Shown: positions 1 to 32,718 of the stretch, one piece after another | How positions within the stretch are numbered: the stretch's first letter is position 1 | Layout of the letters: each line of letters starts with the position of its first letter | Position numbers and translations under genes: made by a program | Source: Roseateles sp. | GTDB taxonomy: Bacteria; Pseudomonadota; Gammaproteobacteria; Burkholderiales; Burkholderiaceae_C | Assembly: GCA_016790285.1 (NCBI GenBank) | Contig: JAEUPJ010000019.1 | Span: 1 to 32,718, forward strand | Reading direction: 5' to 3' | DNA: 32,718 bases | The notes under the pieces: model-generated | Seen by the model: the letters and a program-made list of their open reading frames with translations, nothing else | What the model was told of the DNA's origin: nothing | Database searches by the model: none

Positions 1-1
1 C

Positions 2-1417
2 GAGTACGCCTGGTTCAACAACGTCGAGACCAAGCCCGGCATCGGCTACCCGAAGGAGTGGGAGAACCAGGACAAGTGGAACGGCGGCTGGGTGCGCAAG
101 GCCGACGGCTCCATCGTCCCCAGGCAAGGCGGCAAGTGGCAACTGCTGATGAAGATCTTCGCCAACCCCAACCTGCCGGAGATCGACGACTACTACGAGC
201 CCTTCACCTTCGACTACGACCATCTGCAGTCGGCGCCGGAGATGAAGCACGCGCCCACCGCGCGGCCGCGCAGCCTGATCACCGGGCAGCGCATGGAGAA
301 GATCGAGTGGGGTCCGAACTGGGAGGAAATCCTCGGCGGCGAATTCAGCAAGCGCTCGAAGGACAAGAACTTCGACGACGTGCAGAAGGAGATCTACGGC
401 CAGTTCGAGAACACCTTCATGATGTACCTGCCCAGGCTGTGCGAGCACTGCCTGAACCCGGCCTGCGTCGCCAGCTGTCCCTCGGGCTCGATCTACAAGC
501 GCGAGGAAGACGGCATCGTGCTGATCGACCAGGACAAGTGCCGCGGCTGGCGCATGTGCGTGTCGGGCTGCCCCTACAAGAAGATTTACTACAACTGGAA
601 AAGCGGCAAGGCGGAGAAGTGCATCTTCTGCTACCCGCGTATCGAGGCCGGTCAGCCCACGGTCTGCTCCGAGACCTGCGTCGGTCGCATCCGCTACCTG
701 GGTGTGCTGCTCTATGACGCCGACCGCATCGCCGAGGCCGCGGCCACGCCGAACGACAAGGACCTCTACCAGGCCCAGCTTGACCTGTTCCTCGACCCCT
801 TCGACCCCAAGGTGATCGAGCAGGCCCGCAATGACGGCATTCCCGACAACTGGCTAGAGGCGGCGAAGAACAGCCCCGTCTACCAGATGGCCGTGGACTG
901 GAAGGTGGCCCTGCCCCTGCACCCGGAGTACCGCACCCTGCCCATGGTCTGGTACGTGCCGCCGCTGTCGCCGATCAGCGCCGCGGCGAATGCCGGCCAG
1001 ATCGGTTCGGTGGGCGAGCTGCCCGACGTGAATCAGCTGCGCATCCCGGTCAAGTACCTGGCCAATCTGCTGACCGCCGGCGACACCGCGCCGGTGATCG
1101 GTGCGCTGGAGCGCATGCTGGCCATGCGCGCCTTCCAGCGCGGCGTGCATGTGGACGGCGTGAAGAACCATGCCGTGCTCAAGCAGGCCGGCATCACCGA
1201 GGCCCAGGTGCAGGACATGTACCGCGTGATGGCGATCGCCAATTACGAGGACCGCTTCGTGATCCCGACCACGCACCGCGAGTACGCGGAGAACGCCTTC
1301 AATGTGCGCGGCGGCTGCGGCTTCAGCTTCGGCAACGGCTGCTCCGAGGGCGTGACCGAGACCAGCCTGTTCGGCTCGGAGAAGAAGCGCACCATCCCCA
1401 TCAAGGCGACGCTGTGA
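2..1417 (+). CDS. narH: Respiratory nitrate reductase beta subunit (5' end outside window)
   Basis: Electron-transfer subunit of the membrane-bound nitrate reductase NarGHI. It passes electrons from the heme b subunit NarI to the Mo-containing NarG on the cytoplasmic face. The frame is open from base 2 and already reads NarH-like sequence (EYAWFNNVETKPG), so the start lies upstream. Four cysteine clusters are visible: CEHCLNPACVASCP (about base 440), CRGWRMCVSGCP (about 540), CIFC (about 620) and CSETC (about 665). The Trp in CRGWRMC is the substitution that gives NarH one 3Fe-4S cluster among its 4Fe-4S clusters. The C-terminus contains an extra Cys pair (GGCGFSFGNGCSEG). It is followed after 11 bases by narJ. 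Identification is firm. Confidence 0.97.
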   Translation, partial: EYAWFNNVETKPGIGYPKEWENQDKWNGGWVRKADGSIVPRQGGKWQLLMKIFANPNLPEIDDYYEPFTFDYDHLQSAPEMKHAPTARPRSLITGQRMEKIEWGPNWEEILGGEFSKRSKDKNFDDVQKEIYGQFENTFMMYLPRLCEHCLNPACVASCPSGSIYKREEDGIVLIDQDKCRGWRMCVSGCPYKKIYYNWKSGKAEKCIFCYPRIEAGQPTVCSETCVGRIRYLGVLLYDADRIAEAAATPNDKDLYQAQLDLFLDPFDPKVIEQARNDGIPDNWLEAAKNSPVYQMAVDWKVALPLHPEYRTLPMVWYVPPLSPISAAANAGQIGSVGELPDVNQLRIPVKYLANLLTAGDTAPVIGALERMLAMRAFQRGVHVDGVKNHAVLKQAGITEAQVQDMYRVMAIANYEDRFVIPTTHREYAENAFNVRGGCGFSFGNGCSEGVTETSLFGSEKKRTIPIKATL

Positions 1418-1428
1418 AGGGACACCTC

Positions 1429-2115
1429 ATGTTCAAACCCGATCCCTGCCCTTACAGCCTACGCGTGCTGGCCGCGCTGCTGCGCTACCCGGACGCGAGC
1501 TTCCGGGCCGCCATCCCCGAGCTGCAGCAGGCGCTGCGCAGCGAGGGCGCGCTGCGGGCGGCGCGCCTGGAAGAGCTCTGCGCTCTGCTGGGCCGTCTGC
1601 AACGCGACGACCCGTTCACGGTCGAGTCGGATTACGTCGAACTCTTCGACCGCGGCCGCGGCACCGCCCTGCATCTGTTCGAGCATGTGCATGGCGACTC
1701 GCGCGAGCGCGGCCCGGCCATGATCGATCTGCAGCAAACCTACGAGAAGGCCGGGCTCTACCTCGCCCCTGGCGAGCTGCCCGATCACCTAGCCGTGGTG
1801 CTGGAGTTCGCCAGCACCCAGCCGCCGCGCGAGGCCACGGCCTTCCTGGCCGAGATCGCCCACATCGCTCGCGCCATCTTCAGCGCGCTGCTGCGCCGCC
1901 AATCGCCCTACGCCAGCGTGCTGGCCGCCGTGCTGGAGTTGGCCGGCGAGCGCGCCGAATCGGTGGAGATCCCGCCCGAGCCCGAGCTCGACGAGGCCTG
2001 GGCCGAGCCCGAAGCCTTCGGCGGCTGTTCGACCGCCGGCCAATCCAAGCCGGACCAGCCGCAGCCCATCCACATCGTGCGCAAGACCGCCCACTCCTCA
2101 GGAGCACAGGCATGA
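1429..2115 (+). CDS. narJ: Nitrate reductase molybdenum cofactor assembly chaperone NarJ
   Basis: Cytoplasmic system-specific chaperone of 228 residues that binds apo-NarG and allows Moco insertion and membrane attachment of NarGH. Family features are the helical TorD/NarJ core with LRVLAALLRYPD near the N-terminus, YVELFDRGRGTALHLFEHVHGDSRERGPAM around residues 75-105 and YLAPGELPDHLAVVLEF at about 110-130. The ATG at 1429 is chosen because an AAGG motif lies 8 bases upstream; a GTG at 1414 in the same frame would overlap the narH stop. The C-terminal 40 residues are acidic and proline-rich and look disordered. The stop overlaps the narI start (ATGA), so translation is probably coupled. Confidence 0.95.
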   Translation: MFKPDPCPYSLRVLAALLRYPDASFRAAIPELQQALRSEGALRAARLEELCALLGRLQRDDPFTVESDYVELFDRGRGTALHLFEHVHGDSRERGPAMIDLQQTYEKAGLYLAPGELPDHLAVVLEFASTQPPREATAFLAEIAHIARAIFSALLRRQSPYASVLAAVLELAGERAESVEIPPEPELDEAWAEPEAFGGCSTAGQSKPDQPQPIHIVRKTAHSSGAQA

Positions 2116-2813
2116 ACGCCCTGCACAACTTCCTCTTCGTCGTCTACCCCTACATCTGCCTGGCGGTCTTCTTCATGGGCAGCCTGGCCCGCTTCGACCG
2201 CGACCAGTACACCTGGAAAAGCGACAGCTCGCAGATGCTGCGCTCGCGCGGCATGAAGTGGGCGAGCAATCTGTTCCATGGCGGCATCCTCTTCCTGTTC
2301 GTCGGCCACACGGTGGGCATGCTGACCCCGCACGCGGTCTACGAGTCCTTCATCAGCCCGGCCAACAAGCAGATGCTGGCCATCGTCGCCGGCGGCGTGG
2401 CCGGCACCGCCTGCTTCATCGGCCTGACCATGCTGATCTGGCGCCGCATGACCGACCCGCGCATCCGCCTGACCAGCCACCGCACCGACCTGGCGATCCT
2501 GTGGATCCTGTGGATTCAGCTGTCCCTCGGCCTGATCACCTTGCCCTTCTCGCTGTCGCACAGCGACGGCTCGGTGATGCTGATCCTGTCGGACTGGGCG
2601 CAGCGCATCGTCGTGCTGAACCCGGACGCCAGCGGCCTGGTCGGTCTGGCCTGGCCCTACAAGGTGCACATGGTGCTGGGCATGACGATCTTCCTGCTGT
2701 TCCCCTTCAGCCGCCTGGTGCATGTGTGGAGCGGGCTGGCTTCGATCTTCTATGTGTTCCGGCCGTATCAAGTGGTGCGCTCGCGCCGCCTGAATTTGCC
2801 GAAGAAGGGCTGA
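2112..2813 (+). CDS. narI: Respiratory nitrate reductase gamma (cytochrome b) subunit
   Basis: Integral membrane diheme cytochrome b of 233 residues that oxidises quinol at the periplasmic side and sends electrons to NarH. About five hydrophobic helices are visible. Candidate axial histidines are in NLFHGGILFLFVGHTVGM (helix 2) and in the last helices (HMVLGMTIFLLFPFSRLVHVW). Length matches the family (about 225-240). The start overlaps the narJ stop by 4 bases. The gene after it begins 4 bases downstream, so narHJI and the isomerase look like one transcript, with narG and probably narK upstream of the window. Confidence 0.96.
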   Translation: MNALHNFLFVVYPYICLAVFFMGSLARFDRDQYTWKSDSSQMLRSRGMKWASNLFHGGILFLFVGHTVGMLTPHAVYESFISPANKQMLAIVAGGVAGTACFIGLTMLIWRRMTDPRIRLTSHRTDLAILWILWIQLSLGLITLPFSLSHSDGSVMLILSDWAQRIVVLNPDASGLVGLAWPYKVHMVLGMTIFLLFPFSRLVHVWSGLASIFYVFRPYQVVRSRRLNLPKKG

Positions 2814-2817
2814 TGCG

Positions 2818-3570
2818 ATGAGCTACGCCGTCAACGACATCGAGATCGCCGCGCCTGACGAGGCACTGGACGAAGAGCAACTGCGCCAGCGCGCCTGCAC
2901 CGAGCTGCTGCGCCAGCGAGCGATTCAGCTCGGCCTGCTGGATGCCGACGACCCCGCGCCCGAACAGGGCGCGATCAGCGAGGCAGCCTCGGCCGCCATC
3001 GAGGCGCTGATCGCCCAGGAACTCGCCGGGCCCGAGCCCGACGAGGCCGCCTGCCGCCGGCATTACGAGGCCAACAGCAAGCACTTCGCGCAGGGCGAGC
3101 GCATCCAGGTGCGGCACATCCTGTTCGCCGTCACGCCGGGTGTCGACGTCGGCCTGCTGCGCCAGAAGGCCGAGGGCCATCTGATCGAGCTGCGCGCCAG
3201 CGAGCCGGCGGCGTTCACCACCGCGGCCAAGAACCTGTCCAACTGCCCGAGCGGTGCCGAGGGCGGCCAATTGGGGTGGCTCACCGCCAACGACTGCGCT
3301 CCCGAGTTCGCCCGCGAACTCTTCGGCCGCAGCGAGATCGGCGTGCTGCCGCAGCTGGTGCACAGCCGCTTCGGCCTGCACATCGTCGCCATCGACGCCC
3401 GCGAACCCGGCCGCCTGCCGGCCTTCGAGCAGGTGCAGGCCGCAGTGGCGCAGCAGATGCGCCAGGCGCACCAGATCAGCGCGGTGCGGCAGTACTTGCA
3501 GACGCTGGCTGCCGATGCGCGCCTGGAGGGTGTCGATCTGCAAAAGGCCAGCTCGCCCTTGGTGCAGTAG
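2818..3570 (+). CDS. Parvulin-type peptidyl-prolyl cis-trans isomerase (NifM/PpiC-like)
   Basis: A 250-residue protein with an N-terminal helical region and a C-terminal rotamase (PF00639-type) domain, about residues 95-200. Recognisable elements are IQVRHILFAV, the FTTAAKNLSNCPSGAEGGQLGWL loop and LVHSRFGLHIVAI. Such isomerases commonly sit after narI in betaproteobacterial nar operons, and the resemblance to NifM, the nitrogenase Fe-protein maturation factor, suggests a folding role for nitrate reductase. That role is inference. There is no signal peptide, so a cytoplasmic location is expected. It starts 4 bases after the narI stop. Its stop codon directly abuts a large inverted-repeat element. 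Confidence 0.9.
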   Translation: MSYAVNDIEIAAPDEALDEEQLRQRACTELLRQRAIQLGLLDADDPAPEQGAISEAASAAIEALIAQELAGPEPDEAACRRHYEANSKHFAQGERIQVRHILFAVTPGVDVGLLRQKAEGHLIELRASEPAAFTTAAKNLSNCPSGAEGGQLGWLTANDCAPEFARELFGRSEIGVLPQLVHSRFGLHIVAIDAREPGRLPAFEQVQAAVAQQMRQAHQISAVRQYLQTLAADARLEGVDLQKASSPLVQ

Positions 3571-3835
3571 GGCCTCCTGACGCCATGAGAAGCCAACGCG
3601 TTGCCATCCAGAAAGGGCGCCAACGAGGCGCGAAACGAAGCCGGGGTAGATCCCCCGGCGAGGCTTCGCAACGAAGTGGGCGCCCTTATCTGGTGGCAAC
3701 CCGGAGGGAACGGGCCTGGCCGACCGCCATGCGTTGTTGCACCGCTCGCCCAGGCGCTAGCCTGGGCGTCGCGCCGCGCCTAGCCTGGCGGTCGGCCAGA
3801 CTCGTTCGCGTGGCTTCTCATGGCGTCAGGAGGCC
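3571..3835. repeat. 265-bp multi-hairpin element with perfect 25-bp terminal inverted repeats
   Basis: The first 25 bases (3571-3595, starting GGCCTCCTGACGCC) are the exact reverse complement of the last 25 (3811-3835). Further inverted repeats lie inside: an imperfect pair at 3601-3622 and 3679-3699 enclosing a CCGGGG/CCCCGG hairpin at about 3636-3667; a 14-bp perfect pair at 3716-3729 and 3786-3799; and within that an 8-bp perfect stem with a 4-base loop at 3748-3767. The strand could fold into a long basal stem with two branched arms. The element starts right after the isomerase stop and its right arm contains the AGGAGG that serves the carbonic anhydrase gene. It may be a MITE-like insertion, a structured leader RNA, or both. 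No ORF of convincing quality is present. Confidence 0.85.
3828..3833 (+). promoter_or_regulatory. Shine-Dalgarno of carbonic anhydrase inside the inverted repeat
   Basis: AGGAGG lies 5 bases before the ATG at 3839 and is fully inside the right 25-bp arm. If the RNA runs through from the nar operon, the left arm can pair with it and hide the ribosome-binding site. The pairing is seen in the sequence; the regulatory effect is inference. Confidence 0.7.
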
Positions 3836-3838
3836 CTG

Positions 3839-4528
3839 ATGCCCGACGAGCTGCTCGAACGCCTGCGCCGCTTCCAGACCGATGCCTTCCCGCAGCAGCG
3901 CTCGCTGTTCCGGCATCTGGTCGACGACGGCCAACATCCGCTGACGCTGTTCATCGGCTGCTCCGATTCGCGCCTCGTGCCCTATCTGCTGACCGGGGCC
4001 GGGCCCGGCGAGCTCTTCCTGGTGCGCAACGTTGGTGCCTTTGTGCCGCCCCATGACCAGAGCCAGGGCTTCCACGGCACGGCCGCCGCCATCGAGTTCG
4101 CCGTGCTCAACCTGCAGGTGCGCCGCATCATCGTCTGCGGCCACAGCCATTGCGGCGCCATCCGCACGCTGTACGGCGAGGTACCGCCCGCCGCCCAGAA
4201 CCTGGCGCGCTGGCTGGACCTCGGCCGCGAGGCGGCCCTGCCCGTCGCCGAGCCTGGTCCCGAGGTGATGCGCCGCACCGAGCAGCGCGCCATCGTGCTG
4301 CAGCTGGAGCGGCTGATGGACTACCCCATGGTGCGCGAGCAGGTGGAGTCGCACGCGCTGACCCTGCACGGCTGGCATTACGTCATCGAGGACGGCGAAG
4401 TGCATGTCTTCGACGTCGGCGTCGGCGCCTTCGTGCCCGCCTCGCGCGCCGACAACGCAGGCACCGGACCCTACCGCTTCGGTGATGCTGACAGCGGCCT
4501 GGACGCCAGCGGCGTTCCGCTGGCTTGA
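3839..4528 (+). CDS. Beta-class carbonic anhydrase
   Basis: Zinc enzyme that interconverts CO2 and bicarbonate in the cytoplasm, 229 residues. The family's zinc ligands and catalytic dyad are present: Cys41-x-Asp43-x-Arg45 in CSDSR, and His102/Cys105 in GHSHCGA. The RNVGAFVPP and GTAAAIEFAV stretches are also typical. The ATG is supported by AGGAGG 5 bases upstream. Its position between nar and ubiquinone genes suggests expression with anaerobic metabolism, perhaps to supply bicarbonate for carboxylation. This is inference; the sequence shows only the neighbourhood and the unusual structured leader. Confidence 0.93.
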   Translation: MPDELLERLRRFQTDAFPQQRSLFRHLVDDGQHPLTLFIGCSDSRLVPYLLTGAGPGELFLVRNVGAFVPPHDQSQGFHGTAAAIEFAVLNLQVRRIIVCGHSHCGAIRTLYGEVPPAAQNLARWLDLGREAALPVAEPGPEVMRRTEQRAIVLQLERLMDYPMVREQVESHALTLHGWHYVIEDGEVHVFDVGVGAFVPASRADNAGTGPYRFGDADSGLDASGVPLA

Positions 4529-4538
4529 ACTGGATCAA
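4525..4538 (+). promoter_or_regulatory. FNR/DNR-type box upstream of the DUF2249-ubiUVT run
   Basis: TTGAACTGGATCAA matches the TTGAT-N4-ATCAA consensus in 9 of 10 fixed positions. Its centre is about 41.5 bases before a start point near 4573, and a TAGGCT hexamer at 4561-4566 fits a -10 element. This is the classical class II activator geometry. It overlaps the end of the carbonic anhydrase gene. Confidence 0.75.
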
Positions 4539-4574
4539 GGCGCGCAGGCGTCGCCGGCCCTAGGCTGCCGGTCC

Positions 4575-4874
4575 ATGAACAACGCCCTTCACGACCTCCG
4601 CCCGCTCGCCCCGCCGCAGCGCCACCAGCTCGCCTTCCAGTGCTTCGACACCCTCGCCGAGGGCGAGGCCTTCGACTTGGTCAACGACCACGAACCGCGT
4701 GGACTGCTGATGCAGTTCCACGCCTACCGCCCGCAGTCCTTCAACTGGCAGGTGGTGCAGGCCAATCCCGGCTACTGGCGCATCCGCATCACCTGCGCTG
4801 CTCCCGGCGGGGCGACGGCGCCCGCTCCCCAGGGCGGCGGCTGCGGATGTGGTGGCGGTGGTGGCTGCTCCTGA
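4575..4874 (+). CDS. DUF2249 domain protein with Cys/Gly-rich tail
   Basis: Small protein of 99 residues with a TusA-like alpha/beta fold family signature: DLRPLAPPQRHQLAFQCFDTLAEGEAFDLVNDHEPRGL is the usual DUF2249 core (shown in part), followed by FNWQVVQ and a strand ending WRIRI. The C-terminal tail GGGCGCGGGGGCS carries three cysteines and could bind a metal or sulfur, which is inference. DUF2249 proteins are frequent beside denitrification and nitrate-reduction genes, but their function is not established. No Shine-Dalgarno is evident, and the predicted transcription start is only about 2 bases before the ATG, so the mRNA may be leaderless. The gene ends 2 bases before ubiU. Confidence 0.85.
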   Translation: MNNALHDLRPLAPPQRHQLAFQCFDTLAEGEAFDLVNDHEPRGLLMQFHAYRPQSFNWQVVQANPGYWRIRITCAAPGGATAPAPQGGGCGCGGGGGCS

Positions 4875-4876
4875 GC

Positions 4877-5920
4877 ATGACGGCCGCTGCCCTCACGCCA
4901 GCGCCGCGCAAGCCTGAGCTGGTCTGCCCGGCCGGCTCGCTGCGTGCGCTGCAACTTGCCCTCGAGGCTGGTGCCGACGCCGTCTACCTCGGCCTGAAGG
5001 ACGCGACCAATGCACGCAACTTCGCCGGCCTGAACTTCGACGCCGCCCAGGTGCACGAAGGCGTCACGATGGCCCATCGCCAGGGCCGCCAGGTGCTGAT
5101 GGCGCTCAACACCTTTGCCGACGCCCGCGACACCCGGCCCTGGCAGCGCGCCGTCGACCATGCCGCCGAGCTGGGTGCCGATGCCCTCATCGTGGCCGAC
5201 AGCGCCGTGCTGGCCGATGCCAGCCGCCGCCATCCGCAGCTGCGCCTGCATCTGTCGGTGCAGGCCTCGGCCACCAATTGGGAGGCCATCGAGTTCTATC
5301 GGCAGCGCTACGGCATCGCCCGCGCCGTGCTGCCGCGCGTGCTGACGCTGCAGCAAGTGCAGCAGCTGCTCAAGCACTGCACCGTGCCGGTCGAGGTCTT
5401 CGGCTTCGGCAGCCTGTGCGTGATGGTGGAGGGGCGCTGTGCCCTGTCCAGCTACGCGACGGGCCAGTCGCCCAACACGGCCGGCGTCTGTTCGCCGCCC
5501 GGTGCGGTGCGCTGGGACGAGGCCGCCGACGGCGTGCGCGCGCGTCTCGGCGGCGTGCTGATCGACCATTACCGCCCCGGCGAACCGCGCGGCTACCCGA
5601 CGCTGTGCAAGGGCCGCTTCGAGGTGGGCGAGCTGGCCAACGACTACGCGCTGGAAGAGCCCACCAGCCTCAACACCCTGGCCCTGCTGCCGCAGCTGAT
5701 CGCCACCGGCGTGGAGGCCATCAAGATCGAAGGCCGCCAGCGCAGCCCCGCCTATGTGGCCGAGGTCACCAAGGTCTGGCGCGCCGCCATCGACGCCGCC
5801 TGGGCCGCCCAGGAGGGCCGCGGCCGCTACAGCGTGCAGCCGGCCTGGGACGGCCAGCTGGCCCGCTGGGCCGAGGGCCAGCAGCACACATTGGGCGCCT
5901 ACGACCGCCCCTGGAGATGA
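4877..5920 (+). CDS. ubiU: O2-independent ubiquinone hydroxylation protein UbiU (peptidase U32 family)
   Basis: Partner of UbiV in the O2-independent hydroxylation of ubiquinone precursors, which uses prephenate as oxygen donor in characterised enterobacteria. The 347-residue protein is a U32-family TIM-barrel. It has the family start PELVCPAGSLRALQLALEAGADAVYLG (in part), FGFGSLCVMVEGRC and the final IKIEGRQRSPAYV. Four cysteines that match the 4Fe-4S ligands of UbiU are present at about residues 181, 188, 205 and 244. The ATG at 4877 is 2 bases after the DUF2249 stop. Order ubiU-ubiV-ubiT in one overlapping run strongly supports the assignment over a collagenase-like protease. Confidence 0.93.
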   Translation: MTAAALTPAPRKPELVCPAGSLRALQLALEAGADAVYLGLKDATNARNFAGLNFDAAQVHEGVTMAHRQGRQVLMALNTFADARDTRPWQRAVDHAAELGADALIVADSAVLADASRRHPQLRLHLSVQASATNWEAIEFYRQRYGIARAVLPRVLTLQQVQQLLKHCTVPVEVFGFGSLCVMVEGRCALSSYATGQSPNTAGVCSPPGAVRWDEAADGVRARLGGVLIDHYRPGEPRGYPTLCKGRFEVGELANDYALEEPTSLNTLALLPQLIATGVEAIKIEGRQRSPAYVAEVTKVWRAAIDAAWAAQEGRGRYSVQPAWDGQLARWAEGQQHTLGAYDRPWR

Positions 5921-5925
5921 AGACG

Positions 5926-6822
5926 ATGCCGGAGTTGTCCATCGGCCCCCTGCTGTACTGGTGGCCGCGCGAGGCCGTGCTGAACTTCTATGCCGACCTG
6001 GCCGACGCGCCGGTGCGCAGCGTCGTGCTGGGCGAGCTGGTCTGCTCACGGCGCAACGAGATCAAGTTCGACGACTGGCTGGCCCTCGCCCGCGAGCTGC
6101 GCACCGCCGGCAAGGATGTGCGCCTGGCCACCATGGCCCTGGTCATGAGCGAGGCCGAGCTGCGCACGCTGCGCCGCGTCTGCGAGCAGGACGAGTTTCC
6201 CGTCGAGGCCGGCGACGCCGCCGCGCTGCAGGTGTTGTCGCGCGCCCGGCGCCGTCCCTTCACGCTCGGCCCCCACCTGAACATCTACAACGCTGCCGCC
6301 CTCGGTGAGCACGCGGCCCTAGGCGCCGACCGCTGGGTGGCGCCGGTCGAGCTGTCGCTGGACGCGGTAGCGCTCATCAACCCCATGCCGTCGGCCCTTG
6401 AGACCGAGGTCTGGGGCTTCGGCCGCCTGCCGCTGGCCTTCTCGGCGCGCTGCTTCACGGCCCGCCATCACCGGCTGCAGAAGGACGACTGCCAGTTCCG
6501 CTGCCGCGACGATGCCGACGGCCTGCTGCTGAAGACGGGGGAAGGCGAGGACTTCCTGGCCCTCAACGGCATCCAGACCCAGAGCGCGGCCCTGCAATGC
6601 CTGCTGGGCCAGGGCCAGGCGCTGCGCGAGGCCGGCGTCGGCCTGCTGCGGCTGTCGCCCTGCGGCCAGCACTTCGGCCGCGTTGTCGAACTGTTCGACG
6701 CCGTGTTCGCGCGCGGCGCCCCCGCCGAGGAGGCGCTGGACGAGCTGCGCGGGCTGCCGCTGCCGGGCCGCCTGGTAGACGGCTTCGCGCGCCGCCAGCC
6801 CGGTCTCGCGGAGGTGGCATGA
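5926..6822 (+). CDS. ubiV: O2-independent ubiquinone hydroxylation protein UbiV (peptidase U32 family)
   Basis: Second subunit of the UbiU-UbiV heterodimer, 298 residues from ATG 5926. The iron-sulfur cysteines expected for UbiV are at 40 (GELVCSRRNE) and 176, 189 and 193 (SARCFTARHH...DDCQFRC). An in-frame ATG at 5917 overlaps the ubiU stop (ATGA), but GGAG at 5913-5916 is spaced 9 bases from 5926 and touches 5917, so 5926 is preferred. The stop overlaps the start of ubiT. The protein contains GPHLNIYN and VWGFGRLPLAFSARC, typical of this branch of U32 proteins. Confidence 0.92.
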   Translation: MPELSIGPLLYWWPREAVLNFYADLADAPVRSVVLGELVCSRRNEIKFDDWLALARELRTAGKDVRLATMALVMSEAELRTLRRVCEQDEFPVEAGDAAALQVLSRARRRPFTLGPHLNIYNAAALGEHAALGADRWVAPVELSLDAVALINPMPSALETEVWGFGRLPLAFSARCFTARHHRLQKDDCQFRCRDDADGLLLKTGEGEDFLALNGIQTQSAALQCLLGQGQALREAGVGLLRLSPCGQHFGRVVELFDAVFARGAPAEEALDELRGLPLPGRLVDGFARRQPGLAEVA

Positions 6823-7247
6823 CGAGCCTGACCCTGCCCAGCCTGCCGCCGCAATGGCGCGAGCGCGTCGCCCGCCTGCCCAGCCGGCCACCTTCCACGG
6901 CCCTGGCCCTGCTGCTTGACCGCCTGCTGCTGCCGCGCCTGGACGCCTCCCAGCGCGAAGCCCTGCAGGGTCGCACCGTCGAGATCGAGCTGCAGGAACT
7001 CGGCGCCCGCGTGCGCCTGCAGCTCGGCCCGCGCGGCTTTCACGCCGCCGGCGAGGGCGCGGCGCCCCATCTGCGCCTGCGTGCCCGCGCCGACGCGCTG
7101 TGGCGGCTTCTGCGCGGCGAGGACGACGCCGACCGCCTGTTCTTCGACGGCGCCCTCGTCATGGAGGGCGACACCGAGTACGGCCTCATCCTGAAAAACA
7201 CCCTGGACGCGATCGGTCCGCTGTGGACCGTCGCGCCTGCCCGATGA
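6819..7247 (+). CDS. ubiT: SCP2-domain ubiquinone accessory factor UbiT
   Basis: A 142-residue SCP2/sterol-carrier-like lipid-binding protein, the anaerobic counterpart of UbiJ, thought to hold hydrophobic quinone intermediates for the Ubi enzymes. The SCP2 core shows as VEIELQELGARVRLQLG, LRLRARADALWRLLRGEDDADRLFFDGAL (in part) and MEGDTEYGLILKNTLDAI at the end. The start overlaps the ubiV stop (ATGA), and its own stop overlaps the next ATG, so the run is translationally coupled. The assignment rests on the domain and on ubiU/ubiV adjacency. Confidence 0.9.
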   Translation: MTSLTLPSLPPQWRERVARLPSRPPSTALALLLDRLLLPRLDASQREALQGRTVEIELQELGARVRLQLGPRGFHAAGEGAAPHLRLRARADALWRLLRGEDDADRLFFDGALVMEGDTEYGLILKNTLDAIGPLWTVAPAR

Positions 7248-8302
7248 TGAAACGACGCCTCCTGCTGGCCGCTGCCGCGGCCACCCCACTGCTGAGTGCA
7301 GCCGACGCCCCGGTGCAGCGCCTGGCCCTGGCCTGGCGCCTGGCCGACGGGCGCGAGCAGGCCGGCCTGCTCGGCCTGGACTGGGGCGCCCGCCGGATCG
7401 ACATGCTGGCCGCCTGGACCCTGCCCAGCCGCGCCCATGGCCTGATCGCCGACGGCCGGGGCGGCTTCTATGCCGTCGCAGCGCGGGCGGGCGACTGGCT
7501 GCTGCATGTCGACGCCGCCGGCGCCGCCACCTGGGCTCGCCAGGACGGTGCCTGGCGCTTCAACGGCCATCTGCTGCTGCACCCGGCCGGCCTGTTCGCC
7601 ACCGAGACCGACCCGCGCGACGAGAGCTCCCACCTGGCCCTGCGCGAACCGCGCACGCTGGCACTGATCGCCCGCCTGCCGCTGGCTGGCCGCGACGCCC
7701 ATCAGCTGGTGGCGGAGCCCGACGGCCGCCTGCTGCTCGCCCTCGGCGGCCTGCGGCGCTGGCCGGATGGACGCAAGCGCGAAGGCGCCATTGCCTCGGC
7801 GCTGCTGAAGCTGGACCCGACTACCGGCGGTGAACTGGCACGCTGGCGCCTGGACGACCCGGACATCAGCCTGCGCCATCTCGCCTGGTCCCACGACGGC
7901 CAGCGCCTCGGCATCGCACTGCAGGCCGCGCACGCGGCCAAGGAACGCCGCGCGGCCGCGCCGCTGCTGGCCGTCTTCGAGGGCGACCAGCTGCAGCTGC
8001 CCGTGGCCGGCGGGCCGGGCCAGGGCTATGCCGGCGACATCTGTGCCGCGCCCGGCGGCGGCTTCGTGCTCAGCGCGCAGAAGGCCGGCCAGGGGCTGCT
8101 GTGGCAACCGGGCGTGCCGGCCGACCTGACCCGCATCGCCGAGCTCACCGATCCCTGCGCGCTGCACGACGGCTGGCATGGCGGTGAGCGCGCCGTGCTG
8201 CTGGTGGCCGGCCGCGGCGTCGCGCGCTGGCAGGCCAACGGCGCACAGATGCTGGCCTGGCCCCAACCCCTGGCACCCGACAACCACGCGGTGCTGGTTT
8301 GA
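7244..8302 (+). CDS. DUF1513 family protein, exported propeller-like
   Basis: A 352-residue protein with a basic N-terminus and hydrophobic run (MMKRRLLLAAAAATPLLSA) that reads as a signal sequence. KRR resembles but does not fully match a twin-arginine motif. The rest has repeating blade-like elements such as HGLIADGRGGFYAVAAR, HLAWSHDGQRLGIAL and GYAGDICAAPGGGFVLSA, which suggests a beta-propeller in the periplasm. DUF1513 proteins elsewhere often occur with iron or peroxidase-type export genes, and function is unknown. Here the ATG overlaps the ubiT stop, which ties it to the FNR-controlled quinone run. A second ATG at 7247 is an equally possible start. Confidence 0.75.
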   Translation: MMKRRLLLAAAAATPLLSAADAPVQRLALAWRLADGREQAGLLGLDWGARRIDMLAAWTLPSRAHGLIADGRGGFYAVAARAGDWLLHVDAAGAATWARQDGAWRFNGHLLLHPAGLFATETDPRDESSHLALREPRTLALIARLPLAGRDAHQLVAEPDGRLLLALGGLRRWPDGRKREGAIASALLKLDPTTGGELARWRLDDPDISLRHLAWSHDGQRLGIALQAAHAAKERRAAAPLLAVFEGDQLQLPVAGGPGQGYAGDICAAPGGGFVLSAQKAGQGLLWQPGVPADLTRIAELTDPCALHDGWHGGERAVLLVAGRGVARWQANGAQMLAWPQPLAPDNHAVLV

Positions 8303-8306
8303 AGAA

Positions 8307-8325
8307 GCGGCGCCACGAGCGCCGC
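8307..8325 (+). other. Intercistronic GC hairpin
   Basis: GCGGCGC, a 5-base loop and GCGCCGC form a perfect 7-bp stem between the DUF1513 gene and the AAGGAG of the next gene. There is no T-run, so it is not a convincing intrinsic terminator. It may pause transcription or stabilise mRNA ends. Confidence 0.45.
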
Positions 8326-8336
8326 AAGGAGTTCCC

Positions 8337-9992
8337 ATGCCTTCCCCTTCCACCCTGGCCCAGCGCCTCGTCGATGCGCTGCTGGCGCGCGGTGCGCGCG
8401 AGATCTTCGGCATCCCCGGTGACTTCGCGCTGCCGCTGTTCCGCGAGATCGAACGCGACGGCCGCCTGCCCATCCTGACCCTGGCCCACGAGCCCGGCGT
8501 CGGCTTCGCGGCCGACGCGACGGCGCGCGTGCGCGGCGGCCTCGGCGTGGCTGCCGTCACCTATGGCGCCGGTGCCCTCAACCTCGTCAACGCGGTGGCC
8601 GGTGCCTATGCCGAGCGCGTGCCCCTGGTGGTGCTGTCGGGCGCACCGGCGGCCCACGAGGCCGTCAGCGGCCTGCTGCTGCACCACCAGGTCAAGCAGC
8701 TCGACTCGCAGTGGCGGCTCTACGAGGAGATCACCGTCGACCGCGCGCGGCTGGACGACCTCGAGCGCGCGCCCCAGGCCATCGCCCGCGTCCTGGACAA
8801 CGCCCTGGCCCGCTCGCGGCCGGTCTACCTCGAGATCCCGCGCGACCTGCCGGGGCGGCCCTGCGCCGAGGTGCCGGCGCCCGCGCCGCGGCGCTGGGAT
8901 GCCGAGCGCGTGGCCGCCTGCGCCGACGAGCTGCTGGCGCGGCTGCGTGCGGCGCGCGACCCGCTGCTGGTCGTCGGCGTCGAGGTCAGGCGCTACGGCC
9001 TCGAGGCGCGTGTCGCCGAGCTGGCGCGGCGCCTGGGCCTGCCGGTGTTGACGAGCTTCATGGGCCGCGGCCTGCTGGCCGATGCCGACCTGCCGCTGGC
9101 GGGCACCTATCTCGGCCTGGCCGGCGACCCCGAGCTGAGCCGGCGCGTGGAGGCCTCGGACGCGCTGCTGCTGCTGGGCGTCATCGTGTCGGACACCAAC
9201 TTCGCCGTGTCGGCCCGGCGCATCGACTTCCGCCATGCCCTGGTGGCCTATGACGACGAGGTGCGTGTCGGCCACCACGTCTACCCGGAGCTGCCACTGG
9301 CGGCCCTGGTCGATGCGCTGCTCGAGCGCTGTCCGCTGCCGCGCAGCGCCGTCGCGGCGCCGCCCGCGCCGCCGAGCTATCCGCAAGGCCTGGTCGAGGA
9401 CGAGGCGCCGGTCGAGCCGGCCGACATCGCCCGCGCCATCAACGACGCCTTCGCCCGCCACGGCCCCATGCCCATCGCCTGCGACGTCGGCGACTGCCTG
9501 TTCACCGCCATGGCGGTGCTGCCCACGGCCCTGCTGGCGCCGGGCTACTACGCCACCATGGGCTATGGGGTGCCGGCCGGCCTCGGCCTGCAGCGCGCCA
9601 GCGGCCAGCGCCCCCTCATCCTCGTCGGCGACGGCGCCTTCCAGATGACCGGCTGGGAGATCGGCCACGCCGCCCGCCTGGGCCTCGACCCCATCGTCAT
9701 CGTCTTCAACAACGGCGGCTGGGAGATGCTGCGCAGCTTCATGCCCGAGGGCGGCTTCCACGACCTCGGCGCCTGGGACTTCGCCGCCATGGCCGCCGGC
9801 ATGGGCGGCGACGGCTACACGGTGCAGACGCGCGCCGAGCTGGGCGCCGCCTTGCGCCAGGCCCTGGCAACGCGCGGCTGCTTCCAGCTCATCGACGTCC
9901 GCCTCGCCCCCGGCGCACGCTCGCCAACGCTGCAGCGCTTTGTGCAGGCGGTGCGGCGCCTGTCCATGCCCGAGGCCGTCGTAGCTTCTTGA
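8337..9992 (+). CDS. Thiamine-diphosphate 2-keto acid decarboxylase (indolepyruvate/phenylpyruvate decarboxylase type)
   Basis: A 551-residue ThDP enzyme that decarboxylates an aromatic or branched 2-keto acid to the aldehyde. Visible features are the cofactor-activating Glu52 in LAHEPGVGF, the paired catalytic histidines 116-117 (LLLHHQVKQ) that mark the pyruvate/indolepyruvate decarboxylase branch, and the ThDP-Mg motif GDGAFQMTGWEIG through VFNNGGWEM at about 431-465. Domains run PYR, central TPP_enzyme_M, then PP. It has an AAGGAG 7 bases before ATG and follows the DUF1513 gene by 34 bases, so it can be the last gene of the ubiUVT run. Substrate cannot be fixed from sequence. Acetolactate synthase is less likely because of the HH pair. 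Confidence 0.85.
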   Translation: MPSPSTLAQRLVDALLARGAREIFGIPGDFALPLFREIERDGRLPILTLAHEPGVGFAADATARVRGGLGVAAVTYGAGALNLVNAVAGAYAERVPLVVLSGAPAAHEAVSGLLLHHQVKQLDSQWRLYEEITVDRARLDDLERAPQAIARVLDNALARSRPVYLEIPRDLPGRPCAEVPAPAPRRWDAERVAACADELLARLRAARDPLLVVGVEVRRYGLEARVAELARRLGLPVLTSFMGRGLLADADLPLAGTYLGLAGDPELSRRVEASDALLLLGVIVSDTNFAVSARRIDFRHALVAYDDEVRVGHHVYPELPLAALVDALLERCPLPRSAVAAPPAPPSYPQGLVEDEAPVEPADIARAINDAFARHGPMPIACDVGDCLFTAMAVLPTALLAPGYYATMGYGVPAGLGLQRASGQRPLILVGDGAFQMTGWEIGHAARLGLDPIVIVFNNGGWEMLRSFMPEGGFHDLGAWDFAAMAAGMGGDGYTVQTRAELGAALRQALATRGCFQLIDVRLAPGARSPTLQRFVQAVRRLSMPEAVVAS

Positions 9993-10002
9993 CCTGGTTC
10001 AA
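9989..10002 (+). promoter_or_regulatory. FNR/DNR-type box upstream of nrdD
   Basis: TTGACCTGGTTCAA matches TTGAT-N4-ATCAA in 8 of 10 fixed positions and is self-complementary at its ends. Its centre plus 41.5 bases falls near 10037, and TAGATG at 10030-10035 is a possible -10 element. It sits over the stop codon of the preceding gene. Confidence 0.7.
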
Positions 10003-10083
10003 GGACGTCGCCGAGCCTGCTGGTCACACTGCCCTTCACTAGATGTAGCGCCTCTCTGCGTTGCAAACACCATAGGTAGTGGA

Positions 10084-12093
10084 ATGAATCTCTATCCCCA
10101 GCAGGTGATGAAGCGCGACGGCCGCCTGCAGGCCTTCGACGCGGACAAGATCATGCAGGCCCTGGCCGCCGCCGGACGCGCCAGCGGCGAGTTCGGCGAC
10201 GACGAGGCGCGCCGGCTGACCGAGAACGGCGTGATGCCCGAGCTGATGGCGCACACCCTGCCGGGCATCGAGCTGATCCAGGACGCCGTCGAGTCCACGC
10301 TGTTCGGTGCCGGCTGGCGCCGCACGTTGCGCGCCTACATCGTCTACCGCGAGCAGCACCGCCGCCTGCGCGATGCCCGCCAGACGCTGGTCGATGTGCA
10401 GGCCACGATGAACGAATACCTGCAGCAGCGCGACTGGCGCATCCAGGCCAATGCCAACCAGGGGTGGAGCCTGGGCGGGCTCATCCTCAACGTCTCGGGC
10501 AAGGTCGTCGCCAACTACTGGCTGGACCATGTCTACCCGCCCGAGGTCGGCCGCGCCCACCGCGAGGCCGACCTCCACATCCACGACCTCGACATGCTCA
10601 GCGGCTACTGCGCCGGCTGGAGCCTGCGCACCCTGCTGCACGAGGGGCTGAACGGCGTGCCCGGCAAGGTCGAGGCCGGGCCGCCGAAGCATCTCTCGAG
10701 CGCCGTCGGGCAAATCGTCAACTTCCTCGGCACCCTGCAGAACGAATGGGCCGGCGCACAGGCCTTCTCCAGCTTCGACACCTATCTGGCGCCCTATGTG
10801 CGCAAGGACGCGCTTTCCTACGAGCAGGTGCGCCAGTGCCTGCAGGAGCTGATCTACAACCTCAACGTGCCCTCGCGCTGGGGCACGCAGACGCCCTTCA
10901 CCAACCTGACCTTTGACTGGACCTGCCCGGCCGACCTCGCCGAGCAGGTGCCCGTCATCGCCGGCGAGGAGCAGCCCTTCACCTATGGCGAGCTGCAAGC
11001 CGAGATGGACCTCATCAACCGCGCCTACATAGCCGTGATGACGGCCGGAGACGCCAAGGGCCGCGTCTTCACCTTTCCCATTCCGACCTACAACATCACG
11101 AAAGACTTCGACTGGGCCCACCCCAACACCGAAGCCCTGTTCGAGATGACGGCGCGCTACGGCCTGCCATATTTCCAGAACTTCCTGAACTCCGACCTCG
11201 AGCCGCAGATGGTGCGCTCCATGTGCTGCCGGCTGCAACTGGACCTGCGCGAGCTGCTCAAGCGCGGCAACGGCCTGTTCGGCTCGGCCGAGCAGACCGG
11301 CTCAGTCGGCGTCGTCACGGTGAACTGCGCGCGGCTGGGCTATCTGTTCGCGGGCGACGAGGCCGGCCTGCTGACCCGCCTGGACCGCCTGCTGGAGCTG
11401 GGCCGCGACAGCCTAGAGATCAAGCGCAAGCTGATCCAGCGCCTCATCGACCAGGGGCTGTTCCCCTACACGCGGCGCTATCTGCGCACCCTGCGCAACC
11501 ACTTCTCGACGCTGGGCGTGAACGGCATCAACGAGATGGTGCGCAATTTCACCCGCGGCCGGCACGACATCACGAGCGAGGAAGGCCATGCCCTGGCCCT
11601 GCGCCTGCTGGACCATGTGCGGGCGCGCATGGTGGAGTTCCAGGAGCAGACCGGCCATCTCTACAACCTCGAGGCCACGCCGGCCGAGGGCACGACCTAC
11701 CGCTTCGCCAAGGAGGACCGGCGCCGCTGGCCCGCCATCCTGCAAGCCGGCAGCGACGCGAATCCCTACTACACCAACAGCTCGCAGCTGCCCGTCGGCT
11801 TCACCGACGACCCCTTCGAGGCCCTGGAGCGCCAGGAGGAGCTGCAGCGCAAATACACCGGCGGCACGGTGCTGCACCTCTACATGAGCGAGCGCATCAG
11901 CTCGGCCATGGCCTGCCGCGAGCTGGTCAAGCGGGCGCTGTCCCACCACCGCCTGCCCTATGTGACCGTGACGCCGACCTTCTCGATCTGCCCGACCCAC
12001 GGCTATCTGAGCGGCCACCACGAGTTCTGCCCCCGATGCGACGCCGAGCGACTGGCCGCCAAGCGTCGTCAATCCGAAACCGAACCCGCCTGA
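10084..12093 (+). CDS. nrdD: Anaerobic (class III) ribonucleoside-triphosphate reductase, large part lacking the glycyl-radical tail
   Basis: Reduces ribonucleoside triphosphates to deoxy forms without oxygen. The 669 residues begin with an ATP-cone (VMKRDGRLQAFDADKIMQAL) that senses ATP/dATP, followed by the ten-stranded barrel with MCCRLQLDLRELLKRGNGLFG (in part) and the finger-loop region around GVVTVNCARLGYLF. The C-terminal zinc site is present as CPTHGYLSGHHEFCPRC (Cys636, His639, Cys649, Cys652). The usual RVxGY glycyl-radical motif after the zinc site is missing, because a TGA ends the frame. It reappears in the same frame in the next small gene. The start follows the FNR box by about 80 bases. 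Confidence 0.93.
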   Translation: MNLYPQQVMKRDGRLQAFDADKIMQALAAAGRASGEFGDDEARRLTENGVMPELMAHTLPGIELIQDAVESTLFGAGWRRTLRAYIVYREQHRRLRDARQTLVDVQATMNEYLQQRDWRIQANANQGWSLGGLILNVSGKVVANYWLDHVYPPEVGRAHREADLHIHDLDMLSGYCAGWSLRTLLHEGLNGVPGKVEAGPPKHLSSAVGQIVNFLGTLQNEWAGAQAFSSFDTYLAPYVRKDALSYEQVRQCLQELIYNLNVPSRWGTQTPFTNLTFDWTCPADLAEQVPVIAGEEQPFTYGELQAEMDLINRAYIAVMTAGDAKGRVFTFPIPTYNITKDFDWAHPNTEALFEMTARYGLPYFQNFLNSDLEPQMVRSMCCRLQLDLRELLKRGNGLFGSAEQTGSVGVVTVNCARLGYLFAGDEAGLLTRLDRLLELGRDSLEIKRKLIQRLIDQGLFPYTRRYLRTLRNHFSTLGVNGINEMVRNFTRGRHDITSEEGHALALRLLDHVRARMVEFQEQTGHLYNLEATPAEGTTYRFAKEDRRRWPAILQAGSDANPYYTNSSQLPVGFTDDPFEALERQEELQRKYTGGTVLHLYMSERISSAMACRELVKRALSHHRLPYVTVTPTFSICPTHGYLSGHHEFCPRCDAERLAAKRRQSETEPA

Positions 12094-12102
12094 GGAGATC
12101 CC

Positions 12103-12285
12103 ATGAACGCTGTCATCGAACGCCAGGACGAGGCCATCACGCTGCGCGAAGAGGAACGCCAGCGCTGCGAGGTCTGGACCCGCGTGATGGGCTATCACCG
12201 CCCCGTCGCCTCCTTCAACATCGGCAAGCAGGGCGAGTTCGCCGAGCGTGTTCACTTCGAGGAAGGCCGAGTGCAGTCGCGATGA
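12103..12285 (+). CDS. Stand-alone glycyl-radical peptide of class III ribonucleotide reductase
   Basis: A 60-residue peptide containing RVMGYHRPVASFNIGKQGEF, which corresponds to the RVxGY glycyl-radical motif and following tail of NrdD; Gly30 is the predicted radical site. It begins 9 bases after the nrdD TGA, in the same reading frame, with its own GAGGAG 5 bases before the ATG. It is therefore either a deliberately separate subunit or a readthrough extension of NrdD. Its end overlaps nrdG (ATGA), whose product would install the radical. The closest functional parallel is the detached glycyl-radical cofactor GrcA/YfiD of pyruvate formate-lyase. Motif recognition is strong; the mode of assembly is inference. 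Confidence 0.88.
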   Translation: MNAVIERQDEAITLREEERQRCEVWTRVMGYHRPVASFNIGKQGEFAERVHFEEGRVQSR

Positions 12286-12971
12286 GCCAACTGGCCGTCG
12301 CCGGCCTGCAGCCCTTCAGCAGCGTCGACTTCCCCGGCCGCCTGGCGGCCGTGGTCTTTCTGCAGGGCTGCCCCTGGCGCTGCGGCTATTGCCACAACCC
12401 CGGCCTGCAGCCGCGGGGCAGGGGGGAAGGCCCGCGCTGGCCTGAGCTGCGCGACTGGCTGGCGCGCCGCCTGGGCCGGCTCGATGGCGTCGTCTTCAGC
12501 GGCGGCGAACCGACGCTGGACCCGGCCCTGCCGGCCGTTCTCGACGAGTTGCGAGCCATGGGCTATGCCCTCGGCCTGCACACGGCCGGCCTGGCGCCGC
12601 GCTGCCTGGGCGGTCTGCTGCCGCGCCTGGACTGGGTGGGGCTGGACATCAAGGCCGCGCTCGGCGACGCGAGCCTGCACGACCGCATCACCGGCCGCCG
12701 CGCCAGCACGCGCGCGGTGCGCGACTCCCTGGCCCTGCTGCGGGCCAGCGGCGTGGATTTCGAATGCCGCAGCACCGTGCATCCGGCTTGGTTCAGCGAC
12801 GCCGACCTGCTGCGCCTGGTGCGCGAGCTGGCTGGTGTGCCACGCCATGTGCTGCAGCTCGCGCGCCTGCCCGATGCATCGGGCAGTTTGCGCGCGCCGG
12901 TGGCCTGGCCCTCGCCCGCCTTGCTGGCTGAGGCCCGGGCCATCCGGCCCGGCCTGCTGCTGCGGACCTAA
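12282..12971 (+). CDS. nrdG: Anaerobic ribonucleotide reductase activating protein (radical SAM)
   Basis: Radical S-adenosylmethionine enzyme of 229 residues that generates the glycyl radical on the reductase. The CxxxCxxC cluster motif is CPWRCGYC (Cys30, 34, 37), followed by HNPGLQ, the SAM-binding VFSGGEPTLDP and DWVGLDIKA. The start overlaps the stop of the small glycyl-radical peptide gene, consistent with coupled synthesis of activator and target. The stop overlaps, convergently by 4 bases, the stop of the reverse-strand gene next to it. Confidence 0.94.
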   Translation: MSQLAVAGLQPFSSVDFPGRLAAVVFLQGCPWRCGYCHNPGLQPRGRGEGPRWPELRDWLARRLGRLDGVVFSGGEPTLDPALPAVLDELRAMGYALGLHTAGLAPRCLGGLLPRLDWVGLDIKAALGDASLHDRITGRRASTRAVRDSLALLRASGVDFECRSTVHPAWFSDADLLRLVRELAGVPRHVLQLARLPDASGSLRAPVAWPSPALLAEARAIRPGLLLRT

Positions 12972-13360
12972 CCGATCAGCACGGCCTCGCCGGCCGGGTT
13001 GAAGGGCAGCAGGCCGCCGAACTCGCCGCTCTCCACGCGCTTGACCAGCAGCTCCAGCATGCGCTTGACCTCGCTGGCCGTCGTGCGCCCGGCCAGGGCG
13101 GCGGTGAACATCAGCTGCCAGGTGGGGCCGGCCTGACGCGCCTCGGCGGCCAGGGCCTCGAAGTTGGCCAGGTCGGCCGGGTCCTTGTCCACGCACATCA
13201 GCGGGCGCAGCACGCCGCCCTTGCCGGCGGCATGAGCGGCGCGCTGCTCGGGCGTCGCGTCGGCGTCGCATTCGGCGGTGGTGAAGACCATCAGCAGATG
13301 CTGGGGTTCGCGTTGCCTGCGGGCCATGGCCAGCAGGTCGTCAAAGTGTTCGATGTTCAT
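12968..13360 (-). CDS. Small conserved protein of the family commonly labelled 'ribonucleotide reductase subunit alpha'
   Basis: A 130-residue cytoplasmic protein beginning MNIEHFDDLLAMARRQREPQ and containing LLMVFTTAECDADATPEQ, LRPLMCVDKDPADLANFEAL (in part) and GEFGGLLPFNPAGE. I recognise this pattern from Burkholderiales proteins given the 'ribonucleotide reductase subunit alpha' name. It has none of the RNR catalytic cysteines or barrel motifs, so the label is almost certainly transferred in error. Function is unknown. It lies between nrdG and moaA on the opposite strand and converges on nrdG with a 4-base overlap. The ATG at 13358-13360 is chosen because the longer upstream frame runs into a low-complexity intergenic region. 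Confidence 0.75.
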   Translation of the reverse strand: MNIEHFDDLLAMARRQREPQHLLMVFTTAECDADATPEQRAAHAAGKGGVLRPLMCVDKDPADLANFEALAAEARQAGPTWQLMFTAALAGRTTASEVKRMLELLVKRVESGEFGGLLPFNPAGEAVLIG

Positions 13361-13504
13361 CGAGGTCCAGTCTGAGCCGCCGCGAGGCGGCGCGGCGCCT
13401 CCGACGGAGGAGGGCGGGGTCGTCCGAAAGGAGGAGGCCGCGCCGGTCGCTGTCCTGCCACGGCCGGATGGGCCGCAGCGACGCGGCGCCCAAGAATCGG
13501 TCAC
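13361..13504. promoter_or_regulatory. Divergent intergenic region with GC hairpins
   Basis: This 144-bp gap separates a reverse-strand gene and moaA, so it must hold both promoters. It contains GCCGCC-GCGA-GGCGGC (about 13376-13391) and CCTCC-GAC-GGAGG (about 13397-13409). No FNR-type box was found in it. Confidence 0.4.
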
Positions 13505-14560
13505 ATGGACCACATGCCATGGACGAGCGCCGACGGCGCGGTGCGCGACCTTCGCAAGCGCCCCTGGCGCGACCTGCGCATCTCGCTGACCGACCGCTGC
13601 AATTTCCGCTGCGGCTATTGCATGCCGCGCAGCAAGTTCGGCCCGGGCCACCGCTTCCTGCCGCAGGCGCGGCTGCTGAACTTCGAGGAGATCGCCCAGG
13701 TGGCGCGCCAGGCCCTGGCCCTGGGCGTGCGCACCCTGCGCCTGACCGGCGGCGAGCCGTTGCTGCGTCGCGATCTGCCGCGCCTCATAGGCCAGCTCTC
13801 GGCCCTGCGCACGCTGGACGGCACGGCGCCCGACCTGGCACTGACGACCAACGGCAGCCTGCTGGCCGCCCAGGCCCAGGCCCTGCGCGACGCCGGCCTG
13901 AACCGCCTGACCGTCAGCCTCGACGCGCTGGACGACGCCGTCTTCCGGCGCATGAACGAGGTCGGCTTTCCGGTCGCCGAGGTGCTGCGCGGGCTGGAGT
14001 CAGCCCGGAGCGCCGGCTTTACGTCCATCAAGGTCAATATGGTGGTGCGCCGTGGCGTCAACGACCGCGAGGCCCTGCCGCTGGCCGAACATTTCCGCAA
14101 CAGCGGCATGGTGCTGCGCTTCATCGAATTCATGGACGCCGGCCGCCACAACGGCTGGAAGCTCGACGAGGTGCTGCCCAGCGCCGAGCTGCGCGAGCGC
14201 ATCGCCGCGCGCTGGCCGCTGCAGCCGCTGCGGCCCACCCGCGGCGGCGAGACGGCCGAGCGCTGGCGCTATGCCGACGGTGCCGGCGAGATCGGCTTCA
14301 TCAGCAGCGTCAGCCAGGCCTTCTGCGGCGACTGCACGCGCGCCCGGCTGACGGCCGAGGGCCGGCTCTACACCTGTCTGTTCGCGTCCGAGGGCCACGA
14401 TCTGCGGCCGCTGCTGCGCAACCCCCACGCCGGCGAGGCGCAGCTGCGCGAACGCCTGGCCGCCATCTGGGCCCGGCGCAGCGACGCCTATTCCGAACAG
14501 CGCGAGCGGCTCAGCGTCATCCGCATCGTCCGCCCCGACATGCATGTGCTCGGCGGCTGA
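13505..14560 (+). CDS. moaA: GTP 3',8-cyclase MoaA (molybdenum cofactor biosynthesis)
   Basis: Radical SAM enzyme that, with MoaC, converts GTP to cyclic pyranopterin monophosphate, the first step to the Moco needed by nitrate reductase. The 351 residues show the N-terminal cluster CNFRCGYC (Cys32, 36, 39), LTGGEPLLRRDL for SAM binding, and a second 4Fe-4S site in FCGDCTRARLTAEGRLYTCLF (in part; Cys274, 277, 291). The C-terminal GG tail, needed for GTP cyclisation in characterised MoaA, is intact. Location in an anaerobic respiration block explains a dedicated copy. Confidence 0.95.
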   Translation: MDHMPWTSADGAVRDLRKRPWRDLRISLTDRCNFRCGYCMPRSKFGPGHRFLPQARLLNFEEIAQVARQALALGVRTLRLTGGEPLLRRDLPRLIGQLSALRTLDGTAPDLALTTNGSLLAAQAQALRDAGLNRLTVSLDALDDAVFRRMNEVGFPVAEVLRGLESARSAGFTSIKVNMVVRRGVNDREALPLAEHFRNSGMVLRFIEFMDAGRHNGWKLDEVLPSAELRERIAARWPLQPLRPTRGGETAERWRYADGAGEIGFISSVSQAFCGDCTRARLTAEGRLYTCLFASEGHDLRPLLRNPHAGEAQLRERLAAIWARRSDAYSEQRERLSVIRIVRPDMHVLGG

Positions 14561-14571
14561 ATCACCCCAGC

Positions 14572-14585
14572 TTGAACTGCATCAC
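14572..14585 (+). promoter_or_regulatory. FNR/DNR-type box upstream of the nitronate monooxygenase-like gene
   Basis: TTGAACTGCATCAC matches TTGAT-N4-ATCAA in 8 of 10 fixed positions and lies 55 bases before the ATG at 14640. A good -10 hexamer at the expected place (about 14607-14613) is not obvious. Confidence 0.55.
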
Positions 14586-14639
14586 AGCGGCGTTTCAATC
14601 TTGACGCCAGCATCGACTTTTCCCTCAACCGCCCCAGCC

Positions 14640-15842
14640 ATGACCCCTCCTTCGCTCCTCGAACGCATGGCGGCCGCCGGCCTGCGCCCCTTGCAACTGG
14701 CCGGGCGCCAGCTGCTGCCCATCGTGCAGGGCGGCATGGGGGTGGGCATCTCGGCCCACCGCCTGGCCGGCAGCGTGGCGGCCTTGGGCGCCTGGGGCAC
14801 CATCGCCTCGGTGGACCTGCGCCGCCACCATGCCGACCTGATGGCGCGCAGCGAAGGCCTGCATGACGGCGACGAAAAGAAGGCCGTCATCCAGCAGGCC
14901 AACCAGGAGGCGCTGGCGCGCGAGATCCACCGCGCCCGCGGCATCGCCGGCGGCCGTGGCCTGGTGGCCGTCAACGTGATGCGCGCCGTCAGCGACTATG
15001 CGGCCTCGGTGCGCACGGCCCTGGAGGAGGGGGCGGACGCCCTGGTCGTCGGCGCCGGCCTGCCGCTGGACCTGCCCGAGCTGGCCCAGGACCATCCCGA
15101 CACCGCCCTCATCCCTATCCTCAGCGACGCCCGTGGCGTGGCGCTGCTGTGGCGCAAATGGGAGCGCCGCCAGCGCATTCCCAACGCCATCGTCATCGAG
15201 CACCCGGCCCATGCTGCCGGCCACCTGGGCGCGGCCCGCGTCGCCGACTTGGGCGATGCACGCTTCGACTTCGAGACCGTGCTGCCGGCCGTGCGCCAGC
15301 ATCTGCGCGATGCCGGCGTCGAGGGCCGGGTGCCGCTGATCGCCGCCGGCGGCGTGCGCCGCTGCGAGGACATCCAGCGCCTGCAGTCCCTGGGCGCCGA
15401 CGCGGCCCAGCTCGGCACCGCCTTCGTGGCCACCGAGGAGTGCGACGCCCATCCCCATTTCAAGCAAGTGCTGGCCGAGGCGCGTGACGAGGACCTCGTC
15501 GAGTTCACCAGCGTGGCCGGCCTGCCGGCCCGTGCCGTGCTGACGCCATGGCTGAAGAGATACCTCAAGGCCGAGGAGAGGCTGCAGGCCGTGGCCCAGC
15601 TCAAGCAGCGCTGCACCATGGCCTTCGACTGCCTGGCCCAGTGCGGCCTGCGCGACGGCCTCAAGGGCTGGGGCCAGTTCTGCATCGACCAGCGCCTGGC
15701 CGCGGCCCTGCGCGGCGACATGGCCAAGGGCCTGTTCTTCCGCGGTCGTGGCGGGCTGCCCTTCGGCCCGCAGATCGCCAGCGTGAGCCAGCTGATGGAA
15801 CGGTTGCTGACGCCGGGCGTCCCGCTGGGCACGCCGGCATGA
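14640..15842 (+). CDS. Nitronate monooxygenase-family flavoprotein (2-nitropropane dioxygenase-like)
   Basis: An FMN-dependent TIM-barrel protein of 400 residues. It has LLPIVQGGMGVGISAHRLAGSVA near the N-terminus (in part), GADALVVGAGLPLDLPEL, the flavin-phosphate region VPLIAAGGVRRCEDIQRLQSLGADAAQLGTAF (in part) and IVIEHPAHAAGHLG, where the conserved His fits the family. The C-terminal extension has several cysteines (CTMAFDCLAQCGL), seen in the longer anaerobic-type members. A likely role is detoxifying reactive nitro compounds during nitrate respiration, but related enoyl-ACP reductase FabK-like activity cannot be excluded. It follows an FNR-type box and overlaps nnrS by 4 bases. Confidence 0.85.
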   Translation: MTPPSLLERMAAAGLRPLQLAGRQLLPIVQGGMGVGISAHRLAGSVAALGAWGTIASVDLRRHHADLMARSEGLHDGDEKKAVIQQANQEALAREIHRARGIAGGRGLVAVNVMRAVSDYAASVRTALEEGADALVVGAGLPLDLPELAQDHPDTALIPILSDARGVALLWRKWERRQRIPNAIVIEHPAHAAGHLGAARVADLGDARFDFETVLPAVRQHLRDAGVEGRVPLIAAGGVRRCEDIQRLQSLGADAAQLGTAFVATEECDAHPHFKQVLAEARDEDLVEFTSVAGLPARAVLTPWLKRYLKAEERLQAVAQLKQRCTMAFDCLAQCGLRDGLKGWGQFCIDQRLAAALRGDMAKGLFFRGRGGLPFGPQIASVSQLMERLLTPGVPLGTPA

Positions 15843-17062
15843 ACGCAAGTGCTGCGCCCTGGCAGCTCAAGCGGCTGCTGAGCGCGCCGCATCGTCTGGG
15901 CTTCGCCATCGGTGCCGCGGCGATTGGCCTGTTCGCGCTCTGGTGGCTGGCGGTGCTGCTGGCCGCCCGCCTGGGCTTCGCGCCAGGCTGGGCCGTGCCG
16001 CCGACGCTGGCCCATGGCCTGCTGTTCACGCTGGGCTTCATGCCGGCCTTCATGACAGGCTTTCTGTTCACCGCCGGGCCCCGCTGGCTGGGCCAGCCCG
16101 GCGTGGACGCTCGCACACTGCTGACAGCGCTGCTGCAGCTTGCCGTCGGCTGGCTGATCGCCTTCGTCGGCATACACGCCAGCGCGTGGCTGGCGGCCTT
16201 CGGCGTTGCGACTTCCGCCTGCGGCTGGCTGCGCCTGAGCTTGCGCTTTGCCGCCATGTTGCGGGTTAGTCGTGTGCTGGATCGCCTGCATGCGCGCTGG
16301 GTGCTGGCGGCCTGTTTCGTCGGCGTCGTGGCCATGCTGCTGGCCTGCCTGGCCCTCGTGCAGGGCGACGCGGTGCTGCTGCGCGCGGCCATCCAGTTCG
16401 GCCTGTGGGGCTTTGTCGGACCAGTCTATGCCGTCGTGTCGCACCGCATGATTCCCTTCTTCAGCGCCGCGGCCCTGCCGCAGTTGGAGGCTTGGCGGCC
16501 GAATGCGCTGCTGCTTCCCATGCTGGGCGGCCTAGCTCTGAGCGGCGTGGCCGAGATGGGCTGGCTCGCGCCGAGCCTGCTGGCGCCACCGTTGGCCCTC
16601 GCGTCGCTGGCGCTCCTCGCGCTGGCGCTGCGCTGGGGACTTGCCCAGCGCCTCAAGGGCGAATCGCGCCGGCTACTGGCCATGCTGCATGGCGGCTTTG
16701 TCTGGCTGGGGCTGGCGCTGGGCCTGCAGGCCGCCTCCCAGGCCCGGCTGGCCTTCGGGCTTGCGGGCCTCGGCACCGCACCGCTGCATGCGCTGACGCT
16801 GGGCTGGCTAGGCTGCACGCTGATGGCCATGGTCACGCGCGTTGCCGCGGGCCATAGCGGCCGGTCGCTGGCCGTCGACAACCTGGGTTGGGCTGCCTAC
16901 CGCCTGCTGCAGCTTGCGGTGCTGCTGCGCGTCGCCGCAGCGCTGGGCCTGGCCGTCGGGTTGCTGCCGGCCGCAGCCATCTGGGCCGCCGTGGTCGCGA
17001 CTTGGGGCTGGCGCCAAGGCGCGTGGTTGGGGCGGCCGCGTGTCGATGGACAGCCGGGCTGA
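15839..17062 (+). CDS. nnrS: NnrS family heme/copper membrane protein
   Basis: Polytopic membrane protein of 407 residues with about 12 hydrophobic helices. Diagnostic NnrS elements are LAHGLLFTLGFMPAFMTGFLFTAGPRWL (in part), FVGPVYAVVSHRMIPFF and HALTLGWLGCTLMAMVTRVAAGHSGR (in part), with the conserved histidines thought to bind heme. NnrS proteins protect against nitric oxide and are controlled by NO-sensing regulators in several denitrifiers. The start overlaps the preceding stop, and a DNR-type regulator follows 2 bases after it, so these genes probably share a transcript. Confidence 0.93.
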   Translation: MNASAAPWQLKRLLSAPHRLGFAIGAAAIGLFALWWLAVLLAARLGFAPGWAVPPTLAHGLLFTLGFMPAFMTGFLFTAGPRWLGQPGVDARTLLTALLQLAVGWLIAFVGIHASAWLAAFGVATSACGWLRLSLRFAAMLRVSRVLDRLHARWVLAACFVGVVAMLLACLALVQGDAVLLRAAIQFGLWGFVGPVYAVVSHRMIPFFSAAALPQLEAWRPNALLLPMLGGLALSGVAEMGWLAPSLLAPPLALASLALLALALRWGLAQRLKGESRRLLAMLHGGFVWLGLALGLQAASQARLAFGLAGLGTAPLHALTLGWLGCTLMAMVTRVAAGHSGRSLAVDNLGWAAYRLLQLAVLLRVAAALGLAVGLLPAAAIWAAVVATWGWRQGAWLGRPRVDGQPG

Positions 17063-17064
17063 GC

Positions 17065-17748
17065 ATGGACACCGTTCCCATCGAGCGCTGGCTGCGGCGC
17101 TTGCCCATCTTCAGCGAGATCGATGCAGCCTCGTTGCAGCACCTGGCCGCCGAGGCTCGCTGGCGGCCACTGGAGCGCGGCGCTTTCGCGCTACGGGCCG
17201 GCGACAGCTGCGAGGCCTTCTTTGTCAACCTCGGCGAGCCAGTCAAGCTCTTCGTACTGGCGCCTAATGGCAACGAAAAGGTCATCGAGCTGGTGGCGAC
17301 CGGCCAGAGCTTTGGCGAGGCGCTGATGTTCCTCGGCCGGCCGAGCCCGGTGAACGCGCAGGCCCTGGGAGATACCCGTCTGCTGGTGCTACCGCGCGAC
17401 GCGATGTTGGCGGCGATGGCGGCCGACCAGCGCCTGGCCCTGCGCATGCTGGCCGGCCTGAGCCGGCGCCTGCATGGCCTGGTCGGCGATGTGCAGGCCT
17501 ATGCCTTGCAGTCCGGCGTGCAGCGCGTCATCGGCTATCTGCTGCGCGATGCTGGCGACGATGGCGCCAGCACCGTGGTGCTGCCGGTCAGCAAGGCGAC
17601 GCTGGCCTCGCGGCTGTCGCTGACGCCCGAGTACTTCTCGCGCGTGTTGCACGAGCTGGAGGGGGGCAGGCTGATCGCGGTCGAAGGGCGGCGTATCCAA
17701 ATCGGCGACGTCAAGCGCCTCGCCGCCTATCCTCACCCTAGGTGTTGA
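17065..17748 (+). CDS. Crp/Fnr family transcriptional regulator, DNR/NnrR-like
   Basis: A 227-residue regulator with a cyclic-nucleotide-binding-fold sensor domain (about 10-130: LPIFSEIDAASLQHLA, FGEALMFLGRPSPVNAQAL), a dimerisation helix and a C-terminal helix-turn-helix (SKATLASRLSLTPEYFSRVL, about 175-200). The N-terminal cysteine cluster of FNR is absent, which points to the DNR/NnrR group that senses NO through heme. The arginine/serine pair expected for cAMP binding is not seen. It is a good candidate for the protein that reads the TTGA-N6-TCAA boxes of this window. The end overlaps the convergent reverse-strand gene by 11 bases. Confidence 0.88.
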   Translation: MDTVPIERWLRRLPIFSEIDAASLQHLAAEARWRPLERGAFALRAGDSCEAFFVNLGEPVKLFVLAPNGNEKVIELVATGQSFGEALMFLGRPSPVNAQALGDTRLLVLPRDAMLAAMAADQRLALRMLAGLSRRLHGLVGDVQAYALQSGVQRVIGYLLRDAGDDGASTVVLPVSKATLASRLSLTPEYFSRVLHELEGGRLIAVEGRRIQIGDVKRLAAYPHPRC

Positions 17749-18640
17749 AAAGCAGGGCCTGATCGCGCGGCTGCTCGATGCGCAGCGGCAGGCTAACGTC
17801 CGGCGCCGCTGCAAGCCCGGCAGTCGCCAGCCGCTTGCGCCATTGTTCGGCGCCGGGCTGGCAAGCGGTGCGCACTACGACGCTCAGCTGCCACGGCCAT
17901 TCCGGAGACCCCGGTCCTTCGAGAACGTTGTCCACGCCAGGCAGCTCGCGCAGCCGAGCCAGCAGGTCAGCCGTCGGTGCGGTGCGCCGCCATAGCGCAA
18001 GCACTCCGTATTGCGGGGTCGACGTAGGAGGCGGTTTCAGCATGAGACCTTCGACCTGCCCGCCGCGCCGCCATGAACTCAGGCTGGATATGACATGATG
18101 CTCGCTGCAGCCTAGTTGCTTGGCGCATTCAGCAAACGGCCGAGAACAGATCTGCAGACCCTGTTCGACGCGAGCAGCGAGTAAGGGGTCGTCGCAGCAC
18201 ACCGTGTTCGCTGATGATGGCAAGCGGATGCGGGCCACCGGTCTCAGTGCCAAGCGCGCGAGCTGACGGTGCAACGCCGTTTCGTTAAGGGCTTCGACTT
18301 CAGCCCAAATCGTCGGGAGGTTCGCGCTGGTATCGACGCTCTCGATGCGAAAGCAGCCTGGCAGGGAAGCCAAAGCTAACCGGAATCCAGGCTGGGCGTT
18401 GAAAGCGAGTCTCCAGCGCTCCCGCCGTAGCGCGGCTCCCCACCGCACGCGAATTGGCAGCAGGGCACCGCTGCGGCTCAATTGCCGGCATAGGTCAAGG
18501 AGCTCTCGTGGCTTCGCGCCGCTGCGCGCTGCCATCAGGCGAAAAGGTGACGTGTGGAGCGGAAAGTCCTGCTGCCAGCCTTGGAGCAGCGTTTGACGTA
18601 AGCCGGCGCAGCAACTGGGCGGGGACGCGGGAATGTGCAT
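17738..18640 (-). CDS. Siroheme decarboxylase-like (NirD/NirL-type, AsnC/Lrp fold) protein
   Basis: A 300-residue protein with two AsnC-type halves. The first has DFPLHTSPFRLMAARSGAKP (HTH) and then LPGVDN-like ferredoxin-fold segments; the second has ICSRPFAECAKQLGCSEHHV followed by GVLALWRRTAPTADLLARLRELPGVDNV (in part). Fused pairs of this sort resemble NirDL, which decarboxylates siroheme to didecarboxysiroheme for heme d1 of cytochrome cd1 nitrite reductase. The nirS and other d1 genes are not in the window, so a heme-d1 role is inferred. The first half is divergent (for example ALLPIRVRWGAALRR in place of the usual IGA motif), and it may be a relict or a true regulator. It converges on the Crp/Fnr gene. 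Confidence 0.7.
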   Translation of the reverse strand: MHIPASPPSCCAGLRQTLLQGWQQDFPLHTSPFRLMAARSGAKPRELLDLCRQLSRSGALLPIRVRWGAALRRERWRLAFNAQPGFRLALASLPGCFRIESVDTSANLPTIWAEVEALNETALHRQLARLALRPVARIRLPSSANTVCCDDPLLAARVEQGLQICSRPFAECAKQLGCSEHHVISSLSSWRRGGQVEGLMLKPPPTSTPQYGVLALWRRTAPTADLLARLRELPGVDNVLEGPGSPEWPWQLSVVVRTACQPGAEQWRKRLATAGLAAAPDVSLPLRIEQPRDQALLFNT

Positions 18641-18676
18641 GGTGGCCCATGCTCGGCTCCCTGATCAGGGCTGGCC

Positions 18677-18690
18677 TTAATCTGCTTCAA
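18677..18690. promoter_or_regulatory. Degenerate FNR/DNR-type box between divergent genes
   Basis: TTAATCTGCTTCAA matches the two-fold TTGAT-N4-ATCAA pattern in 8 of 10 fixed positions. It lies 36 bases from the start of the siroheme-decarboxylase-like gene and about 145 bases before the cytochrome c gene, so it could serve either. Confidence 0.45.
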
Positions 18691-18825
18691 GTTACCGCAA
18701 AGCCGAGTTTGAGCGGCGTCAATCTCGCTGCGGTGAGGGCGTCGCGGTGGGCCGGCAGGGGCTCGCTGATGCCGTGGCGTCGGGAACTCCGATTGCCCCG
18801 ACGCTCGAATTGATGTGACTGACGC

Positions 18826-19569
18826 GTGTTGACGATGCCGCGGCACCCTCCTCCAAGGCCTCTTGTAGCGCCAGTCCTGGCGGTCATGCTGGTGTCGGGG
18901 GGTGCAAAGCTGGCCCAGGCCCAGGATGCGGCGGTACCCGCATTCAAGCAACTGGACTCCATCGACGCTCGCGTCCAGGGCTGCGTCACCTGCCACGGGC
19001 AAAGTGGTCAGGGAACGAACAACGGCTACTTCCCGCGCATTGCCGGCAAGCCGGCCGGGTATCTGTACAACCAGTTGGTTGCGTTTCGGGACGGCACGCG
19101 GCGCTACCCGCCGATGAACTACCTGGTGGCCTACCTTCCCGACGACTACCTGTGCGAAATTGCGGAACATTTTTCAAGGCAGAGCCCGCCGTTGGCCGCT
19201 CGAGACCTGGCTCCGGCGGCCGACGCTCAACTCCAGCGGGGGCAGCAGCTCGTCACCGTCGGAGACCCTGGCCGGGGCGTCCCCGCATGTGCGGCCTGCC
19301 ACGGGGCCCGACTCACCGGGATGATTCCCGGCATTCCGGGGCTGATCGGCCTGCGCCCGACCTATATCGCGGCGCAGTTGACGCGGTGGCGGGTGGGGGA
19401 GCGGCACGCCGCGGACCCCGACTGCATGAGGCGCATCGCCGGGCGCTTGAGCGAGGACGATGTCTTTGCCGTGTCCGCCTGGCTTGCCCGCCAGGACTCC
19501 CCGAAGGATGCGGCTCCCGAGCCGGCCAATCTCAACCGCATGCCCTTCGCGTGCGGCAGCCAGCGCTGA
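18826..19569 (+). CDS. Diheme cytochrome c (cytochrome c4-like)
   Basis: Periplasmic electron carrier of 247 residues (from GTG 18826; an ATG at 18835 would give 244). A signal peptide (LVAPVLAVMLVSGGAKLAQAQ) is followed by two class I cytochrome domains with heme motifs CVTCH (Cys53, Cys56, His57) and CAACH (Cys155, Cys158, His159), and methionines such as YPPMNY and TGMIPGIPG as possible sixth ligands. The two-domain layout fits cytochrome c4, which donates electrons to terminal reductases. The next cytochrome gene starts 4 bases after its stop and is truncated. Confidence 0.88.
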   Translation: MLTMPRHPPPRPLVAPVLAVMLVSGGAKLAQAQDAAVPAFKQLDSIDARVQGCVTCHGQSGQGTNNGYFPRIAGKPAGYLYNQLVAFRDGTRRYPPMNYLVAYLPDDYLCEIAEHFSRQSPPLAARDLAPAADAQLQRGQQLVTVGDPGRGVPACAACHGARLTGMIPGIPGLIGLRPTYIAAQLTRWRVGERHAADPDCMRRIAGRLSEDDVFAVSAWLARQDSPKDAAPEPANLNRMPFACGSQR

Positions 19570-19573
19570 GGCC

Positions 19574-19888
19574 ATGGGACGCCTCGCGAAGGTCTTCGGC
19601 ATCCTGATCGCCCTGGCGATCGCAGCGGCGGGCGCCCTCTACCTGATGCTTCCCGGGGAACTGCCCAAGTCAGCGCATCCCGCCGAGGTCAACAAGACCA
19701 CGCAGGTCATCGCCCGCGGCGAATACCTGGCCCGCGCCGGCGACTGCGTGGCCTGCCACACCATGCCGGGCGGCCGCGAGTTCGCCGGCGGCCGCGCGAT
19801 GCCGACACCCTTCGGCGCGATGTACGTCCCGAACATCACACCTGACGACGAGACGGGCATCGGCGCCTGGACGCCCGACGAGTTCTAG
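19574..19888 (+). pseudogene. Truncated membrane-anchored cytochrome c gene
   Basis: The frame starts well, with an N-terminal membrane anchor (VFGILIALAIAAAGALYLML), RGEYLARAGDCVACH (heme motif Cys58, Cys61, His62) and the typical GGRAMPTPFGAMYVPNITPDDETGIGAWTPDEF run (in part). Intact relatives continue after DEF for hundreds of residues, often with two more heme motifs. Here a TAG stops the protein at 104 residues, and the bases that follow belong to another gene family. The first heme domain may still be made, but the gene is clearly broken. This marks the end of the conserved respiratory block. Confidence 0.85.
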
Positions 19889-19968
19889 CCATGGCGGACA
19901 AGGCGCTGTACGTGGCGAAGGCTCAAGGCCGCAACCAGTACCGGACCTACCCTGGGCAGCTGAACTAG
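19886..19968 (+). pseudogene. 3' remnant of a GGDEF (diguanylate cyclase) gene
   Basis: The codons after the cytochrome break read LAMADKALYVAKAQGRNQYR and then TYPGQLN and a stop. ADKALYxAKxxGRN is the highly conserved end of GGDEF domains, so this is the last 27 codons of a diguanylate cyclase whose body is absent. The cytochrome sequence and this remnant meet at about 19885-19888. A 25-codon ATG frame (19891-19968) exists but is unlikely to be functional. Confidence 0.8.
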
Positions 19969-20247
19969 CCGGAAGTCAAATGCCGCACTACGAGGCCTGG
20001 GGCATCTGGGAGCAAGGCCAGTCGCCCACATCCATGATCGCGCCCAGACTGACGCGCACGATGTTCAACATGAGCGCTGCCAAGATCACGTCGTTGCTCT
20101 CGGAAGGACCCCTGGTAATCCGAACTTCCTTAGGTACATCCTGATCATCATCCGGTTTCCGCGACCTGCGGACGAAGCCGATGGTTGCTTAGCCCGACCC
20201 GGTTGGAAGGGCGCTTGGCGGACGGACGGGTTTCGCCCTTGGCGGCT
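19969..20247. other. Gene-poor remnant region
   Basis: This 279-bp stretch has only short frames: a 54-codon forward frame from 19980 and an overlapping reverse frame of similar length with a hydrophobic stretch (DVILAALMLNIVRVSLGAIMD, in part). Neither was recognised and neither has a clear ribosome-binding site. It is probably debris from the rearrangement that joined the two genes to its left. Confidence 0.4.
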
Positions 20248-20526
20248 TCAGGTCTCTTCCGGCGCGTCAGCCGGTCCCGCGCTGCTTGAAGCCGGCGGAG
20301 TCAAGGAGACCCTTCCGACAGCCTTCGCGACAGCGGTCTTCGACCGGGCCAAAGCCAGCGGCTTGGGCGAGCCGATGATCAAGCCGGTGGCAAGCCGCGG
20401 CTCAGTGGCCTTGAGTTCGCGGACCTTGTCGCGCGTCAGGCCCGTCGCGAACACGCGCGCCGCCTTCTCCGCCATCTCAGCGGAAACCATGACGAACTTG
20501 CCGGGAGCGATTCGAACTCGCTTCAT
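20248..20526 (-). CDS. Small basic hypothetical protein
   Basis: A 92-residue protein starting MKRVRIAPGKFVMVSAEMAEKAARVFATGL (in part), with a lysine/arginine-rich N-terminal half and a low-complexity Ala/Pro/Ser C-terminal tail (PPASSSAGPADAPEET). A GAAGG lies 7 bases before the ATG, which supports translation. I do not recognise the family. There is no signal peptide or membrane segment. It is separated from ietS by 263 bp in which I saw no convincing gene. Confidence 0.5.
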   Translation of the reverse strand: MKRVRIAPGKFVMVSAEMAEKAARVFATGLTRDKVRELKATEPRLATGLIIGSPKPLALARSKTAVAKAVGRVSLTPPASSSAGPADAPEET

Positions 20527-20789
20527 TCGGGGGCCTTCATGGGCACAACTCTAGCGCGGGACGTGCCAGGCGTGGGCTGATCATCGCTCGCGCGGATCTG
20601 TGACGTTCCTACTACCTGGCGGCTTTCGTCGACGCGTGGGCACCGCGCCCCAGGTGCGTGCGACGGATACTCTCACCCGCGCGCAGCAGGTATCGGCGGA
20701 CATTTGTTTGGCGGCGACTCGTTTGACTGCTACTCACTCCACACCGGTACTTGATGATTTCGGGTGGCTGAGCCGATCTCGATGACTGG

Positions 20790-23300
20790 TCAGGGAATCC
20801 GGACTTCCACAGGTGCCTCGGCTGCAACGGCAATCTGCTGCGCAACGAGCGCATACAGATCCTGCTCGGCCGTGGGTGCCTCAATGGAGATAAGCAGGCT
20901 GTACCTGGCTGCTCGGTCAAAGCGATTGTGGGACGGCCGGTTCCGCCACCACCCCATGGCCGGAAAGATCGCCAGTTGCCCGCGGTTGGCCAGCTGCGCG
21001 GCCGTCCCTGTCCAACTGTCTGACAGCAGCGAGCCTCGGGTGCGCAGCCGCTCTCCAATGGTCCAGCCGGGATCCGCGCCACCCCCGCCCGGAAGGCCCT
21101 GCTCCTCGGCAGCCGCTTGGGCGTTGATGCGGCCGCGGAAGGCGGCCTCGGTCTCTAGCGGCCGCCGCACTGCAAAGCGCAGCGCGTGCGATTGGTAGGC
21201 GTACTTGTCGATGCCACCCCGCTCGCCGGGATTCGGTTCGATGAAGTACGACAGCGTGACGCGCAGCGTGACCGGCAGATCCCCGAGGTCTTGAAGCACG
21301 TCGATGGGCCAAGGCAGATCGTGGAGGTGCATCTCCCGCGTCTTCACCGAGCCGTCGTCCTTGTAATACGGCTGGATCTCGTCCTGCACGATCATCGTCA
21401 GCGAGTTGCGCGCGCTGTACAGCACCCGCTCGAGGTTCGGCACGCCGTAGCCGCAATGGCGCAGCAACTGGCGCATAGTGTTCTGGTTGCGCACGCCGCC
21501 CGGCGTGTATGCGTCGAGCATCGGCTGGGTCCACCGTGCCGAGTGCACCATCAGGCCACGGATCGTTTCTGGCCAGAAGCCCGGGTAGGCCGCCGCGATC
21601 CGCGCGCACATGCCCGCGGCCAGCGCAGTCGCCGCGCTGGTGGCCCAGCTGAGCGTGAAAAGCCGCTCATGCGGCTGGTGGCCGGTCGTCAGCAAGGACA
21701 GGCTGTCCATGGAACTGGTGAATCCGGACGGCTCGATCGCGACGTTGCCGCCCTCCATGACGATGTCTGGCTTGAAGGGCCAACCGGCCTGCCAGGTCGC
21801 CGACGTAGTGGTGTAGGGACTCAACCCGCCGGCGCCGGCGATGGCCCTATACGCCGGTGCATGCGCTGAGATCGTCGTCAAGTCGGAATACGCGCCGACC
21901 GTCAGCGCATTCCACGCCTGGCCCGGGTCATGGACGGAACTGGTGCTCAGGCTGTGTGGATAGGCGGCCCATGCGTCGTTGTCGTTTGTATTGCCCGCGC
22001 AAAGCACGAAGAGCCGCCGCGTCGCACCCTGACCTTCGTAGTCGCAAGCCAGCCTATCCACCTGGGCGGACCAGGACGAGGGCCTGCCTCGATCGCGGCC
22101 GTCAGTCGACGACACGGCCATCGCAAATACGCGCCGGCGCTCGGCGTCGGTGATCTCCACCCGAGCCACCGCTTCCGCCGTGATGGCGCCAAATGACTCG
22201 CCCTCGTTGTCTCCGGGAAAGCGCAGCACCTTCACCGACTCCAAGCGGTGCGGAACCAGCAGCGGCGCATCCTCGGCCAGCGCTGCCGTGAGGTCGCCCA
22301 TCAGCGCCAGGCCGGCAAGTTCGCTGCCATGGCCGTTGTCGTCATCCGGCCCCCAGTCCGGCTCGACAGCGTGGCGATCCTCGTCGGCCACAAACGGCGC
22401 GAGCAGCGGATGGCCGTGATTCACGCCGGTGTCCAGCAACGTCACATACGCGTTGCCGCCGGGCTCAGGCTGCAGCCTTTGCTGCAGATCGCCTTGCCAG
22501 GCGGCCTGCTCATCCAGTGCCAGATTAGCGAAAAACTCAGCCGTGGTCTTGGCACGTCGCAGCTCCGCGATCATGTTCAGCACGAGCGATGACTGGAGGA
22601 GCTGGTTCTTGGTGCCGTGCACCTGGGCGACCATGCGCTCAGGGAAGTGCAGCACGCGATCGCTGACCCGCAGTCCTGCCATGTCGGCCACTGTGCGGAA
22701 GTCGGCAAGCGTGCGCTCCGCATGAGCGCCGAGGGGCAGCCAAGCCTCCCACCAGATTGCCTGGGCATGGTCGGCTGGCAAGGCGGCCGCCTCATCGGTC
22801 CAGAGCGAATCGAACGTTGCCACCCGCAGTGCGCTGATGGCGTCCACCAGCGTCTGGTGGTCCCGCGGGTTGCCGTTCTTGTCGGTCTTGTGATCGACGT
22901 ATTCGGTAATCAGCTTCTCGAAATGGTCGAGCTTGCCGTGTGGAACGAACACGGTGGCCAGAATCTGTGTGCCCTGCTGCCGAACATTCATCAGCTCGAT
23001 GCCGCGATGATCGCGAGCCAGGCTCGCGGCGGCCATGGCCACCCCCTGCTCACTCTCAAACTCGACCTGGATGCCGATCGCGCTCTGCACGCCGGCTGCC
23101 TGCTGCTCGACCACGCGCTGCTGTTGGGCGACATCGACTTGCGCGAGTTGTGCCCGCAACGCGCCGGCATGCTGCTGCCGGTCCTTCGGCTGCACCACGA
23201 CCTTGTCGCCACCGCCACTGCTCTTGGCCGTATAACCCTCGACACTGCGGGTGTCTTGAGGGAACAGGTGGGGACGGTGCTGCTGCTCGCCGGTAGCCAT
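20790..23300 (-). CDS. ietS: Subtilisin-like serine protease IetS (S8 family)
   Basis: An 836-residue S8-family protease without a signal peptide, so intracellular. The catalytic triad is intact: Asp290 in TLLDTGVNHGHPL, His324 in DNGHGSELAGLALMG and Ser555 in SWATSAATALAAG, with the oxyanion Asn437 in LCAGNTND. The N-terminal 280 residues form a separate domain (VEFESEQGVAMAAASLA; FVPHGKLDHFEKLITEY). The C-terminal 240 residues include YFIEPNPGERGG and a beta-rich part. It follows the AAA ATPase gene by 15 bases. This pairing is the ietAS system, known from an Agrobacterium Ti plasmid stability/incompatibility locus and later found to protect against phage. Identification rests on the order and domain pair. 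Confidence 0.87.
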   Translation of the reverse strand: MATGEQQHRPHLFPQDTRSVEGYTAKSSGGGDKVVVQPKDRQQHAGALRAQLAQVDVAQQQRVVEQQAAGVQSAIGIQVEFESEQGVAMAAASLARDHRGIELMNVRQQGTQILATVFVPHGKLDHFEKLITEYVDHKTDKNGNPRDHQTLVDAISALRVATFDSLWTDEAAALPADHAQAIWWEAWLPLGAHAERTLADFRTVADMAGLRVSDRVLHFPERMVAQVHGTKNQLLQSSLVLNMIAELRRAKTTAEFFANLALDEQAAWQGDLQQRLQPEPGGNAYVTLLDTGVNHGHPLLAPFVADEDRHAVEPDWGPDDDNGHGSELAGLALMGDLTAALAEDAPLLVPHRLESVKVLRFPGDNEGESFGAITAEAVARVEITDAERRRVFAMAVSSTDGRDRGRPSSWSAQVDRLACDYEGQGATRRLFVLCAGNTNDNDAWAAYPHSLSTSSVHDPGQAWNALTVGAYSDLTTISAHAPAYRAIAGAGGLSPYTTTSATWQAGWPFKPDIVMEGGNVAIEPSGFTSSMDSLSLLTTGHQPHERLFTLSWATSAATALAAGMCARIAAAYPGFWPETIRGLMVHSARWTQPMLDAYTPGGVRNQNTMRQLLRHCGYGVPNLERVLYSARNSLTMIVQDEIQPYYKDDGSVKTREMHLHDLPWPIDVLQDLGDLPVTLRVTLSYFIEPNPGERGGIDKYAYQSHALRFAVRRPLETEAAFRGRINAQAAAEEQGLPGGGGADPGWTIGERLRTRGSLLSDSWTGTAAQLANRGQLAIFPAMGWWRNRPSHNRFDRAARYSLLISIEAPTAEQDLYALVAQQIAVAAEAPVEVRIP

Positions 23301-23315
23301 TCAGCGGACGCGCCC

Positions 23316-24323
23316 TCAGGCCTTAGCCACGGGCGTGCGGCGTCGCACGGCCTGGCGCTGCAGCAGCAGGATCTTCACGTCATCGGCTGGCACGCTGACC
23401 TGGTCGTGCATGACTGCTTCCTTGACCGCATCGCCAACGGCGCGTGTGATCTCTGCATGGCTCAGGCCGACAGCTTCGGTGGTCAACGCCGAAATGGACT
23501 TGGCGGACTTCAGGTAGCTTCCCAGCCGCATGCGCAGCAGCGCCCGGATCTCGTCGGCGGACGGCAGTTGGTATTCGACCAGATCGTCAAAGCGTCTGAA
23601 CAGCGCGTCATCGAGGATGTCCACGTGGTTGGTGGCGGCGACGATGACGCTGCTGGACTCATCCTGTTCGATCATCAGCAGAAAGCTGTTGAGGATGCGC
23701 CGGATCTCGCCGACGTCGTTCGCCATGCCACGCTGACTGCCGATGGCATCGAACTCATCGAAGAAGTAAACGCCTCGCGTGGAGGCAACCGCGTCGAACA
23801 CCTGGCGCAGCTTGGCGGCCGACTCCCCCATGAACTTCGTGATCAAGGCATCCAGTCGAACGACGAACAGCGGTATTCCCAGCTCACCCGCCAGCGCGGC
23901 CGCGGTCATCGTTTTGCCGGTGCCCGAAGGCCCGACGAGCAGCAACTTGCGGCGCGGGTGCAGGCCGTGGCTGCGCAGCTTGCTCAGATGCCGCTGCTCC
24001 TTCAAGACGCGTTGCAACCCTGCGAGCAGTGGCTGAGCCAGGACCATGTCCGACAGCCGGCTGGAAGGGTAGGAGACACTGAGCAGCGAGGCCAGTTCAC
24101 CTTTGGGGCGGGCCAGCGGGATGGCGCCGTCAGCAGCACCTGCGGCGCCAGCGTTTCGACGCGACTTGGCGGCGTCCAGCAGGTCCCGCAACTCCTCAGC
24201 CAGCTTTCCATGCCCCTGCTTGGCCTCGTGCGCGGCCATCTGCATGGCCACCGAGTAGAAATGGCGATCATCTCCCTCCGCATAGGAGCGGAACAAGGCT
24301 TTGAGTTGATCGCCGTTGGCCAT
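23316..24323 (-). CDS. ietA: AAA ATPase IetA
   Basis: A 335-residue FtsH/spastin-like AAA ATPase. Walker A is GPSGTGKT (131-138), Walker B VYFFDEFD (185-192), sensor-1 Asn232 in AATNHVD, and the arginine fingers are in LFRRFDD (243-244). The N-terminal 60 residues are helical (QLKALFRSYAEGDDRHFYSVAMQMA, in part), a form common to ATPases that unfold or deliver substrates to a protease partner. Start at 24323 is chosen for GGGGAG 5 bases upstream; an upstream in-frame ATG gives 11 extra residues. It is the first gene of the two-gene ietAS operon. How the ATPase controls the protease in this family is not known to me in mechanistic detail. Confidence 0.88.
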   Translation of the reverse strand: MANGDQLKALFRSYAEGDDRHFYSVAMQMAAHEAKQGHGKLAEELRDLLDAAKSRRNAGAAGAADGAIPLARPKGELASLLSVSYPSSRLSDMVLAQPLLAGLQRVLKEQRHLSKLRSHGLHPRRKLLLVGPSGTGKTMTAAALAGELGIPLFVVRLDALITKFMGESAAKLRQVFDAVASTRGVYFFDEFDAIGSQRGMANDVGEIRRILNSFLLMIEQDESSSVIVAATNHVDILDDALFRRFDDLVEYQLPSADEIRALLRMRLGSYLKSAKSISALTTEAVGLSHAEITRAVGDAVKEAVMHDQVSVPADDVKILLLQRQAVRRRTPVAKA

Positions 24324-24839
24324 GATCTCCCCATTGTTACGCAGGTGCACTTGCACAACTGAAGCCTAGGGTTTGCCTGATCACAACCGCCGGCGGGTTG
24401 GGTACCTCACGGTTGCTCCCCGAAGGGGACCGTATCGAGTCAGAACCGCCGACGTGGCCAATTCCCACCGGCTGAGCGGTCAACCGCGAGCTGCGCCGTC
24501 AGCTCCGCGCGCGAAGATCCTGCCGGCGTGGGGGCCGCGCTGCGCGCGGCAACGATGCCGAAATGACTATGACGTCGTTCAGCATGACGACGTTGCCGAA
24601 CAGCGCTGAACAGCTCGATGGGCTGACTGACGAGGTGGACTGAAATACGCACGAATTCAGGGTTTGCCCTAGTCTTGATCCGCAAATTCCCGCTCCGTGC
24701 GGAATTTCCGCATAAACCGGGAAACGCGGGAATTGGCGGGCAGCTTGGTCGCGCTGAGTTCTGACCTTCAGCGGAGGACAGCACCTCCAGGGCTCAGCTG
24801 CGAGTCAAGAAGAAGAAGCGCCACATCGGGAGAGTCCGG
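24324..24839. other. Intergenic region with palindromes, no gene
   Basis: This 516-bp stretch holds the ietA promoter region but no convincing coding frame. It contains a CCCCGAAGGGG mini-hairpin (about 24419-24429), an 8-bp inverted pair CGGCAACG/CGTTGCCG enclosing ACGTCGT/ACGACGT (about 24547-24598), the decamer AGGGTTTGCC twice (about 24367 and 24657), and the nested palindrome described separately. It looks like non-coding mobile-element DNA. Confidence 0.5.
24685..24734. repeat. Nested palindromic site (possible recombinase or replication-protein target)
   Basis: The perfect palindrome TGCGGAATTTCCGCA (24698-24712) sits between two outer arms, AATTCCCG (24685-24692) and CGGGAATT (24727-24734), which are themselves exact reverse complements. 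An additional CGGGAA lies between the centre and the right arm. Repeated half-sites of TTCC(C/G)G type over 50 bp resemble tyrosine-recombinase core sites. No recombinase gene is in the window. Confidence 0.6.
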
Positions 24840-25607
24840 CTAAGGCGCCTTTAACACTCGCTCGACGAGCCCAATGTCTTGGGCGCTGCCTGCCAATTCA
24901 TGCTTGGACGGACCTACGAACCGACTGGCGATGATCTCGGTGGCCACAGCCCACGGCGCGTCCTCCCTGCGTGACGGCTGAACGCTCGATGCGTCGATGG
25001 CTTCGCGGCACAGCACGGCGATGGATCGCCTTGTTGTCTCCTTGAGGTGCTGCAGGCACGGCCAATCCGGAAGCCGCTGACGTAGGGTTCGCTCCACTGC
25101 GCGTGCGGCCGCCAAGTCGTTTGCCATTACCGCTTCGTAGCCGCAGTACACCAACGCTGCAAGAGCGTCGAGCGTGCCAATCTCGAACAGGCGTTCGCAA
25201 AAGGGCCTGAGTGCCCGGCCACGGCGACGCAGAAGTGGGGAAGCCGGATCGAACAAGCAATCGACCACTGGCTGCGCAAGCGCCGCCATCAGTCGGTGGA
25301 GGTCGAAGACTGACTCGCAGGGCGTGTCAAACGTTGACCAAAGCGGGTGGATAAGCCACTTGAGCGTGCCAGGCACGACGTGCTCGATCTTCCGGGCTGG
25401 CCCCTCCTGCCCATTGGGATACCGCAGCCGTGGGGCTGGCACCCCTTTCGCGAGGCACGAGTGGAAGGTCGTCGGCATGGCGTGGGAGCCTGCCTTGGCG
25501 AAGAAGTTCAGGTACTTCTTGTTGGCTCCACCGCCGAGGCAAACAGTCGTCTCAGCCCATGCCTTGACGCTAGTCCGCTGTGCCAAGGTCGCACTTGTTC
25601 GTCCCAT
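24840..25607 (-). CDS. Hypothetical protein, unrecognised
   Basis: A reverse-strand frame of 255 residues from the ATG at 25605-25607; the frame extends 38 codons further to 25721 but that part overlaps the start of the next forward gene and an operator-like palindrome. Readable features are GGGANKKYLNFFAKAGSH, a region WLIHPLWSTFDTPCESVFDLHRLMAALAQPVVDCLFDP (in part) and helical ALRPFCERLFEIGTLDALAALVYCGYEAVMANDLAAARAVERTL (in part). There are no membrane segments or catalytic motifs I know. It could be cargo of the neighbouring Tn7-like element or of the region carrying ietAS. Coding nature is supported by length and sensible helical composition only; the ribosome-binding site is weak. Confidence 0.5.
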   Translation of the reverse strand: MGRTSATLAQRTSVKAWAETTVCLGGGANKKYLNFFAKAGSHAMPTTFHSCLAKGVPAPRLRYPNGQEGPARKIEHVVPGTLKWLIHPLWSTFDTPCESVFDLHRLMAALAQPVVDCLFDPASPLLRRRGRALRPFCERLFEIGTLDALAALVYCGYEAVMANDLAAARAVERTLRQRLPDWPCLQHLKETTRRSIAVLCREAIDASSVQPSRREDAPWAVATEIIASRFVGPSKHELAGSAQDIGLVERVLKAP

Positions 25608-25655
25608 CACCTGTGCTTGGCTGGCGGCCACACCAGCCCTATTCAAATTAATCCT

Positions 25656-25672
25656 GTTTTTCCTTGAAAAAC
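25656..25672. promoter_or_regulatory. Operator-like palindrome upstream of the HTH gene
   Basis: GTTTTTC-CTT-GAAAAAC is a perfect 7-bp inverted repeat in an unusually AT-rich patch, 24 bases before the ATG of the HTH gene and between two divergent genes. It may be the binding site of that regulator. A terminator is less likely because no GC stem is present. Confidence 0.5.
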
Positions 25673-25696
25673 GATTCTCGACGGCGAGCGGGCGCA

Positions 25697-26005
25697 ATGG
25701 AACACTCGCGCCGTCCCACACGTTGCGTTACTGTGCAGTACACCCTCAAACTCCTCGCGGCCGAGTTCGGACCCCTCATGACGTCCGAGGAGGTCGCGCG
25801 CGTGCTCAAGTTCCCGACGGTGCCGGCATTGCGAGCCGCGCTGCGGCGCAAGCGGCTCGCCCTCTCGCCGATGGACATGCCCGGCCGAAAACAGCACCTC
25901 TTCGCCACTGAAGAGGTCGCCCACTGCGTGGATAGCTGCCAGCGCAAGGCCCTCTATCCCGATGACGCCGGCGACGAATCGCTCGGCAAGGAGACGGCCA
26001 TGTAA
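25697..26005 (+). CDS. Small HTH (excisionase/MerR-like) DNA-binding protein
   Basis: A 102-residue protein with the core GPLMTSEEVARVLKFPTVPALRAALRRKRLAL (in part, about 25-57), a winged helix-turn-helix of the MerR/Xis type, then FATEEVAHCVDS. It is placed directly upstream of the transposition genes in the same direction, a position suited to a regulator of transposase expression or a DNA-bending factor. The in-frame TTG at 25664 would add 11 residues across the palindrome, so the ATG at 25697 is preferred. Role is inferred from the fold and position. Confidence 0.65.
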   Translation: MEHSRRPTRCVTVQYTLKLLAAEFGPLMTSEEVARVLKFPTVPALRAALRRKRLALSPMDMPGRKQHLFATEEVAHCVDSCQRKALYPDDAGDESLGKETAM

Positions 26006-26011
26006 AAGAAA

Positions 26012-26043
26012 ACGCCGATCACCCTTTCGAATGACCGGCGTTC
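26012..26043. terminator. Hairpin after the HTH gene
   Basis: AACGCCG and CGGCGTT form a 7-bp stem, extended by TCA/TGA after one mismatch, around a 10-base loop, directly after the stop of the HTH gene. No long T-run follows, so termination is partial at best. It could limit readthrough into the tns genes. Confidence 0.4.
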
Positions 26044-26155
26044 CGCCGGGGGATACCCAAAGCGGTTTGGCGACCCGAGTATCTCCCTGCGGTCAGCGCT
26101 GGTCAAGCTCGCCCCTACGCCAAGGCGTCGGGTGCCTTCGACCGCAAGGAAACCC

Positions 26156-26833
26156 ATGTCTACACCCGCGAGGCGGCTGATCAAGCCGACCACGCCTCGG
26201 ACCGTTCATCTCTTGAACTTGCGCACGCTGCCAGCGCCAGTTCAGGCCGAGGCCACCACAGAGAGCAACTTCGTCCACATCGCCGCACTGTGCCCGGCGA
26301 CGAAGTCCGTTGCTTCCCAACCCGAGACCATCGAGCTACCCGGCGGTAAGCGCTATACGCCGGACTACTGTGTGGAAACCCAGGACGGCGGCCAGTCGTT
26401 CTGGGAAGTGAAGCTCGAATCCCGCATCGGGAGCTACCGCCATCGGTTTGCGCTTGCCGCCGCGCACTTCTCGCAGCGTGGCGCGCCTTTCTTCGTCATC
26501 TCCGAGAAGCAGCTGAGAGACGGGCGCCTGCACCGTGACGCCCGCTTGATCCTGCGATACGCCAAGGCGAGTTACTCGCCGCAGCCCATCAGCGACGTAC
26601 TGCAGTGCCTGCAGGCCAGTCCCGATGGACTGTCCATCGCGGACCTTCGCGAGCGCCTGCAAGTGCCGCGCGAGCTGCTCTTCCATCTGATTGCGCAGCG
26701 ACAGATCACCTTCGCCCGCGGCGTCGGTACGACAGAGACCACGGTCCTCAAAGCCACCCAATCCACGGAGTTCACGAATGCCCTTCACCTTGCGCGCTGG
26801 TTTAACGTTTCGCCGTGGAGGGCGAACCCTTGA
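26156..26833 (+). CDS. tnsA: TnsA-like transposon endonuclease (TniC type)
   Basis: Heteromeric transposase endonuclease of 225 residues that cuts the 5' strands at the transposon ends, allowing cut-and-paste movement. The restriction-enzyme-like active site is visible: Glu36 (TTESNFVH), Asp70 (RYTPDYCV) and Glu84-x-Lys86 (FWEVKLES). The C-terminal part (SDVLQCLQASPDGLSIADLRERL, in part) is a winged helix that fits the TnsA C-terminal domain. The ATG at 26156 is favoured by AAGGA 5 bases upstream; a GTG at 26132 adds 8 residues. It overlaps the next gene by 56 bases, which suggests coupled translation of the two transposase subunits. Confidence 0.9.
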   Translation: MSTPARRLIKPTTPRTVHLLNLRTLPAPVQAEATTESNFVHIAALCPATKSVASQPETIELPGGKRYTPDYCVETQDGGQSFWEVKLESRIGSYRHRFALAAAHFSQRGAPFFVISEKQLRDGRLHRDARLILRYAKASYSPQPISDVLQCLQASPDGLSIADLRERLQVPRELLFHLIAQRQITFARGVGTTETTVLKATQSTEFTNALHLARWFNVSPWRANP

Positions 26834-28730
26834 GGTGATTCGGGAGCTGACCGACGGCACGCTGGCGATCGAAGATTGCGTGACGCGTCGGCCCGGCACG
26901 ATCCTGAGACACAAACTCCTGAAACTCGTCTGGTCGGGAGAGGCGACGGTCATCGGCGCCGACGCAGCATCCCCAGCTTCGAACGAAACCGCCGCACCGG
27001 CGCTCGTCACGCTGGACAACCTGAATGAATCGCAGCGCAAAGAGCTCGAGCTGCGTGACGAATACGTCACTGCCGTTCGCAAGGCGCATCTGAGCCGCGG
27101 CATGCGGCGGGCCATCGAGGCGCTCATCAAGAAGGTCGCAGAGCGGCGCCAAGACGCCAAACCGCCCTCGGCCAGCTCCGTCATGGAGTGGATGCGTCGG
27201 TTCGAAACCTCAGACAACTGCGCGATAGCGCTGGTGTCACGGAATGCGAACCGTCGATGCCAGTCGCGCCTGCATCCGGTGATGCAGGGCATCGTCGAAT
27301 CGGCCTTGCGATCAACCTACCTGACGCGCGACTGCCACTCGCTCAGCCATACGCTGGCGGTGATCCATGCGGAGGCCAAGCGCAAGGTGATCAAGGGGCA
27401 ACTGCCCGAAGACCGATCTCGGATCAGCCTCAGTACGTTGACCCGGCGCGTCCAGGCCATGGACGCCTATCGTGTGATCGAGGCGAGGCAGGGATCTGCT
27501 CGGGCGCGGATGGAATGCCGGACAACGATGGATGGGACGACAGCGGCGTACCCGCTCGACGCCGTCGAAGTGGATCACACGCCGCTGAATTGGGTGGTGA
27601 TATGCGATCGGACCGGTCTGCCGTTGGGGCGCCCGATGCTGACTGTCGTGATCGACGCCTACAGCAACTACCTCCTCGGCCTCTATGTCAGCTTCTACGG
27701 GCCAGGCCTAAGTAGCGTCAGCGGCGCCATGCGTTGCGCCATCTCGCCCAAGGCGGATATGGTCGCCGGCATCAAGCTGGAGCACCGGTGGCTTGCAGAG
27801 GGCATTCCGGACAGGACGATCCTAGACAACGGCTTGGAATTCCACTCTCCGGTTTTCCAGCGCATCGGCTGGGAGCTGGGCAGCGACTTCACGTATTGCC
27901 GCGTGCGGACCCCATGGCTCAAGCCGCACGTCGAGCGTTTCTTCGCCACGCTGGACACGCTCACGTTGACCAAGGGTCGCATTCACAAGCGCGTGGCCAA
28001 CGTCTTGAACATTGACCCGACCAAGGACGCGTCCGTCATGTTCTCCCAGTTCGTACGCGGCCTCGTGATGTTTGCCGTGGACGTGCACCCGTTCCAAATC
28101 AACGAGCGCAAGCTGGCCAAGCCCTACGACCTGTTCCTGGAAGGTCTGGAGCGCACGCCAGCGGCTAGCTTTCCCCATGACATGGGGCGAATCCGCCTCG
28201 CGTCGGCGCTGTCCAAGCTGAAGACGGTGGACCAGGGCGGCGTCGAGCTGCATGGACTGCCTTACGGCGGCGCGGAGCTTCTGCCGATGCGCGAGCGGCA
28301 TGGCAAGCGCTTCAAGACCTGGGTGAAGTGGGATCCCGACGACATGTCACAACTGTGGGTCCAGGACCCAGCGGATCAGCGCTGGGTGTCGAGCCCATGC
28401 CGCTGGGGTGAATACGCCACGAACCTCAGCTGGAACCAGCACCTGCTCATCCGCAAGTTCGCTCGCCAGGAGCTGAAGCAGAACGGCTCCTATGAGTACC
28501 TGGAAAAGGCGCGGCTGCGCCTGCACGACCACTGGATGGAAGCGGTCGCGTGGAAGACCCAGGCCGATCGCAAGCTGGCGGCGCGGTTCTCTGGTGCCAC
28601 CTCGGCCAAGGTGTTCGCCGGCGACTTGGAGACCCCGGCGCCGCCCCCGCCACCCGAGCCGGTGAGCGAACAGGAAGTGAAGACCTACGCGCCAGCGGAC
28701 GCTGCCGAATTCGAAACCGTCGACCTCTAA
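26778..28730 (+). CDS. tnsB: TnsB-like DDE transposase (TniA type)
   Basis: Catalytic transposase of 650 residues with an RNase-H-like rve domain. The DDE triad is Asp266 (AVEVDHTPLN), Asp350 (RTILDNGLEF) and Glu386 (PHVERFFATL), in TniA/TnsB spacing. Helix-turn-helix DNA-binding segments precede it (SRISLSTLTRRVQAMDAY, about 214-231), and a Mu-type C-terminal beta-barrel and tail follow. The proline-rich acidic C-terminus (PAPPPPPEPVSEQEVK) may contact the AAA+ regulator. The ATG at 26778 has GGAG 7 bases upstream; the frame itself is open earlier but overlaps tnsA. Confidence 0.94.
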   Translation: MPFTLRAGLTFRRGGRTLEVIRELTDGTLAIEDCVTRRPGTILRHKLLKLVWSGEATVIGADAASPASNETAAPALVTLDNLNESQRKELELRDEYVTAVRKAHLSRGMRRAIEALIKKVAERRQDAKPPSASSVMEWMRRFETSDNCAIALVSRNANRRCQSRLHPVMQGIVESALRSTYLTRDCHSLSHTLAVIHAEAKRKVIKGQLPEDRSRISLSTLTRRVQAMDAYRVIEARQGSARARMECRTTMDGTTAAYPLDAVEVDHTPLNWVVICDRTGLPLGRPMLTVVIDAYSNYLLGLYVSFYGPGLSSVSGAMRCAISPKADMVAGIKLEHRWLAEGIPDRTILDNGLEFHSPVFQRIGWELGSDFTYCRVRTPWLKPHVERFFATLDTLTLTKGRIHKRVANVLNIDPTKDASVMFSQFVRGLVMFAVDVHPFQINERKLAKPYDLFLEGLERTPAASFPHDMGRIRLASALSKLKTVDQGGVELHGLPYGGAELLPMRERHGKRFKTWVKWDPDDMSQLWVQDPADQRWVSSPCRWGEYATNLSWNQHLLIRKFARQELKQNGSYEYLEKARLRLHDHWMEAVAWKTQADRKLAARFSGATSAKVFAGDLETPAPPPPPEPVSEQEVKTYAPADAAEFETVDL

Positions 28731-28822
28731 TTCAATGAAAACACAACCCACCCAACCCGGCAACGGCCGGGCCAACGCGCCATGCATCGGCCTCCCATCA
28801 CGTCCGCAAAAGGGGGTGTCGC

Positions 28823-29770
28823 ATGAGCTTTGACATCATCGATCCCGCTGACTGGGATGACGAGGAGCGCAAGATCCAAGCGCGCCGCATGGCCATGTAT
28901 TCCATTGCCGCCATCACGGCGGCGAAGGAGGTCACCCGAAAGTACGTGATCTTCCCGCAGCTCAAGGGCGTGCTGGCGGCCTTCGACCGCATCTACCAGC
29001 TCTCGCGGCAATTGGATCTCCCGCAGGGCGTGCTGGTTTCCGGGCCGCCTGGCTCCTCCAAGAGCACCGTCGCGAAGTACTTCATGAAGTCGCTGCCGCC
29101 TGCAGCCGACGTGGTCGACGGCTTCGGGGCGATCTACATGCGCATGCGCCCCGGCGCGTCGGCCGGCTTCATCGTGTCGCAGGTCCTCAAGGGGCTGCAC
29201 CACCCCTTCACCAACGTACGTCAGGATCGCGTCGCGCCGATGCGCGACATCGCCTGCGAAGGACTGGAGCACAAGGGCACGCGCGTCCTTTTCATCGACG
29301 AAGCGCAATGCCTGGCGCATCGCGGCAAGCGGATGGCGGAGGAGCGCGACACCACCGCCGCCAATCTGCTGCGCGAGTTGGCCGACACCGTTGGCGTGGG
29401 CATCGTGCTGCTCGCCGACCAGCGCTTGCAGTCCTTGGACCAGCTCGATCCTGGACTCGCCGACCGCCTGTCGGGAACGCTGCCTCTCAAGCACTTCGAG
29501 GACGGCAGCATCTGGGCTGCGTTTCTGGGAGAGTTCGCTCGCACGGTCAAGGCGGTGTCGCTGGCCGTGCTGACTGAGGACAAGGTCTGTGCGGCCACGC
29601 ATGCCGCAACCAAGGGCGGCCGAAGAGCCTTCATACGCTTGATCTCCGAGGCAGTGCTGATTGCGGTGGACGACAACGCGTCGGCGGTGACTGTGTCGCA
29701 CCTGCGTCTCGCCTTCGAGCGCACCACCGGATCGGGCCAGATCGCACCGAATCCCTATGGCAGCGAATGA
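28823..29770 (+). CDS. tniB: TniB/TnsC-like AAA+ transposition regulator
   Basis: ATP-dependent target-selection protein of 315 residues that couples the TniQ target protein to the transposase. Walker A is GPPGSSKS (74-81) and Walker B RVLFIDEA (154-161); an AAA+ sensor follows in GIVLLADQRL. At 315 residues it is much shorter than Tn7 TnsC (over 500) and matches the TniB group of Tn5053/Tn402-like and AbaR-type elements. A G-rich Shine-Dalgarno lies before the ATG. It starts 92 bases after tnsB and overlaps the first tniQ by 14 bases. Confidence 0.92.
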   Translation: MSFDIIDPADWDDEERKIQARRMAMYSIAAITAAKEVTRKYVIFPQLKGVLAAFDRIYQLSRQLDLPQGVLVSGPPGSSKSTVAKYFMKSLPPAADVVDGFGAIYMRMRPGASAGFIVSQVLKGLHHPFTNVRQDRVAPMRDIACEGLEHKGTRVLFIDEAQCLAHRGKRMAEERDTTAANLLRELADTVGVGIVLLADQRLQSLDQLDPGLADRLSGTLPLKHFEDGSIWAAFLGEFARTVKAVSLAVLTEDKVCAATHAATKGGRRAFIRLISEAVLIAVDDNASAVTVSHLRLAFERTTGSGQIAPNPYGSE

Positions 29771-30716
29771 ACCTCGTCAGCTGCCCATCCCGCTGGAGTT
29801 GGGCGATGCCGAGTCGGGGCTCGGCTTCGTCCTGCGTGCCTTTCGCGCCAATGGCGTCCCCTTCGAGTGGGGCGTGCAGTGGCTGGGTCTGCAGCGGCAT
29901 CGACCGGTGGACGTGCAGTCAATCCGGCAGATCGCATGGGCGCTCAATGTCGATGGGGATCAGTTGGGCAGCCGCTTCGTGACGCGCGACGCCGGCGCGG
30001 GGTGGGTGCGTCTGGCCGGGCATCGGATCCGGCGTCAGGTCGCCTCCAACCGGCTGTACGCCAAGCTGTGTCCGCAATGCGTCAGGGAGACGGGCCGCCT
30101 TCGGCTGACCTGGCTGCTGCGAGCCGCGGTCGGCTGCCCTTGGCATGGATACAGCCTGATTTGGCGGTGCGAACGCTGCGATCAAGCAGTCGTTTGGGAC
30201 CGCCCGGATGTCGACATCTGTCGTTGCGGCTATCCCTTTCGAGCAGCCCGCGACGCGGCCCCGTTGGAGCCGGAGGTTCACGACTGGCTGTCGTGGCTGG
30301 AAGAAGTTGTCTGTCGGACGCCTGCGGGGCCGGCGCACGACTCGCTTCCTGCGGCACTTACGCGTCTCAGCGTTGATGGGGCGTTCAGGCTCATCGAGGC
30401 ATTGGGCCTGAGTGCATCGCCGGGCGCGTCTGTGCGCTCTGCGCTCGCCGGCAGCCGGACCCCGTCGGCACTCGGCGCGGTGATCGCACGAGGTATCTCG
30501 CGGTTGCGTTCCGTCGAAGCTGACCCTGGCGTTCTTCAGCAGCTCAGCTCCGTGGTGAACCAGGTTGCCTTGTCGCAGCTCGCCGATGACTTTGCCGCAC
30601 CAGAGGATCACATGCTTGCATGGTGGCTTCTGCTCGCGTTGCGCAGCGGCGTGGATCCCGGTCGAACGCGAGCGGGTGCTCGTCCAAAAGGGCAGCTTCC
30701 GCTGTTCATCGCATGA
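29757..30716 (+). CDS. tniQ: TniQ family target-site protein 1 (TniD type)
   Basis: A 319-residue TniQ protein, the DNA-target-recognition partner of TniB. Zinc ligands occur in the family order: Cys105/Cys108 (LCPQC), Cys127/His130 (CPWH), Cys138/Cys141 (CERC) and Cys155/Cys157 (CRC). The N-terminus (LGFVLRAFRANGV) has the usual TniQ helix. The ATG lies inside the tniB gene, 14 bases before its stop ends. The C-terminal 150 residues are helical and not conserved in an obvious way. Having two TniQ genes suggests two targeting routes or a heteromeric complex. Confidence 0.9.
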   Translation: MAANEPRQLPIPLELGDAESGLGFVLRAFRANGVPFEWGVQWLGLQRHRPVDVQSIRQIAWALNVDGDQLGSRFVTRDAGAGWVRLAGHRIRRQVASNRLYAKLCPQCVRETGRLRLTWLLRAAVGCPWHGYSLIWRCERCDQAVVWDRPDVDICRCGYPFRAARDAAPLEPEVHDWLSWLEEVVCRTPAGPAHDSLPAALTRLSVDGAFRLIEALGLSASPGASVRSALAGSRTPSALGAVIARGISRLRSVEADPGVLQQLSSVVNQVALSQLADDFAAPEDHMLAWWLLLALRSGVDPGRTRAGARPKGQLPLFIA

Positions 30717-31570
30717 GCGGGGCGCGCATTCTTCGGTACGGGGTGCCGCCACCGTTCGAGTTCGAAGCACCGAGCAGCTGGCTGGGCCGCCTGGCGCTTG
30801 CGCAGGGCTGTTCGCTGGAAGAAATTCAGGTGTTCCTCGATATTCACGCAGACGTGGACGTCGATCAGATGATGTACGGCAAGGCGCTTGCCGAACTGCG
30901 CCGCCGGTGCAGCCTGCCCCAGACCGCGTTTGCAATTGCAGGAAGTGTCATGGCCGGCCTCGAGAAGACTGGCTTGGGCCCCTGGAGCTTGGCGACGACG
31001 ACTCGTGGCACGCCGGCCTTCCGGTACTGCCCAGCCTGCTTGCGACGGCGTTCTACGCCCCATCTGGACATCCATTGGCGGTTCATCGATTGGCGCTATT
31101 GCCCACTTCACAACTGTCTGATGGAGAGCGTCTGCTGGCAATGCCGAACGCCTGTCTGCTATCCGCAGGACATGGCACTTTCCAAGGCGGGCCGCGCAGG
31201 CAACGCGTCGCAGCGCCGATGCTTGAATTGCACGGCTGATCTTGCTGCCGCGAAGCCGTGCCTCGTCAATCCAGCCACGTCCAGCGCTCTGACGGAACTT
31301 GAGGCCTGCTGGCTCCTCAATGGGCGAGCGCTGCTTGCTTCCTTGTGCAGCGGGACGGCGCGCTATCGGGCAGAGGGCGTCGGAACGGCAGCGCTTCGTC
31401 GCCGTGTGTACCAGGAGTGGTTGCCACTCCCGCAGCAATGGTTGCGCGTGGAGCGTCGGCTCAGAAGCGATCGTTCGCTCGACAACCTAGTGCGGGAGTC
31501 TGTGCGACTGCGTCCCCGGGAGGAGTTGAAGACCCCGTGGGGGTCGGTCATAAGCCTGGAACGATGGTGA
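30713..31570 (+). CDS. TniQ family target-site protein 2 (TniE type)
   Basis: A 285-residue second TniQ-like protein. The N-terminal LRYGVPPPFEFEAPSSWLGRLALAQG (in part) is the TniQ start. Zinc ligands are Cys106/Cys109 (CPAC), Cys130/His133 (CPLH), Cys141/Cys144 (CWQC) and Cys170/Cys173 (CLNC). The ATG overlaps the stop of the first tniQ (ATGA). Its sequence differs clearly from TniQ 1, so this is not a recent duplication. It matches the last gene of the tniC-A-B-D-E module of AbaR/Tn6022-type elements by order and size, though whether it targets comM or another locus cannot be read here. Confidence 0.88.
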   Translation: MSGARILRYGVPPPFEFEAPSSWLGRLALAQGCSLEEIQVFLDIHADVDVDQMMYGKALAELRRRCSLPQTAFAIAGSVMAGLEKTGLGPWSLATTTRGTPAFRYCPACLRRRSTPHLDIHWRFIDWRYCPLHNCLMESVCWQCRTPVCYPQDMALSKAGRAGNASQRRCLNCTADLAAAKPCLVNPATSSALTELEACWLLNGRALLASLCSGTARYRAEGVGTAALRRRVYQEWLPLPQQWLRVERRLRSDRSLDNLVRESVRLRPREELKTPWGSVISLERW

Positions 31571-31885
31571 CGTTGCGGACAGTACTCACGGCGAGCGCCG
31601 AGCTCGAGGCTTCCGCCGTCGCCCGCGGGCCGCCACACGGCTTTATCGGCAATTACCAGAAATTATCAGATCGCTTGACAACGCGTAGGCAACGCGATAA
31701 GCGGTGCCCGCTTCGCTCCCCCGCCTCCTGGGTATCTGGGGGTCGAGGTCATCGAGAGGTGATCGTCGATGGGACACCTGCTCTGAATGGTGAAGGCCGC
31801 TGAGAGCGAGGCGACGGAAGGCCGCCCTGCATAGCGCTGACTGACTGAATCGCGTAGCGCGTCTCTTTGCTGGAGGAGCGTGCGG
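31571..31885. other. Non-coding region after the transposition operon, with short tandem repeat
   Basis: No convincing gene is seen in 315 bp. It contains a two-copy decamer, AATTACCAGA then AATTATCAGA (31651-31670), in a locally AT-rich patch, followed by TTGACA (31675-31680) with a weak GATAAG 15 bases on. These could be a promoter or a protein-binding site near the element's end. Confidence 0.4.
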
Positions 31886-32014
31886 CTAGCCCTGTTTGCG
31901 AGCGCGCTGCCGGCGCGCGCCTGCTCGCTTGAGCGCGGTGCCGAATACCCATGCCAAGGCGATCATCAGGATGGAGAGCCAGAACCCTGGATTGGTCAAT
32001 AGGTCGGTATCCAT
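31886..32014 (-). CDS. Small single-pass membrane peptide
   Basis: A 42-residue reverse-strand frame. It reads MDTDLLTNPGFWLSILMIAL, then AWVFGTALKRAGARRQ and a basic tail. Residues 10-27 form one hydrophobic helix followed by seven or more arginines and lysines, so an N-out, C-in orientation is expected. Such peptides can be toxins, regulators of membrane proteins or unrecognised subunits. It is the only frame in this stretch that looks designed, but it is below the usual length for gene calling and no Shine-Dalgarno is obvious. Confidence is modest. Confidence 0.45.
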   Translation of the reverse strand: MDTDLLTNPGFWLSILMIALAWVFGTALKRAGARRQRARKQG

Positions 32015-32145
32015 TCATCCATGCTAGTCCGCACCCCGCGCGGCGAATCTCGAGGCCTTCTGCCGGCCAGGCCTACTAGCAATGTGTTCCGCGCGCCGGG
32101 TCACGACCGGCTTGATGCCATCGCTGGCATGCGAGGGGTCCACAA

Positions 32146-32273
32146 CAATTCAGACTTGAATGACGATGGCACCGCAGAATTCAGCTTTGAGTGACTAACG
32201 GCTTCGGGACTGCTTGACGCGGCGGCGGCTAAAGGCCTGATTCAGGCCGAGACTCATTTCGGACTTGAACGCA
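32146..32273 (+). repeat. Three degenerate 19-bp direct repeats, candidate transposon-end binding sites
   Basis: CAATTCAGACTTGAATGAC (32146-32164), GAATTCAGCTTTGAGTGAC (32177-32195) and CATTTCGGACTTGAACGCA (32255-32273) share the pattern (C/G)A(A/T)TTC(A/G)G-N-(C/T)TTGA(A/G). They are in one orientation and spaced 31 and 78 bases apart. Tn7-like ends carry several TnsB sites of about 20 bp in direct orientation, and copies ending TGAC fit a right end that closes with ACA. The tetranucleotide GACA at 32277-32280 is a possible tip. No matching left end was found. Confidence 0.5.
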
Positions 32274-32281
32274 AACCGACA

Positions 32282-32718
32282 TTGACCACCCTCATCGATC
32301 CCTACGCCACCCTTGCGGTTCCCAAGGACTTGGTCGCCGACTTCTTCGGGGTGTTCTGTCGCTGCGAGTTCGCAATGAAGGACACGCACCTCTATGAGCG
32401 CGCTGACGGGGGCCGGTCTGCGCCGGCATGGCGAGCGCTCGCAAATGACGCCTCAGGCTGGTTGCCTGTGGCCCCCGGATCGGACCTTGACCACGCGATC
32501 GAAGCGCTGACCGTCAACCCGCCGCGTGTGCAACTGCTCGGCGGGGCATGGGTCGCTGAACCGCTCCCCGGGGCAGGGCGTGTGGCGCAGGCGGTGAACG
32601 CCGCGACAAGGGTGCGCAACAACCTCTTCCACGGCGGCAAGCACACCGCGGAGGCGGCCCCAGGCCGGGACGAGCAGCTGGTTCGGTCCGCCCTGACCCT
32701 GCTCCTGGCCGTCATGGA
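32282..32718 (+). CDS. HEPN-like protein, 3' end outside window
   Basis: The frame is open from 32195 to the window edge and is clearly coding: VADFFGVFCRCEFAMKDTHL near the start, a middle PPRVQLLGGAWV, then RVAQAVNAATRVRNNLFHGG and RDEQLVRSALTLLLAV. RNNLFH is the R-N-x3-H motif of HEPN ribonuclease-type domains. In the related proteins I know, the FFxxFxRxExAxK helix sits close to the N-terminus, so a TTG start at 32282 would give an almost complete protein; there is no ATG before 32379. HEPN proteins commonly act in toxin-antitoxin and abortive-infection systems, and that is inference here. The last visible codon is followed by the window end. Confidence 0.65.
   Translation, partial: MTTLIDPYATLAVPKDLVADFFGVFCRCEFAMKDTHLYERADGGRSAPAWRALANDASGWLPVAPGSDLDHAIEALTVNPPRVQLLGGAWVAEPLPGAGRVAQAVNAATRVRNNLFHGGKHTAEAAPGRDEQLVRSALTLLLAVM

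Follow-up and report, generated by a model that had tools for sequence, protein, structure and literature searches.

The junction between an isomerase gene and a carbonic anhydrase gene in Roseateles sp. (GCA_016790285.1, contig JAEUPJ010000019.1) is occupied by a long palindromic stretch, which raises the question of whether it is a structured leader of the downstream gene or an inserted mobile element. The window, meaning the whole stretch of 32,718 nucleotides that was analyzed, carries a Rotamase gene (isomerase; 2818-3570) and a Pro_CA gene (carbonic anhydrase; 3839-4528), with nitrate reductase beta, delta, and gamma genes upstream of the pair. An NRDD gene (anaerobic ribonucleotide reductase) lies at 10084-12093, near the nar genes. 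The initial annotation had described perfect repeats enclosing a branched fold, a left arm touching the isomerase stop codon, and an AGGAGG in the right arm 5 bases before the carbonic anhydrase ATG. All three were found, the first at slightly larger size: the inverted repeat is perfect over 27 bp (3569-3595 with 3811-3837), and the element proper is 267 bp long, between TA and TG (Table 1). The isomerase stop TAG occupies 3568-3570, with its G supplied by the element, and the ATG begins at 3839. The element has no open reading frame of 80 or more amino acids, and a transposase gene is absent.

Table 1. Features of the element and its borders in the window (., no strand).
Feature	Position	Strand	Basis
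TA at left end; with G3570 forms the isomerase stop TAG	3568..3569	.	sequence; family target YTAR with TA/TA
Y-shaped MITE-like element, 267 bp, without transposase gene	3570..3836	+	fold, copies, family comparison
Basal stem, left half (left terminal inverted repeat), GGGCCTCCTGACGCCA..., altered form of GGGCCTGTTAACACTA	3570..3595	+	
Arm 1 hairpin	3597..3703	+	fold and inverted-repeat pair; motif common to both arms in the family
Tiny CCC..GGG hairpin separating arm 1 from arm 2; shares bases with both arms as delimited by the repeat search	3700..3708	+	folds, sequence
Arm 2 hairpin; in the family, arm 1 motif in reverse complement	3708..3807	+	inverted-repeat pair, fold
Basal stem, right half (right terminal inverted repeat)	3811..3836	+	sequence
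AGGAGG, Shine-Dalgarno-like, within right terminal repeat, 5 nt before carbonic anhydrase ATG	3828..3833	+	
TG at right end; TA usual there in the family	3837..3838	.	sequence, family tally

The predicted RNA fold of 3566-3845 reached -207 kcal/mol (200 shuffles, -127.5 +/- 5.1; z, -15.55; none as good) and runs in the order basal stem, arm 1, tiny CCC..GGG hairpin, arm 2; of four inverted-repeat pairs given by a repeat search, one is the basal stem and two are the arms. The AGGAGG is complementary to CCTCCT at 3573-3578 and is paired in the predicted fold, as the initial annotation had said of the ribosome-binding site, with a hypothetical effect on expression. This complementarity and the very stable mRNA-strand fold are what speak for an evolved cis-regulatory leader or riboswitch, in which the fold would hide the ribosome-binding site and open on a signal. 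The reverse strand of the same stretch also folds, with about the stability of the forward strand (-211 kcal/mol; z, -14.86). A scan of 3400-4000 for promoters and terminators found nothing promoter-like and a single terminator-like site, at 3659-3640 on the minus strand. Against a riboswitch, Rfam at the gathering score had no match to the element or anywhere else in the window, and a permissive search gave two sub-threshold matches (best, 14.5 bits versus 43.9). The same gathering-score search of 16 loci returned just a TPP riboswitch (L116, 5532-5634, minus strand), which lies beside, not inside, a copy of the element (5667-5932), 32 bases away.

The gene pair occurs elsewhere without the element, which also argues against a leader. 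Among 18 rows compared at the carbonic anhydrase start, the element was present in 2 (the own genome, G000, and G019) and missing from 14; in those 14, an isomerase-type stop lies shortly upstream of the start, and isomerase matches were found in all 14 genomes. The remaining 2 rows had no recognizable isomerase end in the 60 bases shown. In two genomes (G002 and G012), stop and start overlap at the empty site, which has the sequence CAGTGATG. The own genome carries a second nar-isomerase-carbonic anhydrase locus (C21:1-6500, L239), 85-88% identical and without the element, which abuts exactly at the insertion point. The copy in G019 is not independent; its contig (L390, G019:C180) is 99.85% identical to window positions 1-19531 over 19.5 kb, owing either to recent transfer of the nar region or to shared contamination. 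The tlyA-metF regions of these two genomes match a common query differently, despite the 99.85% identical nar contigs.

The own genome yielded a single full copy, where several would mark a MITE, and this is the least MITE-like point; many copies are held by G012, G026, and G199. An end-like site on another contig of the own genome (C14), with CTA before it, 2 mismatches, and no partner seen, may be the remnant of a copy. Matches to the element occurred in 37 of 199 genomes (own included; some only short weak stretches). In G026, which belongs to another genus, the interior as query gave 11 matches (one weak), and the ends gave 28 versus 0 for a reversed control. A two-end pattern recovered at least 119 stretches. 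Among the 80 matches listed, the hosts were mainly Beta-, Gamma-, and Zetaproteobacteria (Variovorax, Polaromonas, Achromobacter, Dyella, Azotobacter, Thiodiazotropha, and others); a few of the matches listed were in MAGs labelled Acidobacteria, Bacteroidota, or Longimicrobiales and may be binning errors. The window element had no match in plasmid and phage collections at an E value of 1e-5, and its left-arm string was absent from viral contigs. The two-end pattern matched 2 viral contigs (copies L191 and L192, counted in the tallies), and searches with other copies returned short chance-like matches and one 22-base match beside an IS5 transposase.

The copies are alike in length and plan. From 192 loci, 154 of 159 intervals were 263-268 bp long, a constancy partly built in by the 251-281 bp that the two-end pattern allowed; most copies were also 263-269 bp at 41 loci fetched by BLAST or by place with no length rule (1 without a match, a few with poor boundaries). 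Two of the 159 intervals were dropped (one chance pairing, one nested), and then 3 outside 258-272 bp, before stem scoring. The resulting 65 non-redundant elements have a mean identity of 51%, and their scored stem positions are 90-93% Watson-Crick; stems kept paired at about 51% identity are not what a plain MITE predicts. Folds of 14 elements on both strands mostly gave basal stem, arm, tiny CCC..GGG hairpin, and arm, the exceptions by minimum energy being L107 and one strand of L122. The arm motif is roughly CAAGGCGCG, about 45 nt, and GCAACGCCG (scorable in 56 and 57 of the 65 elements), and the two arms carry it in mutual reverse complement, so the element is an inverted duplication. Recent movement is indicated by copy pairs that are 93-99.6% identical over the element with flanks that do not match. 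At two loci (L300/L301 and L022/L044), different species hold copies in opposite orientation or of unlike sequence, which may have inserted independently at a shared hot spot.

Family copies share the ends GGGCCTGTTAACACTA, and exactly these canonical ends, with TA outside, were found on two IS5-family elements, one on an Enterobacter plasmid (L248) and one in a genome of the window's genus (L273, in G012). The plasmid element, found via the 22-base match, has ends and flanks C-TA-GGGCCTGTTAACACTA...TAGTGTTAACAGGCCC-TA-G; its two frames match DUF4096 and DDE_Tnp_1, and score 107.9 bits (one frame, just below the cut-off of 110) and 117.5 bits (the other) with the NCBI IS5_3 model. The G012 element is 72% identical to it over ORF B and has the same ends, and its contig stops at the right-hand TA. 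The left end of L273 is present twice, at 946 and 1108, 162 bp apart. Compared at the ends and target, both elements are like the family, with identical terminal repeats GGGCCTGTTAACACTA and TA outside; they differ in carrying a transposase, which family copies lack, and in length (L248, about 805 bp; L273, 823 bp from the inner left end). The target was TA/TA in 113 of 179 copies, and of 102 TA/TA copies in the tally, 93 had Y before and R after; YTAR is given as the IS5 target motif in an excerpt of PMC10359306. The window copy has TA/TG, outside the strict TA/TA form, and its own ends have diverged (GGGCCTCCTGACGCC), such that its target duplication is not intact. Identical ends on IS5-family elements together with YTAR/TA targets point to an IS5-type transposase acting in trans as the likely mover. 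The initial annotation had offered a MITE-like insertion as one option; it is supported by the sites found empty, the occurrence of copies at other places, the YTAR/TA targets, and the identity of the ends with those of IS5-family elements. A search of 9 genomes with ORF B of the plasmid transposase found no relative at an E value of 0.001 in 8 of them, two of which (G026 and G199) are rich in copies; we infer that the mover in those 8 genomes is absent or diverged, and that other IS5 relatives would serve or were lost.

Shortened copies bear on what movement requires. Thiodiazotropha has recurrent copies that measure about 231 bp between their outer ends (8 such pairs among the matches listed), and an alignment of two of these short copies shows most of arm 2 to be missing. 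A 27-bp nested repeat flanks arm 2 in a longer copy, which explains the loss. Copies with one or two nested 27-bp repeats (292 and 319 bp) and arm-2-depleted copies of 226-227 bp were seen in G199 (L194, L197, L202, and L211). Since arm-2-depleted copies recur, the whole interior is probably dispensable for movement. At L193:615, L199:194, L209:227, and L212:227, a TAGGGCCTGTTAACACTAATCCAATCGGCCCTA-like end of about 33 bp stands alone, and a 40-bp palindrome of abutting ends occurs at L196:142-181; these are perhaps deletion scars. No autonomous partner of the solo ends in Thiodiazotropha was found in stretches of up to about 4.5 kb, some much shorter.

Gene contexts were assigned for 180 copies, once duplicates had been discarded along with five genus loci whose lengths were odd or whose boundaries were poor. 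The orientations were ++ in 47, +- in 36, -+ in 34, and -- in 29, with a neighbor unassigned in 33; these counts are approximate, since they come from a simple coding-score gene caller, and the left gene called at L310 is contradicted by the sequence. A gene spans one of the 180 copies. Among 164 gene 3' ends that point toward a copy, 78 terminate precisely on the first base of that copy (TAG). YTAR is often the stop codon TAG and the element starts with G, so the stop codon is kept and the upstream protein is unchanged. At L306 and L310 (between tlyA-like and metF-like genes, named from translations), the element gives the upstream gene a new TGA stop and is itself 3 nt short of the ATG that follows, and the empty site there has overlapping stop and start. 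In G000:C18 and G013:C103, the tlyA-metF flanks are 127 bases apart; in most genus mates they are adjacent.

These contexts weigh against a leader, because copies adjoin unrelated genes, divergent and convergent arrangements included. The initial annotation had named many copies at unrelated places with no link to start codons as the mark of a plain MITE, and this is largely the pattern found (34 divergent and 36 convergent of 180). Mismatches tell the same way. In the 65 non-redundant elements, G.T and A.C mismatches number 95 to 92 in sum but are uneven by part (basal stem, 51 to 28; arm 1, 24 to 26; arm 2, 20 to 38). In the genus subfamily, the overall figures are 60 to 47 (P = 0.25), and on the mRNA strand in tandem contexts, G.U versus A.C is 87 to 78, no clear excess. 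With G.T and A.C even in sum, there is no overall sign of RNA-strand selection. The structured leader for carbonic anhydrase proposed by the initial annotation therefore lacks support as an evolved feature, in view of gene pairs that occur without the element, copies beside unrelated genes, and mismatches without overall RNA-strand bias, and we regard an evolved leader or riboswitch as highly improbable.

That the stems stay paired calls for its own explanation. A subfamily set of 23 copies was drawn from several genomes of the window's genus (some share a locus and are not independent); 26 of 50 loci gave no usable subfamily copy, and L384 was dropped because its left part did not match. These copies contain 126 double changes to another Watson-Crick pair versus a shuffle mean of 29 (maximum, 41). 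Double versus single changes number 104 versus 26 in the basal stem and 22 versus 118 in the arms (Fisher P = 1e-27, for related copies rather than independent events). Changed sites make up 240 of 1,194 in the basal stem (20%), 178 of 3,910 in the arm stems (4.6%), and 193 of 1,098 among unpaired positions (17.6%).

The surplus of double changes at the base fits template switching, in which replication rewrites one half of the basal stem from its partner and end pairing is kept by mutation rather than selection. Basal sites that change at 20%, near the rate of unpaired sites, agree with it, and a part of PMC8794818 reports that template switching creates and mends stems. The low rate in the arm stems is left unexplained by such a process, and we put its chances a little short of even. 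The slow arms suggest either constraint or conversion between copies. Constraint would follow if some of the older copies, in the window's genus at least, were kept by selection because they serve the host through mRNA stability, polarity, or DNA structure, and arm-stem sites do change less (4.6% versus 17.6% unpaired). At loci shared by related species (L278/L299/L303 and L306/L310), pairing is kept though the ends have decayed, and four-fold sites of the scorable flanking genes differ by 18-30% (for L306/L310, the left gene was not used). The one-sided changes at L306/L310 are 5 G.T and 0 A.C, on a pair list from a fold that favors G.U. Single arm changes across the 23 copies are 46 G.T versus 38 A.C (P = 0.45), where a clear excess is expected for a selected RNA. 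Nor is the element a fixture of its loci: among 20 genus genomes (own included), the tlyA-metF flanks are adjacent without a copy in 15 and hold a copy in 2, and among 20 genus genomes the purE-thioredoxin flanks lie within 40 bp in 16 and hold a copy in 3. Conversion between copies could also keep the arms alike, and copies without arm 2 multiplied in one genome. Retention for a host role is, on this balance, unlikely, and a host function of element copies is hypothetical and unproven.

The window element is very probably a MITE with IS5-family ends, for which an IS5-type transposase acting in trans is the likely mover and YTAR the target, and it most likely did not originate as a carbonic anhydrase switch. 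In the mechanism that we propose from ends and targets, an IS5-type transposase would recognize GGGCCTGTTAACACTA-type ends in trans, and insertion at YTAR would leave TA on either side. Where YTAR is a stop-codon TAG, as it often is, the element, starting with G, would restore the stop, and the insertion would be silent for the upstream protein. The interior consists of two long arms that share a motif and stand on either side of a tiny hairpin, and pairing of the ends closes it. At the isomerase/carbonic anhydrase junction of the window, the element would have landed between two genes that in some relatives have overlapping stop and start, and its right end would have become the new ribosome-binding region of carbonic anhydrase. 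As the mRNA fold would pair that region, carbonic anhydrase may plausibly be translated less, or without coupling, as a side effect. A wider reading is offered tentatively and is rather unlikely as a whole: a Proteobacteria-wide lineage of folded mini-transposons that borrows IS5-type transposases, with a two-armed, inverted-duplication interior that is not wholly needed and is nonetheless conserved over large divergence, a base kept concerted by replication template switching, and some end-decayed copies kept as structured spacers that provide a stop and a ribosome-binding region.

Known mini-elements resemble the family in part. MITEAba12, reported in PMC6382973 from Acinetobacter and one Moraxella genome, is likewise small, gene-less, nearly constant in length, and similar to its presumed mover in the terminal repeats only; unlike the present element, it is 111-114 bp long, with 9-bp target duplications and ends GGCTTTGTTGCACAAA (PMC6382973). 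QMITE2 of Coxiella burnetii, as portrayed in extracts of PMC10969869, is also a MITE with a transcript predicted to fold stably; it differs in its core of 113-145 bp and direct repeats of 7-9 bp, where the present element has two arms and TA. No description of the family or its ends appeared in search listings of the open-access PMC literature. Other intergenic palindromic repeats of bacteria are ERIC, Correia, and REP/BIME, some of which lie at TA; they are shorter, have other end sequences, and are set apart from the element by their descriptions. Out of the ordinary for the family are its breadth, the constancy of its fold, and the concerted base next to conserved arms.

A suspected riboswitch is thus reread as a mobile element, and misdirected work on the nar operon can be spared. 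The finding adds a MITE family spread across several proteobacterial classes, without an Rfam match and often seated in amber stops with the protein unchanged. Compensatory change is usually taken as a sign of selected RNA; here, it is densest in the basal stem and has no overall RNA-strand bias. The family is thus a natural test of the power of template switching to imitate RNA covariation.
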